Below are positions 1 through 64,000 of a DNA stretch of 64,000 nt, piece after piece (positions within the stretch are counted from its first letter, which is position 1; each line of letters begins with the position of its first letter). The notes under the pieces are model-generated. The model did no database searches. It was not told the origin of the DNA and worked only from the letters and a program-made list of their open reading frames with translations. A program made the translations under genes and the position numbers. This DNA is from Isoetes taiwanensis (taxonomy: Eukaryota > Streptophyta > Lycopodiopsida > Isoetales > Isoetaceae): contig JAJEKV010000302.1 of the NCBI GenBank assembly GCA_021234155.1, positions 248,001-312,000 on the forward strand, written 5' to 3'.

Positions 1-657
1 GAACGTGCGAGATCGACGGCCATGATGGTGCCACTCTTATTTGGGGCTTTTGATATGGGCCATCCGATTTAAGGATTTGATCTTCGCCGTTAATAAAAAG
101 TCATTGAAATTAATGCCCGGTAAAAAGTGGCACCACCTTATAGGTTTAATTTTTTTTTTTTTGCCCTAAACTCTTACTGTTACCATTGTTAGATGAAACG
201 TGTATGAAAATTATATGGGATAGGCTACATTGCTCCAAAACTTCTCTAGCCATTTATTGTGTCGCCATAGTGTTCGATTCTGGCGAGAGCCTGTGTTTAT
301 CCGATTTCTGCTGGTTTCGATTATATGGCCGGGTAAATCGATGCCTCCCCTTTTATTCGGTTTCTGATGGTTTCAATATCATGGCCGGATATGCTAAAAT
401 ATGCAGGTTAATCGGTTGTCTAGACTATTTGTTTGCATGCTATAAATCGTCAGTTCAACAAATCCGAAGAAGACACAAAATGAGAAGAGGGTTGTGGCCA
501 CGCCTAAAGCTATCTCCGATTCAATAAAGGAAGGGAAAGCATGTCTAAATCGGGATTAGTTGTTGTACATTTTCAGTTGTAGGATTAAGATGTATTTATA
601 GTAAGTTTCTAAACAGAATGGGTATTCTTATGTCAATGTTTTGACAAGATTTATCAA
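1..657. other. Gene-free left edge
   Basis: I see no recognisable gene. The stretch has a T-run near 150-161. An open frame at 186-527 has no family signature and ordinary AT-rich composition, so I do not call it. The opening phrase (GATCGACGGCC, then a T-rich block) resembles the phrase at 55.6 kb and is probably dispersed repeat material. Confidence 0.5.
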
Positions 658-988
658 CTAGCGTTGAAAATGGAGCAAGTGGTTAGTTAGCAAGTCAGGA
701 GGCAAAAAGGAGGAGGCAAGCAGCAGTAAGCCAACACCAAAGAAGCAAGGTGCACTGAAGGCAGTGAAGTTAGTCAACAAGACAGGAGGAAAAAAGCAGG
801 AGGCAAACAACAGTAAGCCAGCACCAAAGAAGCAAGGACCAAAACGGTCAGTGTGGTTAGATAATAAGTCAAATGGAAAAAAGCAGGAGGCAAGCAGCTC
901 ATTGATCAAGCAGAAAACAGGAAGAAAACAAGGTGACATTGAAGAAAAGAAAACTGCAAATAGCAAAAAACAAGCCACCAAAAAATAA
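658..988 (+). CDS. Lysine-rich repeat exon (3' end of an unknown gene)
   Basis: An open frame runs to a TAA at 986-988 and encodes a highly basic, low-complexity tail built from a 29-residue (87-bp) repeat: units start near 694, 781 and 868 and share cores such as GGKKQEA and KPAPKKQG. No in-frame ATG covers the first unit; the nearest ATG in frame is at 764, so this is either the last exon of a spliced gene or a remnant. Lysine/glutamine-rich tails of this sort are common in nuclear proteins, but no domain is visible and I assign no function. The next gene (1,390-3,218) faces it on the opposite strand, tail to tail. Confidence 0.3.
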
Positions 989-1389
989 CAACATTGAAAT
1001 ACTATTCATTCATTCACATTGACTCACAATTCAATCACTCATAGAACTTAAACTTCAAGTAAATTAAACTTGAAAACAGTAAGATTGTGAATTAGATGAA
1101 AATATGAATGATTGTAAACTTGTTATCTTGTTGCAACAACTCAAATTAGAAACTTCTAAATTACAACAACTCAAATTGCAACTTTACAAGTCAGAATATT
1201 GCAAACTCGAAATATTGCAAACTCAAAACTTCGGTATTGCAACTTTAATATTTTACAAAGTTTAATATATTATCGAAATATTGCAAACTAAAAAATATTG
1301 CAAACACAAGATTCAGATTCACAAGTCTTGAACACAATTTTTTCATGAGATTTCATAATTTCATAAGTTTTCAGATCATAAGCAGCAGA

Positions 1390-3218
1390 TCATTTTTTTT
1401 CTTTCTTGACTCTCTTGGCCAAATACCTCTCCACTGCATTTCCTTCTTCTTCTTCACCTATGTCATCTGATTCAGTGGACACCTCAGAAGCTTGAACTTT
1501 AGCAGCACTGGCTGGACTGTCAAGCACAACCTTAGGCAATTCAACACTGTCCAGTGCTTCCTGCAACACTGAAATTAAGGTCAGTCTTTAGTACAATTGC
1601 ACTGAATTGCTTAATTAAAATTGCAAAACTTACATGCTGCAGATTTATCTTGCAGATTGACATCAAGTTTTGTCCTGGAAGGGGGGGTAGCACCTGCCAA
1701 AAAAAGAATTCATCATCAGAAAAATTCAGTATGCAAATACCATAGCTCTAATAAGACACCCTTACCCTTTGAAGTGCTATGTAATGGACTGCCATCTTCT
1801 GCCATAAAAAATAAATATCAGCAAATGTGGAAGACAATTTATCAAACTAATTATATAACATACCTTCAGTATTCAAGCCCAGGAGTTCATCACGTAAGAA
1901 CTTTACATTCTCCTGAGCTGTGCTAAACTTAGGCAATTTTGCAATGTTAGGATTTTTGGACAGCTTATAAGTTTCAGAATCTGCAATTCACAACATCAGA
2001 TACCTCATAAACAAAAGCAAAAATACACAGAAAAAGCACCCTCAAAGCACTTACAGTCAATGTCCTTAGCCTTCTTCACAACACTCCTTGCCATCCTCTT
2101 TCTCATTTTCCTTGCAGGTACTTGTGCTTCAGATTCAGATTCTTCAGAAGAATGTTCCACATTTTTCTTCCTTTTCATGATGTTGAATTCCTCAGATTCT
2201 TCAGCAGGCTCTTCTTCAGCAGATTCTTCAGCATGTTCTTCAGCAGCCTCTTCTTCAACATCAACAATATCTTTCTTCTATTCACTGACATGGCCGAGCT
2301 CGACCAGAAGTGAATGTGGCACAGATTCACCACAACCAGAAACAATGCAATGCATGGACTTAAGTACAGCAGAAAAACAAAACAAATGAAATTTATGGGT
2401 GCACTTCAGCGCAATATTCATAGCATATTCATCACTAAAGGAAAAACCACACATCTCACAAGTGGTAGCCGAGCTAAAAGAAAAATTATAAACACCCATT
2501 GTGATGTTATTAGGGTTTACCTTCTTGTTCTGCAGTGAAGAAATCTGGGCGGCTCTTGCATGCCACACTTCCATGGCTTGCTCATATGATTTTATATCAT
2601 TTTTTGTGCTCTTGATCTGTTTTTTTATGTTCTTAAATCTATCCTTTCCCATAGAAGCGAGTGTCTTATCCAGTAAGCCTACCATCACATCTTCCTCACA
2701 CTTCATTATTGCTGCTTGCCTTTGCATTTCTGGATCTTCAGCAAATGTTAGTGACAAGTCGATTCTAGTCTTCCTTTTTTCTTCTACTGCATCAGCTAAA
2801 CTGTTGCAAGATGCCTCAGCTGTAGCCATGCTGCCCTCTAGCCTAAGAGCATCATTTTCCAGATTGCATAGCTTTCCTTCCACTTCAAACTTCATTTCCT
2901 CCAATTTCTTAACCTATGCAATAACACTCTGAATGTTCATGTCGAAAGTATTCAAAGGTGTTCTTTTCGCCTTCTTCTTCAAGAAGTCCTGGTAGGCATT
3001 GGCAGCAAAGGAGGCTCAATTGACTCTAAACTCCTTCTTCCGAGCCAATGCAGCCGCTGTATGCTGCCAAGCAAATGCCCGAGCAAATTGAATCCTGACC
3101 TCATTATTCTGCAACTTCTTTTGATATACTTTCGCCACAAGATCTAATAATTTCTGCTTAAAATTGTGTTTCATCTCCTTCAAATTGACTTTTCCGTTAT
3201 GAAGGAAAACCTTCCATA
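1390..3218 (-). pseudogene. Multi-exon coiled-coil / RING-like protein gene, interrupted by stops
   Basis: Minus-strand exons with GT-AG borders can be read: about 3218-2055, 1980-1864, 1798-1766, 1693-1634 and 1560-1390, the last ending at a TGA. The large exon encodes a helical, charged region (about 250 residues, coiled-coil-like), then a RING-like cluster: C-x2-C (CEMC), a C-x-H-x2-H-x2-C block (CTHKFHLFC) and a final C-x4-C. A strongly acidic stretch rich in EE/AEE follows, then a basic patch (RKMRKRMARS) that could be a nuclear localisation signal. The small 3' exons keep frame and end in a basic tail (RVKKEKK). The large exon carries three in-frame stops (near 3016, 2926 and 2275), so it looks like a young pseudogene. 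RING-like plus coiled coil would suggest an E3-ligase-type or chromatin adaptor, but I do not recognise the family. Exons 5' of 3,218 were not found. Confidence 0.5.
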
Positions 3219-3259
3219 CTGTGCACACACAATATGTACTACTGCACAATATATCCAAT

Positions 3260-4382
3260 TATTTTTTGTTAATAGTCTCAAAAACAAACTACTCTCAACA
3301 ATTTATGCCCAAACAAAATATGTTCCATTGGTTCTATTGCAATCACTATTCAACCAAACCAATTCAACAAATATCCTCAATAAATAAAGTGCTAATGTGC
3401 TATGGGTTGCCCTTGCTATCGATTTGAATCATGTTGATTAAATATTCTAGTTTTGGATATAATAGATGATGCTCCTTTTTTCTTTTCAAATTTTTCGTCA
3501 GAAGAACATGATGAAAACTGCTAGGGAATAAGACTGCTTAATATCCTTTTTCTAATTGTTACACAAGCAATAGAACATCCAAATGAAGAGATAAAGAGGC
3601 CAAAATGAATGCAAGCTAGTTCTGTTAATTCTAACTTATGAAACAAAATATTCTTAAATGTATGATGCCAATGATAGCTTACGCTGTAGACTTGAAATCT
3701 TCATAGCTCACTGAAACAGATTCTTCTTCGATGTTAGAATAATCAAAGCTTCACCTTCTGGTAGATACATTTGTGGTCGATTTACCAGTAACCATAACAA
3801 TGAGAGAAACAAAACTAAATACCATACTTCCAGCCCTAAAACAAAAGGAACTAAAATCTTAATTCTGGATTTCCACTTATCAGCTTTCGTTTTTGCATCT
3901 ATCGGAGCATTCTGACTCTCAAAATGATCAGCTTTATTCCATGAAGAAAGGGCTCTATAACAGAAGTTGGAGGCGATTTTGGAGACATATCTTAACAAGA
4001 AAGGGCAGAATCAGTGACGGAGCTAGCTAGGGCCGTTGCTGCTTCTAAAAGTTATGATTTGATGACAACAAAGCTCCATGAATCGAGGGTGTGGCAAAGA
4101 ATCGAATTTGATTGCTTACAAAGTCTGGGTTTGATGGAATTTATCCTTGCCTTCCGTTGACACTGTATCTTCTGCTTCATGTATGGATAATCAGATTCAA
4201 AAGCAATGTTGTTCTGTCAAATATAGATGAATGCATCTGTGATAATCCCCTCGTTACAGTCGTAGCTCTATTTTGCACCTACTTATGGTTGGGTTTGGGT
4301 TGATGTTGTGGGCTCCTTTCCAGATTCTGCATAGACACCGAAAGGTTTCATTGTTCTACCATCGCTGCCGGAATCCGCCATA
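3260..4382. other. Mostly non-coding; one weak minus-strand ORF
   Basis: The only candidate is a 96-codon minus-strand frame at 3,708-3,998. It has a basic, Ser/Ala-containing N-terminus (organelle-targeting-like) and one hydrophobic segment (VPFVLGLEVWYLVLFLSLLW), which could be a membrane anchor. It has no recognisable family, and the upstream and downstream sequence gives no further exon. The rest is AT-rich with no signal I can defend. Confidence 0.25.
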
Positions 4383-4584
4383 GCTGGGAGCAACTTCAAA
4401 GCAGAGGATTTAGGGTAGAGGAGGGGATTCTAATCTCTACTAATTATGGTGCCCATCGTCGGTGGGCATAAGTTGTCATCGTGTAAAGGATAAGGAAACA
4501 ATGCATTCAAACTACATATGTTCCACATCCATATGAAGATAAGATAATAAGTTATATGATCAAATACAATTCTAATTAGACAAA
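4383..4584 (+). repeat. 200-bp direct repeat, copy 1
   Basis: This segment recurs at 4,855-5,055 in the same orientation with only scattered differences. The shared block starts with GGGAGCAAC and ends with CTAATTAGACAA. It has no coding content, terminal inverted repeat or obvious target duplication. It may be a local duplication or pieces of one dispersed repeat. Confidence 0.8.
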
Positions 4585-4854
4585 GCTAAATTTGTTTTCA
4601 GATCCAATCTCTAAGCAAATTCATTTCAAGATGATAGACTGAACCTTGCGTAGAGATTTGCGTGGGCTATCTGCAGATACTAAGGGTCACAATTATCCTG
4701 TGTGATGTAGAACTTGCGAACAAGAGGGCCGAGAGGGCGAGAAATGACCGAATGAGGTAGGCTATTTTAAAATTGTTGTTTGTTTCCAGTATTCGAAGAT
4801 TATTATAATAAATTTAGTAATTGTTATGTGGTTTCATCCATGCAGTGGCTGAGA

Positions 4855-5055
4855 GTTGGGAGCAACGTCAAAGCAGAGGATTTAGGGTAGAAGAGGGGAT
4901 TCTAATCTCTACTAATTATGGTGCCCATCGCTAGTGGGCATAAGTTGTCATCGTGTAAAGGATAAGGAAACAATGCATCCAAACTACATATGTTCCACAT
5001 CCATATGACGCTAAGATAATAAGTTATATGGTCAAATACAATTCTAATTAGACAA
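4855..5055 (+). repeat. 200-bp direct repeat, copy 2
   Basis: Second copy of the 4,383-4,584 block, separated from it by about 270 bp of unrelated sequence. The two copies are roughly 95% alike by eye. Confidence 0.8.
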
Positions 5056-6593
5056 CATATTTCTACATGAGGAACGGTACGATGAAAAAGCTTTTATCAT
5101 CCCTGTGACTTAGCTTTAAGTTGTGAGAAGGTCTAAATGCATCAATTCTTATAAGCTATTTCCTAGCATCTACTTCATATCCCAGCTCCAATCTGGGTAT
5201 AGCAACAGAACTATGGTGTAATGTGATCATTTATGGGTCCAAACGTGAGGGTTAAAACTGATCACTTCTTGCCAAAGTGCAAGGACATGCAACTATATAG
5301 CAAGCTAACAACATACATTCAAGAACTTTGGACCATGATAACACATAAATGTAGCCCTTAATACATGACAGGAAAATTGTTATTGTTATTCTGTAAATTG
5401 TCTTCACAATGCATGATGATAGTTGCTTTCAGTTGTTATGCCATTACATAATCACCTAATTTCTGCTTTATTTAATTAGTATAGAATAAGCATTCCACTG
5501 CCCCATATTTGATGTAATTGCCAAGCACACCATGCAGACACATGAAACACGCTTTCTTTAATTGTATTTAAAAATTACACAAAAACTATCCCTTGGTCCT
5601 CAATCTTTAGCAGGATCCTTAGCCCTAGAACAATCGTGCTTTCAATTTCATGTCGAGCTCTCTCCCCTGCCAAAGCAAAAACATCTTTTAACTTGCCACG
5701 TAGTTAAAATTAGGAACACCAAAGGTCTTTAGTGCCACTAAAGGTCTTGGTACTCTGCCTTTTATCACTACCTGCACATACTGCACCACAAAGACATAAA
5801 TAAAGAAAATTTGTGCATATATGTAATGTAACGTATCGATGAAGCCATTTAGGCCCCAAGGCCTCTTTGGCAAAAAGATACATAATCTATTGTTCAAGGC
5901 GCTTATATAATAAGCACAAAAAATCATGCACACAAAAATCATTATAAAACCATTATAAAATTGCACTCGTTTAGCTATCTAGCAAAATCTAATTAAACTT
6001 GAAGAAATGGAATGATCCAAAAAGCAATCTGGAAATAGAAACACATACAGTTTTAGGTTTTCTGATCAGTCAGGCCACCGTTGTAATTATTATCTCTATT
6101 ATCTCTGATCTTTCTAACTCGTCACATATATTATTGTGGCTTTCTTTAGCCTTTCCAATTCCATAAGACTCTTTAGCATTGCTATTTTGTCCCCTCTGAA
6201 TACGTCAAGGAAAGTTGCCCGCAACAAACTCCGGTTGAACTCCATAGCCAGACTCCGGCTCAACCCCGAATCCCGCTTCAAAATTTAGAAGTTTGGCTGA
6301 CCTGAAACCCGTTTCAAAACTCAGGAACTCTGGCTGAAACCTGAATCCTGCTTCGCCATAGCCAAAACCCCTGCTTTCCTTAACGCCGTGGAATGCAAAA
6401 AGGTCGTGCATTCCGGCCCTGGCAGGGGCAACTGGCTACCGCCGGCCTCTTTGCATTCCGCATAACGTAAGGGATTTCTGTGACAATAGTACTGTTGTCA
6501 GTCCACTGTTGTGAATGAAGGAGGGTAAGGGCTTTTTTCAGTCTAGTTTTTTTCTTTCTTTCTCGCGTTTCATGCTCATAAATCTTGGTTCTC
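5056..6593. other. Non-coding, with possible exon scraps at 5.57-5.77 kb
   Basis: Minus-strand open stretches at about 5,666-5,575 (after a TTTGGCAG acceptor, ending in TAA) and about 5,773-5,690 (after a TGTGCAG acceptor) look like short exons, with residues such as KGRVPRPLVALKTFG and HEIESTIVLG. I recognise no family. The segment at 6,200-6,400 is an imperfect repeat encoding an F/G-rich pattern and is probably low-complexity sequence. Nothing else is supported. Confidence 0.25.
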
Positions 6594-7489
6594 ATGGCTA
6601 GTATCTCAGGAGGAGCCGTTCATTCTAGTGGAAGGCGGAGAAGTAGCACCAACGCCAGCAGTGAAAATGTAAGAAGCTCTTATTATGTAGATAGTGAAGC
6701 TCTCAAAACAGCGAGAGAGAGAATACTTAGGTTGAGTAGGTTAAGTCTTAGAGATGACTCAAATGTTTTGTTGGAGGAATGGAGGAAAGTTGGAACCGCC
6801 ACTGATGGTGATGCATTTATATGCTGGATAGAGCAGAATAGGGGATATGCTGCTGATTATATCAACGGAGATATTATTATTCGAGAAATCCCTCTCGTTC
6901 CTCATGCTTGTGCTCAAGCGCAAATTTCCCATCAATTTCTTATTCAAAAGCCTTTGATCTTCACGTACGAGGAAGAGTAACGGGAGATGTTTATGCACCT
7001 GATAATGTTCTTCTTGTGTTAGGTGCCAGCAATCTTCCGGGAGGTGCAGTAAATACGTATCCAACCATTATAGTTGAGGTGGCATGTAGTCAGAGGTCTC
7101 GGGACATAGCACAACGGGCTTTATTTTATATAGGTCCCGAGTGTCCATGGTGTGAGTTTTACATTGGTATTGTAAGGTACGACATCCGAAGTAATGGCTT
7201 GCAATGTCTAGTGGCAACTGTTTATGATAGGGTAGTAGGGGCAGGAAATCCGGCCAATCCGGTAGATATAATCTCCTTCGGGACTGATGGATTATGGCGT
7301 AATGCCACTTGGGCACATGATCCTCGTTTGAGGGGGGTGGGTTTATACTCTTACTTTCCCTTCAGCCAGAGTTTTTGGGACAAGAGTTGGAGGGGTTCCT
7401 GCTGGAGTGCCGGTGAACTACACCTTGGATTTGTTTCCAATTCAACAAGAGTTGTCTCAGCCAATGGAAGAGGCATAAAATGGTCGAAG
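6594..7489 (+). pseudogene. Uma2-like (PD-(D/E)XK nuclease fold) protein gene, frameshifted
   Basis: The first ATG in a good context is at 6594. The first frame (to about 6,980) has a Ser/Arg-rich start, then a region with YINGDIIIREIPL and AQAQISHQFL; the reading then continues in the next frame with TGDVYAPDNVLLVLGA, PTIIVEVACSQRSRD and a C-terminal part containing SFGTDGLW. An acidic residue before a hydrophobic strand, then a buried 'IIVEV' strand and a helix, is the layout of Uma2-type putative restriction-endonuclease domains, common in bacteria and also present as a diverged form in some eukaryotes. The usual lysine of the E-x-K motif is not evident, so nuclease activity is doubtful. 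The frame change near 6,950 is a frameshift or an unrecognised intron. The reading ends at a good donor (AAG|GTGAGT at 7489/7490), so a further exon may have existed. The family call is from pattern recognition only. Confidence 0.42.
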
Positions 7490-7975
7490 GTGAGTGATGC
7501 TTGTATAATATATTCATATGTCATATATAACACATGTCTCACATGTCATAAGTCAGACCTAACAATATAAACAACATAAATGTGAAGATTCATATGTCTT
7601 ATATAACACAAGTCTCATATGTCATTAATCAGCCCTATAAACACACACTTGTCTCAACTATAATATAGTAACATGCTTAACATATTCATATCTCAATATA
7701 CTATATGTCTCATATGTATGTCATAAGTCTGACATAACATCATATATAACATAATGACATATATAACATATTCATATGTCATACATAACACACCTCTCAT
7801 ATGTCATAAGTCCTACCTAATAACACTACTACTAATGTATATAGTTTGATAGTGATGTATATAACATATTTATACTAATCAATCATATATCATAAGTATA
7901 TGTCATATAGTGTCAATATAGTGACAAATATAACATATTCATATCTCATGTATAACACACATCTCATATGTCGTA
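7490..7975 (+). repeat. AT-rich minisatellite (CATATGTCATA type)
   Basis: Imperfect tandem repeats of a roughly 40-70 bp unit built from the words TCATATGTCAT, ATATAACACA and GTCTCATATGTCATAAGTC. At least eight degenerate units can be followed. It directly follows the splice-donor-like end of the Uma2-like gene. Confidence 0.7.
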
Positions 7976-8020
7976 TAAGAGATTTATCATGGTAGCCAAG
8001 GCCACAACAAACATTTATCT
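7976..8020 (+). repeat. Possible CACTA-like terminus, diverged copy
   Basis: GATTTATCATGGTAGCCAAG, followed by GCC and AACAAACATTT, matches, in the same orientation and with several changes, the sharper copy at about 28,960-29,010. No partner end with a target duplication was found, so the assignment is weak. Confidence 0.25.
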
Positions 8021-8263
8021 TTCTTAATCCTTCTACCCTCATTGTTTAAAGGCTAAGATTCTGCTTGGATCATCTATTAATTTGAGAACATGGGGGGATT
8101 TGAACCTATATGTTTGCCTTGTGGTCGCATGCCCATAGTATGCATGGATGTTGTGGTCGATGAGAATATAATTCTCACTATTTTTCTACTTGATGATTGT
8201 GATTTTTCTTATGAACCATCTGATGGTAAGCAGTGGTTTTTGAGCTGTTACGCACTAGCATCC

Positions 8264-8580
8264 TAATGATAACCAACACACTAAAAGGGCAGATCTTTCA
8301 TGGAAATCGTTATCTAGTGGGCCCCATCTAAGGCTTTTATCCCATACCGCATAGACCATATCAATGCCTCCCCTTCCTCGAGATACTTGCCCTCAAGCAT
8401 ATGGAACATATCAATGTTGCCACAAGGAAGTTAGCCTTAGCCCTAATACCAAATGTTAAGCATTTAGAACCCCTAGTGCTAACCAACATACCAAAAGGGT
8501 GGATCCTTCATAAAAGTCGTTATCTAATGGGCGGGCCTCAACCTTTTGAAGGCTTTATTCCATACCCCATTAAATATATC
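8264..8580 (+). repeat. Direct repeat pair (about 105 bp units)
   Basis: The segments at about 8,264-8,364 and 8,474-8,580 are diverged direct copies sharing ACCAACA, AAAAGGG, TCGTTATCTA and CCATACC words. The 110 bp between them are unrelated. There is no coding signal; an open frame at 8,401-8,697 runs through the second copy and is taken as chance. An (AATAG)n run lies near 8,843-8,862. Confidence 0.6.
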
Positions 8581-9152
8581 AGAAAGAGAACATTATCGGG
8601 GAATAACATTAACCGCGAGAAGGAATGGACTAACACACTTTTCAGATTGAGGACGATCAATTGTGAGAAGGGAAGGATTGTTATAGTGCAAGCATGAAGG
8701 AGTGGTCCACGATGGAAGTCCTATAGCAAATAAGACAAAGCTAGATATAAAATATTATTTCCAATGTTTCCTAGTAATATAAGAATAGAAAAGCAAGGGA
8801 TAATATTAATCAAAACCCATTTCCATATACAATTATTATAAATAGAATAGAATAGAATAGATTTTTTATCGTCCAGGGAGACCAATTGGCCTATGGAACC
8901 CAAAGAAAAAGAGAGCAGCAAGCGTAATACTGTCAGGATTAAAAAGACCCCGCCCCGAAGGGTTTTCGAGGGAAAGACCTTAGCAGTAATAAGTATGCTG
9001 GTACACTGTACAATTGTATAGGACAATTCAATACTGTCCCGGAGGACACAATGAGTCCGTGTATCCGTAACCTCCTGGAGGTATGACCCCAACAAGCCCA
9101 CGAACGCCATATTCAATAACTCATGCAGCGGCTGGCCAAGCACTACTAACCA

Positions 9153-9359
9153 AACATACCGCGCTCGGATATTGGCAAACGCTGGGTAGATCTGGATGGC
9201 ATGACATTCATCTTCAATGGTGCCATGGTGGCGACACTGACAAAGCCTCTCCTCCCGTGCTTCCCGAGTCCAACGACCTGTCTCAATGCGGAGACGATAT
9301 GCACCCGTGCGAATGCAAGCTATAAGTCTGCGCTTCTTCATGGGCAAATGGGTGTACAA
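9153..9359 (-). pseudogene. Orphan reverse-transcriptase tail (zf-RVT-like fragment)
   Basis: The minus-strand frame beginning near 9359 reads KKRRLIACIRTGAYRLRIET, then a Cys/His cluster (LCQCRHHG, EDECHA) and an IRARY end. The order 'R-[LI]-RTG-x-[HY]-x-L-x-x-E-x-G-R-W', then Cys pair, then 'EDE-x-H', is the usual C-terminal zinc-knuckle region of some non-LTR reverse transcriptases and of orphan plant ORFs derived from them. The frame continues to 8,721 but becomes hydrophobic, with no family features. No polymerase domain lies next to it, so this is a fragment or a captured tail. Confidence 0.4.
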
Positions 9360-9399
9360 GTACTGCTGTGGGCCTCTCGTGAGCCTAGAATTGACTTGT

Positions 9400-12300
9400 G
9401 CTGATAGTGTGCCATCTTAACGTGCGTCAGAGCATCTGCATCCCAGAGCTTGCGAAGGAAAGTAGCATCTAGGTGTAGCTTTAGTGCATTGTGATCTTTC
9501 TTTGTCCGTACCTGTACGCATTTGTTTGCCTGTACATCCTAAAGTGAGAACCACTGAGCTTGCTTGTCTTCTCATATATAAGATTACTAGCTGCCTTTTC
9601 GGAATTATCAATATCTATCTTTCCGGCAAAAAATGGGCCAAAATTAGATTTAGTCGTGCCTTTTAATTTTCCCGACTACAGGACCGTTTATTTCCGGCAA
9701 CGAGCTCCCGTAGCTCAAACCCTTGGCTGAGCTCATGCTGCGGCGATCAAAGCCCTTTGAAGCTTATGCTAAGGCCGCCCTCGTCAATCTTTTGCTTGCT
9801 TTAATTTCAAGCTTCAATTTAAAGTATCAAATAGGTTGAAGTGTGTTGCTGCAAGACGCACGGTGTTTGCTAAATTGTTGTGTAAACAGGGTAAAAAAAA
9901 ATTGATGGGTGCGATTTGAAGCTTTTGCTTCTCTGGCACATATTAATTTCCCCATCAAAGCATACGGTGGATGTCCGAATAGCCCGGTTATAGTTAAATT
10001 CCTTGCTGCCTATTAAAGCCTGCAATTGATACCAGAATAGTTGAAATCCTTGGTGTTTTCTATGGGTTTATCATATTCTAAGGCAGAGTTCCATCATCCC
10101 AGCCAGCCTTTCCAGCCACAATCCGAATTACTTCCCTGAACTAGATGGCTGAGGCGTGAGCAAGCAAAGGTTTTGCTAAGCTTATTAAGATGCCATAGTG
10201 CAAGTCAGGAGTGCCCAAATGATTCCGTGGGCATGTTGTTGCAGCATGAACTGCCTACAAGCTGGATACCAAGCCTGCTCCAAAGATTGAAATTTATGAC
10301 GGAACAGAGGCAAGAATGCTTACTAGATCGGACCCAGCCATTAGTTTTGCATCCAATATGATTCTTCGGCAGAAAAAGGCTAGATTTTCCAAAATTTTTC
10401 TTTTGGGCTGGTTCCATTTTAGATAAACAGAGATCTGAGACCAGATTTAGCACAAAGATGAAAACCCATCTGCGAATCTCTTTACCTGTATTTGAAGCCA
10501 ATTCAAATTACCTGTATTTGAAGCCAATTCAAACAAGAAATGAACGGAATAACTTTGCCAGATGATTGATTCAATTTTTTCATATGCATCAAAGCCGCAT
10601 TCTCCACCACTTGGGTTTCAGACATCCAGCAATAGCTAAAATATTCCAGTGTTTCCTTTTGTTCTTCTGCCAAAGCCTGACCTATGAAGATTGGGCCAGA
10701 AATTGAGGATGCAAGGCTGTGTAGAGAGATGAGGTATTGGGCTTGAGATTTTGATTTTTTGGATAAAGAAATATGAATATACAATCGTTTATTTCGCATC
10801 TCCTACAAATCAAATAGCTCTGTCTATATCGCATGTCTCCTCTGATCAACTTTGTCTGGGCCGTCGAAGTAAATCTATGCAGTATGAATTGATAGAACAG
10901 AGGAAAATCTACCTATATTGAGAGCCATGGCATCATAGATCCACCCCTACCTTTTTCTATTGCAGTAGATTTGAAGCAGTCTGTATGCTGTTGTATTTTT
11001 TTTTTCCGATCCTTTAAATTCTTTACCGCTCTTGCCCATCTCCCCGTTTTGGCCCTCTTCGTCTGTGTTTTTTTTTTCTCGCTTCATTTCTTTCGTTTTT
11101 CTCGCCAATTTAGCCAATTTTCTTGTTGTGATCTGTCTTTTATTTCAGCCTTTCGGCCTGTCGGACTTTGCCACGCGTCCATTGTATTCAGTAAACTTGG
11201 TGATACCACATGCCAATGGTTGGAGGCTGGCATAACATACAAATAGACACCAGGTGATTCATTGGTAACACTGATATAAATATCTCCTCTTTTGGGTAGT
11301 ATCTCAAACCATTGCTCCTGAATGCCGTTGTACTTCCTTTTCATAATGTAGTCTCGTAGACTAAACTCATCCTTGAAATGCTATGAGTCTGCATATCACT
11401 GAGATGTTACCATTGCATATCACTGTGGATGGGATGTTAACACTGTGTTATCCCTGCTTTTTTGTTGTAGATAGAATGTTAGCCTTGCCCCATTAGTGGC
11501 AATTTGTTCAAAATTCAATTTCTGCATCCAAAATAATTGCTAGACCACATGTTGTGGAAAGAGTTGTGGGTCTTATATGCTTGCTCTGTCTATACTTTTT
11601 GAACAGACATTTCTGTATGTTGTCTGATTTGATAGAACAACCTGTACTACAGAGAAAGCTCTGCAAACACTCTCGGGATTCACAGTCAAATAATTTGGTT
11701 TCAATAATTCACATGTGTTTTAGGCCTTGACAACCAAAGCACTATGAAACCGCCGCAGATTTTAAATTACAAACGTCTACCTAATTTTCTATTAGCACTT
11801 GGTGTTGTAGTCATCCTATGCATATTAATGGTACAATTAATATTACTCGATCTAAGCTTGATAGAACAATTTTTATCAAGAAAACAATTTCTACATTCCT
11901 ACAATTTCTACAATTTATATTATATGGCACGAGAAGTATTGAGGCCAGATTAGAATTTTCCACCAATTCAAAGCTCCAGCATCTGACCCAGTAGCCTTCA
12001 GAACTTTGGAACCGGATTTTCTAACCCAATTGCTAGACTTTCAAAGATGGGTTTGTTAGTCAAATTGCTGCTAGCAGGTATCGAAAAACAGCAGACTGAC
12101 ACTGATATAATTTTTGTTTGAATAGACAGAGATAAGGGAAACTTATAAATGCTCTTGCATGTTCCCGAATTTCCCACGATGCCCCTCCAAAGATTCAAAA
12201 TACCGAATTTGCCCTTCGCGCGTGGTCCAACAAGCTCGCTCAAGTGATTAAATAAAACAAACAAAACAAGATCGGAAAGATTTTTAACTTGGTAGTCTAT

Positions 12301-12949
12301 TCTCCATATTTTTGTTTGCAACTACTCCAACATGTCATTTTCGACTCGGATCCACATCAAAACTTACATAGAGAGCTATGGTAGAGCTATTCAACCAGTC
12401 TTTAATGCAGATTAGCATAATGTAAAAATAGTTTGAAGTATTGTGTCGGGGCCTGCATTACATCCAAGAAATTGGTTCGAAAAACTGCCATGATCAATTC
12501 TGGTCAGTTAAATTTGCTATCAATTTTGAATTCTAGGGAAGAATCCACATTAAAAAATCGCACAGTTTCAACTCTATAGGACCCAAATCAAGAAACGACC
12601 TAATAAATCCCTTGCATTTTGTGGCAAATCTTTGCAAAAATTATACATAGATTGACACCTAAAAAATTGCTACAAATCTACAATTGTAGCTGCTGCCTGT
12701 AGCGGCATCTGCGTTTGCAAGATCCGGCTTTTTGCAAGCGTATGCGAATTTGCCCAAATCCTGCACAGCCCAGTGGCCAAAAAGGAGGAAAGATCCTCTG
12801 CCAACACAGCAAATCCGCTCCAAATTTTGCTCTGGACTTGATGTTGCTGCCTCCATTCATCTCATTTTGAACCCATACTGAAATCACACTTTGGAATCAG
12901 AAACCCGTTGGTTTGGCAGATCAAATAACCCTGTAAACGATATCTCTCT
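9400..12949. other. Gene-free AT-rich stretch
   Basis: I find no gene, splice-supported exon or long repeat. A 25-bp unit containing ACCTGTATTTGAAGCCAATT is tandemly duplicated at about 10,484-10,533. T-rich runs near 10,995 and 11,070 create long but unconvincing open frames on both strands. The remainder is unassigned intergenic or ancient repeat sequence. Confidence 0.5.
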
Positions 12950-13014
12950 TATCTGGTGTCAGATTTCGGTGTGCTTGGGCTCTTTGGAAAGCTTGCTCCG
13001 AGCTCTTTCCGGAG

Positions 13015-14740
13015 GTGTATAGCATCATCTGTTTTGCATGTGGCTTATTGCCGCAAACAACTGATTTCCGGACTGGTTCGAATGTCATGGCTCCTGCCAG
13101 ACAGGCTGATGGGGGATCGATTGAGCCTCATGGCTTGGGGCTGAAGCCAAGGGAGATGGCGAGGCAAAAGAATCCTCCAGTAAAGGGGAAGGGTGCGGGT
13201 CTCGGCATGCATGAAGAGGCGCGGGCTGTAGGAAGTGGTATGCAATTAGTGGCAGAGATGAGGGAGCTCTTGGAATCCCCTTCGGTTGAGAGGTATGTGG
13301 ATTGCTCTTCCTCTCAATATAATTCTGAGACCCAAGTAGATTGTGTTTTGGAGACTCCGGTCTTGATTCCATCAAGCATGCCCCCTTTGGAAACTGGATC
13401 TGTGATGCCCTCTTCCCCTGTGCTTGGGAAGGGATCACTTGCTGGTGATGCGCCCTCTTCTAGGGTGCATGTAGCTGATGTGCCTCCTGGGGTGCCCCTG
13501 GATACCTCTCAGGATACCAGGGCGGCAGCCCCAGCTCCTGTGCGCCCGGCCTGGCGGAGCAATGCTGAAATTTGTAGAGGATCATCACTCAGTTGACTTG
13601 CAGGCGGCTCTTCCAGAGACTCCATGGATAGATATTGATCATACCATGCATGTTCAGACCATTGAGAATCTAGTTTCATTTGCGGTATTGGGCTACTTCA
13701 CGGGTTATATATTGGACACAAGGCGGTTTAGCTCTTGGCTTGCCGGACATCTGAGGCGGATTGGTTTGCCCAGGTATCAGTCTCTGAAATTCCTACCAAA
13801 TAATTTCTTCATAATCATGTTTGAGGCTGAGTCTTCCGTGCGGCAATTGGTTAGTCGGCGGGTGGATACTTTGGGTGAATCATATGTGTTGTATCAGTAT
13901 TATACTCCGGCAATGTCCACTAGTTCTTTGACAGCGGTTAAAATCCCGTGTTGGTTCCAGATTCAGGATCTTCCTCCTGATCTGATGGTTCCTGATTTCT
14001 TGGTTTCTATGGCTAATGGCCTGGGTATATATTTGGCTCATTCTATTGTGCAGGTCCCCAAGATCTGTGTTGCTCTGCCTGTTTTGCAGCCTGTGCCCAC
14101 TTCTCTTCCAGTGCGTAGTGGTCCCTGGCATTTTCTCTTCCAATTGAAGCTTTTGAATGGTTCTGAGATTCGGCGGATGTTTCCATCTATTGTGCTACCA
14201 TCTGACCCTGTTGATGATCCTACTGGTGCTGGTGATGTGGTAGGGGTTGCGGGTGCTTATACAGGGGCCCGGGATTCCTCTGTTCCTGAGGCAACAGGCA
14301 GAGGACTCCGTGGTGCAGCGAGTGGAGTTGGACGAGGTGGTGTAGGACGAGGCCGGGGCAGGCTTGTTGCTGGCCGCCCATTGGATGGAGGGGCTAGGGG
14401 ACGTGGTGGCTCAGGGGAGGGCTCAGATGATTTGGTTGTGGCTAGGTCTGAGGACATGGCTGTGGGAGGGGCTGATGATCCTGCTGGGGATGTCCCAGTA
14501 GCGGTATGTGCTGAGCATGAGGTGGCTGGAGCAGCCCGGTTGGAGGCAGAGGCTAGTGTGGTCCATGACTCTATGGAGGTGTTGGGGACTTCCAACACGC
14601 GTGTTGGAAGTGGAATGTCACGAGCGGCCGTGGGTCACATTGTCGTGATTAATCCTCCGGCTCTAGATGATAACTCGCGGGAGTGGGCTGATGGCCCGGT
14701 GGGTAGGCATGTGGGGCTGGACACTTCTCCTCCGGGATGA
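13015..14740 (+). pseudogene. LINE ORF1 (DUF4283-like nucleic-acid-binding protein)
   Basis: The N-terminal part reads in one frame (13,015-13,596, with a plausible start MAPARQADGG at 13,087); the rest (to 14,740) reads in another after a shift near 13,560, where the end of one frame (VRPAWRSN) and the beginning of the next (MLKFVEDHHS) meet. The core at about 13,650-14,160 has the DUF4283 pattern: a VLGYFTGY strand, a 'LKFLPNNFFIIMF' strand, a helix and IPCWFQIQDLPPDLM, the linker 'W-x-x-x-x-x-L-P'. After that the sequence is Gly/Arg-rich (GRGRGRL) and then acidic. No CCHC knuckle is visible. In L1 LINEs this protein coats the RNA and accompanies it to the target. Confidence 0.72.
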
Positions 14741-15672
14741 ATAGGTCGATCCTCGGTTGGAATGTCTTGGGGGTGCGGTCCTCTAGTAGTAAGAGGGCCC
14801 GTGTTTCTTTGGCACACTGGCAGCTAAGCGCCTTGATATTGTTTGCATTCGGGAGCATAAGTGTCACTGGGGTGATATGTCCGAGCTCATGAATATGGTT
14901 GGTAGGCGATTTGGCTCTATTGCTTCTTCTTCCGGCTGGACTAGGGTACTCTTATTGCTTGGAGGATGGATGTGCGAGTCACGTACTGCAGGCAGGAGCA
15001 GGTGTTTGGCTCGGTGGGCAATAATTAAGTGGTTGGAGGGAGGGCAAGAGTGGGGGATTGTTAATGTTTATGCTCCTAATCAGCCTTCTCGGTGGGGGTG
15101 CTTTATGGGCCCAACCAAATAAGTTGCGAGCCCTTGGTGGGTTGCAAGTCGCTTGGTTGTTGTTAGGGGACTTCAATATGGTAGAGCGAGTAGAGGATCG
15201 CTCTGGTTCTGGAACCCAGGTTGTGCATGGATTTTAGAGGGAACAATGGTCTCGTTTGTTGCAGGATTTGGCCTTGGTTGAGGTCCCTGGGGACTTGTCT
15301 TTTACCTATTGTAATAGGCAGATTGGTGCGGGCCGGGCGTATGCTAGGCATGACCAGTGCTATGCTTCCCCATGCGCACTGGATGGTGTGCCCTCTTTGC
15401 ACCGGAGTAACATTCTGTCTACCTCCATTTCTGATCATTACCCTCAGGTTTTGTCCAGTCAGGGTGCGGTTGCCTCTCGGCCCTCTAGGACGGTGTTCCG
15501 TTTGAACACCCGTGATGCGGATTTCTTGGCTCAGTGCCAGGAGTTGTGGCTTGATACCTTTTCATCTCTGAAGGGCATGTCTGGTATGGTGACTGCATTG
15601 GCCAGGGTGAAGCGTTTTGCCAAGGTCTTTGGTAGGCAGCGTGTGCGGATTATGACCAACCGATGGCGTTAG
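14738..15672 (+). pseudogene. LINE ORF2 endonuclease (EEP) domain
   Basis: Starting with ILGWNVLG (the family's 'WN-x-x-G' start), the region keeps NVYAPN at about 15,064, LLLGDFNMVE at about 15,163 (the catalytic G-D-F-N) and ISDHYPQVL at about 15,430 (the S-D-H active-site histidine). These motifs lie in different frames, so several indels separate them. The domain nicks target DNA for target-primed reverse transcription. It follows ORF1 with only a few bases between them. Confidence 0.75.
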
Positions 15673-15803
15673 GGAGAATGCGGTGTTAAAACGTATTGTT
15701 GCTCGAGCAGGTTAAAGTGCGAGGAGGTGCCGCGGAAGGCGGCCCTTACCCGGGTTGAAGGAGGGGACACAAGTTCGCCGGTGTTCTTCGGAGCAGCTAG
15801 GCG

Positions 15804-17300
15804 GTGGCGATATCAAAGATCTATGGCGCCCCTTGCTTTGCCTCGATGGTCGGACTTTGGAGGATCCCGCTGATTTGTAGAGGTATGTGCATGCTCATTT
15901 CTCGAGTTTTTCGCGACAAGATGCGCACTCTTCCCTATGAGCAGGAGATGCAGGAGCTTGTTTTGGGGGCTGTTAAGCCATCTATTCTGCCTCACCAACA
16001 TGAGAGCTTGGAGCAGGAGCTCTCCAGAGAGGATTTAGCGGAGGCATGTATGTGCATGGCCAAGGATAAATGTCCTGGGCTGGATGGCATCCCTGTGGAG
16101 TTCTTTCAAACTTATTGGGAGTGGGCTGGTGAGTCCGTGGTACTGTGTGTATCTTGAGTTGCTGCAGTCTTCTCAAATGGATAGGATCTTGAATACCGCA
16201 TGCATTTCCTTGATTCCCAAGGTTAAGCAGCCTTCTACTATTAATGATTGGAGGCCTATCTCCTTGTTGTCCTCTGTGTACAAGATTATTGCGAAAGCTC
16301 TTGGCAGAGAAGTTGAGGCCGGTGATGACTTCTTCCATTAGTAAGGTGCAGTTTGGGTTTGTTCCTGGGAGGAACATTTTGACTAATGTTGCAGCAGCTT
16401 ATGAGGGCCTCTATTGGGCCAGGAGAACAGGTCAAGACATTGCCTATCTTAAGCTTGACTTTGCAAAAGCTTACGATAGTGTCCGTTGGGAGTTCTTGTC
16501 TGCCATGATGTTAGCGTTGGGCTGTGGTCCACGCTTTACAGAGACAGTCATGAAGCTGCATAGGTCGCACGCAGGCTACTGTGGTGTGCCGGGGTGAACC
16601 CTCCCGCCTTTTTCTCCTTAGGCGAGAGGGTGCGTCGTGGGTGCCCTTTGGCGTCGGTTTTGTTTACGATTGTGGCGGAGGCATTATCTCAGTTGTTTTT
16701 TGCTGCAGTGGAGGAGGGGGTGGTGGATGGGCTTCGGATGCAGGATGGTAGCCAGCAGATTATTAACCAGTTCGCCGATGACACTTTCCTCTTCTTGGTG
16801 GCAGAAGAGAGGAGTTTGCGGAATGTGAAGAGTTTGCTGGATACTTTCTCCTTGGCCTCGGGCATTCTTCTGAATTGGGGTAAATGCTCCGCATTATGGG
16901 CCCATCGACCGACCTCCCCTTGTTTGGCTCTCTCCCTTGGAAGGTGCTTCCGTGTAATGTGTGTACTAAGTCGTTGGGTATTCCCTTTGGAGGGGATGTT
17001 TCCATGGGGAGGGTGTGGGATGAGATTTTGCGGGGGTTGCGTAAAACACCTCAATTGGTGGAAGGGTAGCAAGTTGTCCATGGCAGGTAGGATCACTATT
17101 GCCAAGTCAGTACTTTGTAGCACTCATGTGTATACAGCATCTGCGATGTTAGCTCATGAGGGTAAGATGCAGGCTTTGGATAAGATTGTTCGAAATTTTG
17201 TGTGGGGCGGGGATGATGAAGGGGCGGTTGTTAAAGTGGCTTGGTGGAAGTGTCTCCGCCCCCGGGAGGATGGGGGCTTGGCCATTCGGATTTGGTAATC
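15804..17300 (+). pseudogene. LINE ORF2 reverse transcriptase domain
   Basis: Hallmarks in order: CPGLDGIPVEFF (about 16,074), SLIPKVKQP with INDWRPISLL (about 16,210-16,262), VQFGFVPGRNIL (about 16,346), LKLDFAKAYDSVRWEFL (about 16,450, catalytic D), RRGCPLASVLF (about 16,635) and NQFADDTFLF (about 16,767, the catalytic F-A-D-D), then the thumb with SGILLNWGKCSAL. At least three frame changes split the domain. All catalytic aspartates are still visible, which argues for moderate rather than great age. Confidence 0.85.
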
Positions 17301-18640
17301 GCATAGTAAGGTGTTGGTTTCCAAGTTTGTTTGGAGCATTCTGCAGGATGGAGCATCTTCTCCTGGTGCGGCGCTGTTGGTGCAGTCTCTTCGCCATTGT
17401 GTGGCGTTTGGGAAGCCGTCTGTGCATGTGGAGTTGCCATGGGCACTGTTGTATGGTCTCCGGCCTTTCTCACATGCATCCCCTTTTCTCACGGGGGTGT
17501 TGCGGGCTTGGGATCATGCGCGTGTGCTCTTCCAGCTAGATTATGCCTCAGTTTATCACCACTCTTCTCCTTTCTTGTGGGTTCCTCTACCCCCTGCGCA
17601 CTTGCCCTTGGCTGCCACCGTGCATGCTCGGACGCAGACCCGTTGGAGGCGAGCTGCTGTGCTCACCTTGGAGGATTGGTATTGGGGTGGTCAGTTGCTT
17701 CGTGGGAGTTCTTTCGAGCTCGCTTTCGCCTAAGGGGCAGTGACCGGGCTATCTGGGAACAAGTGGCGAGGAGTATTCCGCTACACCCATAGGTGCAATT
17801 AATGTCCTGGGACCGTATACTGTCCTGGAACGTCACACATATAGTCCCTCAGGATGATGTGGTGGTGCAGGTTTGGAAGGTTCGTCCGGATGTTGTGTCT
17901 TCTTGTTTTGTGCGGTCTTGTTACCGCGTCTTTGGGCTATTCATGACACACCGCCCCTTCGGGCAAGTGGTCTCTGCAGGCTTCCCGGGTTCTCGATGGC
18001 GCTTTGGTTTGGGCGTGGACATGGAGCTCACTTCCCCCAAAGAAGGTTAGGGTGCTTCGTGGGCGTGGTGGTCACAGATCGTGGTGAATGCCCTTGTGAG
18101 TAAGTTTAGGCGGGTGTGAGCCCCCTCCGCCCCTTTGTTGTGGCCTTCATCGTGGAGACCGTGGAGCATTGTGCGGTTTTATGCTCTCACTTGCGCACTT
18201 TGGGATTGGGTTAGGGCTCTTTTCAGAGATTGACTAGCCGCCAGATTCTTCGCTTCATGTGTATCCGGTGTTTGGTCGCTCTTGCGGCAACAAAGCCTTG
18301 CATCTGTGTGTGGCTTGGTTGGTGTGGCTGATTTGGAAGCGGCGGCGGTTGTGGATCTTTCAGGGGGTTTAGCAGCATGCAGCCTCTCTGATTCCTCGAC
18401 TCAGATACAAGCTATTTCAAAGCTTTCTGGTGTTCCCAGATTAGTAGAGCGGAAGTTTGCCATTTGGCGGGACTTCTTGGGTGTTGTAGATGGTGATGGT
18501 CGGTTTGTACAGCCGAAGCATTTTGCAGTTTTTCCTCGCGGAGTTTGTTGTGGAGTGTCGAGGTATCGCTGTCTCTTTGGGGCAGTTCTTCTTCCTCCTC
18601 ACTTGCTTTGTAACATTACCATTCTTTTAATATATTGATG
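17301..18640 (+). pseudogene. LINE ORF2 C-terminal region with zf-RVT-like remnant
   Basis: After the polymerase the coding trace continues through broken frames. At about 18,150-18,230 the sequence reads VETVEHC followed by CSHLRTLG, which fits the 'E-T-x-x-H-x-x-x-x-C' part of the plant L1 terminal zinc-knuckle. The tail (18,282-18,638) stays open in one frame. The LINE trace ends near 18,640, where the composition switches to AT-rich. Confidence 0.6.
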
Positions 18641-20309
18641 ACTTAATTTGTCTAGAACAATCTAAGACAATGAACAACGAATATATGTCACACATTGTCA
18701 TGACATTGAGTTATATAAGGCTTTGAAATGCTAGTAAAATCTATGTTTTATTTGTGCAGAACTAAGGTTCCTTTTGAACCCATTTATAAGCTGAGTATAG
18801 ACAATATTTCAAACAACTTCCACAATGACAACGTGCTTTTGGAGACAGCAAAAAGATGGATGAAGTGGGCTCTTCAACATGTGTAGCCCTATCCTGCATG
18901 TGCGCTGGTATGAACGGGTTTTATTGCCTTTGAAATGACTTGGCATGGTTTGTTCCTTATTCCTGCTTCCAAAAATGCTATAGTTTGTTTTTTCGGTCAA
19001 TCTTTTGGGTTGTGGAGGTTTCCCTCTTTTTAGATGGAATGAACTTTAAAAAAACTGTTTTCATGTCCGTAGGAGATATATCGAACACGGAAAAAACAAG
19101 ATAGCTTTTCGTTTCCTTAGGGAGTTGGTCAATTCTGGTAGACATGTTTACGATCAGCACAATTGTAACTTCATGCTGCCCGAAATGCACGTTAGCTCAA
19201 ATGGAGTCAGTTGAGAACCCGTACACACAGTGTATATTCTTGTGTTGTTAAAAGTAGGTTAGCAAGTATTGTTGTGGAAACAACTCCATTTAGGATGGCC
19301 ATCTAACTGATACATTGTGGAACATTGGAAGCTGCAACTAGTATCGAAAAAAAGCATTATTTCTTTTAGCACTGTTCTAGATGCATGCACAAACATAGAA
19401 TTCAAATATAGGCAGACTTAATATATAGGTAGGCCCCATCCACAACGAGCTAGTCATCTTTAATGTACATCACGTTGGTATTTGAGTTTGCTTTGATTTA
19501 GTCTCTCGCTTGGGAGAATCATGTTGAAGGCAGAATGGCAAATTTTGCACCTTCTAGCATATTTGACTTTCTTCTTCAAGAGTACTATCCTTAAATAAAA
19601 GTCAGTCGTCATTAACATATGTAAGCACTTGTGCAACACACGCCCATAATATAGATCAATTATGTTTGCCATCCCTAAGATAAAATAGAGGTCAACTGCA
19701 TCACATTCATTTGATTTTTCGTTAATATAATTAAGATCTTGGCATCATGATGGAAGCAACCACCCAAGAATTGCAAATGAACCACCATGATCAAATAGCT
19801 TAGTGAGCACACCATGCAAATGGAATTCTAACTATTGTAAACTATCCCTCCAAATATATAAGTTTTATTAGCCCAAAAGATCTAGACCAATACCAGGACA
19901 CCAATCTGCAAGGAATCGTCATAATTACATATTTAATTTGCAGAGATGATTGCAAAGTGCATAACATGCTCCCATTCATTACCACCCTTTTTGTCAGCCC
20001 CCAAAAAATTTGCCAGACATTTTTCTGTTCATCTTTATTATCTTCAAAATTGATATCAAACATGTTGAAGAGTTTTTGCAAGGGCATAGTCCAATGATGG
20101 GTATAGATGTGTGTGTCATTCTTTATAAGATTAGTAGACATGTATTTAAGAACAAAACCATCGATAGCAGGAGATAGGATATATATCTTAACAGTGATAT
20201 ATAAGCCTCCAACAAATTCTCCTTAACTTTGAAAGCTCTTAACTATTGGAACAATGAGAAGCTCCTCATAAACCCTTCTACATAACTCCAAATGCCAAAA
20301 TCCTGGCAT
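18641..20309. other. Gene-free AT-rich stretch
   Basis: No exon, tandem repeat or element border could be supported. The sequence just after the LINE (18,760-19,190) has a few short open pieces on the plus strand but no family resemblance. Confidence 0.5.
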
Positions 20310-20705
20310 ATCTTACACTTGTTGGGGATCCTTAGCTCCCATTTGAAGGGGGTGAGCTTCCAATCGAGATGATTGGGAATATAATAACCCTCAAATGACT
20401 TAACATTCACAAGTTGGATAGGTTGCAAGTGTGTGTGGATGTATTTCCTGTAGGTTGTTCAACAAATACGAATATATTCCTTATTATAGGAGACATTGAA
20501 TTTGACTTATCTGTGATAAAGGCACCCCACTTCCAATGTTAGACATTGCTTTGGAAGTAGTTATATAATTTTGATAAAGGAAATCTATCATTTGACAAAA
20601 TTAGGAAAATTTCTACATTAGAGAACTTTCACACTCTATTTATAACTCGAATTTTGTGCTTAGATGTTCACAAACCATAGTTAATAGACCCTTTGATAGT
20701 ACAAA

Positions 20706-21475
20706 TGATATGGAGCAAGCACGGGGGAGTGGTCCACGACGAATGGGTTATTGGAATTATGGCAAATACTATGAAAATGTTATTCCTAAGGCCATCTAAT
20801 AATATAAAGGGGCATAGGATAACATAGCATTTGGATGTAAGGAACCAATGATATTTATGGACGGGGTCGAGGCACTATCATTGGGATGGTTATTGATTGA
20901 GAAAAAGATCATAGATAATGTCCGATATGATAAGTCATATAATCTAATTAAAGACAAGGAGATATTTTGAGAATAAAGGCAACTGCCTGCTAAAAAAGGC
21001 TGAAGTCGCAGAGAGATCTATAAATAGAACTGAAACTTCAGTTGGAAATATCTCCGCAAGCAAAGCTCCAATTGATGCAACCATTAGCTCGTTGGAACCG
21101 TCTCGGAGTCTAGTTTCCGAATTGGGGAGGCACATTCTGTAGTTCATCCGTATGGGAGAGTAATGGCCAAAAATGTGACAAGGGATCATAGATCACTGTC
21201 ATAGCGACTTCCCAGATCTGCAATTGTTTTTATGATGTGTGGCTAATTGGAGTAGCTAGATTAGTCTGGAAGGCTAATAAGCCAGATGCCAGAGCTTTGT
21301 ATTTGCCATAGCACTTGTATTTTTCCATAACCCAGTGGATCCGGTTGGGTGGTTAATGGTGCTGCCATATCAATTATGCATGAATAAAGTTTCTTTAGTC
21401 CGGTGTTCTATTATTTCATTACGGTTCTATGATTCTGTGTTGCCACAACTTCCCAAATATACATGAATCGTATCA
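20706..21475 (+). repeat. 5' LTR
   Basis: Left long terminal repeat of the short LTR element, TG...CA, paired with 22,913-23,683. Confidence 0.9.
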
Positions 21476-21477
21476 AG

Positions 21478-21489
21478 TGGTATCAGAGC
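21478..21489 (+). other. Primer-binding site, initiator tRNA-Met type
   Basis: TGGTATCAGAGC, two bases downstream of the 5' LTR, is the complement of the 3' end of plant initiator tRNA-Met. Confidence 0.9.
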
Positions 21490-22912
21490 GGAGGTTTGCG
21501 ATTATTTTGGGAACCATGGGCAATGGGATCACCAGTGGAATTTGGACTCTCTAATCTGTGAGAGGAGATTATCATTCTGGGGTTCACAAGAACAGATTTG
21601 GATTATCCTAATGGATTAAAAGCTTTTATGCATGAAGGGAAATCATATGATTTCAATATTAGAGCGGTTAGTGGAACTGAGGTTGGATTTGGCGACTATT
21701 GCTGCAAGAGAAGCTAGAACATCAGTAGCAGAGAAGAGAAAACTCAGTGCTTTCGTGGAGAATGCTCGAAGTATATGGACCGACTTGTTGTGAACGAGTT
21801 CGGATTATTGGAGAAACTTCTATGATCCTTTGGGGATTATGGAATAATAAGGGTGACTGCCGGGCTGTCATGGAAAAGCTTGTCATGGCGACAAGTAGTT
21901 TATCGTGGAGACGAGTTGTCATGGAGACAAATAGCTTGTCATAGATACAAGTAAACCACTGCTGTAAAACATTGAGCTCTGCTTTGTCATTATAGCCAAA
22001 CTACCCGCCATAACCTCTTGCCATCTCTAGAAGTTCATCTTGGTCATTTTAGCCTATATAAATTCCAACCTTTAAGCCTGAGTATGGAGAACCATAAAAA
22101 GCATCATGCTTGGGATGGAGTCGATCGCGGGTGATCTGAGAGACTGATTGGCCGTGGGGGTCATTTATATAAATATTTGACTTGGGAAGTCATCTATATT
22201 AACACTTGACCTTATTTGCAGGTTTGCTTAGTGTTAAGCATTGGAGGGAACACTTTACGTACAAGTTGTTAAGGATATGGATGCAAAATTTGGATGCGGA
22301 ATCTCAAATTATTTCCTATGGGACAGGCTTATGGGTAAAGTTCCTAAGTTGAATTTCTTTATTTGGAATAAAGAATAGATACTTTTGTTGTGTATACCCA
22401 TGGTAGATTAGTGACTATGATTGCAACGTAGCCGGCTTGAACATGGTATACTAGATAGGGAATGCCTCTTGGTAGATTAGTGATTGTGTCTGCAGCACAA
22501 TCGGCTTGAACAAGAGAGCATAAGATGTATAGTTTTGAAGACTAGTAATTGTGATTGCAACACAATTGGCTTGACAAATGTTGCATCTGTATCTTGGAGA
22601 TACACTGTATCGTGGTGGCGATACAATCAAGTAGTACCGTGGAGGTACGAAAGATAATAATGTACCACGGAGGTACAAGGGATATATCGTACTGTGGAAG
22701 TACGCAGATATCCGTAACTACTTTTGGAGTTTTGCAGGGATTATAAAACTTTCAGACTGGTGATGACCATGGAAGATCCATCTTGAGAAGGGATGGATTT
22801 AAATGGAGCGTATCTTGGATGATCGCGGGGGTAATCCTTCTTGAGAAGGGATGGACTGAAATTGAGTGTATCTTGGACGATCGCGGACGATGTATCTTGA
22901 GAAGGGATAGAT

Positions 22913-23683
22913 TGATATGGAGCAAGCACGGGGGAGTGGTCCACGGCGAATGGGTTATTGGAATTATGGCAAATACTATGAAAATGTTATTCCTAAGGCC
23001 ACCTAATAATAATATAAAGGGGCATAGGATAACATAGCATTTGGATGTAAGGAACCAATGATATTTATGGACGGGGTCGAGGCACTATCATTGAGATGGT
23101 TATTGGTTGAGAAAGATCATAGATAATGTCCCATATGATAAGTCATATAATCTAATTAAAGACAAGGAGATATTTTGAGAAAAAAGGCAACTACCTGCTA
23201 AAAAAGGCTGAAGTCGCAGAGAGATCTATAAATAGAACTGAAACTTCAGTTGGAAATATCTCTGCAAGCAAAGCTCCGATTGATGCAACCATTAGCTCGT
23301 TGGAACCGTCTCGGAGTCTAGTTTCCGAATTGGGGCGGCACATTCTGTAGTTCATCCGTATGGGAGAGTAATGGCCGAAAATGTGACAAGGGGTCACAAA
23401 TCACTGCCATAGCGACTTCCCAGATCTGCAATTGTTTTTATGATGTGTGGCTAATTGGAGTAGCTAGATTAGTCTGGAAGGCTAATAAGCCAGATGCCAG
23501 AGCTTTGTATTTGCCATAGCACTTGTGTTTTTCCATAACCCAGTAGATCCGATTGGGTGGTTAATGGTGCTGCCATATCAATTATGCATGAATAAAGTTT
23601 CTTTAGTCCGGTGTTCTATTATTTCATTACGGTTCTATGATTCTGTGTTGCCACAACTTCCCAAATATACATGAATCGTATCA
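22913..23683 (+). repeat. 3' LTR
   Basis: Right long terminal repeat of the short LTR element, preceded by purine-rich GAGAAGGGATAGAT that could serve as polypurine tract. Confidence 0.9.
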
Positions 23684-23714
23684 ACAAAAACTTGTATATC
23701 TAACATATATATGT

Positions 23715-24060
23715 TCTTATGTTTGTCCCACTCAATCCGACCGTTGATCCGAGATCCTACGGCTCACGTGGCTTTGGGACATATCCTACAGCCCAGATGC
23801 CTTGGGAGTTTGTATATAGATTATACGTAAGCGATCCTACGGTCCAGGTTGATTTAATCCGATCGTCGGTCCGAGATCCTACGGCTCATGTTGCTTTGGG
23901 ACACATCCTACCGTGCAAATGGCTTTGGAAATTATATATAATAGATCCTGCGGTCCAGAATGTTCTTGATCCTGATCGTCGATCCAGGATCTTACGGCTC
24001 ACGTGGCTTGGCACATATCCTACGGTGCACATGACTTTGGGAATTATATGTAATAGATCC
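23715..24060 (+). repeat. Tandem repeat, about 125-bp unit (GATCCTACGG type)
   Basis: Three diverged units share GAGATCCTACGGCTCACGT, GCTTTGGGACA, ATCCTAC and ATAGATCCT words. The unit continues in degenerate form into the next repeat. Confidence 0.7.
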
Positions 24061-24296
24061 TATGACTCATGTTGCTTTAATTATTATCACGTAATGAGAT
24101 CTCGACCCTTGATCGGATCCAAGATCCTACGGCCCACGTTGAATGCTCATTCCTTAAGAAAAGGCTTCTAAAATTTTTATGACTCATGTTGCTTTAATTA
24201 TTATCACGTAATGAGATCTCGACCCTTGATCGGATCCAAGATCCTACGGCCCACGTTGAATGCTCATTCCTTAAGAAAAGGCTTCTAAAATTTTTA
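24061..24296 (+). repeat. Exact-looking 118-bp tandem duplication
   Basis: The block 24,061-24,178 is repeated immediately at 24,179-24,296 with no difference that I can see, so the duplication is recent or an assembly artefact. Confidence 0.9.
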
Positions 24297-24460
24297 TGTT
24301 GTGTGGGGGATTTGAACCCTGATCATTGATCCCACAACCCCTCATTCTAACCACTAGACCAAGCATTAGTTTTATAAATCATTTATGTTTCAATTACACT
24401 TAAGGGTAACATTCTAATTAAGATAAAATAGAGTATAACATTTTAGCTATAGTTCAAAAG

Positions 24461-24730
24461 AGTTCTAGAATGTTCTGGAAGGCTCTAGAATCTTCTAGAA
24501 AGTTCCAAAATATTCTAGAAAGTTCTAGAATATAAGAGAATCGGGAGAAATCTAAGAAAATTCTTCCAGAAAGTTCCAAATTGTTCTAATAAGTTCTAGT
24601 ATGTTCTAGAATGTAAGGGAATCTACCAGAATGTAAGAGAATCTAGGGAAATACTTCCAAAAAGTTCTAGGATATTTTGAAAGTCTCAGAATGTTCCAGA
24701 AAGTCTTAGAATGTTCTAAAAAGCTCTAGA
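24461..24730 (+). repeat. 10-bp tandem array matching heat-shock elements (nnTTCnnGAA)
   Basis: From 24,461 to 24,530 the sequence is seven consecutive decamers of the form nnTTCnnGAA (first AGTTCTAGAA, second TGTTCTGGAA), with two decamers off by a base or more. Further degenerate runs in the same 10-bp register lie at about 24,560-24,612 and 24,660-24,730. Alternating nTTCn/nGAAn pentamers are the known binding pattern of heat-shock factors. The adjacent satellite looks like a decayed descendant of this unit. Confidence 0.75.
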
Positions 24731-25170
24731 ATGTAAAGGAATCCAGGAGAATCTAACGGAATCTAAAAAAATCTCATAAAATGTAAGATAATCTAGGAAA
24801 ATATTTACAAGCCTAAAGGAATCTCTTAAAATCTGGAGGATCTAAGGGAATCTTCATAAAATCTAAGGGAATCTAAAAAAATATTGATGAAATCTTAGAG
24901 TATCTAGGGGAATCTTTATAGAATTTCTTTGAATCTCATATAATGTAAGGGAACCTAGGGTAATCTCATAAAATCTAAAGGTGTCTAAGGGAATCTAAGG
25001 GGATCTTCATAGAATCTTAGAGAATCTATGGAAATCTAATGGAATCTAGAGGGAATCTTATAAAATTTAGAGGAATCTACATGAAACCTCTAAGAGAACC
25101 TTGGTAGAATCTTAGAGAATCTATGAATTTAGAGTATTCTCACAAGATCCTTTTAGAATGTAGGGCACGA
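24540..25170 (+). repeat. Degenerate GAATCT satellite, block 1
   Basis: Short, irregular units of about 11-12 bp built on GGAATCTA, AGAATCT and AAATCT fill this block with no coding potential. It overlaps the later decamer runs. Confidence 0.75.
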
Positions 25171-25835
25171 CAAGAACTTGCACCGTAAGAACATGCTAAA
25201 ACTCGTACATGCACCGTAGGACGCATTAAATTCCTTGTATATATCATTATATTTATAAAATTATTCTATGTGTCCCAGGGAAACGATGCACCCATGGTTT
25301 ATATAATGTGCTAAAAATATTTGACGCTTCTTTGCCGTCGGATTGGGGGCACTGGTTAAGTGGCGCGACATGGGCCATTGGATTATGGATGGGTCATGCA
25401 TGGGACATACATGGCCATGCATGGGGGCATGCAACACATCTCTAGACCATCAGATCAAAAAGGGGAGGCAAAATCATGGCCCTTGATTTTTAATAGGAAG
25501 GTGCAAGGAAGCTTCCTTCAAAGTGGATTTGGTGCAATCAATCTCAACCGTTAGATCAAAAGGGGGAGAAGAAATCCCAGCCATTCATTTTTTTATTAAA
25601 TTAGAGTTTTTTATATTAAAGGGGTGAGGTGTCACCCTTATTTAATGAAAAGGTAATGAGGTGGCACCCCATTAATTATGAAGCTTTCATGGAAGCTTCC
25701 TTCTTTTGTGTTGCATTCAAACGACTTTATCTTGCGATCGAGATCTCGGATCAAAGTGGGACCCACACCGTTGGATTTCTCTCATCGAATGCTTTCCAAT
25801 GAGTAGTGGTTTGACATCATTCCGTGCAACCTTGG
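25171..25835. other. Spacer between satellite blocks
   Basis: Single-copy-looking AT-rich sequence without a gene. From about 25,570 onward it is shared, inverted, with 56,520-56,775, including GAGGTGTCACCC, GGAAGCTTCC and CGATCGAGATCTCGGATC words. Confidence 0.6.
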
Positions 25836-27095
25836 ATAATCTAGGGGAATCTTCATAGAATCTAAGGGAATCTAAGAGAATCTATATGGAAGCTTGGGGA
25901 ATCTAGAGGAATTTTGGGATAATCTTTGTGAATCAAGGGAATCTCAAGAGAATCTTAAGAAATCTATGGGAATCTCAAAAGCATCTAGGGGAATCTAAGA
26001 GAATCTTCAAAAAATGTTTAAGAATCTAGGGAAATCTTAATAGAATCTTAACGAATCTAGGGGAATGTTCATAGAATTTAAGGGAATCTAGGAGAATCTA
26101 CATAGAATCTTGGGGAATCTAAATGAACCGTCAAATAATCTTTGAAAATCTAGGGGAATATATAGAACCTTAAGAATCTAGGGGGATCTTAGGGAAATCG
26201 CGGGAGAATCCAAGGGGACCTATGGGAATCTTTGACACTAGGTGTGTTCTACTGGGGAATCTTCATAGAATATAAGAGAATCTAGAAGAATCTACATGGA
26301 ATCTTAGGCAATCTAGAGGAATCTTAGGATAATATTTGAGTATCTAGGGAATCTCAAGAGAATCTAAATGAATCTAAGGGAATCTAAAGGAATTTTGGGG
26401 TAACCTTTGGAAATAAAGGAAATATCAAAAGAATCTTAAGGAATCTATGGGAGCATCAAAAGAATATAGAGGAATCTAAGAGAACCTTCAAAAAATGTTT
26501 GAGAATCTAGGGGAATCTTGATGGAATATTAGAGAATCTAGTGGAATCTTCATAGAATCTAAGGGAATCTATGAGAATCTAGATAGAATCTTGGATAATC
26601 TAAAGGAATCTTTAGATAATCTTTGAAAATCTAGGGGAATCTTTGTAAAAACCTTAAGAATCTAGGAGATCTTTGTGGAATCTTAGGGAATGTAGGGGGA
26701 ATCCAAGGGGATCTATGGAAATCTTTGACACTAGGTGTGTTCTATAAGGGAATCTTCGTAGAATCTAAGGGAATCTTGAAGAATCTACATGGAATCTTGG
26801 GGAATCTAGAGGAATCTTAGGATAATCTTTGTAAATCTAGAGGAATCTCAAGAGAATCTTTAGGAATCTAGAGGAATCTAAGGGAATCTTCATAAAATCT
26901 TTGAGTATCTAGAAAATCTTGATGCGATCTTCGAGAATCTCTACAGAATCTTCATCATATGACTTTAAATTTGATTTCTAGTCGAATTTGTACAATCCCT
27001 CGAGGAATCAACATTGATGGAATCTCATAGAATCTAGGGAAATCTTTCTAGAGCCTTGGAGAATCTAAGAGAACTCTAATAGAATCTTCGTTGGA
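25836..27095 (+). repeat. Degenerate GAATCT satellite, block 2
   Basis: About 1.25 kb of the same 11-12 bp units, organised in a higher-order period of roughly 450-500 bp marked by TTTGACACTAGGTGTGTTCT at about 26,230 and 26,730. A reverse-complement copy lies at about 55,790-56,520. Confidence 0.8.
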
Positions 27096-27880
27096 TGGCA
27101 CTGCTTTTTTGGCGTCTAATCGAATTTGTACGATCCCTCATAGTACAATCACTTGTATATTATATACAAGTTTTTGTACTATCAATGGGTCTATTAACTA
27201 TGGTTTATGAACATCTTGGAGTAAAATCCAAGTTATGAATCAAGTTGAGCAGCCAAGAATTGAGGTGGAAGTCATCGATAAATAATAAAATCTGTTTGTT
27301 CAAGTCGAATTCAAGTATCATAATCCAACAATTTATCGTCATCACATCCTCTCGCACGAATGGTAGTGTGCAATTAAAGCTAAATTCCTTTACTAATAGC
27401 CATTCAATGAAGCTTGGGCACAGACAAATAAGAAAGTCAAAATTATTGATCACGAAGTCGAACTAAATACAACAATCTAAGGCATTTGCGGGATCCCATG
27501 TGAAAGTTCTCTAACATTGAAAGTTTCATAATTTTGTCAAATGATAAAATTTAAAAAAAAAAAATATATTACTACTTGCAAAACAATGTCCAACATTGGA
27601 AGCGGGGTGCCTTTGTCTCAGATAAGTCGAATTCAATGTCTCCTCTAACAAAGAACATAAGCGTATTTGTGTACTTCTTTTGGAATATTGAATAACAGTT
27701 TGTCGCCCTTCAAAAAAAAAAAGAACATAAGCGTATTTGTTGAACAAACTACAGGAAATACACAACCTACCCAAATTGTGAATGCTAAGTCATTTGAGGG
27801 TTGTTATATTCCCAATCATCTCGATCGGAAGCCAATCTTTTAGATTGAAAACTATGGATCCCCAACAAGTGTACAGTGTG

Positions 27881-28361
27881 CAGAATAATCTTTGAGATAT
27901 GCAGGATATGTAGTTTCTTATGCAGTGCAAAACACTCGACAATTGGAGTTCACACTATTTTATAAAGGGTATTTCAACCCGCAAACCATTCACATCAATT
28001 GTCAAATTAAATCAATTCTTGAGAGGTCTAGAATTGATTTAATAGCTCTTAATCTATTAAGTTTGAAACAAACAAAATATTCTCTCAACGAACATCCAAC
28101 TAACTATTGCCAAAGAAATTCATGAGAGACCAAGACAAAAACATTGTCACACGTCACACAAATGAAACAAAGGCACTTAATTGCAAGGAACACACAACAC
28201 CTACAAAACTAGAAGGGCACGGTGCTATATGCCCCCGCACATGAATTAACAGCAAAAAAGCCCCTTACTCATGCCACATAATATAGCTTACATTTCTTAC
28301 ACCTTATATTTCAACCGGGGCCGTTGAAATTTTCACATCCAGCTTCTAAGATAATATTCTA
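27881..28361. other. Gene-free spacer
   Basis: AT-rich sequence between the inverted-repeat structure and the Helitron-like end. No exon or repeat border is supported. Confidence 0.4.
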
Positions 28362-28391
28362 CTAGAAACGTGTGCCCGGCGATGCCGGGCA
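28362..28391 (-). mobile_element. Helitron-like 3' terminus (minus strand)
   Basis: On the minus strand the sequence has an 8-bp stem hairpin (TGCCCGGC, loop ATC, GCCGGGCA; 28,391-28,373), seven spacer bases and then CTAG followed by T. A hairpin about 10 bases before a terminal CTRR, inserted in front of T, is the Helitron 3' end. The element body would extend rightward (toward higher coordinates). No 5' TC end or Rep/helicase gene was found, so it would be a non-autonomous copy. Confidence 0.45.
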
Positions 28392-29404
28392 TTAGTCATG
28401 GGCTTGTGGAATGCATTTATGGGCATTACTCATGGTTGTGTCGAATGCAGTGTATTTGACAGACAAAATATATCATCTATATATAAAATGGAGTGCTAAT
28501 ATGTGAATTGGTCCTCGCACGAAGATAATGAACAATATATATAAATATATTCTACAATTTTTTCCGATCCAAATCATTGGTAACAATAACAGATCGTTTC
28601 ATTATCGAATGTATATCTAAAACAATCAAATGTAGTCTTTATTAAAACCTCCATTAGTTGATGCAATACAATCAATGAAAGACTAAATAAGAATGGTCAT
28701 TTCTAAGGAATGTTGAGAGCCAATTGTTATTTTTTAAAGAAGAAGTGGGCATACACACCAACCATTACTTGTTAGAGAGGAAAATGTCATATAAGCATTG
28801 ATACGTGGAAGGAAAGATAAAGAATATTAAGTGTAGGATTTTTCTAAATGCTACCTCGTGTTCATAGCATTGTTAACTTGGATCCTCCAACAATTGAAAC
28901 TATTTGTCGACATCATAACTTGGTGATATGCAATGCAATGTGATGACTCAAAATCATTATAAATTACAAGAAATTTATCGCGGCGGCCAAGGCCGCCGCG
29001 AACATTTCTCTTTTTCAAAACGGTGCAGTTGGACCCCAGTTAACGTCCAACATTCTCTTCTGCAATGGCCAAGTGATTCTAGATTGATGTGAAGCAACTT
29101 CGTAAGATCTTACATTCTAGCTCTAATTCAAAATGGGAGAATATTTACCTTGCATGCAATTAGTGAAGCAGAAGAGAAGCGCTCACAATAGCTCTTCAAG
29201 TGCTCTCAATGTGTCGAGACAATAAGAAGGCCTTCTATTTATAAGATGGAGTTTTGTTGGATGATCGACACACATGACTAATCTAGGGCTATATTTATGC
29301 CAAGTGCCTATATCGCAACTCGCATGTAATCATATATTTCATATCCATAATTATCCTAAAATGGATATCATTAAGATTCTATATATATTGGGATTGATAT
29401 CTTC
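28392..29404. other. Gene-free stretch
   Basis: AT-rich sequence without exons; it includes the palindrome at 28,979-29,000 described separately. Confidence 0.4.
28979..29000. repeat. GC palindrome in a CACTA-like terminus
   Basis: CGCGGCGGCC-AA-GGCCGCCGCG is a perfect 10-bp-arm palindrome in AT-rich DNA. It is preceded by TTACAAGAAATTTAT, close to the CACTACAAGAAA start typical of plant CACTA transposons, whose ends often carry GCGGCGGCC. A diverged copy lies at 7,976-8,020. No matching opposite end or 3-bp target duplication was found. Confidence 0.4.
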
Positions 29405-30175
29405 TAACAAATTTGCCAATGGCGCTAATAAATGCAAAGTGCACACATGTCGCGGCTTTGATAACTCGCAATAAATGCAAAGCATATTAATGGCGCAATA
29501 AATGCAAAGTGCACACATGTCGCGGCTTTGATAACTCGCAATAAATGCAAAGCGCACTAATGGCCTAATAAATGCAAAGGGTATTAATAGCCGCGAATAA
29601 ATGCAGAGTGCACACATGTCGCGGCTTTGATAACTCATAATAAATGCAAAGCGTATTAATGGCCGCAATAAATGCAAAGCGTATTAATGGTCGCAATAAA
29701 TGCAAAAGGTATTAATGGCTACAATAAATGCAAAGTGCACACATGTCGGGCTTTGATAATTCGCAATAAATTAAAAGCGTATTAATGGCCACAAAAATGC
29801 AAAGGTGTATTAATGGCCGCAATAAATGCAAAGTGCACAAAACCGCCATAAATAACGATGAATGCAACGTGTCATCCTATGGTAATGCTCATATCTTCCT
29901 CCGCCATAAATGCTCATAAATGCCCGCAATAAATGCTTTATAATCAATGAATGCACACAATATTCGAGGTTATTAATGGCTGCAATAAATGCTTTACAAT
30001 CAATGAATGCACACTGTACACGTGTCATGTAATCACGTCAACATCACGAAATATTCGAGGTTACCGCAATAAATGCTTTATATAATCAATGAATGCAAAA
30101 ATGAATGCAAAGAAGGTTATTAAGTGGCCGCAATAAATGCTGCAATAAATGCTTTATAAGTAATAAATGCACACA
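29405..30175 (+). repeat. AATAAATGCAAAG minisatellite
   Basis: Tandem units of about 28-30 bp with the core GCAATAAATGCAAAGCGTAT, interspersed with a longer unit that contains CACACATGTCGCGGCTTTGA at about 29,444, 29,512, 29,610 and (diverged) 29,739. The right half shifts to an ATGAATGCA/ATAAATGCTTTAT form. Open frames across it are repeat artefacts. Confidence 0.85.
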
Positions 30176-31288
30176 AGTACACGTGCCATGTTTTAAGATT
30201 TTTGAAGGAACAAAATGAAGGAGAACAGAAATTGGACACTCAATTATATAGGAAGGATAGTGGTACTTGCACTTAAGATTACTATTGCCCAAACATGTAT
30301 ACACCATGCTGTTATAGACACAAATATTTATTGTAGAAACTCAATCAAAATATATCAAAGGACAAAAACTCAAAATAACCTTGGAAAATAACATATGTTT
30401 TTCATTATGATTCTTTTAAAGAAGAATTATTCTAATGTCTTTAGCTCTCTACATAGAATTCTCTCGAACTTGATTCCTATAATCTAACTGCTAGCAAGGT
30501 TTCATATCATATGCTTAGAAGCACCATGTCTTGTTGTGTAAACTATTGTAAGATCATTTAATTATTTTATTATGATCATTGGATGAAGGGACCAAATAAG
30601 GAAGCGACATGTAGAAGCAAAGAAGTCTCAGAATACAAAAGCATTGCTTCAACCCAAATCTAACTTGTTGAATTGAATGCCAGGACGCCAATATTGAATT
30701 GAATGCCGGGATTTCTAACAAAACTCTATTTGGTCGACTTGTGAACAATGATTTGTTCAAAAGACCAAATAAATAGTGGCGTTTTAATGGTTCTGGATCT
30801 TATTTGAAGTTTAGAGTGAATATATGCATTGAAAGGCTCTATACAAAGTAGAAAAAGTCAGACAATTTACTTCTTGTGGTTTTAATAGCATAAGGCTATT
30901 TGCCCCCAATGGTTCTGCCTGCATGTTTCATGCCTAGTACAATTCTTTGAATCTTTAACAGAGTGCAAAAACAAATTACCATAATGGTTTAGTGCTTTCA
31001 CTACAGTGAGAAGAATAGCTAAGGCTTTTACGTATCTACTACATAAATTTAAGCAGGTGACGATGTAATTATATCATTTGAAAACATATGAACACCTAAA
31101 CTTTAACATTTGAAACCCTTAACATATGAACCACTACAACTAATTTTAAATGGTAGACCTGTTTATTTGCTTTTGTAAGAGTAATATATACAACCATGAC
31201 ATTATCTAACCTAGCGATACATTTGCACAGTGTTAGATGGCAAGTCCACCACCACAATTGTGAGATATAATGTAAGTGCATGTGAACA
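30176..31288. other. Gene-free AT-rich stretch
   Basis: No coding signal, tandem repeat or element border was recognised. Confidence 0.4.
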
Positions 31289-31480
31289 AAAAAATTATCT
31301 AAAAGAAAAAGGGATCCACATGCACAATGGATCCACCTTATGTTAGATAGTTATACTTCACAATGTAAGAAGACCTAAATTTGGAAAAATTATCTAAAAG
31401 AAAAAGGGATCCACATGCACAATGGATCCATCTTATGTTAGATAGTTATACTTCACAATGTAAGAAGACTTAAATTTGGA
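31289..31480 (+). repeat. 96-bp tandem duplication
   Basis: A unit containing AAAAGGGATCCACATGCACA and CTTCACAATGTAAGAAGAC occurs twice in tandem (about 31,289-31,384 and 31,385-31,480) with few differences. It sits just 3' of the DUF547 exon. Confidence 0.85.
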
Positions 31481-31495
31481 GAATAAGGCAAATAC

Positions 31496-31726
31496 CTCAA
31501 GAACAACCCCGTTTACTTTCTTCATGCAGTTATCCAAGCAAGATAGATGCTCTAGTAACCAAGCAACCAATGAAGCTTGATCCTTAGCAAACTGATGCAG
31601 ATTGGCCTCCAAAATCCTTGGTATTGACATCTTGTCAGCGCGTCTAACTCCGTTAGTTGCCTGCAGATACTCATTTTTAGCCATTTGAAGCTCATTTTCA
31701 ACACCAGCTGGAGTATACACATGAAC
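31496..31726 (-). pseudogene. DUF547-family exon (C-terminal half of the domain)
   Basis: A clean 231-bp exon (77 codons) lies between an acceptor (TTCAG|GTTCAT) and a donor (GAG|GTATTT). It reads VHVYTPAGVENELQMAKNEY, then LQATNGVRR, IPRILEANLHQFAKD and SLVAWLLEHL. The order 'V-x-[VI]-Y-T-x-x-x-V-x-x-E-L-x-x-A-K-x-E-Y-[IL]-Q-A', then 'P-[KR]-[IL]-L', then 'F-A-K-D-x-x-S-L-V-x-W' is that of plant DUF547 proteins, which often also carry an N-terminal leucine zipper; their biochemical role is unknown. No neighbouring exon with the N-terminal half of the domain could be found, so this is a stray or captured exon, or part of a gene with long introns. Confidence 0.6.
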
Positions 31727-31799
31727 CTGAATGTACTGGAGAATGGACAAAGTGTTATAGAAGGTACATCCGAGAAAGAAATTGTCTACTACTGACACT

Positions 31800-32139
31800 A
31801 TACAAAGAACAGCTTATGGCTTATGGCTGGTCAAATTGGTTCTCTTATTTGCCCATGTATGCATTTGTTTACAAAAGAATTAGAGCACGCTTGTGAATAA
31901 TATACTCTAATGTTAAGCACAAAAGATAAATACATTTTGCAAGTACAAAAACAGATCTAATAAGCGCATTTGTCACTGTTCCAATGTCTTCTCTTCCAAT
32001 ATTCCAAGACAACGTGAACAAATAGGAACTCCAAGAACGAATTAGAGAAGATATTCCTTTTGCAAGTAGAAAACTGGGTTCAGCAATTTATTCTGTATAT
32101 TTGGACCTTTTAAAAGCTAGTTTATCTTTAGCCTAACGA
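31800..32139. other. Gene-free spacer
   Basis: AT-rich, with no exon or repeat supported. Confidence 0.4.
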
Positions 32140-33745
32140 AAGTACAGAATCAATTTACCTGGTTTTGTAGAAGCTGATAGTACATGGAAGATGCCACAAA
32201 GCGACGTTAGGTTTTGTTGTGCAAAAACTCAATATCTGTGGATTTGAGGATGATCTTGCCATAGGCAATGCATAAATCGGATCCAAAAGATTTTCTCTCA
32301 TGTTTGAATGATTTGCCTTTCTCACATAATACTTGCTGACATAGAGCACATACAACAGATCAGTTAAAAGCTAACCGTGTTTGCGCTAGAAAACACGACA
32401 ATATTAAAATTTAAGCTTCAAATGATTCAAGACCATTGTTCATATGCAAAGGATCTTGCACATGATAAATAAGCTGCAATGCCCATCTTTGTGTAATAGA
32501 CTCGTGGTCAACTGGGAACCTTCCAACCCCGCTTTATCACCTACATTATCTTTGCATTACTCTAGTAGTCAAAGCTCTAGAGAGCTAAATTTTCAAGCTA
32601 GACCTCTAGCTAGAAGGATTTGAAGAGATTATGTAAAAATGCAATGGATAACATTTTAAATTACAATATTTCTTCAAGAAGGACCCGATTGTTTGCATTT
32701 CTTGATCTGCTCAGAATCTTTCTCAATGATATGCTTGTCTGCTATATGTGTGATGCTTACATTGGAAACATTCATACTGCTACCTTCCCCAGCAAATAGA
32801 ACTCATCAAGATACATCAAGATAATCCGTTCACCATTTTTTCAAGAAAAAGAAGCTTAAAGCTCAAACGTCATTGAGTGCAGTCATCATATGACTGGATC
32901 GTAGTTGCATTGTCTCCTTCTAAAGCTATGCTTTGTATGTTTGGCTGGAATGCTACCTGTTTTTGAAAAACCAAGCTCCACAACTTTTGCAGAACGGTGA
33001 GCATCAAGCTTTGCAACCCTTGCAAAATGGCAAATGAATGAACGGTTTCGGGCAATATTCGCCATTTTTAGTGGGAGTCTGGCCCAACATCAGAAAGCTT
33101 AGAAGAAGGAACAATTTTTCTCAAAATTTTGCAATGGAAAGGGAATACTAAGTCTATTACAAATTACAACGAAAATACATAATCAATTTACCTTCTTTTG
33201 TAGAAGCTGATAGTACATGGAAGATGCCACAAAGCGACGTTAGGTTTTGTTGTGCAAAAACTTAAAATCTGTGGATTTGAGGATGATCTTGCCATAGGCA
33301 ATGCATAAATCGGATCCAAAAGATTTTCTCTCATGTTTGAATGATTTGCCCTTCTCACATACTACTTGCTGGCATAGAGCACAACCAACAGATTAGTTAA
33401 AAGCTAACCGTGTTTGCGCTAGAAAACACAATATTAAAAAATTTAACCTTCAAATGATTCAAGACCATTGTTCATATGCAAAGAATCTTGCACGTGATAA
33501 ATATCTTTTGCAATGCCCATCTTTGTGTAATAGACTATGTGGTCATCGGGAACCTTCCAACTGCTTTCATTCATACCGCTATCTTCCCCAAACCAAATAG
33601 AACTCATCAAGATACATCAAGATAATCCGTTCACCATTTTTCAAGAAAAAGAAGCTTAAAGCTCAAACGTCATTGAGTGCGGTCATCATATGATTGGATC
33701 GCAGATTGCATTGTCTCCTTCTAAAGCTATGCTTTGTAACATGTT
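32140..33745 (-). repeat. Imperfect tandem duplication (about 0.8-1 kb units)
   Basis: Block 32,140-32,460 recurs at about 33,180-33,495, and block 32,785-32,945 recurs at about 33,595-33,745, in the same order and orientation. The second unit lacks about 200 bp. On the minus strand both copies contain the open stretch GKIILKSTDIEFLHNKT and a separate SIALEGDN, which look like exon traces. I do not recognise the protein, and the frame after HNKT is closed in both copies. Confidence 0.75.
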
Positions 33746-35425
33746 TGTTTGGAATTCATAACATTTAGAGCCAAATACTATGTGCAAATGAGAAATTGGG
33801 ACACAAAATCGAGAATAAGCGATGGTGGCAGAGTTCACATAGCTTAGAGATGAACTCTCAAAATATATGATAGAGAACGACTTGATAAGTAAACCGCATG
33901 AAAACCAACGGAAGAAAAACTTAGAGGTAGTAAGCCTCTGCGGCGAATGAGCTTTCACTAAAATAGAGCCTTTTCCCAACCGGGTTTTCGGCTAAACTAA
34001 TTCGGCTTTACGCTATGACAGAGCTTTCGCCAAGCATTCTCGGCTTCCATGCCCGCTTCAACGATCTTTGGATTCTCGAAGCTTCCAATGCATAAATGAT
34101 GCTATGATGATCGCCGCGAAAAACAATGACATATATATTTGCCCTTTGGAAACGTAGAACGGATCACGAACCCTCCAAGGATATGAAAAACCTCTGCCGC
34201 TAATGAACGGGTCCCGCAAGTTAGGATTAAATCCAAAGACAAACAAAGAAAATAATAAAGCATAGAAAAGGCTCACCTAAGCTGTTTAAACGCAGGATCC
34301 CAAGCACATCGGGACCCAACTCAAGAACCAATCGTACACAAATGCAAAGCAATTTCGAGGCCTAAATTGCTTTGAAGCACCAAAACGTAGTAGGGATTGG
34401 GAAACTCAAGCTTCAATACTGAATTTCTCAAAGGCTAATTTCTCAAAGGTGCACGCCAATCGAATTCAAAATTTGCACCCACTGCCGAATCGGAAGAGGG
34501 ACGCCGCGAACCGGAAGAGGGACGCCTAATCTTTGGTGCCCAAGTTCGAAATTTGGGCCATTTTCGGCATTCAATTCTGGCAACCAGCGTCCCGCTTGGG
34601 GGAACGCGGGAAACGCAAAGTGGAAGGGAACGCCGCATGCGGCGGAAGATGCGGCGTTCCCTTGGCACGGAACCCCCAACGTGCTCCCAAAATAAAAAAG
34701 AAGATAAGTCCACCTCCTAATGGTTCATGTTTTTGGCACCCTAAAAAGAAAAGGGTTTAATGCACGTGTGCCGATGACATTGCAATCATGATGGAGAGAG
34801 CACAAGTAATAAAAGAGACGCATGGAGAGAATACGTCAAATTGCCTAAACATTGCATCACCAATGGAGAACACGACTTCTAAGGTTCAACTTTTTAATGG
34901 AGAGAGTGCGTCAAGTTCAATCTTATAATCTTATACCAATCTTATAATCTTATACCAATGGAGAACTCAGACCTCTAAGGCTTGATTGGAGTAATAGCTC
35001 AACTGTTATTGCTATTATAGTACATGGAGCTTTTCGGTTCATGCACATTGCCCAACAAAGACCATTCACCCAAATATGCAGCCCAATATGCATTTACCAT
35101 GCTTAAAGGTAGGAGACGTTGTGGCAACTGCAGCAGCATAAGATTTTTGAACTTTTGCACGATTAGACATGCTTAAGACAGGTTCTCGAAATTGTTGATA
35201 CATGTGCTTGAGCACAAGTCATGAAAATTGTTTCCTTCCCTCTCAAACCAGTAGCATCATATTACACAAGCAAACAACCCACAAAAAGAAAGAAGAAAAT
35301 ATTATCATGCTCTTTTGCTTATGCATTTCGTTATACAGGGAATATGACAATAGTGTACCTCTTTCCTGAGCATAAATTTGAGCTAATTAGATCTCAATAT
35401 GTTTCACAAAGCCCAATCATCCCAT
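33746..35425. other. Gene-free stretch with a GC-rich patch at 34.4-34.7 kb
   Basis: The patch at 34,440-34,680 has a short direct repeat (GGAAGAGGGACGCC) and the hairpin at 34,626-34,661. Overlapping open frames on both strands there come from GC content. A short AT-rich duplication, TCTTATAATCTTATACCAAT, lies near 34,922-34,960. No gene is supported. Confidence 0.45.
34626..34661. repeat. Perfect 13-bp-stem hairpin
   Basis: GGGAACGCCGCAT, a 10-base loop and ATGCGGCGTTCCC. It could be an element terminus or a transcript hairpin; its role is unknown. Confidence 0.6.
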
Positions 35426-36157
35426 CTAATTAACAGTGATCATGGAAATGGCATCGTGAACACTCTGTAATGGAGCATATGTAAAAGGCTCCGCAGACCA
35501 TGTATACGTCACAAAGCTGGATGCAAATGATGAAGTTGAACCGGTAACATGCCTTGATAACATGGATATCCCACCTGAGAAAAGTAAAAGCAGAAGTTCA
35601 CAAAGTGCATACATACTGCAACAAACTCTACAGATCCTAAATAATCCCAGAAACACATTCTCAGAACTCTACAACATTAAAGAAAAGCCTACCTGATGTT
35701 TAAATAACTGAGGAAGTTGGAATGGATTCAAACCTTCTCAAGGAGGAGAAGGGGGCAAACCTGTCCGAGAAAGCATAAACATTCGGCATGAAGTGCTTAT
35801 CTCATTAGGAAAGAAATAGCAAAAATTGCTAATATTGACCTGGATAATGAACATATGAAACATAATAAGTTCCAGAAAGTGTTGTATTAATATAGACTTG
35901 ATGGGTCCAGAGTCTCAGCTATAAGAAATGCTGTTGTGTTGTGAAATGCTTAACCAAGTGACACTAAGTTCGCCTTCACCTCAATTTTTTCCAAACCATC
36001 ACTGACTGGATTACTCCCTACTATGCAAACATGATTCTGAGACAAGAATGTTCCAGCTGCAAGTTCTTCGGCTAAGTTCGAAATTAACTTGAAAAGAACA
36101 TAAGGTGCACGCATTGGAACCCCAGCTGAATTGGAGTAACACAACCACAATCTGTGT
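35426..36157 (-). pseudogene. ALE2-type receptor-like kinase fragment (ectodomain and juxtamembrane exons)
   Basis: Exon A (36,157-35,955, acceptor GCAATAG, donor CTTG|GTTAAG) begins DCGCVTPIQLG in one frame and continues in another with LISNLAEELAAGTFLSQN, VCIVGSN and VKANLVSLG; this matches the 'C-G-C-V-x-P-[IM]-x-[VL]', 'L-V-S-E-L-A-x-E-I-A-x-G' and 'I-x-L-V-P-L-G' parts of the extracellular region of ALE2-like kinases. Exon B (35,574-35,426, acceptor TTCTCAG) reads GGISMLSRHVTGS, ASSFVTYTWSAEPFTYAPLQ, the segment just before the kinase domain. The kinase domain is absent, exon B runs into a stop, and exon A is frameshifted. ALE2 kinases act at the plasma membrane in epidermis formation; this piece cannot signal. 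Confidence 0.65.
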
Positions 36158-36493
36158 CTATTGCACAGGAAATAGCCACAGCAAAACACTCAATGACGAT
36201 AGTAAAGAATTGAGTTATCTGCAAAAGATCCTATAGAGGTAATTATGCAAAAAAATACATACATTGTCAAGTAGATGCCCAAGACATTCAGTTTTTTAAC
36301 TTGCATAGAATAACGCAATGTGCATGCCAAGAAAAGAAGGAAAATAGAAAGATATATACCTTTTTTGTACCTTGGTCATATGCTACTTCTTTGGCTTCCT
36401 CTCCATGTTTAGATATGTAGCGTGGAATCCTTCATCTCCGTACTTCTACCCTCTGAGGTAGAGTGATCCTAATTCAGCTTTGATTTTATATCG

Positions 36494-36738
36494 CTACTCC
36501 AATTCACGCAGGAAGTCAGCATTGTCAAGAAAAACCTGGGCAACAACAAAAATCTAAATCGAAGTTTACAGTACGCATAAGAAATGCGAGCACAGAAAGG
36601 CCAGTCATATACCGATTTCCAACCAGATGTAATCTTTGTGTTAATCCCAGCCAAAGGACCAGGCTCACGACCCATTTTGCCACCAGCTGCACAAATTGCC
36701 TCAGCTGTCTTATAGACATCATCTGTGCCAACAGCAAT
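36494..36738 (-). pseudogene. Glyoxalase I (lactoylglutathione lyase) C-terminal exons
   Basis: Two exons are exact: 36,738-36,613 (42 codons, acceptor TTTGCAG, donor TCG|GTATAT) and 36,535-36,494 (acceptor TTGCCCAG, ending in TAG). They read IAVGTDDVYKTAEAI, then GGKMGREPGPLAGINTKITS, GWKS and VFLDNADFLRELE. This is the conserved C-terminus of plant two-domain glyoxalase I, the Ni/Zn enzyme that isomerises the methylglyoxal-glutathione adduct. The usual block between 'TKIT' and 'DGWK' (for example xCLDPD) is shortened by about five residues. No upstream exon was found in the 1.2 kb to the right, so this is a fragment. It lies 340 bp upstream of the ALE2-like fragment on the same strand. Confidence 0.72.
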
Positions 36739-37992
36739 CTGCAAATTTCACATGTGTGACTGTACAGACAAGTACCAGTTAAAAAAGTGCAATGGAAACC
36801 ACAACATGCATTTACATGGTGCACAGATAATGAGCGTGCTCGATTGCCGACCCTGTTCTTCAAGAGTTTGCACAGCTCCCATATCCACAATACGGCACAG
36901 CTCCCAAATCCACAATACCGTACAAATATCTAGGAAGAAACACAGTAACCAGCGGGCAGTGGAAGCAGAAAAGGGCAGAGTAATAGATTGAGCAGATTAA
37001 GGCTGTTGCAAGCAAGTTCGGGAGAAAACAATTATGAATAAAGGTTGGAATAATGCACAAAGGGCTCCTGTAGAGCTCTAGCTGCAAAGAAGACAGCAGA
37101 GCGGATGCATTGCACTGGATCAGTGAAAAAAATCAACAAAACGGCAACGTAATTTCGTCCAGAGTTTGCTTTTATGCCACCTCAGAAAAATCCATGCAGA
37201 ATAAGTTACATGCGTTCTTCTCTTGAAACGACAAAGGTAGAGAAATGGTAAGATATTTTCCTGCTGCTGTTGCCAGTCCTACAAAGTAATAAGCTCCAAA
37301 CGTCCATTCTACAAAAAAGATACTACTTCGAAATATCCATAGCAACTGGAGCACAAATCGTTTCTATTCAGCATGCCGCTGCAGCCATCCCTGGCCCATA
37401 TTTCCCACAATAAGCCCTCTGCAAACATGTAACTTCTTCTTTCAATGGCCGATAATATGCAAATACATCGATCCATCCAAGAACATATCCTACAGACTCT
37501 TAAAGTCCGATTTACATGGCCAGCGTAGACCGATTTGCTAGGTATGGTAAAAAGCTCTGTAAATCTGCAAACACACAAGATATATCAGAAGACCATGCCC
37601 ATCATTTATTTGGTGGCAGATAAAGAATGCGATAAGTAAGTAATAGAGATTAACCTTAGGGCTCTGCATGGCACTGCTCTAGCAATTCCACCGTATCTGC
37701 ACAGAATAGAACGAAACAGGGCAATGAAATGGCAAAACATGAACCAAAACTGTGGTTCCGAATAGAATAGCTCCGGTGGACCTCGAGGCGGCAGATATCT
37801 AGCGAAATGAATCAAATTTTCCCGAACATTCTTTTATTTTTATTTTTATTTCGCTCCAGGCCACGTCACAAGAAAGCATTAATTTTGCTACAGCCATTAA
37901 TTTTGCTGCCACCTCAAATATGTAGGCCATGTGCACACGGCGTAGCCAAATTATTACCATCGTCTAGCACTTTCAATGGTCAAGGTGAATCT
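36739..37992. other. No further exons recognised
   Basis: I searched both strands for the missing glyoxalase exons and found none. A 26-bp duplication containing CACAGCTCCCA and ATCCACAATAC lies at about 36,864-36,915. The segment 37,950-37,985 (TCTAGCACTTTCAATGG) has a similar phrase at 49,241-49,258 in the same orientation, outside the other end of the Mutator-like element. Confidence 0.4.
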
Positions 37993-38001
37993 CCATAAAT
38001 A
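37993..38001. repeat. 9-bp target site duplication, left copy
   Basis: CCATAAATA, identical to 49,196-49,204. A 9-bp duplication is the hallmark of Mutator superfamily insertion. Confidence 0.95.
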
Positions 38002-38800
38002 GGCTCAGGATAGTCTTACCCTGGTTTCGGGGATCCCGGAGGTAAAAAAACCGTCCTCCGGTATCACCGCTGTGGCTCGGCGAATCGTTTAGGACCCCCC
38101 GTTTAGCCCGTCTTGACACGTGAGGGGTCTGCATAAATCTGGAGCGTCGACCCGCCTTGACACATCAGGGCCGTCCGGTGGTGTTCCGCCTCATTATCAC
38201 CAGCGCTGATCCGCCCTCGGAATCCGTGAAGCGCTGATCCACCGCCTCGGGGATCCGCTGACTACTGGCCGATAAGCGCCCCGTCTCCGTAGTGTGTAAT
38301 GATCCCCTCCTCGGGATAAGCCATCGGCGTGGCGATATCGGCCACCGTCTCGCCACGATCGGCCTGGGGATCACCACCATGGCGACTTCGAGGCCGGCCT
38401 CGAGACAGTGGAAATCCGACCTCGGGGATCACCCACCGCCCGGTAGCGATTCCTTCCTCGGGGATCCTGCCAGAAGCCCGGAATAGCGGCGGACCCGATA
38501 TCGGACGCGTTATCCCGCCTCGGGATCACCAAGCCTGGCCGTCGCCGTGTGTCGGCGGGTGTGTGTGATCCTCACAGGGATCGCCATCGCGTGGCCGATA
38601 TCGGCAACCCGATATACGCCACCTGATCCCGGCCTCCGGGATCACCACCATGGCCGACTCAGGCCGGCCTCGGGGACCCGTGGAAATCCCGGCCTCCGGG
38701 ATCACCCACACCGCCGGGAGCGATTCCTTCCTCCGGGATCCCCGAAAGTCCTTCTCGGTGAAAACCTCCTCCGGGATCACCACTGCCTTGACGAAAGCCG
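38002..38800 (+). repeat. MULE left terminal inverted repeat
   Basis: Pairs with about 48,300-49,195. The outer 65 bases match almost perfectly (GGCTCAGG, CCCTGGTTTCGGGGATCC, AAAAAAACCGTCCTCCGG); the inner part is built from a roughly 300-bp GC-rich unit repeated about twice, with GGGATCACC about every 40-80 bp and words such as GGCCGATATCGG and CCACCATGGC. Open frames across it follow composition. Confidence 0.9.
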
Positions 38801-38990
38801 GGGGCCGTCCACGTGGTTCAATCGATGCCATTGGTTTGAATTAATGCCTGACGGCCTAGGTCAGTGTCGTACGCCATCCACTAATGGTGTAACCGGAGAG
38901 CGGGAAAACCGCCAGTTATTCGTACGGGCCCAATTGCGAGTCGCCACGTGTACGGTGGGGGATTCCGGAGGAAGGGAGCACAGTGGTGCG

Positions 38991-41487
38991 ATGGCTATGT
39001 CCGAACTAAATGCCAAGAAGCGATTGCCCTTCCCGCCGGAATCGATTGGAAAGGGCCCGATTCTTCGCCGAATCGAGAGGCCGCCGGCCATGCAGACCAT
39101 CTGCCGAGTATTTAAAGGTAAGCGCCATGGACGCATCCGTTGTTAAAGTCTATTTTAGTCTTATTCTAACCGGTTATGTTATTTTACAGATGATGGAGGA
39201 GTCGATTAACTTCGAAATCAGCCTAAATACCTCCATTAACGAGAACTGGAATGGGGAAATGGAAGGAAACTTCGGCTTGGCCATTGCCCGACCGCCTCAA
39301 AGATATTTGCTTCATTGAATCCGACCAAGAGGTTCAATCCAGAACAAGAAGAGATTAAGGGCGTAAGCAAGAGCTAAGGGCGCTTCACCACGAGAAGAAT
39401 ACCCCGCTTTGCCGGGGGACGAGGCTTCAGATTGATGGCCAATGCCACGAAAAAAGCGGATGATCTAAAGAATGCTAAAATGCGGATGAGGGGATGAGGC
39501 CCCGAAAAAGTAATATTGAATGTTTTAACGTCAATCCAAGGGAGGAACCGACCATCAAGAAATTTTGAAGGACTACGTATGATCGTCGGTCGAAAATGGC
39601 GTTGTCGGTGGATGGCGGCAAATCCTACAGCCAGGAAGATCGAACCGGAGAATCATAGGTTTGTGGTGCATCAATTATGGCAAAATTACAGGCTTCGGAT
39701 GTCTCCGAGGGGTCGAATTCAAGAACAAATTTGAGGTGAGGGTTAGAGATTATGGGAAGATAAGTGTGGAGAGATCTCTTGATCCCGACTTCAAATTTAG
39801 CCAACCGAGGCTAAAAACTTGAGGAGGGCAAGGGCAGCAGCAGAGCGTATGGCGATGAGCAAATCGCCCTCGGCCTTTTTGGATGACACTACCGAAAGCC
39901 GAAGTTTATAAACCCGCAGTCTTGCGGAGAAAGGAGGCCACGTAACTAGAAATGCGGTAGAGCGGATAAGGGAAATCAAGGAAAGGATTAGGGGCAAGCA
40001 TGGCAATTTGGATGAGAAGGATTTGTTTGGTGATTTGAGCTATGAACGGCACCAGTTGGACGAAGACGATGTGAGTGCGGAGTTTGAAGTCGCGATACGC
40101 TTTGATTTTAATTCACCTCCGCCCAAAACCCCAAATTCGAATAGCCCAAGTCTACTGGTGACCCCAAGGAAGCGGACTTTTGTGCGAGCCAGGAGGGATG
40201 GGAGATTTGATGGCTCCAAACCATATTGTGCATGAAGAATCGAGGAGGAGGAGGAGGAGCTCGAAAATGCACCGGATGAATTGGCTCCCGAGGCCAGAGC
40301 AAGATAAAAATGTGGTATTTGTATATTTGGACCCCCACTTCTTTGAATCTCTAAAATTATATGTGAGGGATTAGAAAGGAGCTTTGGCGGTTTTAGATTT
40401 TCTCTCAATTATCCAATTGTGGTTCAAAGTCCTCTCGTTGAAGGTGGGCGACAAATCATCCGATGTTGAATTCCACATCTCGCAGACGAGGCACGAAAAT
40501 TTCGACTATTCCGGTGACCTCTAGATTGAAGATTCGAGAGATCGATGCCGAACGCCTAGGAGCCTATTTTTCATTGTATGTGTGTTGTCTTTGTTTTTAT
40601 TTCTTGCATGGTATGCTAAGTTGAGCTTTTGGCGGGGTTCTTGCACACTCAATTCCTCACCAAAAACTTATTTGTCATCATGTCTTCCTCCACCCTGCCG
40701 CTTTTGGCCCTGTTTCTAAATGGCACAAAACCGGGCCTCGTGGTGCCTACTGACGAGATTCGTCAAGCTAATTCCGGGATCCCCTTTGGCAAGGCCGTGT
40801 GGAAAATCCAGTATGCACAGTTCTACTACATACCGGTCAATGCCAGGTAAATTGGGTTTGGGACAATGCCTTTTTAGTTCTGGTTTGAATTGATGACAGC
40901 TTGTCCTATCACGGTGTACTTTGGAGCCTCTTCATTTTGGTGGCTGATCCTTTGGCATGCCAGAAATTGAAGAAGCCTTGCCCTTGCATATTGCACTTCG
41001 ATTCCTTTGATCCCCTCCATGCTCCAACACGCGGGTTCATCACTTTGTGAGTGCAAAATTTGGTAACTATTCATTCATAGCCTATCTTCTAATGCCTTGA
41101 ATTGCAGGTTTTTAAGTGATGTATTTAAGAGGTGGAGGCACGAGGAATCAAAGATCGCATAATGCACCGGTAATCTTGATGGAAGCTCCATGGCAAAGAC
41201 AACAACCAGGATTGTGGCATCTATGTTATTGGTTGTGTGCAGAAATTCATCAAAGAAATCTACATGAAGGATATAGATGTGAGTTGTCTATGTCTTAACT
41301 TCTGTCTTTCTTGATCAGCAAATTTATTTAGTGTCCATTTATAATCTACTGTGTACAGATGGTGATCCACAGGGACTGGTTTGCCAAAGAAGAGATGGAC
41401 AATTTGAGGACAAGCTTCAAGGTCATGTCAGAAGTTAAAGGATCGCCTAAAAGCGGGAAAATCAACCTTCTACTTGCCCGAGGGTAG
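38991..41487 (+). pseudogene. MULE cargo gene with C48 (Ulp1/SENP-like) protease domain
   Basis: A first exon may start at ATG 38,991 just inside the TIR (ending FK|GTAAGC, acceptor TTTTACAG at about 39,189). The middle part (39.5-40.4 kb) is charged and poorly conserved. The catalytic domain is clear: FGKAVWKIQYAQFYYIPVNA (about 40,790-40,846, donor GTAAAT), an exon with SYHGVLWSLFILVADPLA and CILHFDSFDPLHAP (His and Asp of the triad), a GTGAGT...TTGCAG intron, FLSDVFKRWRHEE, MEAPWQ, then NNQDCGIYVIG (oxyanion Gln and nucleophile Cys at about 41,209-41,215) and WFAKEEMDNLR before a TAG at 41,487. Ulp1 enzymes cleave SUMO or related tags. All catalytic residues are legible, but two frameshifts near 41,160 and 41,200 and breaks upstream make this copy non-functional. 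Confidence 0.7.
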
Positions 41488-41849
41488 CAACCAATTCGAT
41501 CGACCCGTTACCCGTTTGATGCTGAATGGTCCATAACAGAAAAAAACTTTTGATCCTTGTTCAACAATGTAAATTTTTTTGCTATGATTGTAAAATATGA
41601 CAGTTTCAGAATGGTTAATTGATGTGGGAAATAGCTTTTGTTTTTCCTTATCCGGGGTTTACTCCCGGCAATCAATGCATCCCTCAATTCATTCATAGAT
41701 GTTGGCCATGATGTTTGGGAATTTGAACACCCTGGGATCCCCAAACTTGAATAGCTCGGGATCCCCGAAGTTTGAACACCTCCGGGATCCCCAGGGAGGC
41801 AAATATTAAAACAACCAATGGAAAAGACAAACACAAAAAAAAAACCATT
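41488..41849. other. Spacer with CGGGATCCCC words
   Basis: Downstream of the protease gene, the short phrases GGGATCCCCAAACTTGAAT, TCGGGATCCCCGAAGTTTGA and CCGGGATCCCCAGG at 41,735-41,795 introduce the hairpin blocks. No gene is present. Confidence 0.5.
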
Positions 41850-43350
41850 ATTGTGGTGATCCCAGAGGACGGGTTCCCCATGGTGCTCCCCACCTCCGGG
41901 ATCAACAGATGGCGGACGGGAATATAACCATTGTACCTAATAGGCAGGAAAAAAAAAATAAAGTCCGTCCGCGATCTGGTGATCCCGGACTGGTGATCCC
42001 CACCTCCGGGATCACCAGATCACGGACGGGAATAAATTCGAAAACCTTAGAACCATAGAGCCTTAGGAAAAAAAAGGTCTGCCCACACGGTGATCCGGAG
42101 GTGGGGATCACCCATGGTGATCCCCACCTCCGGGATCACCAGTGTGGCGGACGGGAATATAACCATTGCACCTAATAGGCGTGGGAAAAAATAAAGTCCG
42201 TTCAGGATCCGGTGATCCCGAGGTGGGGATCACCACCGGTGATCCCGACCTCGGGATCACCGAGATCACCTGACGGAATAAATTGAAAACCTTAGAACCA
42301 TAGAGCCTTAGGAAAAAAAAGGCCCGTCGCCACCGGTGATCCCGGAGGTGGGGATCACCCATGGTGATCCCCACCTCCGGGATCACCAGGTGGCGGACGG
42401 GAATATAACCATTGCACCTAATAGGCAGGGAAAAAAAAATAAAGTCCGTCCGCGATCTGGTGATCCCGGAGGTGGGGATCACCACTGGTGATCCCGACCT
42501 CCGGGATCACCAGATCACGGACGGGAATAAATTCGAAAACCTTAGAACCATAGAGCCTTAGGAAAAAAAAAGGCCCGTCCGCCACCTGGTGATCCCGGAG
42601 GTGGGGATCACCCATGGTGATCCCCACCTCAGGGGATCACGGTGGCGGGGGAATATAACCATTGCACCTAATAGGCGGGGAAAAAATAAAAGTCGTCATG
42701 ATCGGTGATCCGGGAGGTGGGGATCACCGGTGGTGATCCCCCCACCGGATCACCAGATCACCTGGACGGAATAAATTCAAAACCTTAGAACCATAGAGCC
42801 TTAGGAAAAAAAAGGCCCGTCCCACACGGTGATCCTGGGAGGTGGGGATCACCCATGGTGATCCCCACCTCCGGGATCACCGGTGGTGGCGGGAATATAA
42901 CCATTGCACCTAATAGGCAGGGAAAAAAAAATAAAGTCCGTCCACATCGGTGATCCCGGAGGTGGGGATCACCACTAGTGATCCCGAGCCTCCGGGATCA
43001 CCGTGATGACTCGACGGAATAAATTCGAAAAGCTTAGCACCATAGAGCCTTAGAAAAAAAAAAGGCTGGTCAGCCACCGGTGATCGGAGGTGGGGATCAC
43101 CATGGGTGATCCCCACCTCGGGATCACCGGTGGCGGACGGAATATAACCATTGCACCTAATAGGGGGAAAAAAAATAAAGTCCGTCCCATGATCCGGTGA
43201 TCCGGGGTGATCCCCACCTCACCGGGATCACCGGATCCTGGGAATAAATTCGAAAAGCTTAGCACCATAGAGCCTTAGAAAAAAAAAAGGCCCGTCCGCC
43301 ATCTGGTGATCCCGGAGGTGGGGATCACCACCGGCGATCCAGTCATCCGG
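41850..43350. repeat. Hairpin array, block 1 (about 13 palindromes, two alternating types)
   Basis: Roughly every 120 bp there is a near-perfect palindrome of about 60-80 bp whose half is GGTGATCCCGGAGGTGGGG followed by ATCACC. Two types alternate: one flanked by GTCCGCCACCTG (for example 42,322-42,402 and 42,572-42,652, centre CCATGG) and one flanked by GTCCGCGATCTG (for example 42,445-42,527). Linkers alternate too: AATATAACCATTGCACCTAA with AATAGGC, and AACCTTAGAACCATAGAGCC, each ending in an A-run. The full two-palindrome unit is about 240 bp. Small indels distinguish the units. Confidence 0.92.
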
Positions 43351-43748
43351 GATCCCCAAGCGTGGACTCCGCCCCTCCAAGGGATCCCCACGGCAAAAAA
43401 AATAATAGAGGTACCTAGCCATTGGAAAAAAGGTCCACTTTACCACTTTACCATTACAAATTGAAATCAAGGGTTAACCGTTGTACAACGGATAGTACAA
43501 CGGTTGATTCATGAGTCTATATATACCTTAGTGGTTCTTGCTAGAAAGTAAGTTGGGGCTTGGTTTCAATTGAGTTCAGTAGAGTCGAGTGATGATGGTG
43601 AGGACCGACAACAAACTACAAAGCTAGGTATAAAGTGCCATCAATGCACCACGACTTTGAGGATATTCTCGCCCACTTGAATGAAATTGAGAGGAAGTGG
43701 GGCTAGATCTCGCCAAACCGACAAAGATCAAAACGTTCCAAAGTAAGC

Positions 43749-44162
43749 ATGTTGTTGTCTTCCTTCACATTTATGTTCTACTTTCATACTAATCTTTTCA
43801 AACCATCTTTGCATGATCCCCTCATGGTTCATGCGAGAGACCGTGGAGAATGGGGAATACAACACGAGAGACCCCTAGGCCTCACGGACAATGATCCCGG
43901 TCGGCCAAGCCACAGGGCATTGCTTTGGGAATTGAAGAAGTGCATTATCCAGGGCAAGGCTTTGAAGAATTTGCTAGCTACGGACATTGTCTGGGAAGGC
44001 AACACCCTAAAAGCCTGCTTCGAGGAAATGTATGCTGCACGGAGGATGCGAAAGAAGGTTCTAATTAGGGAAGTCCTAGAGGGGTCTGATCCATCTTTAT
44101 GCGACATCTTCGATCACATCATGTGGACACTACCTGCGTGGTGTGCGGATGTAACTTCTTGA
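43749..44162 (+). CDS. Small ORF between the hairpin blocks
   Basis: A 137-codon frame whose middle and end look like real protein: LLWELKKCIIQGKALKNLLA, then EGNTLKACFEEMYAARRMR and SLCDIFDHIMWTLPAW. The composition is balanced with helical stretches. A preceding open piece (about 43,640-43,740, with HHDFEDILAHLNEIERKW) ends at a donor-like AAA|GTAAGC, so the coding part may begin upstream and be spliced to about 43,830. I do not recognise a family. It has the same orientation as the Ulp1-like gene and could be its distal exon or a separate cargo. Confidence 0.35.
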   Translation: MLLSSFTFMFYFHTNLFKPSLHDPLMVHARDRGEWGIQHERPLGLTDNDPGRPSHRALLWELKKCIIQGKALKNLLATDIVWEGNTLKACFEEMYAARRMRKKVLIREVLEGSDPSLCDIFDHIMWTLPAWCADVTS

Positions 44163-44369
44163 GGACGTCGGGCGAAGGCATGGCAACAGTGCTTGATGTT
44201 GATTCAGAATGATTCGGAATTAGAATGTCAGTTTTAGGCCATTGTAAGGCCCCATTGTAACTTAAGATCCATTTGAAACATGCAAATGAATTGAATTAAA
44301 CCATTAGGAAATAAATAGACCTTAGAACCATGGTACCTTAGGGGGAGAAAAAAAAATAAAAAATGAATC

Positions 44370-45000
44370 CCGTCCGCCAGCTGGAGATCCCGGAGGTGGG
44401 GATCACCACACGTGATCCCATCCTCGGGATCACCAACAGCGAACGGATTAAAATTATAACCTTAGAACCATTTTATGCGTTGGGGAAAAGAAAATAAAAA
44501 ATAATCCGATTCCTGCCACGGTGATCCAGGAGGTGGGGATCACGGTGGTGATCCCCACCTCAGGATCTCCACCGGGCGGACGGATTAAAATTATAAACCT
44601 TAGAACCATTGTACGTTGGGGAAAAGAAAATAAAAAATAATCCCGTCGCCGCTTGGGTGATCCAGGAGGTGGGGATCGCGTGTGGTGATCCCCACCTCGG
44701 GATCACTCCGCAGCGGGCGGATTAAAATTATAACCTTAGAACCATTTATGCGTGGGGAAAAGAAAAAAAAAAATAATCGTCCGCTGCTTTGGTGATCCCG
44801 GAGGTGGGGATCACCACACGTGATCCCATCCTCCGGGATCACCAGCAGGCGGACGGGATTAAAATGATAACCATAGAACCATTGTACGTTGGGGAAAAGA
44901 AAATAAAAAATAATCCCGTCGCTGGCTTTGGTGAGGTGGGAGGTGGGGATCACCACACGTGATCCCATCCTCCGGGATCACCAGCAGGCGGACGGGATTA
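44370..45000. repeat. Hairpin array, block 2 (about 5 palindromes)
   Basis: Five further palindromes, spaced about 130 bp, with the same core (GATCCCGGAGGTGGGGATCA) but arms starting GTCCGC and linkers TAAAATTATAACCTTAGAAC and GGGGAAAAGAAAATAAAAAA. The last two (about 44,775-44,855 and 44,925-44,995) are nearly identical. The 3' side grades into AT-rich ACATTTA repeats at 45,020-45,100. Confidence 0.88.
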
Positions 45001-45181
45001 AAATGATAACCATAGAACCATTGTACCATTTACCATTTAAACATTAACATTTAACATTTAAACAAAACATTTAACATTTACCATTTAAACATTACATTTA
45101 GTGATATTCGGCTCATTGAAAGATTGAGAAATAAAAGTCATGTTCGATTCGAGAGTCATGTTCAGGTCCCGAATTTGGGCC

Positions 45182-47975
45182 TCATGGTGCCTTGCATGAG
45201 GCCTCCATCTGAAGTTCCTTCCAACTCTTCCTTGCTTTCTTCACCTTATGTTTTCCAAGTTCTATATACTTGGGCTTCAGCCGTGACAAGCTAGTACCAC
45301 AATTCACCTCCAAGGTAAGTTCGGGTAGAGTTGATATATTAGTGCTCGTGCCAACTATGTCATCCATCTTCTCAAGTCTAAAGTCGAGCTGCCTCATGAG
45401 AGAATCAGTTGCAACTAAAACGTTAGGATCTTTTTGAGCCCTAGACATCACTCTAGCAATTACCGCTTCCAAGGAGGCCTGAGTCTTGTTCAAGTCCACT
45501 TGACTGCTTGTTTGCAAGGGAGACTCTTCCCCGCGCGCTACCTCAAGCACCTCCGATCCCCTGGTCTCCACAACTCTCTTGCACGGCCAGTATTGCTTGG
45601 TGGTCCATGCCCCCACCTATTGTCCCATATTGGGAACCCAAACACTGTAAAAGAGATCTTGATCCCTGTAATTGCCAAGCATTTGCATAACTTTCACCTG
45701 ATGCTTACATAGATTACCCTTGGCTCCCCAAGGACAATCACAACATGCCCAATTCTTGTGTGCTCCAGCAACAAAGTACGGGCCCTGTCCAAGAGTGCGC
45801 TCGGTTTGCACTTCAGCCTCGCCCTCCTCGAAGTTGGTAATTGTGACTTGTTCGTCGGCAATTCTCCGAGCGCCTCTAATTGCGCACTCTACTATTTGTT
45901 CCTGTGAGGTGTTCACTACAAATCCATGTTCCTTCATAGACCTAGAACATAGCTATATATCAACCATTTGCAAGGTAAGTTTGCAATATAAGCCATGTAA
46001 GTTACCTCATATAAGCCATGTGTGTCTCCACATTGTTAGTGAGAATGTAGAGCAACCAGTCAATTCTCCTGCCTCGAAGTGCACGTTTACATATGCCTAG
46101 GCGCAACTTAAGGGCAGCATGCCATGCCTCTATGGCAGCATTGGTCTCTTGATTGGAGTGCATGTACATTCTTGTAGCCAATACCCATTCACAGATGTTC
46201 TTAGTCCACTCCTTACTCATGTAGGCCGACAATTTAGGGTATTGAGGATACTTCCTCACCAACTCTTCCAATCTCTTGATAGCCTCTTTCCTAATGACTT
46301 CCCCTGTACTCATGACCATACTCATTGTCCCCTATAGGACCCTCTGTCTTGTACATTATATTCCCTAGCTCCTTGAACATTTCATTTCTATGCACCTTAC
46401 TCCTTACATTTTTGCTTAGCCACTTAATCCAGGCTCTTCTCACATGCCAAATGCATACAGGCACGTTTGGGAAAACCTACAAGTGTTAGTGTTAGAAAGT
46501 ATGCAAGAAAGTATAACTTGGGGGAAAATTGCCAGGCATCACTTACATTTTTTACCGCCTTGATTTCAAAGATCGATCGCGCGTGGGTTATGATGCAAGA
46601 AGGGTGCCATCCGGATCATCCCTGGCATAATGAATCCTTTAGTGCTTTCAACCACTTAGTTATAGCCCTACTTTTTGAGAATTGGTTATGACATATGCCA
46701 ATGGCATGCCATTGCAATGGTCATCGAAGGCAATGAGTGTAAAAAAGATAGTACCTCGCATAATTGAAACCCTTAGCCGCCATCATTGCATCTTGAATTT
46801 TAAACCAATAGATGTCATTGCATGATTGAAACCAACTGCATTAGCCATTTTAAAGTGACTATGGAAAAGAACTAGAATGGAAATGAACTCTTACAAGTGT
46901 ACCTCTTGTCATTAGTTTTGAAGGTTGCATCCATGCAAATGGCCCTATTCTTTCCAAATTTCAGCATTGCCTCTCTTTGGATTGGAGTCATCACTCCCAA
47001 TTGGAACGTGTCACCATGTTCATACAAGAACACGGACTCTAGATGTTGTTGCACCCACATGTTGATGCTAGTGGGAAGGTCTTCATGTAGCTTCCAAGTG
47101 TTTCTAACAACACTCTTCTCAATGTTGTAAACATCCCGAATCTTCAGCATGTCATCCCTACACAAACTATCCTTGCCATGCACATCTACTTTAAATCTCC
47201 ACCTCTCCTCGTGCATGTTCATAACACTTCGTGGGGTGTGCCAATGCACGAGCTTTTCTCTAACCCATTCCCTCAATTCTGTGAGATCCACGGTGCTAGC
47301 TTGAATCGACACCTTTCTCTCGTCAACAAATTTACCATGGCAAGGCTCACCTTGGAGATTTCTATGCTCAAACCCATAATAAGTAACTTGAGAGCATTGC
47401 GGGAGAAGGTAGAGTTGCCTAATGGTAAAATGGCATTGGCAGCCCCACGCACACTCTCACCCCTCTCAACTCTTTTTTCTGCGTGTGCGGGTTGGCCGGG
47501 GTCCATCGGCAACCCGTGAGTGTTCAAAGTCTTGTCCAGGGGACCATATGTGCACCAAGTACCTATTTTGAGTGTTCAAAATTAGTGCATGAAAGTAGTG
47601 CATGTACATCTAAGAATTAAATATATACCGCTACAATGTTTTCTACTACATAAACAACAACAACAACAACAACAAGAAACTAGAGGATAGGGTTTTTAAA
47701 TACATACCTTTTCATAGTCAAATAAGAATCCCTGGTTGGCCTCTTTAGCACCCTCTCGGGGATTGGAACTCCTTAAGTAGAAGCCGCGGTGCCACACAAT
47801 TTCTTTGCTCTCCAAGAATGAAGTCTTCAACCCGGTTTGTTGGGAGGTAGCGAGGTCCACACAAGCATTTCTCCCACCTCCCTGCATGAAGGAACTTGGT
47901 GCTCTTCTCGAAACCGTGTAGGTTGCTATGGTCGAAAATGCCATTAGGGGTGACTCCACATGTATTTCAAAGACG
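45182..47975 (-). pseudogene. MULE transposase with SWIM zinc finger
   Basis: Reading leftward: an N-terminal exon (about 47,975-47,708, FLESKEIVWHRGFYLRSSN), then TYGPLDKTLNTHG, a Cys/His region with FEHRNLQGEPCHGKFV, a helical stretch and AICMDATFKTNDK (first catalytic Asp, about 46,920). After an intron come TLIAFDDHCNGMPLAYVITN, HPSCIITHARSIFEIKAV|VFPNVPVCIWH (46,541/46,475 intron, GTAAGT...TTGTAG), SNQETNAAIEAWHAALK (the catalytic Glu region, about 46,160) and the SWIM finger CCDCPWGAKGNLCKH (about 45,730). The second catalytic position reads His (IITHA) where the family has Asp. There is one TGA and at least three frameshifts (near 47,385, 46,680 and 46,310). It catalysed cut-and-paste of this element family; this copy is dead. 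Confidence 0.85.
47652..47678 (+). repeat. (AAC)n microsatellite
   Basis: About eight AAC units inside a transposase intron. Confidence 0.9.
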
Positions 47976-48299
47976 CAATTTGGGAATGGCGAGAAAGGGA
48001 ACTCGGATATCGTTTTTACCTCCTAAAAATGATCTTAAGCAGATAAATACATGCTATCTTCTCCTCCAGCCCCCAAACGTCCATAGCTGCAAGGGGCAAC
48101 GAAGAAAGAGCTAAAGAAGCAGAGAAATTCTCCGTCAGGCGGCAAAGCCAGCGCAGAGAAATTTCGAAGACAAATGTGCGATCCCCGAGGGTGGTTTCGA
48201 CGCCCTGTGTCCACATCGGATGGTTGGTCCGCATGGGCTGACATGTTCAAAATGGCCGCGACGATCATTCCACGCCGCTGGCCACCGCCGATTTTCATG

Positions 48300-49195
48300 C
48301 AAATCGTGACGTGGGGATCCGGAGGAAGGAATCACCACCGAGGTGGTGATCCCGAGGCGGGGATAACGAGGCGGATATCGGATCGCCGATATCGCCCCAC
48401 GTTGGTGATCCCGAGGCAGGATAACGCCGATATCGGGTCCGGCCTGCTATCGCCGATGGGTGATCCGGGAGGAAGGAATCGCCCCGGCGGGTGTGGGTGA
48501 TCCCGAGGCCGGGATTTCCACCGTCCTCGAGGCCGGCTCGAGTCGGCCATGGTGGTGATCCCGAGGTCGGATCGTGGCGATATCGGGTTGCCGGCATCGC
48601 CACGCGATGGCGCATCCCCGAGGAGGATCACACACACGCCGACACGGGCGGGTTATCTCGCCAGTATTTGGTGATCCCGAGGGGATAACGGCCGATATCG
48701 GTCCGCCGCTATCGCTTCGCAGGGGTGATCCCGAGGAAGGAATCGCTACTCCGGCTGTGGGTGATCCCGAGGTCGGATTTCCACGTCTCGAGGCCGGCCC
48801 GAGTCGGCCATGGTGGTGGTGATCCCGAGGTCGGATCGTGGCGATATCGGTGGTCGACATCGCCACGCCGATGGCTTATCCGAGGAGGGGATCACACACG
48901 CCGGATCGGGCGCCGGCGACGGCCAGGCTTGGTGATCCCGAGGAGGTGGATCAGCGCCGGGCGATTCCCGGGAGGGCGGATCAGCGCTGGTGATACCGAG
49001 GCGGGAACACCACGACGACGCCCGATGTGTCGCGCGGGTCGACGGGCTACTAGATTTATGCAGACCCTCACGGTGTCGTAAGACGGGCTAAAACGGGGGT
49101 CCTGAAACGGATTCCGTCGAGCCCTGGCGGTGATACCGGAGGACGGTTTTTTTACCTCCGGGATCCCCGAAACCAGGGTAAGACTATCCTGAGCC
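48300..49195 (-). repeat. MULE right terminal inverted repeat
   Basis: Reverse complement of the left TIR with extra internal units. GGTGATCCC occurs about every 40-80 bp. The inner side (48,130-48,300) is transitional. The end reads AGACTATCCTGAGCC and abuts the right target duplication. Confidence 0.9.
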
Positions 49196-49204
49196 CCATA
49201 AATA
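49196..49204. repeat. 9-bp target site duplication, right copy
   Basis: CCATAAATA, identical to 37,993-38,001. Confidence 0.95.
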
Positions 49205-49476
49205 AGGCAAGGCTTTTTCGAAAACCTCACCATATTGTGTCATCTAGCACTTTCAATAGCCCAGATCGAACCCCAAATCCAACCGCCCAGATCAAAAGCC
49301 CCAAAATTAAGGGGGCTGCTTGGGGGATTGCGAGGTGGCTACATTTGGGCTATTGATCCCAAATTTGGACGGCCGGGATCAATATCTCTATGGACAAAAG
49401 TTATTGTATATATATTATGATATGATATGATATGATATGTAGATATATATTATGCTTTAACAAGCAACCTTCCCTT
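49205..49476. other. Spacer with (ATGAT)n run
   Basis: No gene. A short ATGAT microsatellite sits near 49,416-49,440. Confidence 0.6.
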
Positions 49477-51204
49477 AAAGGGATCCATACTCATAATAAA
49501 TGCAATAAATCTAGGAATTTACAACTTGCATAAACACATAATAACCAATATTTTGTTGCATGACGAATTTCCGGTCTAGTCATTCACATAAAAAATCTCG
49601 AATCCAAGTGGGAAAAGTTAACACTAAAATCTCGAATCCAAGTGGCAATCCAATTGGTATATATAAAATACATAAGATAAGATCTCCATTAGAAAATACA
49701 TGGAGAAGGTCAATTTTTTCATATATGTGCTCATAGAAAATACATGGTGTCCATTAGAAAATACATAGGATAATATTGTGTTTATTAGAAAAATACATAG
49801 GATATGGTGTCCATTAGAAAATACACAGATTATGGTATGCATTACAAAATATATAGGATATGATGTCCCATTTTTTACTAGCTAAATTCACATTCAATAG
49901 AATATTCTATCACTTAATCTTGAGGCTTGTCAGTTAGTAAGTTGTAAACTTTGTTTAGCTCGAATATCGGGGTACATTAGGATTAGGTCCAATTAGTCAT
50001 AATTTGTGCTCCATGATATTGAAGCTATAAACCATGTTTGTAGGCGCCACACTTGTTGCATGTTTGAGCACATTTGAACAAAAATATAGTAATACAATAT
50101 AGTATTTGAGTCGATTTTTTGCATTGGGTTAATTTCGTGCGCCATGTGGCGACGATTCAATTGAGAATGGTACTTGAATCTACCATTCGCATCTCGGTTT
50201 CTAGCCGGTTAACAATCCTCTATTTCTTGCCAGTTAACAACTTTGTTAGTCTGTTTCCAGCAGAGCCAAGCTTGATCAATCCGACTCTATTCAAACCAAG
50301 ACAGCGTCATTCGTAGTTTGAATCCATAGCTTTTTACCCCTGTAAAAAGGGCCGTAGCTTCTTCATCATGCAGGGCAAGATGTCTTGGATCCATAGCAAG
50401 TCGAGAAAGACCTTCAGGCATCGTTTTTCCACTGGGCCCTGTGTTTTTCACTCGAGCTACCTTCGCGACTCGAGAAAGGGTCTTGTACCTACCTTTTTTT
50501 CACTCTCAACTTGTGAGTCGAGAAAGGCTCTCAGACCTGGTTTTTCAAATATGGCCTTCAGAACTGGTTTTTTACTTTATTTGTCTTGTCTGTAGCATCA
50601 CTTGATTAACTTCATTCTATCTTTTGCAGTCCTTAGCAGGACTCGATAGTACATTTTTGAGGGCAATAGAAAGACATGTTCATTGAAGAAGGAGGCAAGA
50701 AGAGGGTGGTGACATCGGTTGAAATGCCAACGCTAGGCCCATGAAGCACCTCCTCATACAGATTTCTATTATATTCAAGTTGTTCTCGTGGCTTAGAACA
50801 CGTCGGAGAGTGCTCCACATGACATTGGCATTAGGTGGTCCATGTGTGAAGAGAGTGTAATCGTTGTGACAACATGGCCGCTATAGTATCTTCATCCACT
50901 GTAATATACATTGTAATGAACCCAGTTTTTAAATATGAATTCTTAATTTTTGTTGGACTTTGTGATTTTTTGTCTATGCATCTGAGAAAAAAGGGTCGAA
51001 ATGTCTTGGTAACGGTATTCACCCTCACACAGAAAAATGTTTAATTTCAACGAGTTGACTGGCCATCGAGAAAAAAGTGACAAAATTGTGTGAAATTGAA
51101 GACTGGAAAAATCAAATGCTGAACAAAAGCAATGGACTTTTTGTAAATAAGTAGACCTTACTGATGCCAAAGCACACATCAGAAAAAGGTAGCAGGGGTG
51201 AAAT

Positions 51205-51690
51205 GTTTTTAATCAAGAAGTTTGTTTATTTGCAATCCAATTCCTACTATCGCCTTCCCAAAGCTTAGTTACACCGAGCCTCTTGCACGCGTGCAGCACA
51301 CCATCAACAATGGGGTTAGTCACAGGGACTAAGTGGGGATTGAGGTTATAGGACATGCCTAAGCATCATCAACATAATGCATCCATACAAAAACAATAAC
51401 TTAACCTTACCGTGGCCTCGCCCCTGAAACTCAAGTTAGTAATCCATACAAGCATGTCTCACAATGCACAATTTACCCATGAATAGCTACTACATACTAC
51501 AACCATTGTAATTCAATACAAGACATCCCAATTAACATAATAACAACTTAGCAACCATGGACAACCAATATTCCTCTGGGTCTGAGCATGGTCAACTCGG
51601 CTGATCAGGCCAGTGACATAGAGGCGGGGTAAACCACATGTGTACACACCCATCAAAGCGTTAAAGGCCCAAAGATTGGAGGACCACTTA
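51205..51690 (-). mobile_element. LTR-derived segment, copy in duplication A
   Basis: About 480 bp shared with 58,520-59,005 and with the LTR remnant at 62,527-62,985. It is a retrotransposon fossil without coding capacity. Confidence 0.6.
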
Positions 51691-52859
51691 ACTGTGCAAG
51701 ACGTTGTACCCTAAGGTACCAACGCCCGATGTTCCAAATAAACCATTTACATATCATTGTGCATATATCATAGCATATTCCAACAAGAAATTCTTAATGT
51801 CAACCAAATTTGTGTGGCAAACCATAATGCCATATTAGTGGGTAACCAAGCACACCATGGGACATCCCAAAAACATGCTTTTAACAATAATCCATGCATG
51901 CATAATTGTACTTTACTAAGCCAACCAAATCAGGAATATCCTTTAACTAATTGCAGCCATTAACAACAAGCACATTCTTTTCATTTACATACAATAATCT
52001 ATCTTTGATTATGTTAATTCAATTCAGATCATGCCTCAATCCATTAAATCTACAAATCATCATCAAAGCTCATTAAGCTTTTCCAAAACACGTCAACCAT
52101 GACATAGACATCACAAGAACCCCAGGTGTAAGACTTGACCCCCACCTGGAAATACTTTGTTTCTTCTCCTCGGTTCAATTTTGATCAATCTAGTGCAAGC
52201 GCATCCACCACAACAAAAACAAAGAAGGCTTCTTTCCCATGGAAAACTCCTTCCCAAGAATCAAACATAATATTGTTGCGCTTATATAACCTAGCAATGC
52301 CCTTGCATGCATGCACACACTGCATGCATGGACACATTGCATGCATGCATTCCTAGCACATAATCATTTATTTTACCATTGAAAATGCACTCTTATATAA
52401 TGGCAACGTTGCTTACATCTTAATGTTGGTGCTAGGTTGCTAGGTCCGTTACAGTCTCTCCTCCAAAAATTCAGCCCATGTCCTCATGGGTGCATCTTAG
52501 GGCACTCATGAAAAATCCAGTTTGTATCTCCCTTTGTGACATCTTCCTTGGAACAAACCCAACCATTGAGCTAAATTTTTTTTTATAGTCCGCCTCCTTA
52601 ATTCCCCGGGTCTCTTCCTTTTATGCCTTCACATCTTAATCCTCGATTCAACATACTCCCAAATGAATACAATTTCGTTCCTCAGAACTGACCCATCCTT
52701 GTCAAACACAATTGCTTAGCCTTCCAATCCAAGATGATGCCTCTCCAAAGTTGAAAGTTCAAAGCTAGCTTCATACAAGTAATTTAAGCTAAAGGAGAAA
52801 TACATATTAGATAGCTCCAATGCATGACCCTTCTAACATTCAATTTAACATACCGTCGA

Positions 52860-53181
52860 GGGTAAAAGCATGTTAGGGTGTACCACTTTTGGAACCTGCA
52901 AAAGTACATACACTAGGTACTTCTGAACTGGGTACTTTCTCATTTTTCTTTTCATTAAAACTAATACAAAAATCCAAAATAAAAGTCAAGGACATGGTAA
53001 TATTCAAAGTTAAGATAAAGATAATGCTATCGGAGATCAATATATATATAAAAAGTTCTAAAACATACCTTATATTGAGATATTATACAGGTACCCAGTA
53101 CCCAGTCCTGGCTACCTTTTTAGGTACCTTTTTAGTCACTAAATAATACTTTTTAAGGGACACCCTAACATGCTTTTACCC
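52860..53181 (+). mobile_element. MITE, 322 bp, copy in duplication A
   Basis: Terminal inverted repeats start GGGTAAAAGCATGTTAGGGT and end with the reverse complement. The flanking 4-bp TCGA at 52,856-52,859 and 53,182-53,185 is a target duplication; copy B has the uninterrupted site at about 60,490-60,500. The interior is AT-rich and non-coding, with sub-terminal GGTACC-type words. Length and lack of genes make it a MITE. A 4-bp duplication is unusual (Sola-type transposons make 4 bp), so the superfamily is open. Confidence 0.9.
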
Positions 53182-54253
53182 TCGAGTCTAGAACTAACTC
53201 AAATATTAATAACATTGAGTATACTTTATGCATCAATAACAACAAAAGGAAAAGAGGAACATACATATCCAATTCAATATAATAAAAGTAATGCAGTTAA
53301 TACAACTTTTCATAAAGAAGGTACGTGCCATAGAAAAAAAAGCCCACCATTCCAAAGAGAAGGTACATTCCATAGAAAAAGTAATCTCTCGAGACTTCTT
53401 GGGTGGCCAAATCAAAAAAGTAACAAGCAAAATACATAATCAAGTCCCCCAGTCTCGGTATCTTATAGCTAGGTAACACACTTAAGTTGATACAAGGGAT
53501 CCCATAAGAATTATAGCCCATGGTACAGAGAATTCCTCTACGAGTTCAACCAATGACATTGAAGTATCCTGGGCTATACACTTGACCTCTATATCTAGCC
53601 TACTTCCATACATATTACCCCATCACACTGCTTTGTCTTTCAACAAGATTTTATAGGCACCAATTGCCGTTAATTTCAATGAAGCTCTTACTTCATGTAT
53701 TTCGTTCACAACTTCAATCCTTTGACTATATCCTTAATCAAGTAATGCAATCTCCATCCCTCCATTAATCTACAATCACTTCTAGCATGCCAAATAATTA
53801 CGATACATGGAAGCACCATTACTAGATGTGCTTACAACTCTTCTATTACATTCTAAGATTTTCAAAGATGGCACTTCCCCATGTCTATACATTCCCCTCT
53901 GCCTTTATCTCATGTCTGGGCTTTATCTGACAACTCTTTCGTTCAACTTCATGGCTTACCTAGTACCACGATTAAATATGGTATTCCTCTATTCGTCGTC
54001 GTCGTCTTCTTCCTTATCCATAAGATGGATAACATTGTTCTATCTTGGCCAATCAATTCTTCAATCTGCCATAATTTAAGTGGATATCATTCTCTAAGTA
54101 TAAATGCATAACCTGACCACTTTGTTCCATTAAGTGCTTTCTTATACTCCAAGAATTTTTTTCAAGGCCAAGAACTTTTTCAAGGCTATGACCGACTATT
54201 CTAGCCATAACCCTAGGGTCAACAACTTTATACACCTCAAGTAGGACCATGAT

Positions 54254-55684
54254 ATTTTTGCATAAGTAGCTCCATAAATTTGCTTATACTACAAACGTAT
54301 TTGCCTAAAATGCATTGCAGGATCCCTTTAGACTAAGAAAATGTAAATTAATTGATATGCCGGTCTAGATCTGATGATTTTATCTTATCCAGCAGTCTAT
54401 ATGATATCTGAACAGGTTTTGCAGTAAAGAAAGAGTTAGATCATGAATATAATAGCATATGCAAGTTGTAAGCAGTAAATTATAAATATCTATTTTGCTT
54501 TTCTATTAACAAGCAAGGTGAAGGGCGAAGAGCCCAAGGAATCTAAGCTTACCTGCTAGTGCTTAGGGCTTTACCCTGATTAAGGCTAACAGTCCTCTGG
54601 TTTACTGCAGGTAACGAGATTCCTTGCTCCCTGGTTGTTTTCCATATATTCTTTTATTCCATTTAGCGTGGAGCTGATTTCATGACAAAGATTGAACGTC
54701 AAAACAAAAATTGTTATGACAAGATTGAACGTCAAGACAAAAGGATCTGAAAACAGGTTGCATTTTAAAACTTTTTCAAAGTAACGTCAAGTGATTATAT
54801 TGGAAGATAGTAAAACAATTTGACTTGGTTATCTCTAGGCATTGGATCATGTATGGGTTTACGGATTTTTTATAAATATTTTTATAGTTTATGATGATAT
54901 GACATGGAATTGATAATTATTTGTAACTAGATTAGGGCTTAGGTTATGGTCTTTCAAAAAGTCCATCGAATGGTAAAAAGTCTATTTAAAATGGATTTAA
55001 GGGTTTTTTTCCTTTATCCAGTTCTCTAGTTATACTAGAGACCTTAATACTGGTTATTTTCTTATTTCAGGTGTAATTATTTTCTATATAATAATGTTAT
55101 ACCGTATTGGATTGGATCAAGCCCTAATTTAGTGGCTGAGATCATCTGATTGAATCTAAAGGCCGAGATTTATCGCACGACTACCCACCGCCATGATTGG
55201 TCATGATTTGATCTCTTAAGGGGAAAGGGAAAGGAAAAAGGAGGAAAAGGAAAGGGGAGGAAAGACAAGGGTAAAAGGGAAAAAGAAAAAGATAAAAGGG
55301 AAGGGAGAAATGGCATGGGAAGAAGGGGAAGAGGAAAAGTGCGAAAAGTTGCTGCCACCTCATCACATGGCATTTATTACACTCAATATGCGTGGCGATA
55401 TCTGGGCCATTCATGTCGCACATTCAACGGCCGAGATCGGTCATAATGTGGCATTAAATGCAATTCCATATACCGATGGCTCGGATTAAATTCCCAAATC
55501 TAATGGTCTAAAACAAAAGCCCCAAATAAAGGGGCTTTTGATCTGTGTCGTCCATCCAGCACATTTGACGGCCCAGATGAATCCAACTCAAGCTGGCCAG
55601 AGATTTGGGTGGCACAACGTGGGCCGTCCAGATCTGAGATCGACGGCCGACGCGGCAACACCAAATCTCTACTTATAAGGAGGC
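54254..55684. other. Gene-free spacer with polypurine tract
   Basis: No gene. At about 55,217-55,340 the plus strand is almost purely A/G (about 125 bases), which makes spurious Phe/Pro/Leu-rich minus-strand frames. The segment 55,380-55,670 contains repeated phrases such as GGCCGAGATCGG and GACGGCCCAGAT, resembling the window's left edge. Confidence 0.6.
55217..55340 (+). repeat. Polypurine tract
   Basis: Runs of AAGGGGAAAGGGAAAGGAAA type with very few pyrimidines; such tracts can adopt triplex DNA. Confidence 0.8.
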
Positions 55685-56775
55685 AGCTTATATAATTGTA
55701 TATATATACAAGTGGTTATACTATAAGGGACTGTACAAATTCGATTAGATGCCAAAAATGCAGTGCCATCCAACGAAGATTCTATTAGGATTCTCCTAGA
55801 TTCTCCAAGGCTCTAGAAAGATTTCCCTAGATTCTATGAGATTCCATCAATGATGATTCCTCGAGGGATTGTACAAATTCGACTAAAAATCAAATTTAAA
55901 GTCATGCGATGAAGATTCTCTAGATACTCAAAGATTTTATAAAGATTCCCTTAGATTCCTCTAGATTCTTAAAGATTTTCCTGAGATTCCTCTGGATTTT
56001 CAAAGATTATCCTAAGATTCCTCTAGATTCCCCAAGATTCCATGTAGATTCTTCTAGATTCCCTTAGATTCTACGAAGATTCCCTTGTAGAACACACCTA
56101 TTGTCAAAGATTTCCATATATCCCCTTGGATTCCCCCTAGATTCCCTAAGATTCCACAAAGATCCCCTAGATTCTTAAGGTTTTTACAAAGATTCCTCTA
56201 GACTTTCAAAGATTATCTAAAGATTCCTTTAGATTACCCAAGAGTCTATGTAGATTCTCGTAGATTCCCTTAGATTCTAGGAAGATTCCACTAGATTCTC
56301 TAAGATTCCATCAAGGTTCCCCTAGATTCTGAAATATTTTTTAAAGATTCTCTTAGATTCTCTTAGATGCTTTTGGAATTCCCATAGATTCCTTAAGATT
56401 TTCTTGAGATTCCCTTGATTCCCAAAGATTATCCCAAAATTCCTCTAGATTCCCCAAGCTTCTACATAGATTCTCTTAGATTCCCTTAGATTTTATGAAG
56501 ATTCCCCTAGATTATCCAAGATTGCACGGAATGATGCCAAACCATTACTCATTGAAAAGCATTCGATGAGAGGAATTCAATGGTGCAGGTCCCACTTTGA
56601 TCCGAGATCTCGATCGCAAGATAAAGTCGTTTGAAGGCAACACAAAAGAAGGAAGCTTCCATGAAAGCTTCATAATTAATGGGGTGCCACCTCATTATCT
56701 TTTCATTAAATAAGGGTGACACCTCACCCCTTTAATATAAAAAACACTAATTTAATAAAAAAATGAATGGCTAGG
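55685..56775 (-). repeat. Inverted second copy of the satellite core (cf. 25,570-27,170)
   Basis: Reverse complement of 25,570-27,170 in shortened form: the terminus with TATATACAAGTGG, the GTACAAATTCGATTAGATGCC phrase, about 730 bp of AGATTCCC/TAGATTC satellite and the non-satellite flank with GGAAGCTTCC and GAGGTGTCACC. It is cut at its right end by duplication copy B, which begins at 56,776. Confidence 0.88.
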
Positions 56776-59700
56776 AAAGGGATCCATACTCATAATAAAT
56801 GCAATAAATCTAGGAATTTACAACTTGCATAAACACATAATAACCAATATTTTGTTGCATGACGAATTTCCGGTCTAGTCATTCACATAAAAAATCTCGA
56901 ATCCAAGTGGGAAAAGCTAACACTAAAATCTCGAATCCAAGTGGCAATCCAATTGGTATATATATAAAATACATAAGATAAGATCTCCATTAGAAAATAC
57001 ATGGAGAAGGTCAATTTTTTCATATATGTGCTCATAGAAAATACATAATATATGGTGTCCATTAGAAAATACATAGGATAATATTGTGTTTATTAGAAAA
57101 ATACATAGGATATGGTGTCCATTAGAAAATACACAGATTATGGTATGCATTACAAAATATATAGGATATGATGTCCCATTTTTTACTAGCTAAATTCACA
57201 TTCAATAGAATATTCTATCACTTAATCTTGAGGCTTGTCAGTTAGTAAGTTGTAAACTTTGTTTAGCTCGAATATCGGGGTACATGAGGATTAGGTCCAA
57301 TTAGTCATAATTTGTGCTCCATGATATTGGAGCTATAAACCATGTTTGTAGGCGCCACACTTGTTGCATGTTTGAGCACATTTGAACAAAAATATAGTAA
57401 TACAATATAGTATTTGAGTCGATTTTTGCATTGGGTTAATTTCGTGCCGCCATGTGGCAGACGATTCAATTGCAGAATGGTACTTGAATCTACCATTCCG
57501 CATCTCCGGTTTCTAGCCGGTTAACAATCCTCTATTTCTTGCCAGTTAACAACTTTGTTAGTCTGTTTCCAGCAGAGCCAAGCTTGATCAATCCGACTCT
57601 ATTCAAACCAAGACAGCGTCATTCGTAGTTTGAATCCATAGCTTTTTACCCCTGTAAAAAGGGTCGTAGCTTCTTCATCATGCAGGGCAAGATGTCTTGG
57701 ATCCATAGCAAGTCGAGAAAGACCTTCAGGCATGCGTTTTCCACTCAGGCCTGTGTTTTTCACTCTGAGCTACCTTTCTCGACTCGAGAAAGGGTCTTGT
57801 ACCTACCTTTTTTTCACTCTCAACTTGCGAGTCGAGAAAGGCTCTCAGACCTGGTTTTTCAAATATGGCCTTCAGAACTGGTTTTTTACTTTATTTGTCT
57901 TGTCTGTAGCATCACTTGATTAACTTCATTCTATCTTTTGCAGTCCTTAGCAGGACTAGATAGTACATTTTTGAGGGCAATAGAAAGACATGTTCATTGA
58001 AGAAGGAGGCAAGAAGAGGGTGGTGACATCGGTTGAAATGCCAACGCTAGGCCCATGAAGCACCTCCTAATACAGATTTCTATTATATTCAAGTTGCTCT
58101 CGTGGCTTAGAACACGTCGGAGAGTGCTCCACATGACGTTGGCATTAGGTGGTCCATGTGTGAAGAGGGTGTAATCGTTGTGACAGCATGGCCGCTATAG
58201 TATCTTCATCCACTGTAATATACATTGTAATGAACCCAGTTTTTAAATATGAATTCTTAATTTTTGTTGGACTTTGTGATTTTTTGTCTATGCATCTGAG
58301 AAAAAAGGGTCGAAATGTCTTGGTAACGGTATTCACCCTCACACAGAAAAATGTTTAATTTCAACGAGTTGACTGGCCATCGAGAAAAAAGTGACAAAAT
58401 TGTGTGAAATTGAAGACTGGAAAAATCAAATGCTGAACAAAAGCAATGGACTTTTTGTAAATAAGTAGACCTTACTGATGCTAAAGCACACATCAGAAAA
58501 AGATAGCAGGGGTGAAGTGTTTTTAATCAAGAAGTTTGTTTATTTGCAATCCAATTCCTACTATCGCCTTCCCAAAGCTTAGTTACACTCCAGAGCCTCT
58601 TGCACGTCTGCTTACACCATCAACAATGGGGTTAGTCACAGGGACTAAGTGGGGATTGAGGTTATAGGACATGCCTAAGCATCATCAACATAATGCATCC
58701 ATACAAAAACAATAACTTAACCTTACCGTGGCCTCGCCCCTGAAACTCAAGTTAGTAATCCATACAAGCATGTCTCACAATGCACAATTTACCCATGAAT
58801 AGCTACTACATACTACAACCATTGTAATTCAATACAAGACATCCCAATTAACATAATAACAACTTAGCAACCATGGACAACCAATATTCCTCTGGGTCTG
58901 AGCATGGTCAACTCGGCTGATCAGGCCAGTGACATAGAGGCGGGGTAAACCACATGTGTACACACCCATCCGCGTTGCGTCCAGCATTGGAGGACCACTT
59001 AACTGTGCAAGACGTTGTACCCTAAGGTACCAACGCCCGATGTTCCAAATAAACCATTTACATATCATTGTGCATATATCATAGCATATTCCAACAAGAA
59101 ATTCTTAATGTCAACCAAATTTGTGTGGCAAACCATAATGCCATATTAGTGGGTAACCAAGCACACCATGGGACATCCCAAAAACATGCTTTTAACAATA
59201 ATCCATGCATGCATAATTGTACTTTACTAAGCCAACCAAATCAGGAATATCCTTTAACTAATTGCAGCCATTAACAACAAGCACATTCTTCTCATTTACA
59301 TTCAATAATCTATCTTTGATTATGTTAATTCAATTCAGATCATGCCTCAATCCATTAAATCTACAAATCATCATCAAAGCTCATTAAGCTTTTCCAAAAC
59401 ACGTCAACCATGACATAGACATCACAAGAACCCCAGGTGTAAGACTTGACCCCCACCTGGAAATACTTTGTTTCTTCTCCTCGGTTCAATTTTGATCAAT
59501 CTAGTGCAAGGGTAAAAGCATGTTAGGGTGTCCCTTAAAAAGTATTATTTAGTGACCAAAAAAGTACCTAAAAAGGTACCCAGGACTGGGTACTGGGTAC
59601 CTGTGTAATATCTCAATAAAAGGTACATTTTAGAACTTTTATATATATTTTGGTCTCCGGTAGCATTATCTTTATCTTAACTTTGAATATTAATGCGTCC

Positions 59701-61563
59701 TTGACTTTTATTTTGGATATTTGTACTAGTTTTAATGAAAATAAAAATGAGAAAGTACCCAGTTCTGAAGTACCTAGTGTATGTACTTTTGCAGGTTCCA
59801 AAAGTGGTACACCCTAACATGCTTTTACCCGCAAGCGCATCCACCACAACAAAAACAAAGAAGGCTTCTTTCCCATGGAAAACTCCTTCCCAAGAAATCA
59901 AACATAATATTGTTGCGCTTATATAACCTAGCAATGCCCTTGCATGCATGCACACACTGCATGCATGGACACATTGCATGCATGCATTCCTAGCACATAA
60001 TCATTTATTTTACCATTGAAAATGCACTCTTATATAATGGCAACGTTACTTACATCTTAATGTTGGTGCTAGGTTGCTAGGTCCGTTACAGTCTCTCCTC
60101 CAAAAATTCAGCCCATGTCCTCATGGGTGCATCTTAGGGCACTCATGAAAAATCCAGTTTGTATCTCCCTTTGTGACATCTTCCTTGGAACAAACCCAAC
60201 CATTGAGCTAAATTTTTTTTTATAGTCCGCCTCCTTAATTCCCCGGGTCTCTTCCTTTTATGCCTTCACATCTTAATCCTCGATTCAACATACTCCCAAA
60301 TGAATACAATTTTGTTCCTCAGAACTGACCCATCCTTGTCAAACACAATTGCTTAGCCTTCCAATCCAAGATGATGCCTCTCCAAAGTTGAAAGTTCAAA
60401 GCTAGCTTCATACAAGTAATTTAAGCTAAAGGAGAAATACATATTAGATAGCTCCAATGCATGACCCTTCTAACATTCAATTTAACATACCACCGAGTCT
60501 AGAACTAACTCAAATATTAATAACATTGAGTATACTTTATGCATCAATAACAACAAAAGGAAAAGAGGAACATACATATCCAATTCAATATAATAAAAGT
60601 AATGCAGTTAATACAACTTTTTCATAAAGAAGGTACGTGCCATATAAAGAAAAGCCCACCATTCCAAAGAGATACTCAGGTCGAACTAGATATGTAATCT
60701 CTCGAGACTTCTTGGGTGGCCAAATCCAAAAAGTAACAAGCAAAATACATAATCAAGTCTCCCAGTCTCGGTATCTTATAGCTAGGTAACACACTTAAGT
60801 TGATACAAGGGATCCCATAAGAATTATAGCCCATGGTACAGAGAATTCCTCTACGAGTTCAACCAATGATATTGAAGTATCCTGGGCTATACACTTGACC
60901 TCTATATCTAGCCTACTTCCATACATATTACCCCATCACACTGCTTTGTCTTTCAACAAGATTTTATAGGCACCAATTGCCGTTAATTTCAATGAAGCTC
61001 TTACTTTATGTATTTCGTTCACAACTTCAATCCTTTGACTATATCCTTAATCAAGTAATGCAATCTCTATCCCTCCATTAATTTACAATCACTTCTAGCA
61101 TGCCAAATAATTACGATACATAGAAGCACCATTACTAGATGTGCTTACAACTCTTCTATTACATTCTAAGATTTTCAAAAATGGCACTTCCCCATGTCTA
61201 TACATTCCCCTCTGCCTTTATCTCATGTCTGGGCTTTATCTGACAACTCTTTCGTTCAACTTCATGGCTTACCTAGTACCACGATTAAATATGGTATTCC
61301 TCTATTCGTCGTCGTCTTCTTCCTGATCCATAAGATGGATAACATTGTTCTATCTTGGCCAATCAATTCTTCAATCTGCCATAATTTAAGTGGATATCAT
61401 TCTCTAAATATAAATGCATAACCTGACCACTTTGTTCCATTAAGTGCTTTCTTATACTCCAAGAATTTTTTTCAAGGCCAAGAACTTTTTCAAGGCTATG
61501 ACCGACTATTCTAGCCATAACCCTAGAGTCAACAACTTTATACACCTCAAGTAGGACCATGAT
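56776..61563. repeat. 4.8-kb direct duplication, copy B
   Basis: Second copy of 49,477-54,253. It carries its own MITE (59,510-59,830) at a different place and in the other orientation. On its right the sequence continues into further retrotransposon sequence and a primer-binding site, so copy B is the more complete one. Confidence 0.93.
59510..59830 (-). mobile_element. MITE, 321 bp, copy in duplication B
   Basis: The same element as 52,860-53,181 (about 95% alike), inverted. Target duplication GCAA at 59,506-59,509 and 59,831-59,834; the uninterrupted site (AGTGCAAGCGCATCC) is in copy A at about 52,192-52,206. Confidence 0.92.
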
Positions 61564-62267
61564 GTAATCATGACATTTCCTTCTACGTCACACATCTGCT
61601 ATTTACACATGAGCTTCAATCCGACTATCATGTCAATCTTATTTTATAACCATATCTTAGCATTCTCAAAACTTGTCTTACAATCACCGTGTTGTAACCT
61701 TATCCAACCATAGCCTGCATGCTATCAACTTAGCAACCTCTGGTTATTTTACCTCTGGATATCAATATATGGATGCTGCCTAGTTTTCTCAATTTTAGCT
61801 TCAAAAGGATGCACCTAACATCACATCAAGAATCTTATTCATCCGATATGGTGAGATGAACCTTCTCTGAATATCATAGGCATTATATATCATGCAATGC
61901 TTATTTCAAATTTTCTTGCCACTAGAGTATACTACTACGAGATCACATCTACACTATAAGGAGTGGTTACCTGTAACTTAATCTCTCTCAAGCATCACTT
62001 CCATGCTACGCGCACATTGGCAACCCTAAATCAAAGTTAGCCCCTTGATGAAGTACATTTTTCTAGCTCATCTACTTTGCAGGATAGAAAATCAACTAAG
62101 ATTTTAGAATACCATGTGATCAATTTCACATACCTTCATAAAACAATTTGTCACGCCTCCTCTAAGGTTGTCATCTCCACATATATTCAATTGAATACTA
62201 TTAGCATAATCCAACAATCTCAACTTGAATCTAGACTTCGCTACCATACATCCAAGGATCCAACTAT
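61564..62267 (-). other. Interior of the minus-strand LTR element
   Basis: Non-coding leader-like region next to the primer site. No protein is readable. Confidence 0.45.
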
Positions 62268-62279
62268 GCTCTGATACCA
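62268..62279 (-). other. Primer-binding site, initiator tRNA-Met type
   Basis: GCTCTGATACCA on the plus strand, that is TGGTATCAGAGC on the minus strand, the complement of the tRNA-iMet 3' end. It sets the orientation of the LTR element. Confidence 0.8.
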
Positions 62280-62985
62280 ACCGTGACATGCCTGTCAGTT
62301 AACCTTTATGGTAACTGGAGATCCCATCAATCTTGACCATTGGATCTACTTAAGCTTAAAAACTTAAGAAATTAACTTATGCATCCGCAACAATAACAAT
62401 TAGGTAAAGGATTTAATCTTTATCAATATTCGAAGGTCCCAAAAACTATTCCCCCATAACCAATAATAATATTCTCACGCTACATCCATGAACTTAGCAA
62501 TTACAGTTTCAACCCAGTTCTTATAATAATCAAGAAGTTTGTTTATTTGCAATCCAATTCCTGCTATCGCCTTCCCAAAGAGGTTAGTCACATGGACTAA
62601 GTGGGGATCGAGGTTCTAGGACATGCCTAAGAAGCATCAACATAATGCATCCATACAAAAACAATAACTTAACCTTACCGTGGCCTTGCCCCTGAAACTC
62701 AAGTTAGTAATCCATACAAGCATGTCTCACAATGCACAATTTACCCATGAATAGCTACTACATACTACAACCATTGTAATTCAATACAAGACATCCCAAT
62801 TAACATAATAACAACTTAGCAACCATGGCAACATAGACAACAACCAATATTCCTCTGCGTCTGAGCATGGTCAACTCGGCTGATCAGGCCAGTGACATAG
62901 AGGCGGGGTAAACCACGTGTGTACACACCCATCCGCGCTGCGTCCAGCATTGGAGGACCACTTAACTGTGCAAGACTTTGTTTGA

Positions 62986-64000
62986 GTTTGGCTTTGTAGT
63001 TATCGTAGGACTTTGTAGGCTTTGTATTGGTTTTTTTGACAATTGATATGGGCTTTGAGCTTTCCTATTTGTGATGGATGTTTGGTGGTTTAGACACTTG
63101 TAGTTCCTACTTTTTATTTGATCTAGCTGTAGTGTTGAGTTTTCGGGGTCTGTTGATGTTTCCTTGAACGAGTCAAGTCCTACTCTCCATTTGATGGTAT
63201 ACCTTGAGCTTTCGTAGTATTGGTTTTTCTTGGAGTAAGTTAATACCTTCTTTTTCTGCCTCTATTTTCAGCATGGTTGTTGTATTGTTTGATTTGTGCT
63301 TGGAGTGTGCCCAACTAGACTCTAGAAGTGTGATTTATTTGCGTTTCAAGATTAGCAGATAAATCCGCTTCTTGAGATAAATCCGCTTCTTGAGGCTAGT
63401 TGAGAGAGTTCTCATTAGAGTATTTATAGCCTTTTGCATCTCTTTCATTTTCATCAGCTGTCTTTGAGCCTCTCCCTTTGTAGTCGCTTGTCCCACCCTC
63501 CCTCTCTCCCTCCCATTTAAGATGTTTTGAGCCCTATGCTATTAAAGTTCTCCTTTAGTCCATGTTTTAGTTTCTCATGTTGATTATTTTGTTGTTGACT
63601 TCTTCATCTTGTTATGGTACTTTGTACTATAGGTTGCGGGCTCTCATGCCAAGCGTAGCTTTCATGTCTTGAATGTTGGGATTTAAGAGGGTGGTAAGGC
63701 CTTCGTGCCTAACTCATTTGTGTAGATATGTGGTGCTTATTTTAGAGGATGTTTATGGCCCTTGTGCCACGATGGTTGGCCTCGTGCTAGGTGGTCATTC
63801 TTATGCCATTGTGGTGGGCTTGTGTCAAGTGCTTGCATGTTTTGTAGGTTTAGTCGGAGGGAGCAAGTTTCATTACTAGCCTGGTGGAATCTTGTGGGGT
63901 TGTGCTTCAGGAGGACATTCGTGGTGAAGGCTTGAATAGACACTTCTAGCTAGTTTGTTTGTTTATTTGTGCACCCAAAAAGGCCAGTAGGCATGAGGGA
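62986..64000. other. Gene-free right edge
   Basis: T/G-rich sequence without a gene. A 20-bp unit, GATAAATCCGCTTCTTGA, is duplicated at about 63,357-63,397, and degenerate GGCC-TTCGTGCC/GTGCCACGATGG phrases lie at 63,697-63,830. It may be a diverged retrotransposon. Confidence 0.4.

Follow-up and report, generated by a model that had tools for sequence, protein, structure and literature searches.

A many-copied Mutator-like element of the lycophyte Isoetes taiwanensis with a C2H2-Ulp1 protease gene and a dyad common to its hairpin arrays and ends

A complete Mutator-like element and its copies

The window (the whole stretch of 64,000 nucleotides of Isoetes taiwanensis DNA analysed here) contains at positions 38002-49195 a complete Mutator-like element (MULE) of 11,194 bp, hosted by a lycophyte. 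The element has the terminal sequence GGCTCAGG and long terminal inverted repeats (TIRs), is bounded by a target site duplication (TSD), and carries three genes with hairpin arrays in both gaps between them. Its features are as follows; boundaries of the protease gene and outer boundaries of the transposase gene are approximate.

37993..38001, no strand: left TSD (CCATAAATA), same letters as the right copy
38002..38743, + strand: left TIR
39190..41540, + strand: gene for the C2H2-Ulp1 (C48) protease, split into several exons and frameshifted here, placed by homologous exons in sister loci
near 39585-39720, + strand: finger remnant of the protease, placed likewise
near 40922-41048, + strand: Asp exon of the protease, placed likewise
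near 41201-41263, + strand: Cys exon of the protease, placed likewise
41855..43358, no strand: hairpin array A, units of ~124 bp, paired as ~245 bp
43518..43525, + strand: TATATATA, seen by eye ahead of the middle gene
43592..44212, + strand: middle gene between the hairpin blocks, two exons separated by a single intron judged by eye, reading frame interrupted towards the end in this copy
44319..45026, no strand: hairpin array B, unit of ~137 bp, same dyad as array A
45182..48020, - strand: MULE transposase gene, several exons, with SWIM and MULE domain matches
45182-45616, 45617-45937 (SWIM), 46002-46325 and 46872-47456, - strand: open frames of the transposase
48459..49195, - strand: right TIR, pairing with 38002-38743
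49196..49204, no strand: right TSD (CCATAAATA), 9/9 identical to the left copy

The 9-bp TSD falls within the 8-11 bp typical of MULEs, and random 9-mers taken from the fetched copies matched each other in 14 of 200,000 trials. The TIRs are ~740 bp long and 82% identical overall, and their outer 81 bp are 95% complementary. Such long TIRs are a feature of most, but not all, MULE groups. Rfam and ARAGORN scans of the window returned no match. The first-pass annotation had claimed a perfect TSD, matching inverted ends, a protease gene (+) convergent with a transposase gene (-) and two hairpin blocks between them, and all of these are borne out, the genes by the domain matches given below.

The same annotation had looked to second copies for support, and these were found. 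When the outer 81 bp of the TIR were searched against the genome, 40 of 765 candidates were scored matches. Among the 19 loci read, both ends are recognisable in 12, nine of which have a perfect 9-bp TSD; the exceptions are C1101, with 8 bp and one mismatch, and C1038 and C1034b, with none. Protease, arrays and transposase follow each other in a fixed order in this multi-copy MULE family. It had also been proposed that copies lacking the arrays and protease would reduce the locus to a chance nest. The same ends, arrays and protease do recur at other loci, whereas two of the 19 loci (C1018 and C963) are deletion forms without arrays. A chance nest of unrelated repeats is thus hardly conceivable, ruled out by other loci that repeat the ends, the order and the arrays and have duplications of their own. 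The element is a many-copied cut-and-paste MULE, a type with known counterparts in flowering plants. Judging from this structure, elements with GGCTCAGGATAGTC... ends would be cut and pasted by a SWIM-type MULE transposase that makes the 9-bp duplications.

The gene layout was compared across all 146 scored transposase and all 150 scored middle-gene matches. From the first protease search 96 of 107 matches were used, the other 11 being second pieces of loci already included, and the divergent-protease search added 53 of 102, the rest overlapping earlier loci or being second pieces. A protease lies within 20 kb of 59 of the 146 transposase matches and is convergent with it in 59/59. In co-located pairs the middle gene shares its strand with the protease in 47/47 and converges with the transposase in 43/43, counts that are not independent events, because the copies share ancestry. 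A claim that some elements have no protease was also considered. It rested on 22 middle-gene loci for which a transposase but not a protease was found within 12 kb, a number that fell to 18 after the divergent-protease search with a 20-kb limit, and it was dropped because the window and C1100, both with a decayed protease, had been listed as lacking one.

Three genes of the element

In sister copies the protease has an N-terminal C2H2-like finger followed by a C-terminal Ulp1/SENP-type cysteine protease (C48). The joined exons of sister copy C1028 match Peptidase_C48 (PF02902) at 8e-11, and the protease matches SENP7 in PDB at 6e-6; the short exons of the window copy have no Pfam match. The catalytic Cys motif DCG is found in 16/19 loci, the His motif GHW in 11/19 and an intact finger (C-x4-C-x12-H-x4-H) in 9/19, the finger reaching only 17.8 and 15.8 bits where its Pfam cut-off is 25.2. 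A Pfam scan of three N-terminal ORFs of the protease (L017 with E up to 5, L040 and L049 with E up to 1) gave no match to DUF1985, the domain of VANC. The window protease is unreadable in places, including GHW, which reads LW. The copy in the window appears decayed, although frameshifts in nanopore-based sequence are weak evidence of this. Many copies have stops or frameshifts, and the frameshift-rich ones may be pseudogenes or assembly errors.

The transposase is the sole gene seen in every subfamily. The window's own exon at 45617-45937 matches SWIM (PF04434) with 21.9 bits against a Pfam cut-off of 19.6; on the joined transposase sequence the SWIM score is 18.1 bits, under the cut-off. The MULE domain PF10551 is found with 64.1 bits (cut-off 27.6, 1.6e-17) when exons are joined from four copies, and was not seen in the window's own open pieces scanned one by one. 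ICMDATF, in the piece 46872-47456, is judged by eye to hold the first catalytic Asp.

The middle gene encodes a product of ~170 aa in sister copy C1038, and its protein has no Pfam or PDB relative. AlphaFold2, run on the window exon as a single sequence, gave a mean pLDDT of only 48, too low to interpret. It is possible, from its sequence, that TATATATA at 43518..43525 is the promoter of this gene. Searched against the genome, the middle gene gave 150 scored matches out of 1011 candidates, and its frames are open down to 46-52% identity; it went undetected in C1028 and C1058.

The transposase shows dN/dS of 0.06-0.11 between subfamilies (C1028 vs others). The protease N-terminus shows 0.15-0.28 in four more distant computable pairs, and the close protease pair C1062-C1038 gives 0.70. 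Between C1028 and C1038 dN is 0.42 in the protease and 0.11 in the transposase. The middle gene gives dN/dS of 0.40-0.58 in six pairs of low divergence, values too noisy for any conclusion. These figures bear on a further explanation, that the Ulp1 and middle genes were captured from the host and are passive cargo, with the arrays growing neutrally as satellites. The cited survey (PMC2528002) reports that MULEs have captured ULP genes often and repeatedly, and the stops or frameshifts of many copies would suit passive carriage. Nevertheless, order and orientation are fixed in all co-located pairs, the distant protease pairs have dN/dS well below 1, and the middle-gene frames stay open over the divergence given above, so that we regard passive carriage as quite improbable.

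Hairpin arrays and a dyad common to arrays and TIRs

In each unit of array A a 76-nt segment holds a hairpin with 27-34 base pairs that consists of two GTGATCC-N9-GGATCAC dyads, and the units are spaced by A-rich linkers. One 23-bp dyad, GTGATCCC-N7-GGGATCAC, is common to the arrays and both TIRs and is nearly missing from the genes. We counted 79 GTGATCC/GGATCAC half-sites in the TIR and array regions, one in the protease gene, none in the middle and transposase genes, and two in 16 kb of flank. There are 7 in the left TIR region (38002-38830), 12 in the right (48310-49195) and 16 in the array B region (44300-45030). Genome-wide, GTGATCCCNGAGGNGGGGATCAC has 978 exact matches and the reversed pattern has 0. 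Among 100 listed dyads of the 978, whose surroundings were searched for genes, 53 are near scored genes, three more are so with the loci added by the divergent-protease search, and 44 are >12 kb from any scored gene match. In the noncoding DNA of C1028 and C1058, two loci with a protease of only ~46% identity, GGGATCAC ranks first or ties for first among 8-mers; other 8-mers lead in the TIRs of C1038. The first-pass annotation had passed over this shared dyad, as well as the third gene and the C2H2-Ulp1 fusion.

Compared with dinucleotide shuffles, four array units folded as single-stranded DNA are far more stable, with z from -9.0 to -12.7. Two stretches of TIR, at z -0.5 and -0.7, and two from the genes, at z +1.2 and -0.8, are unremarkable. 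Pairing in the outer stems of 75 distinct units scores 5.45, above all of 200 re-dealings of the arms (mean 4.47, maximum 5.27), which is only suggestive of covariation, since the units share ancestry. The arrays could act as RNA or DNA structures, their hairpins stopping convergent transcription between the three genes or making double-stranded RNA. The folding excess, the better pairing of the outer stems and the location of arrays in both intergenic gaps are consistent with such a role, and in MuDR failed termination between the convergent genes is described as giving antisense transcripts (PMC3440606). Hairpin formation alone is insufficient, however, because the motif also fills the TIRs, in which the two stretches examined show no excess folding. 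Palindromes also arise via paired dyads or templated repair, and the pairing of related units is not independent evidence. We consider such a structural role unlikely.

The dyad could instead be the binding site of the transposase, with the TIR copies serving for cutting and the Ulp1 protein doing another job. The internal arrays would then be amplified sites that either titrate the transposase as decoys or recruit it as enhancers. The dyad is present in both TIRs and in both subfamilies read, each with a transposase, and C1028 and C1058 keep the motif though the middle gene was undetected there. In maize, MURA binds a conserved site inside the Mu TIRs (PMC3440606). On the other hand, the motif is densest well inside the element, the arrays having 25.0 and 21.9 half-sites per kb and the TIRs 8.4 and 13.5, and the first 81 bp, the best-conserved part of the TIR, have by eye only partial versions of it. 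We hold this explanation to be somewhat unlikely.

A putative anti-silencing role and relation to known elements

The nearest functional parallel is the VANDAL/VANC system of Arabidopsis (VANDAL21/Hiun), where anti-silencing is at work. As described in the cited papers, VANDAL elements also have three genes including a MULE transposase, and a short motif in noncoding tandem repeats (PMC5735166, PMC10398659); VANC evolves faster than VANA (PMC5735166). VANC-like signs in Isoetes are the noncoding tandem-repeat motif and a putative regulator that changes faster than the transposase. Unlike VANDAL, the Isoetes element has long TIRs and a C2H2-Ulp1 regulator candidate, without DUF1985 in the ORFs scanned; its motif, a dyad of 23 bp, is arranged in hairpins, its host is a lycophyte, and anti-silencing is here a putative function.

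We tentatively favor, as the best explanation though one held at somewhat less than even confidence, an autonomous family of multi-gene MULEs in which the C2H2-Ulp1 protein would bind the arrays and TIRs and counter silencing. The protein, alone or with the transposase or the middle protein, may recognise the dyad in the noncoding compartments and there strip SUMO or otherwise block silencing. Terminal promoters would thereby be kept open, much as VANC acts on the noncoding tandem motifs of VANDAL. The array units would be amplified landing sites, and their hairpin symmetry a consequence of paired dyads. A single zinc finger usually reads only ~3-4 bp, so that recognition of a 23-bp dyad would need a dimer or another domain. 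The transposase is an equally good candidate for binding the dyad, because it is present in every subfamily and the motif lies in the TIRs.

A broader proposal, which we hold to be doubtful, is that this lycophyte has a sequence-specific anti-silencing system, independent of VANC or far older, in which a C2H2-Ulp1 protein desumoylates silencing factors at TIRs and at arrays of palindromic hairpins, hundreds of them, which the transposon family has itself spread. For non-TIR MULEs, the capture of Ulp1 has been dated to the monocot/eudicot separation and its role there called unknown (PMC13317346). A conserved C2H2-Ulp1 gene in MULEs of a lycophyte would point either to a far more ancient association or to one that arose a second time, independently. 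As a concrete DNA target, the dyad (978 exact matches vs 0 for the control) makes the role of transposon-borne Ulp1 proteins testable, and the question bears on whether tandem-motif anti-silencing by transposons is a general plant strategy.

The first-pass annotation had further suggested that the convergent layout may define an undescribed lineage. The layout is neither new nor able to define a lineage, because MuDR (PMC3440606) and Kaonashi (PMC2528002), as there described, share opposed genes. What looks distinctive is the combination of a C2H2-Ulp1 protein, a third gene and one dyad common to TIRs and arrays, in a lycophyte. Kaonashi/KIU elements of Arabidopsis resemble the Isoetes element in having an Ulp1 C48 gene in reverse to the transposase and several genes per element (PMC2528002, PMC13317346), and VANC genes with an Ulp1 domain (KIU) have been described (PMC13317346). 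The Isoetes element differs in its N-terminal C2H2-like finger and motif arrays, and its ~740-bp TIRs set it apart from KI, described as non-TIR MULEs (PMC2528002). Maize MuDR likewise belongs to the TIR-MULEs, has its genes convergent and carries an accessory gene whose function is unknown (PMC3440606), and it has a 9-bp TSD (PMC9168764), but the Isoetes element has three genes, an Ulp1 protease and hairpin arrays. Hvu_Abermu of barley is a TIR-MULE with a 9-bp TSD and three ORFs, one of them opposite; its TIRs are 138-145 bp, its hosts are monocots and dicots, and the main text of the paper uses neither the word Ulp nor the word tandem (PMC9168764). In grapevine and melon, Ulp1 is carried on class II elements, namely CACTA elements and TIR and non-TIR MULEs, with ULP in both orientations according to the cited survey (PMC2528002), whereas in Isoetes all co-located pairs have one orientation.

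Ends, copies and gene order of the Mutator-like family

The limits proposed for the element by the first-pass annotation (38002-49195) proved exact: CCATAAATA immediately flanks it on either side, and both ends start with GGCTCAGGATAGTC in the window sequence. The inverted ends that it had matched are 95% identical over 81 bp and 82% over ~740 bp in an alignment of the window copy, and its two hairpin blocks were recovered as arrays at both places by Tandem Repeats Finder (TRF):

~41855-43358, block A (array)
44319-45026, block B (array)

Searching the host genome (1,658,258,908 bases, 1110 contigs) with the outer 81 bp gave at least 40 scored matches (765 candidates), and this search with the outer terminal inverted repeat (TIR), which the annotation had suggested, revealed further loci with the same ends and 9-bp duplications. 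We examined 19 loci: the window, seven picked by their ends and 11 by their genes. Both ends are recognisable in 12, nine of which have a perfect 9-bp duplication. The duplication is 8 bp with one mismatch in C1101 (C-numbers denote contigs) and 9 bp with one mismatch in C1058, which was scanned by a different route; none was found at the two recognised ends of C1038 and C1034b. It is evident from the target duplications that this family has transposed in the past. By hand count, TRF arrays lie between the genes as both blocks in 9 of the 19 loci, as one block in 7 and not at all in 3 (C1018, C963 and C1058), with C1018 (4.6 kb) and C963 (3.7 kb) being internal deletion forms. One copy, C1062:2238154-2268009, has been enlarged to 29.9 kb by later insertions, contains long open frames that look LTR-retrotransposon-like by eye, and retains a perfect duplication, CACCATAAC. 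C1028:17033500-17043499 (L049) and C1058 (L048) form a distinct subfamily, with ends starting GGCTCAAGATA, motif-bearing TIRs and a protease ~46% identical to that of the main family.

The gene searches, in which scoring covered part of the candidates so that all counts are lower bounds, gave at least 107 matches for a 417-aa protease piece (1121 candidates), 102 for a divergent 458-aa protease piece (1261), 146 for a 261-aa transposase piece (1856) and 150 for a 138-aa middle-gene piece (1011). A protease lies within 20 kb of 59 of the 146 scored transposase matches, convergent in all 59, and within 20 kb of 47 of the 150 middle-gene matches, on the same strand in all 47; 43 of the 150 have a transposase partner, convergent in all 43, although these are not independent events because the loci share ancestry. 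The remaining 87 transposase matches have no scored protease within 20 kb, which means little because the window itself, with its frameshifted protease, falls in this list. The three genes thus keep a fixed order within one family.

The Isoetes taiwanensis genome paper (PMC8566536) describes an assembly of 1658.30 Mb in 204 scaffolds and 909 contigs that combines Nanopore reads (v9.4.1 flow cell) with Illumina and Bionano data. When the window is compared with three copies (C1002, C1100 and C1101; genes, 39100-48050), small indels cluster at CHG contexts, with a CHG share of 0.25-0.46 vs 0.13-0.24 at random positions (1.8-2.9x, six comparisons). These indels may reflect methylation-linked basecalling error in the Nanopore assembly, so the frameshifts of the window copy are weak evidence of a dead copy; such errors, if real, would inflate apparent pseudogenes.

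One motif common to both TIRs and both arrays

In the window, the TIRs contain 7 (left) and 12 (right) GTGATCC/GGATCAC half-sites, the array A region 44 and array B 16; the protease gene contains one, the middle and transposase genes none, and 16 kb of flanking DNA two. Shuffled versions of each region average 0.05-0.77. One motif is therefore common to both TIRs and both arrays. Facing half-sites are 15-17 bp apart, start to start, in 24 of the 26 such pairs among the listed distances, which defines the dyad GTGATCCC-N7-GGGATCAC. Among 8-mers, GGGATCAC ranks first, ties for first or comes close to it in noncoding segments of C1099, C1028 and C1058 as well as in the C1038 arrays; other 8-mers lead in the C1038 TIRs.

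The dyad form GTGATCCCNGAGGNGGGGATCAC has 978 exact matches genome-wide and the reversed pattern 0. Among the first 100 dyads listed, 53 have a scored gene match no more than 12 kb away (zones of this width make up 0.45% of the genome), and 3 more lie near a protease from the divergent 458-aa search. The 44 not near any scored gene match suggest that related elements beyond the reach of the searches, or remnants, carry the dyad too. Dense dyad arrays were also seen at C57:186848-188196, C779:338043-339071, C336:17490-24670 and C481:32744-33426. None of these has a scored match to any of the three genes within 12 kb, and we regard them as remnants or related families not reached by the gene searches.

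A loop pattern of two back-to-back half-sites separated by a short spacer occurs in 80 cases (75 distinct) at 16 of the 19 loci, and was not found in C1018, C963 or C1026. Four array units of the window have folding z of -9.0 to -12.7; folding of the tested TIR and gene stretches is not exceptional. Outer stems pair better within their own unit (5.45) than randomly dealt arms (4.47; maximum 5.27 of 200), in units that share ancestry.

The encoded proteins and a possible anti-silencing role

The joined protease exons of C1028 match Peptidase_C48 (8e-11; 42.6 bits vs cut-off 20.7) and, in PDB, SENP7 (6e-6) and more weakly Ulp2 (0.026) and Ulp1 (0.052). DCG, the catalytic Cys motif, can be read at 16 of the 19 loci and GHW at 11. 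The N-terminal exon carries C-x4-C-x12-H-x4-H, intact in 9 of 19, a C2H2-like finger that scores 17.8 and 15.8 bits, under the Pfam cut-off of 25.2. With 4 of 10 pairs saturated, N-terminal dN/dS is 0.15 and 0.17 for C1028 and C1058 vs C1038 (dS >2), 0.26 and 0.28 for C1099 vs C1062 and vs C1038, and, in close pairs, 0.38 (C1028-C1058) and 0.70 (C1062-C1038).

The transposase pieces match MULE (64.1 bits vs cut-off 27.6) and ZSWIM1-3_RNaseH-like (32.1 vs 27.2). Transposase dN/dS is 0.06-0.11 for C1028 vs others (161-162 codons; dS 1.3-1.8, near saturation) and 0.10-0.57 among main-family pairs with dS of at least ~0.08, those including the window giving 0.34-0.57. Between C1028 and C1038, dN is 0.42 for the protease vs 0.11 for the transposase. 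The middle gene, ~170 aa in C1038, has no relative found in Pfam or PDB; its open frames persist down to 46-52% identity in the genome search. In C1028 and C1058 no middle gene was detected.

We infer that the C2H2-Ulp1 protein would recognise the motif in TIRs and arrays and, once there, counter silencing. The main rival explanation is that the transposase binds the motif. Recognition by the C2H2-Ulp1 protein would resemble VANC, which, according to PMC5735166 and PMC10398659, binds to short, tandemly repeated motifs of the VANDAL noncoding DNA and brings about methylation loss; Ulp1-bearing VANC forms are known (PMC13317346). The element may work like VANDAL/VANC, but is not classed with it because, unlike that system, it has long TIRs and no DUF1985 (the VANC domain) was found with Pfam in three N-terminal protease ORFs.

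In open PubMed Central titles and abstract beginnings, covering part of the long lists, neither this family nor a C2H2-Ulp1 MULE protein is described; within that coverage, the only match for C2H2 zinc finger, Ulp1 and Mutator transposon concerns Ginger elements. The word Mutator is absent from the main text of the Isoetes genome paper (PMC8566536).

Other repeats in the window and genome

A direct duplication of ~4.8 kb (49477-54253 / 56776-61563) lies in pieces of 97-99% identity:

49477-52199 / 56776-59510
52195-52860 / 59831-60497
53177-54253 / 60488-61563

An inverted pair (24460-27170 / 55700-56780; 25575-27169 vs 56776-55696, 87-89%) is rich in tandem units of 10/31 bp that resemble GGAATCTAAG, and appears to be a further repeat family carrying internal satellites. 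A tandem array of AATAAATGCAAAGCG units (periods 27-126 bp) occupies 29418-29833. Elsewhere, open rbcL frames occur at C840:20428-21354 (L051; full length, 475 aa) and C1052:5415903-5416829, representing a plastid contig or recent plastid insertions.
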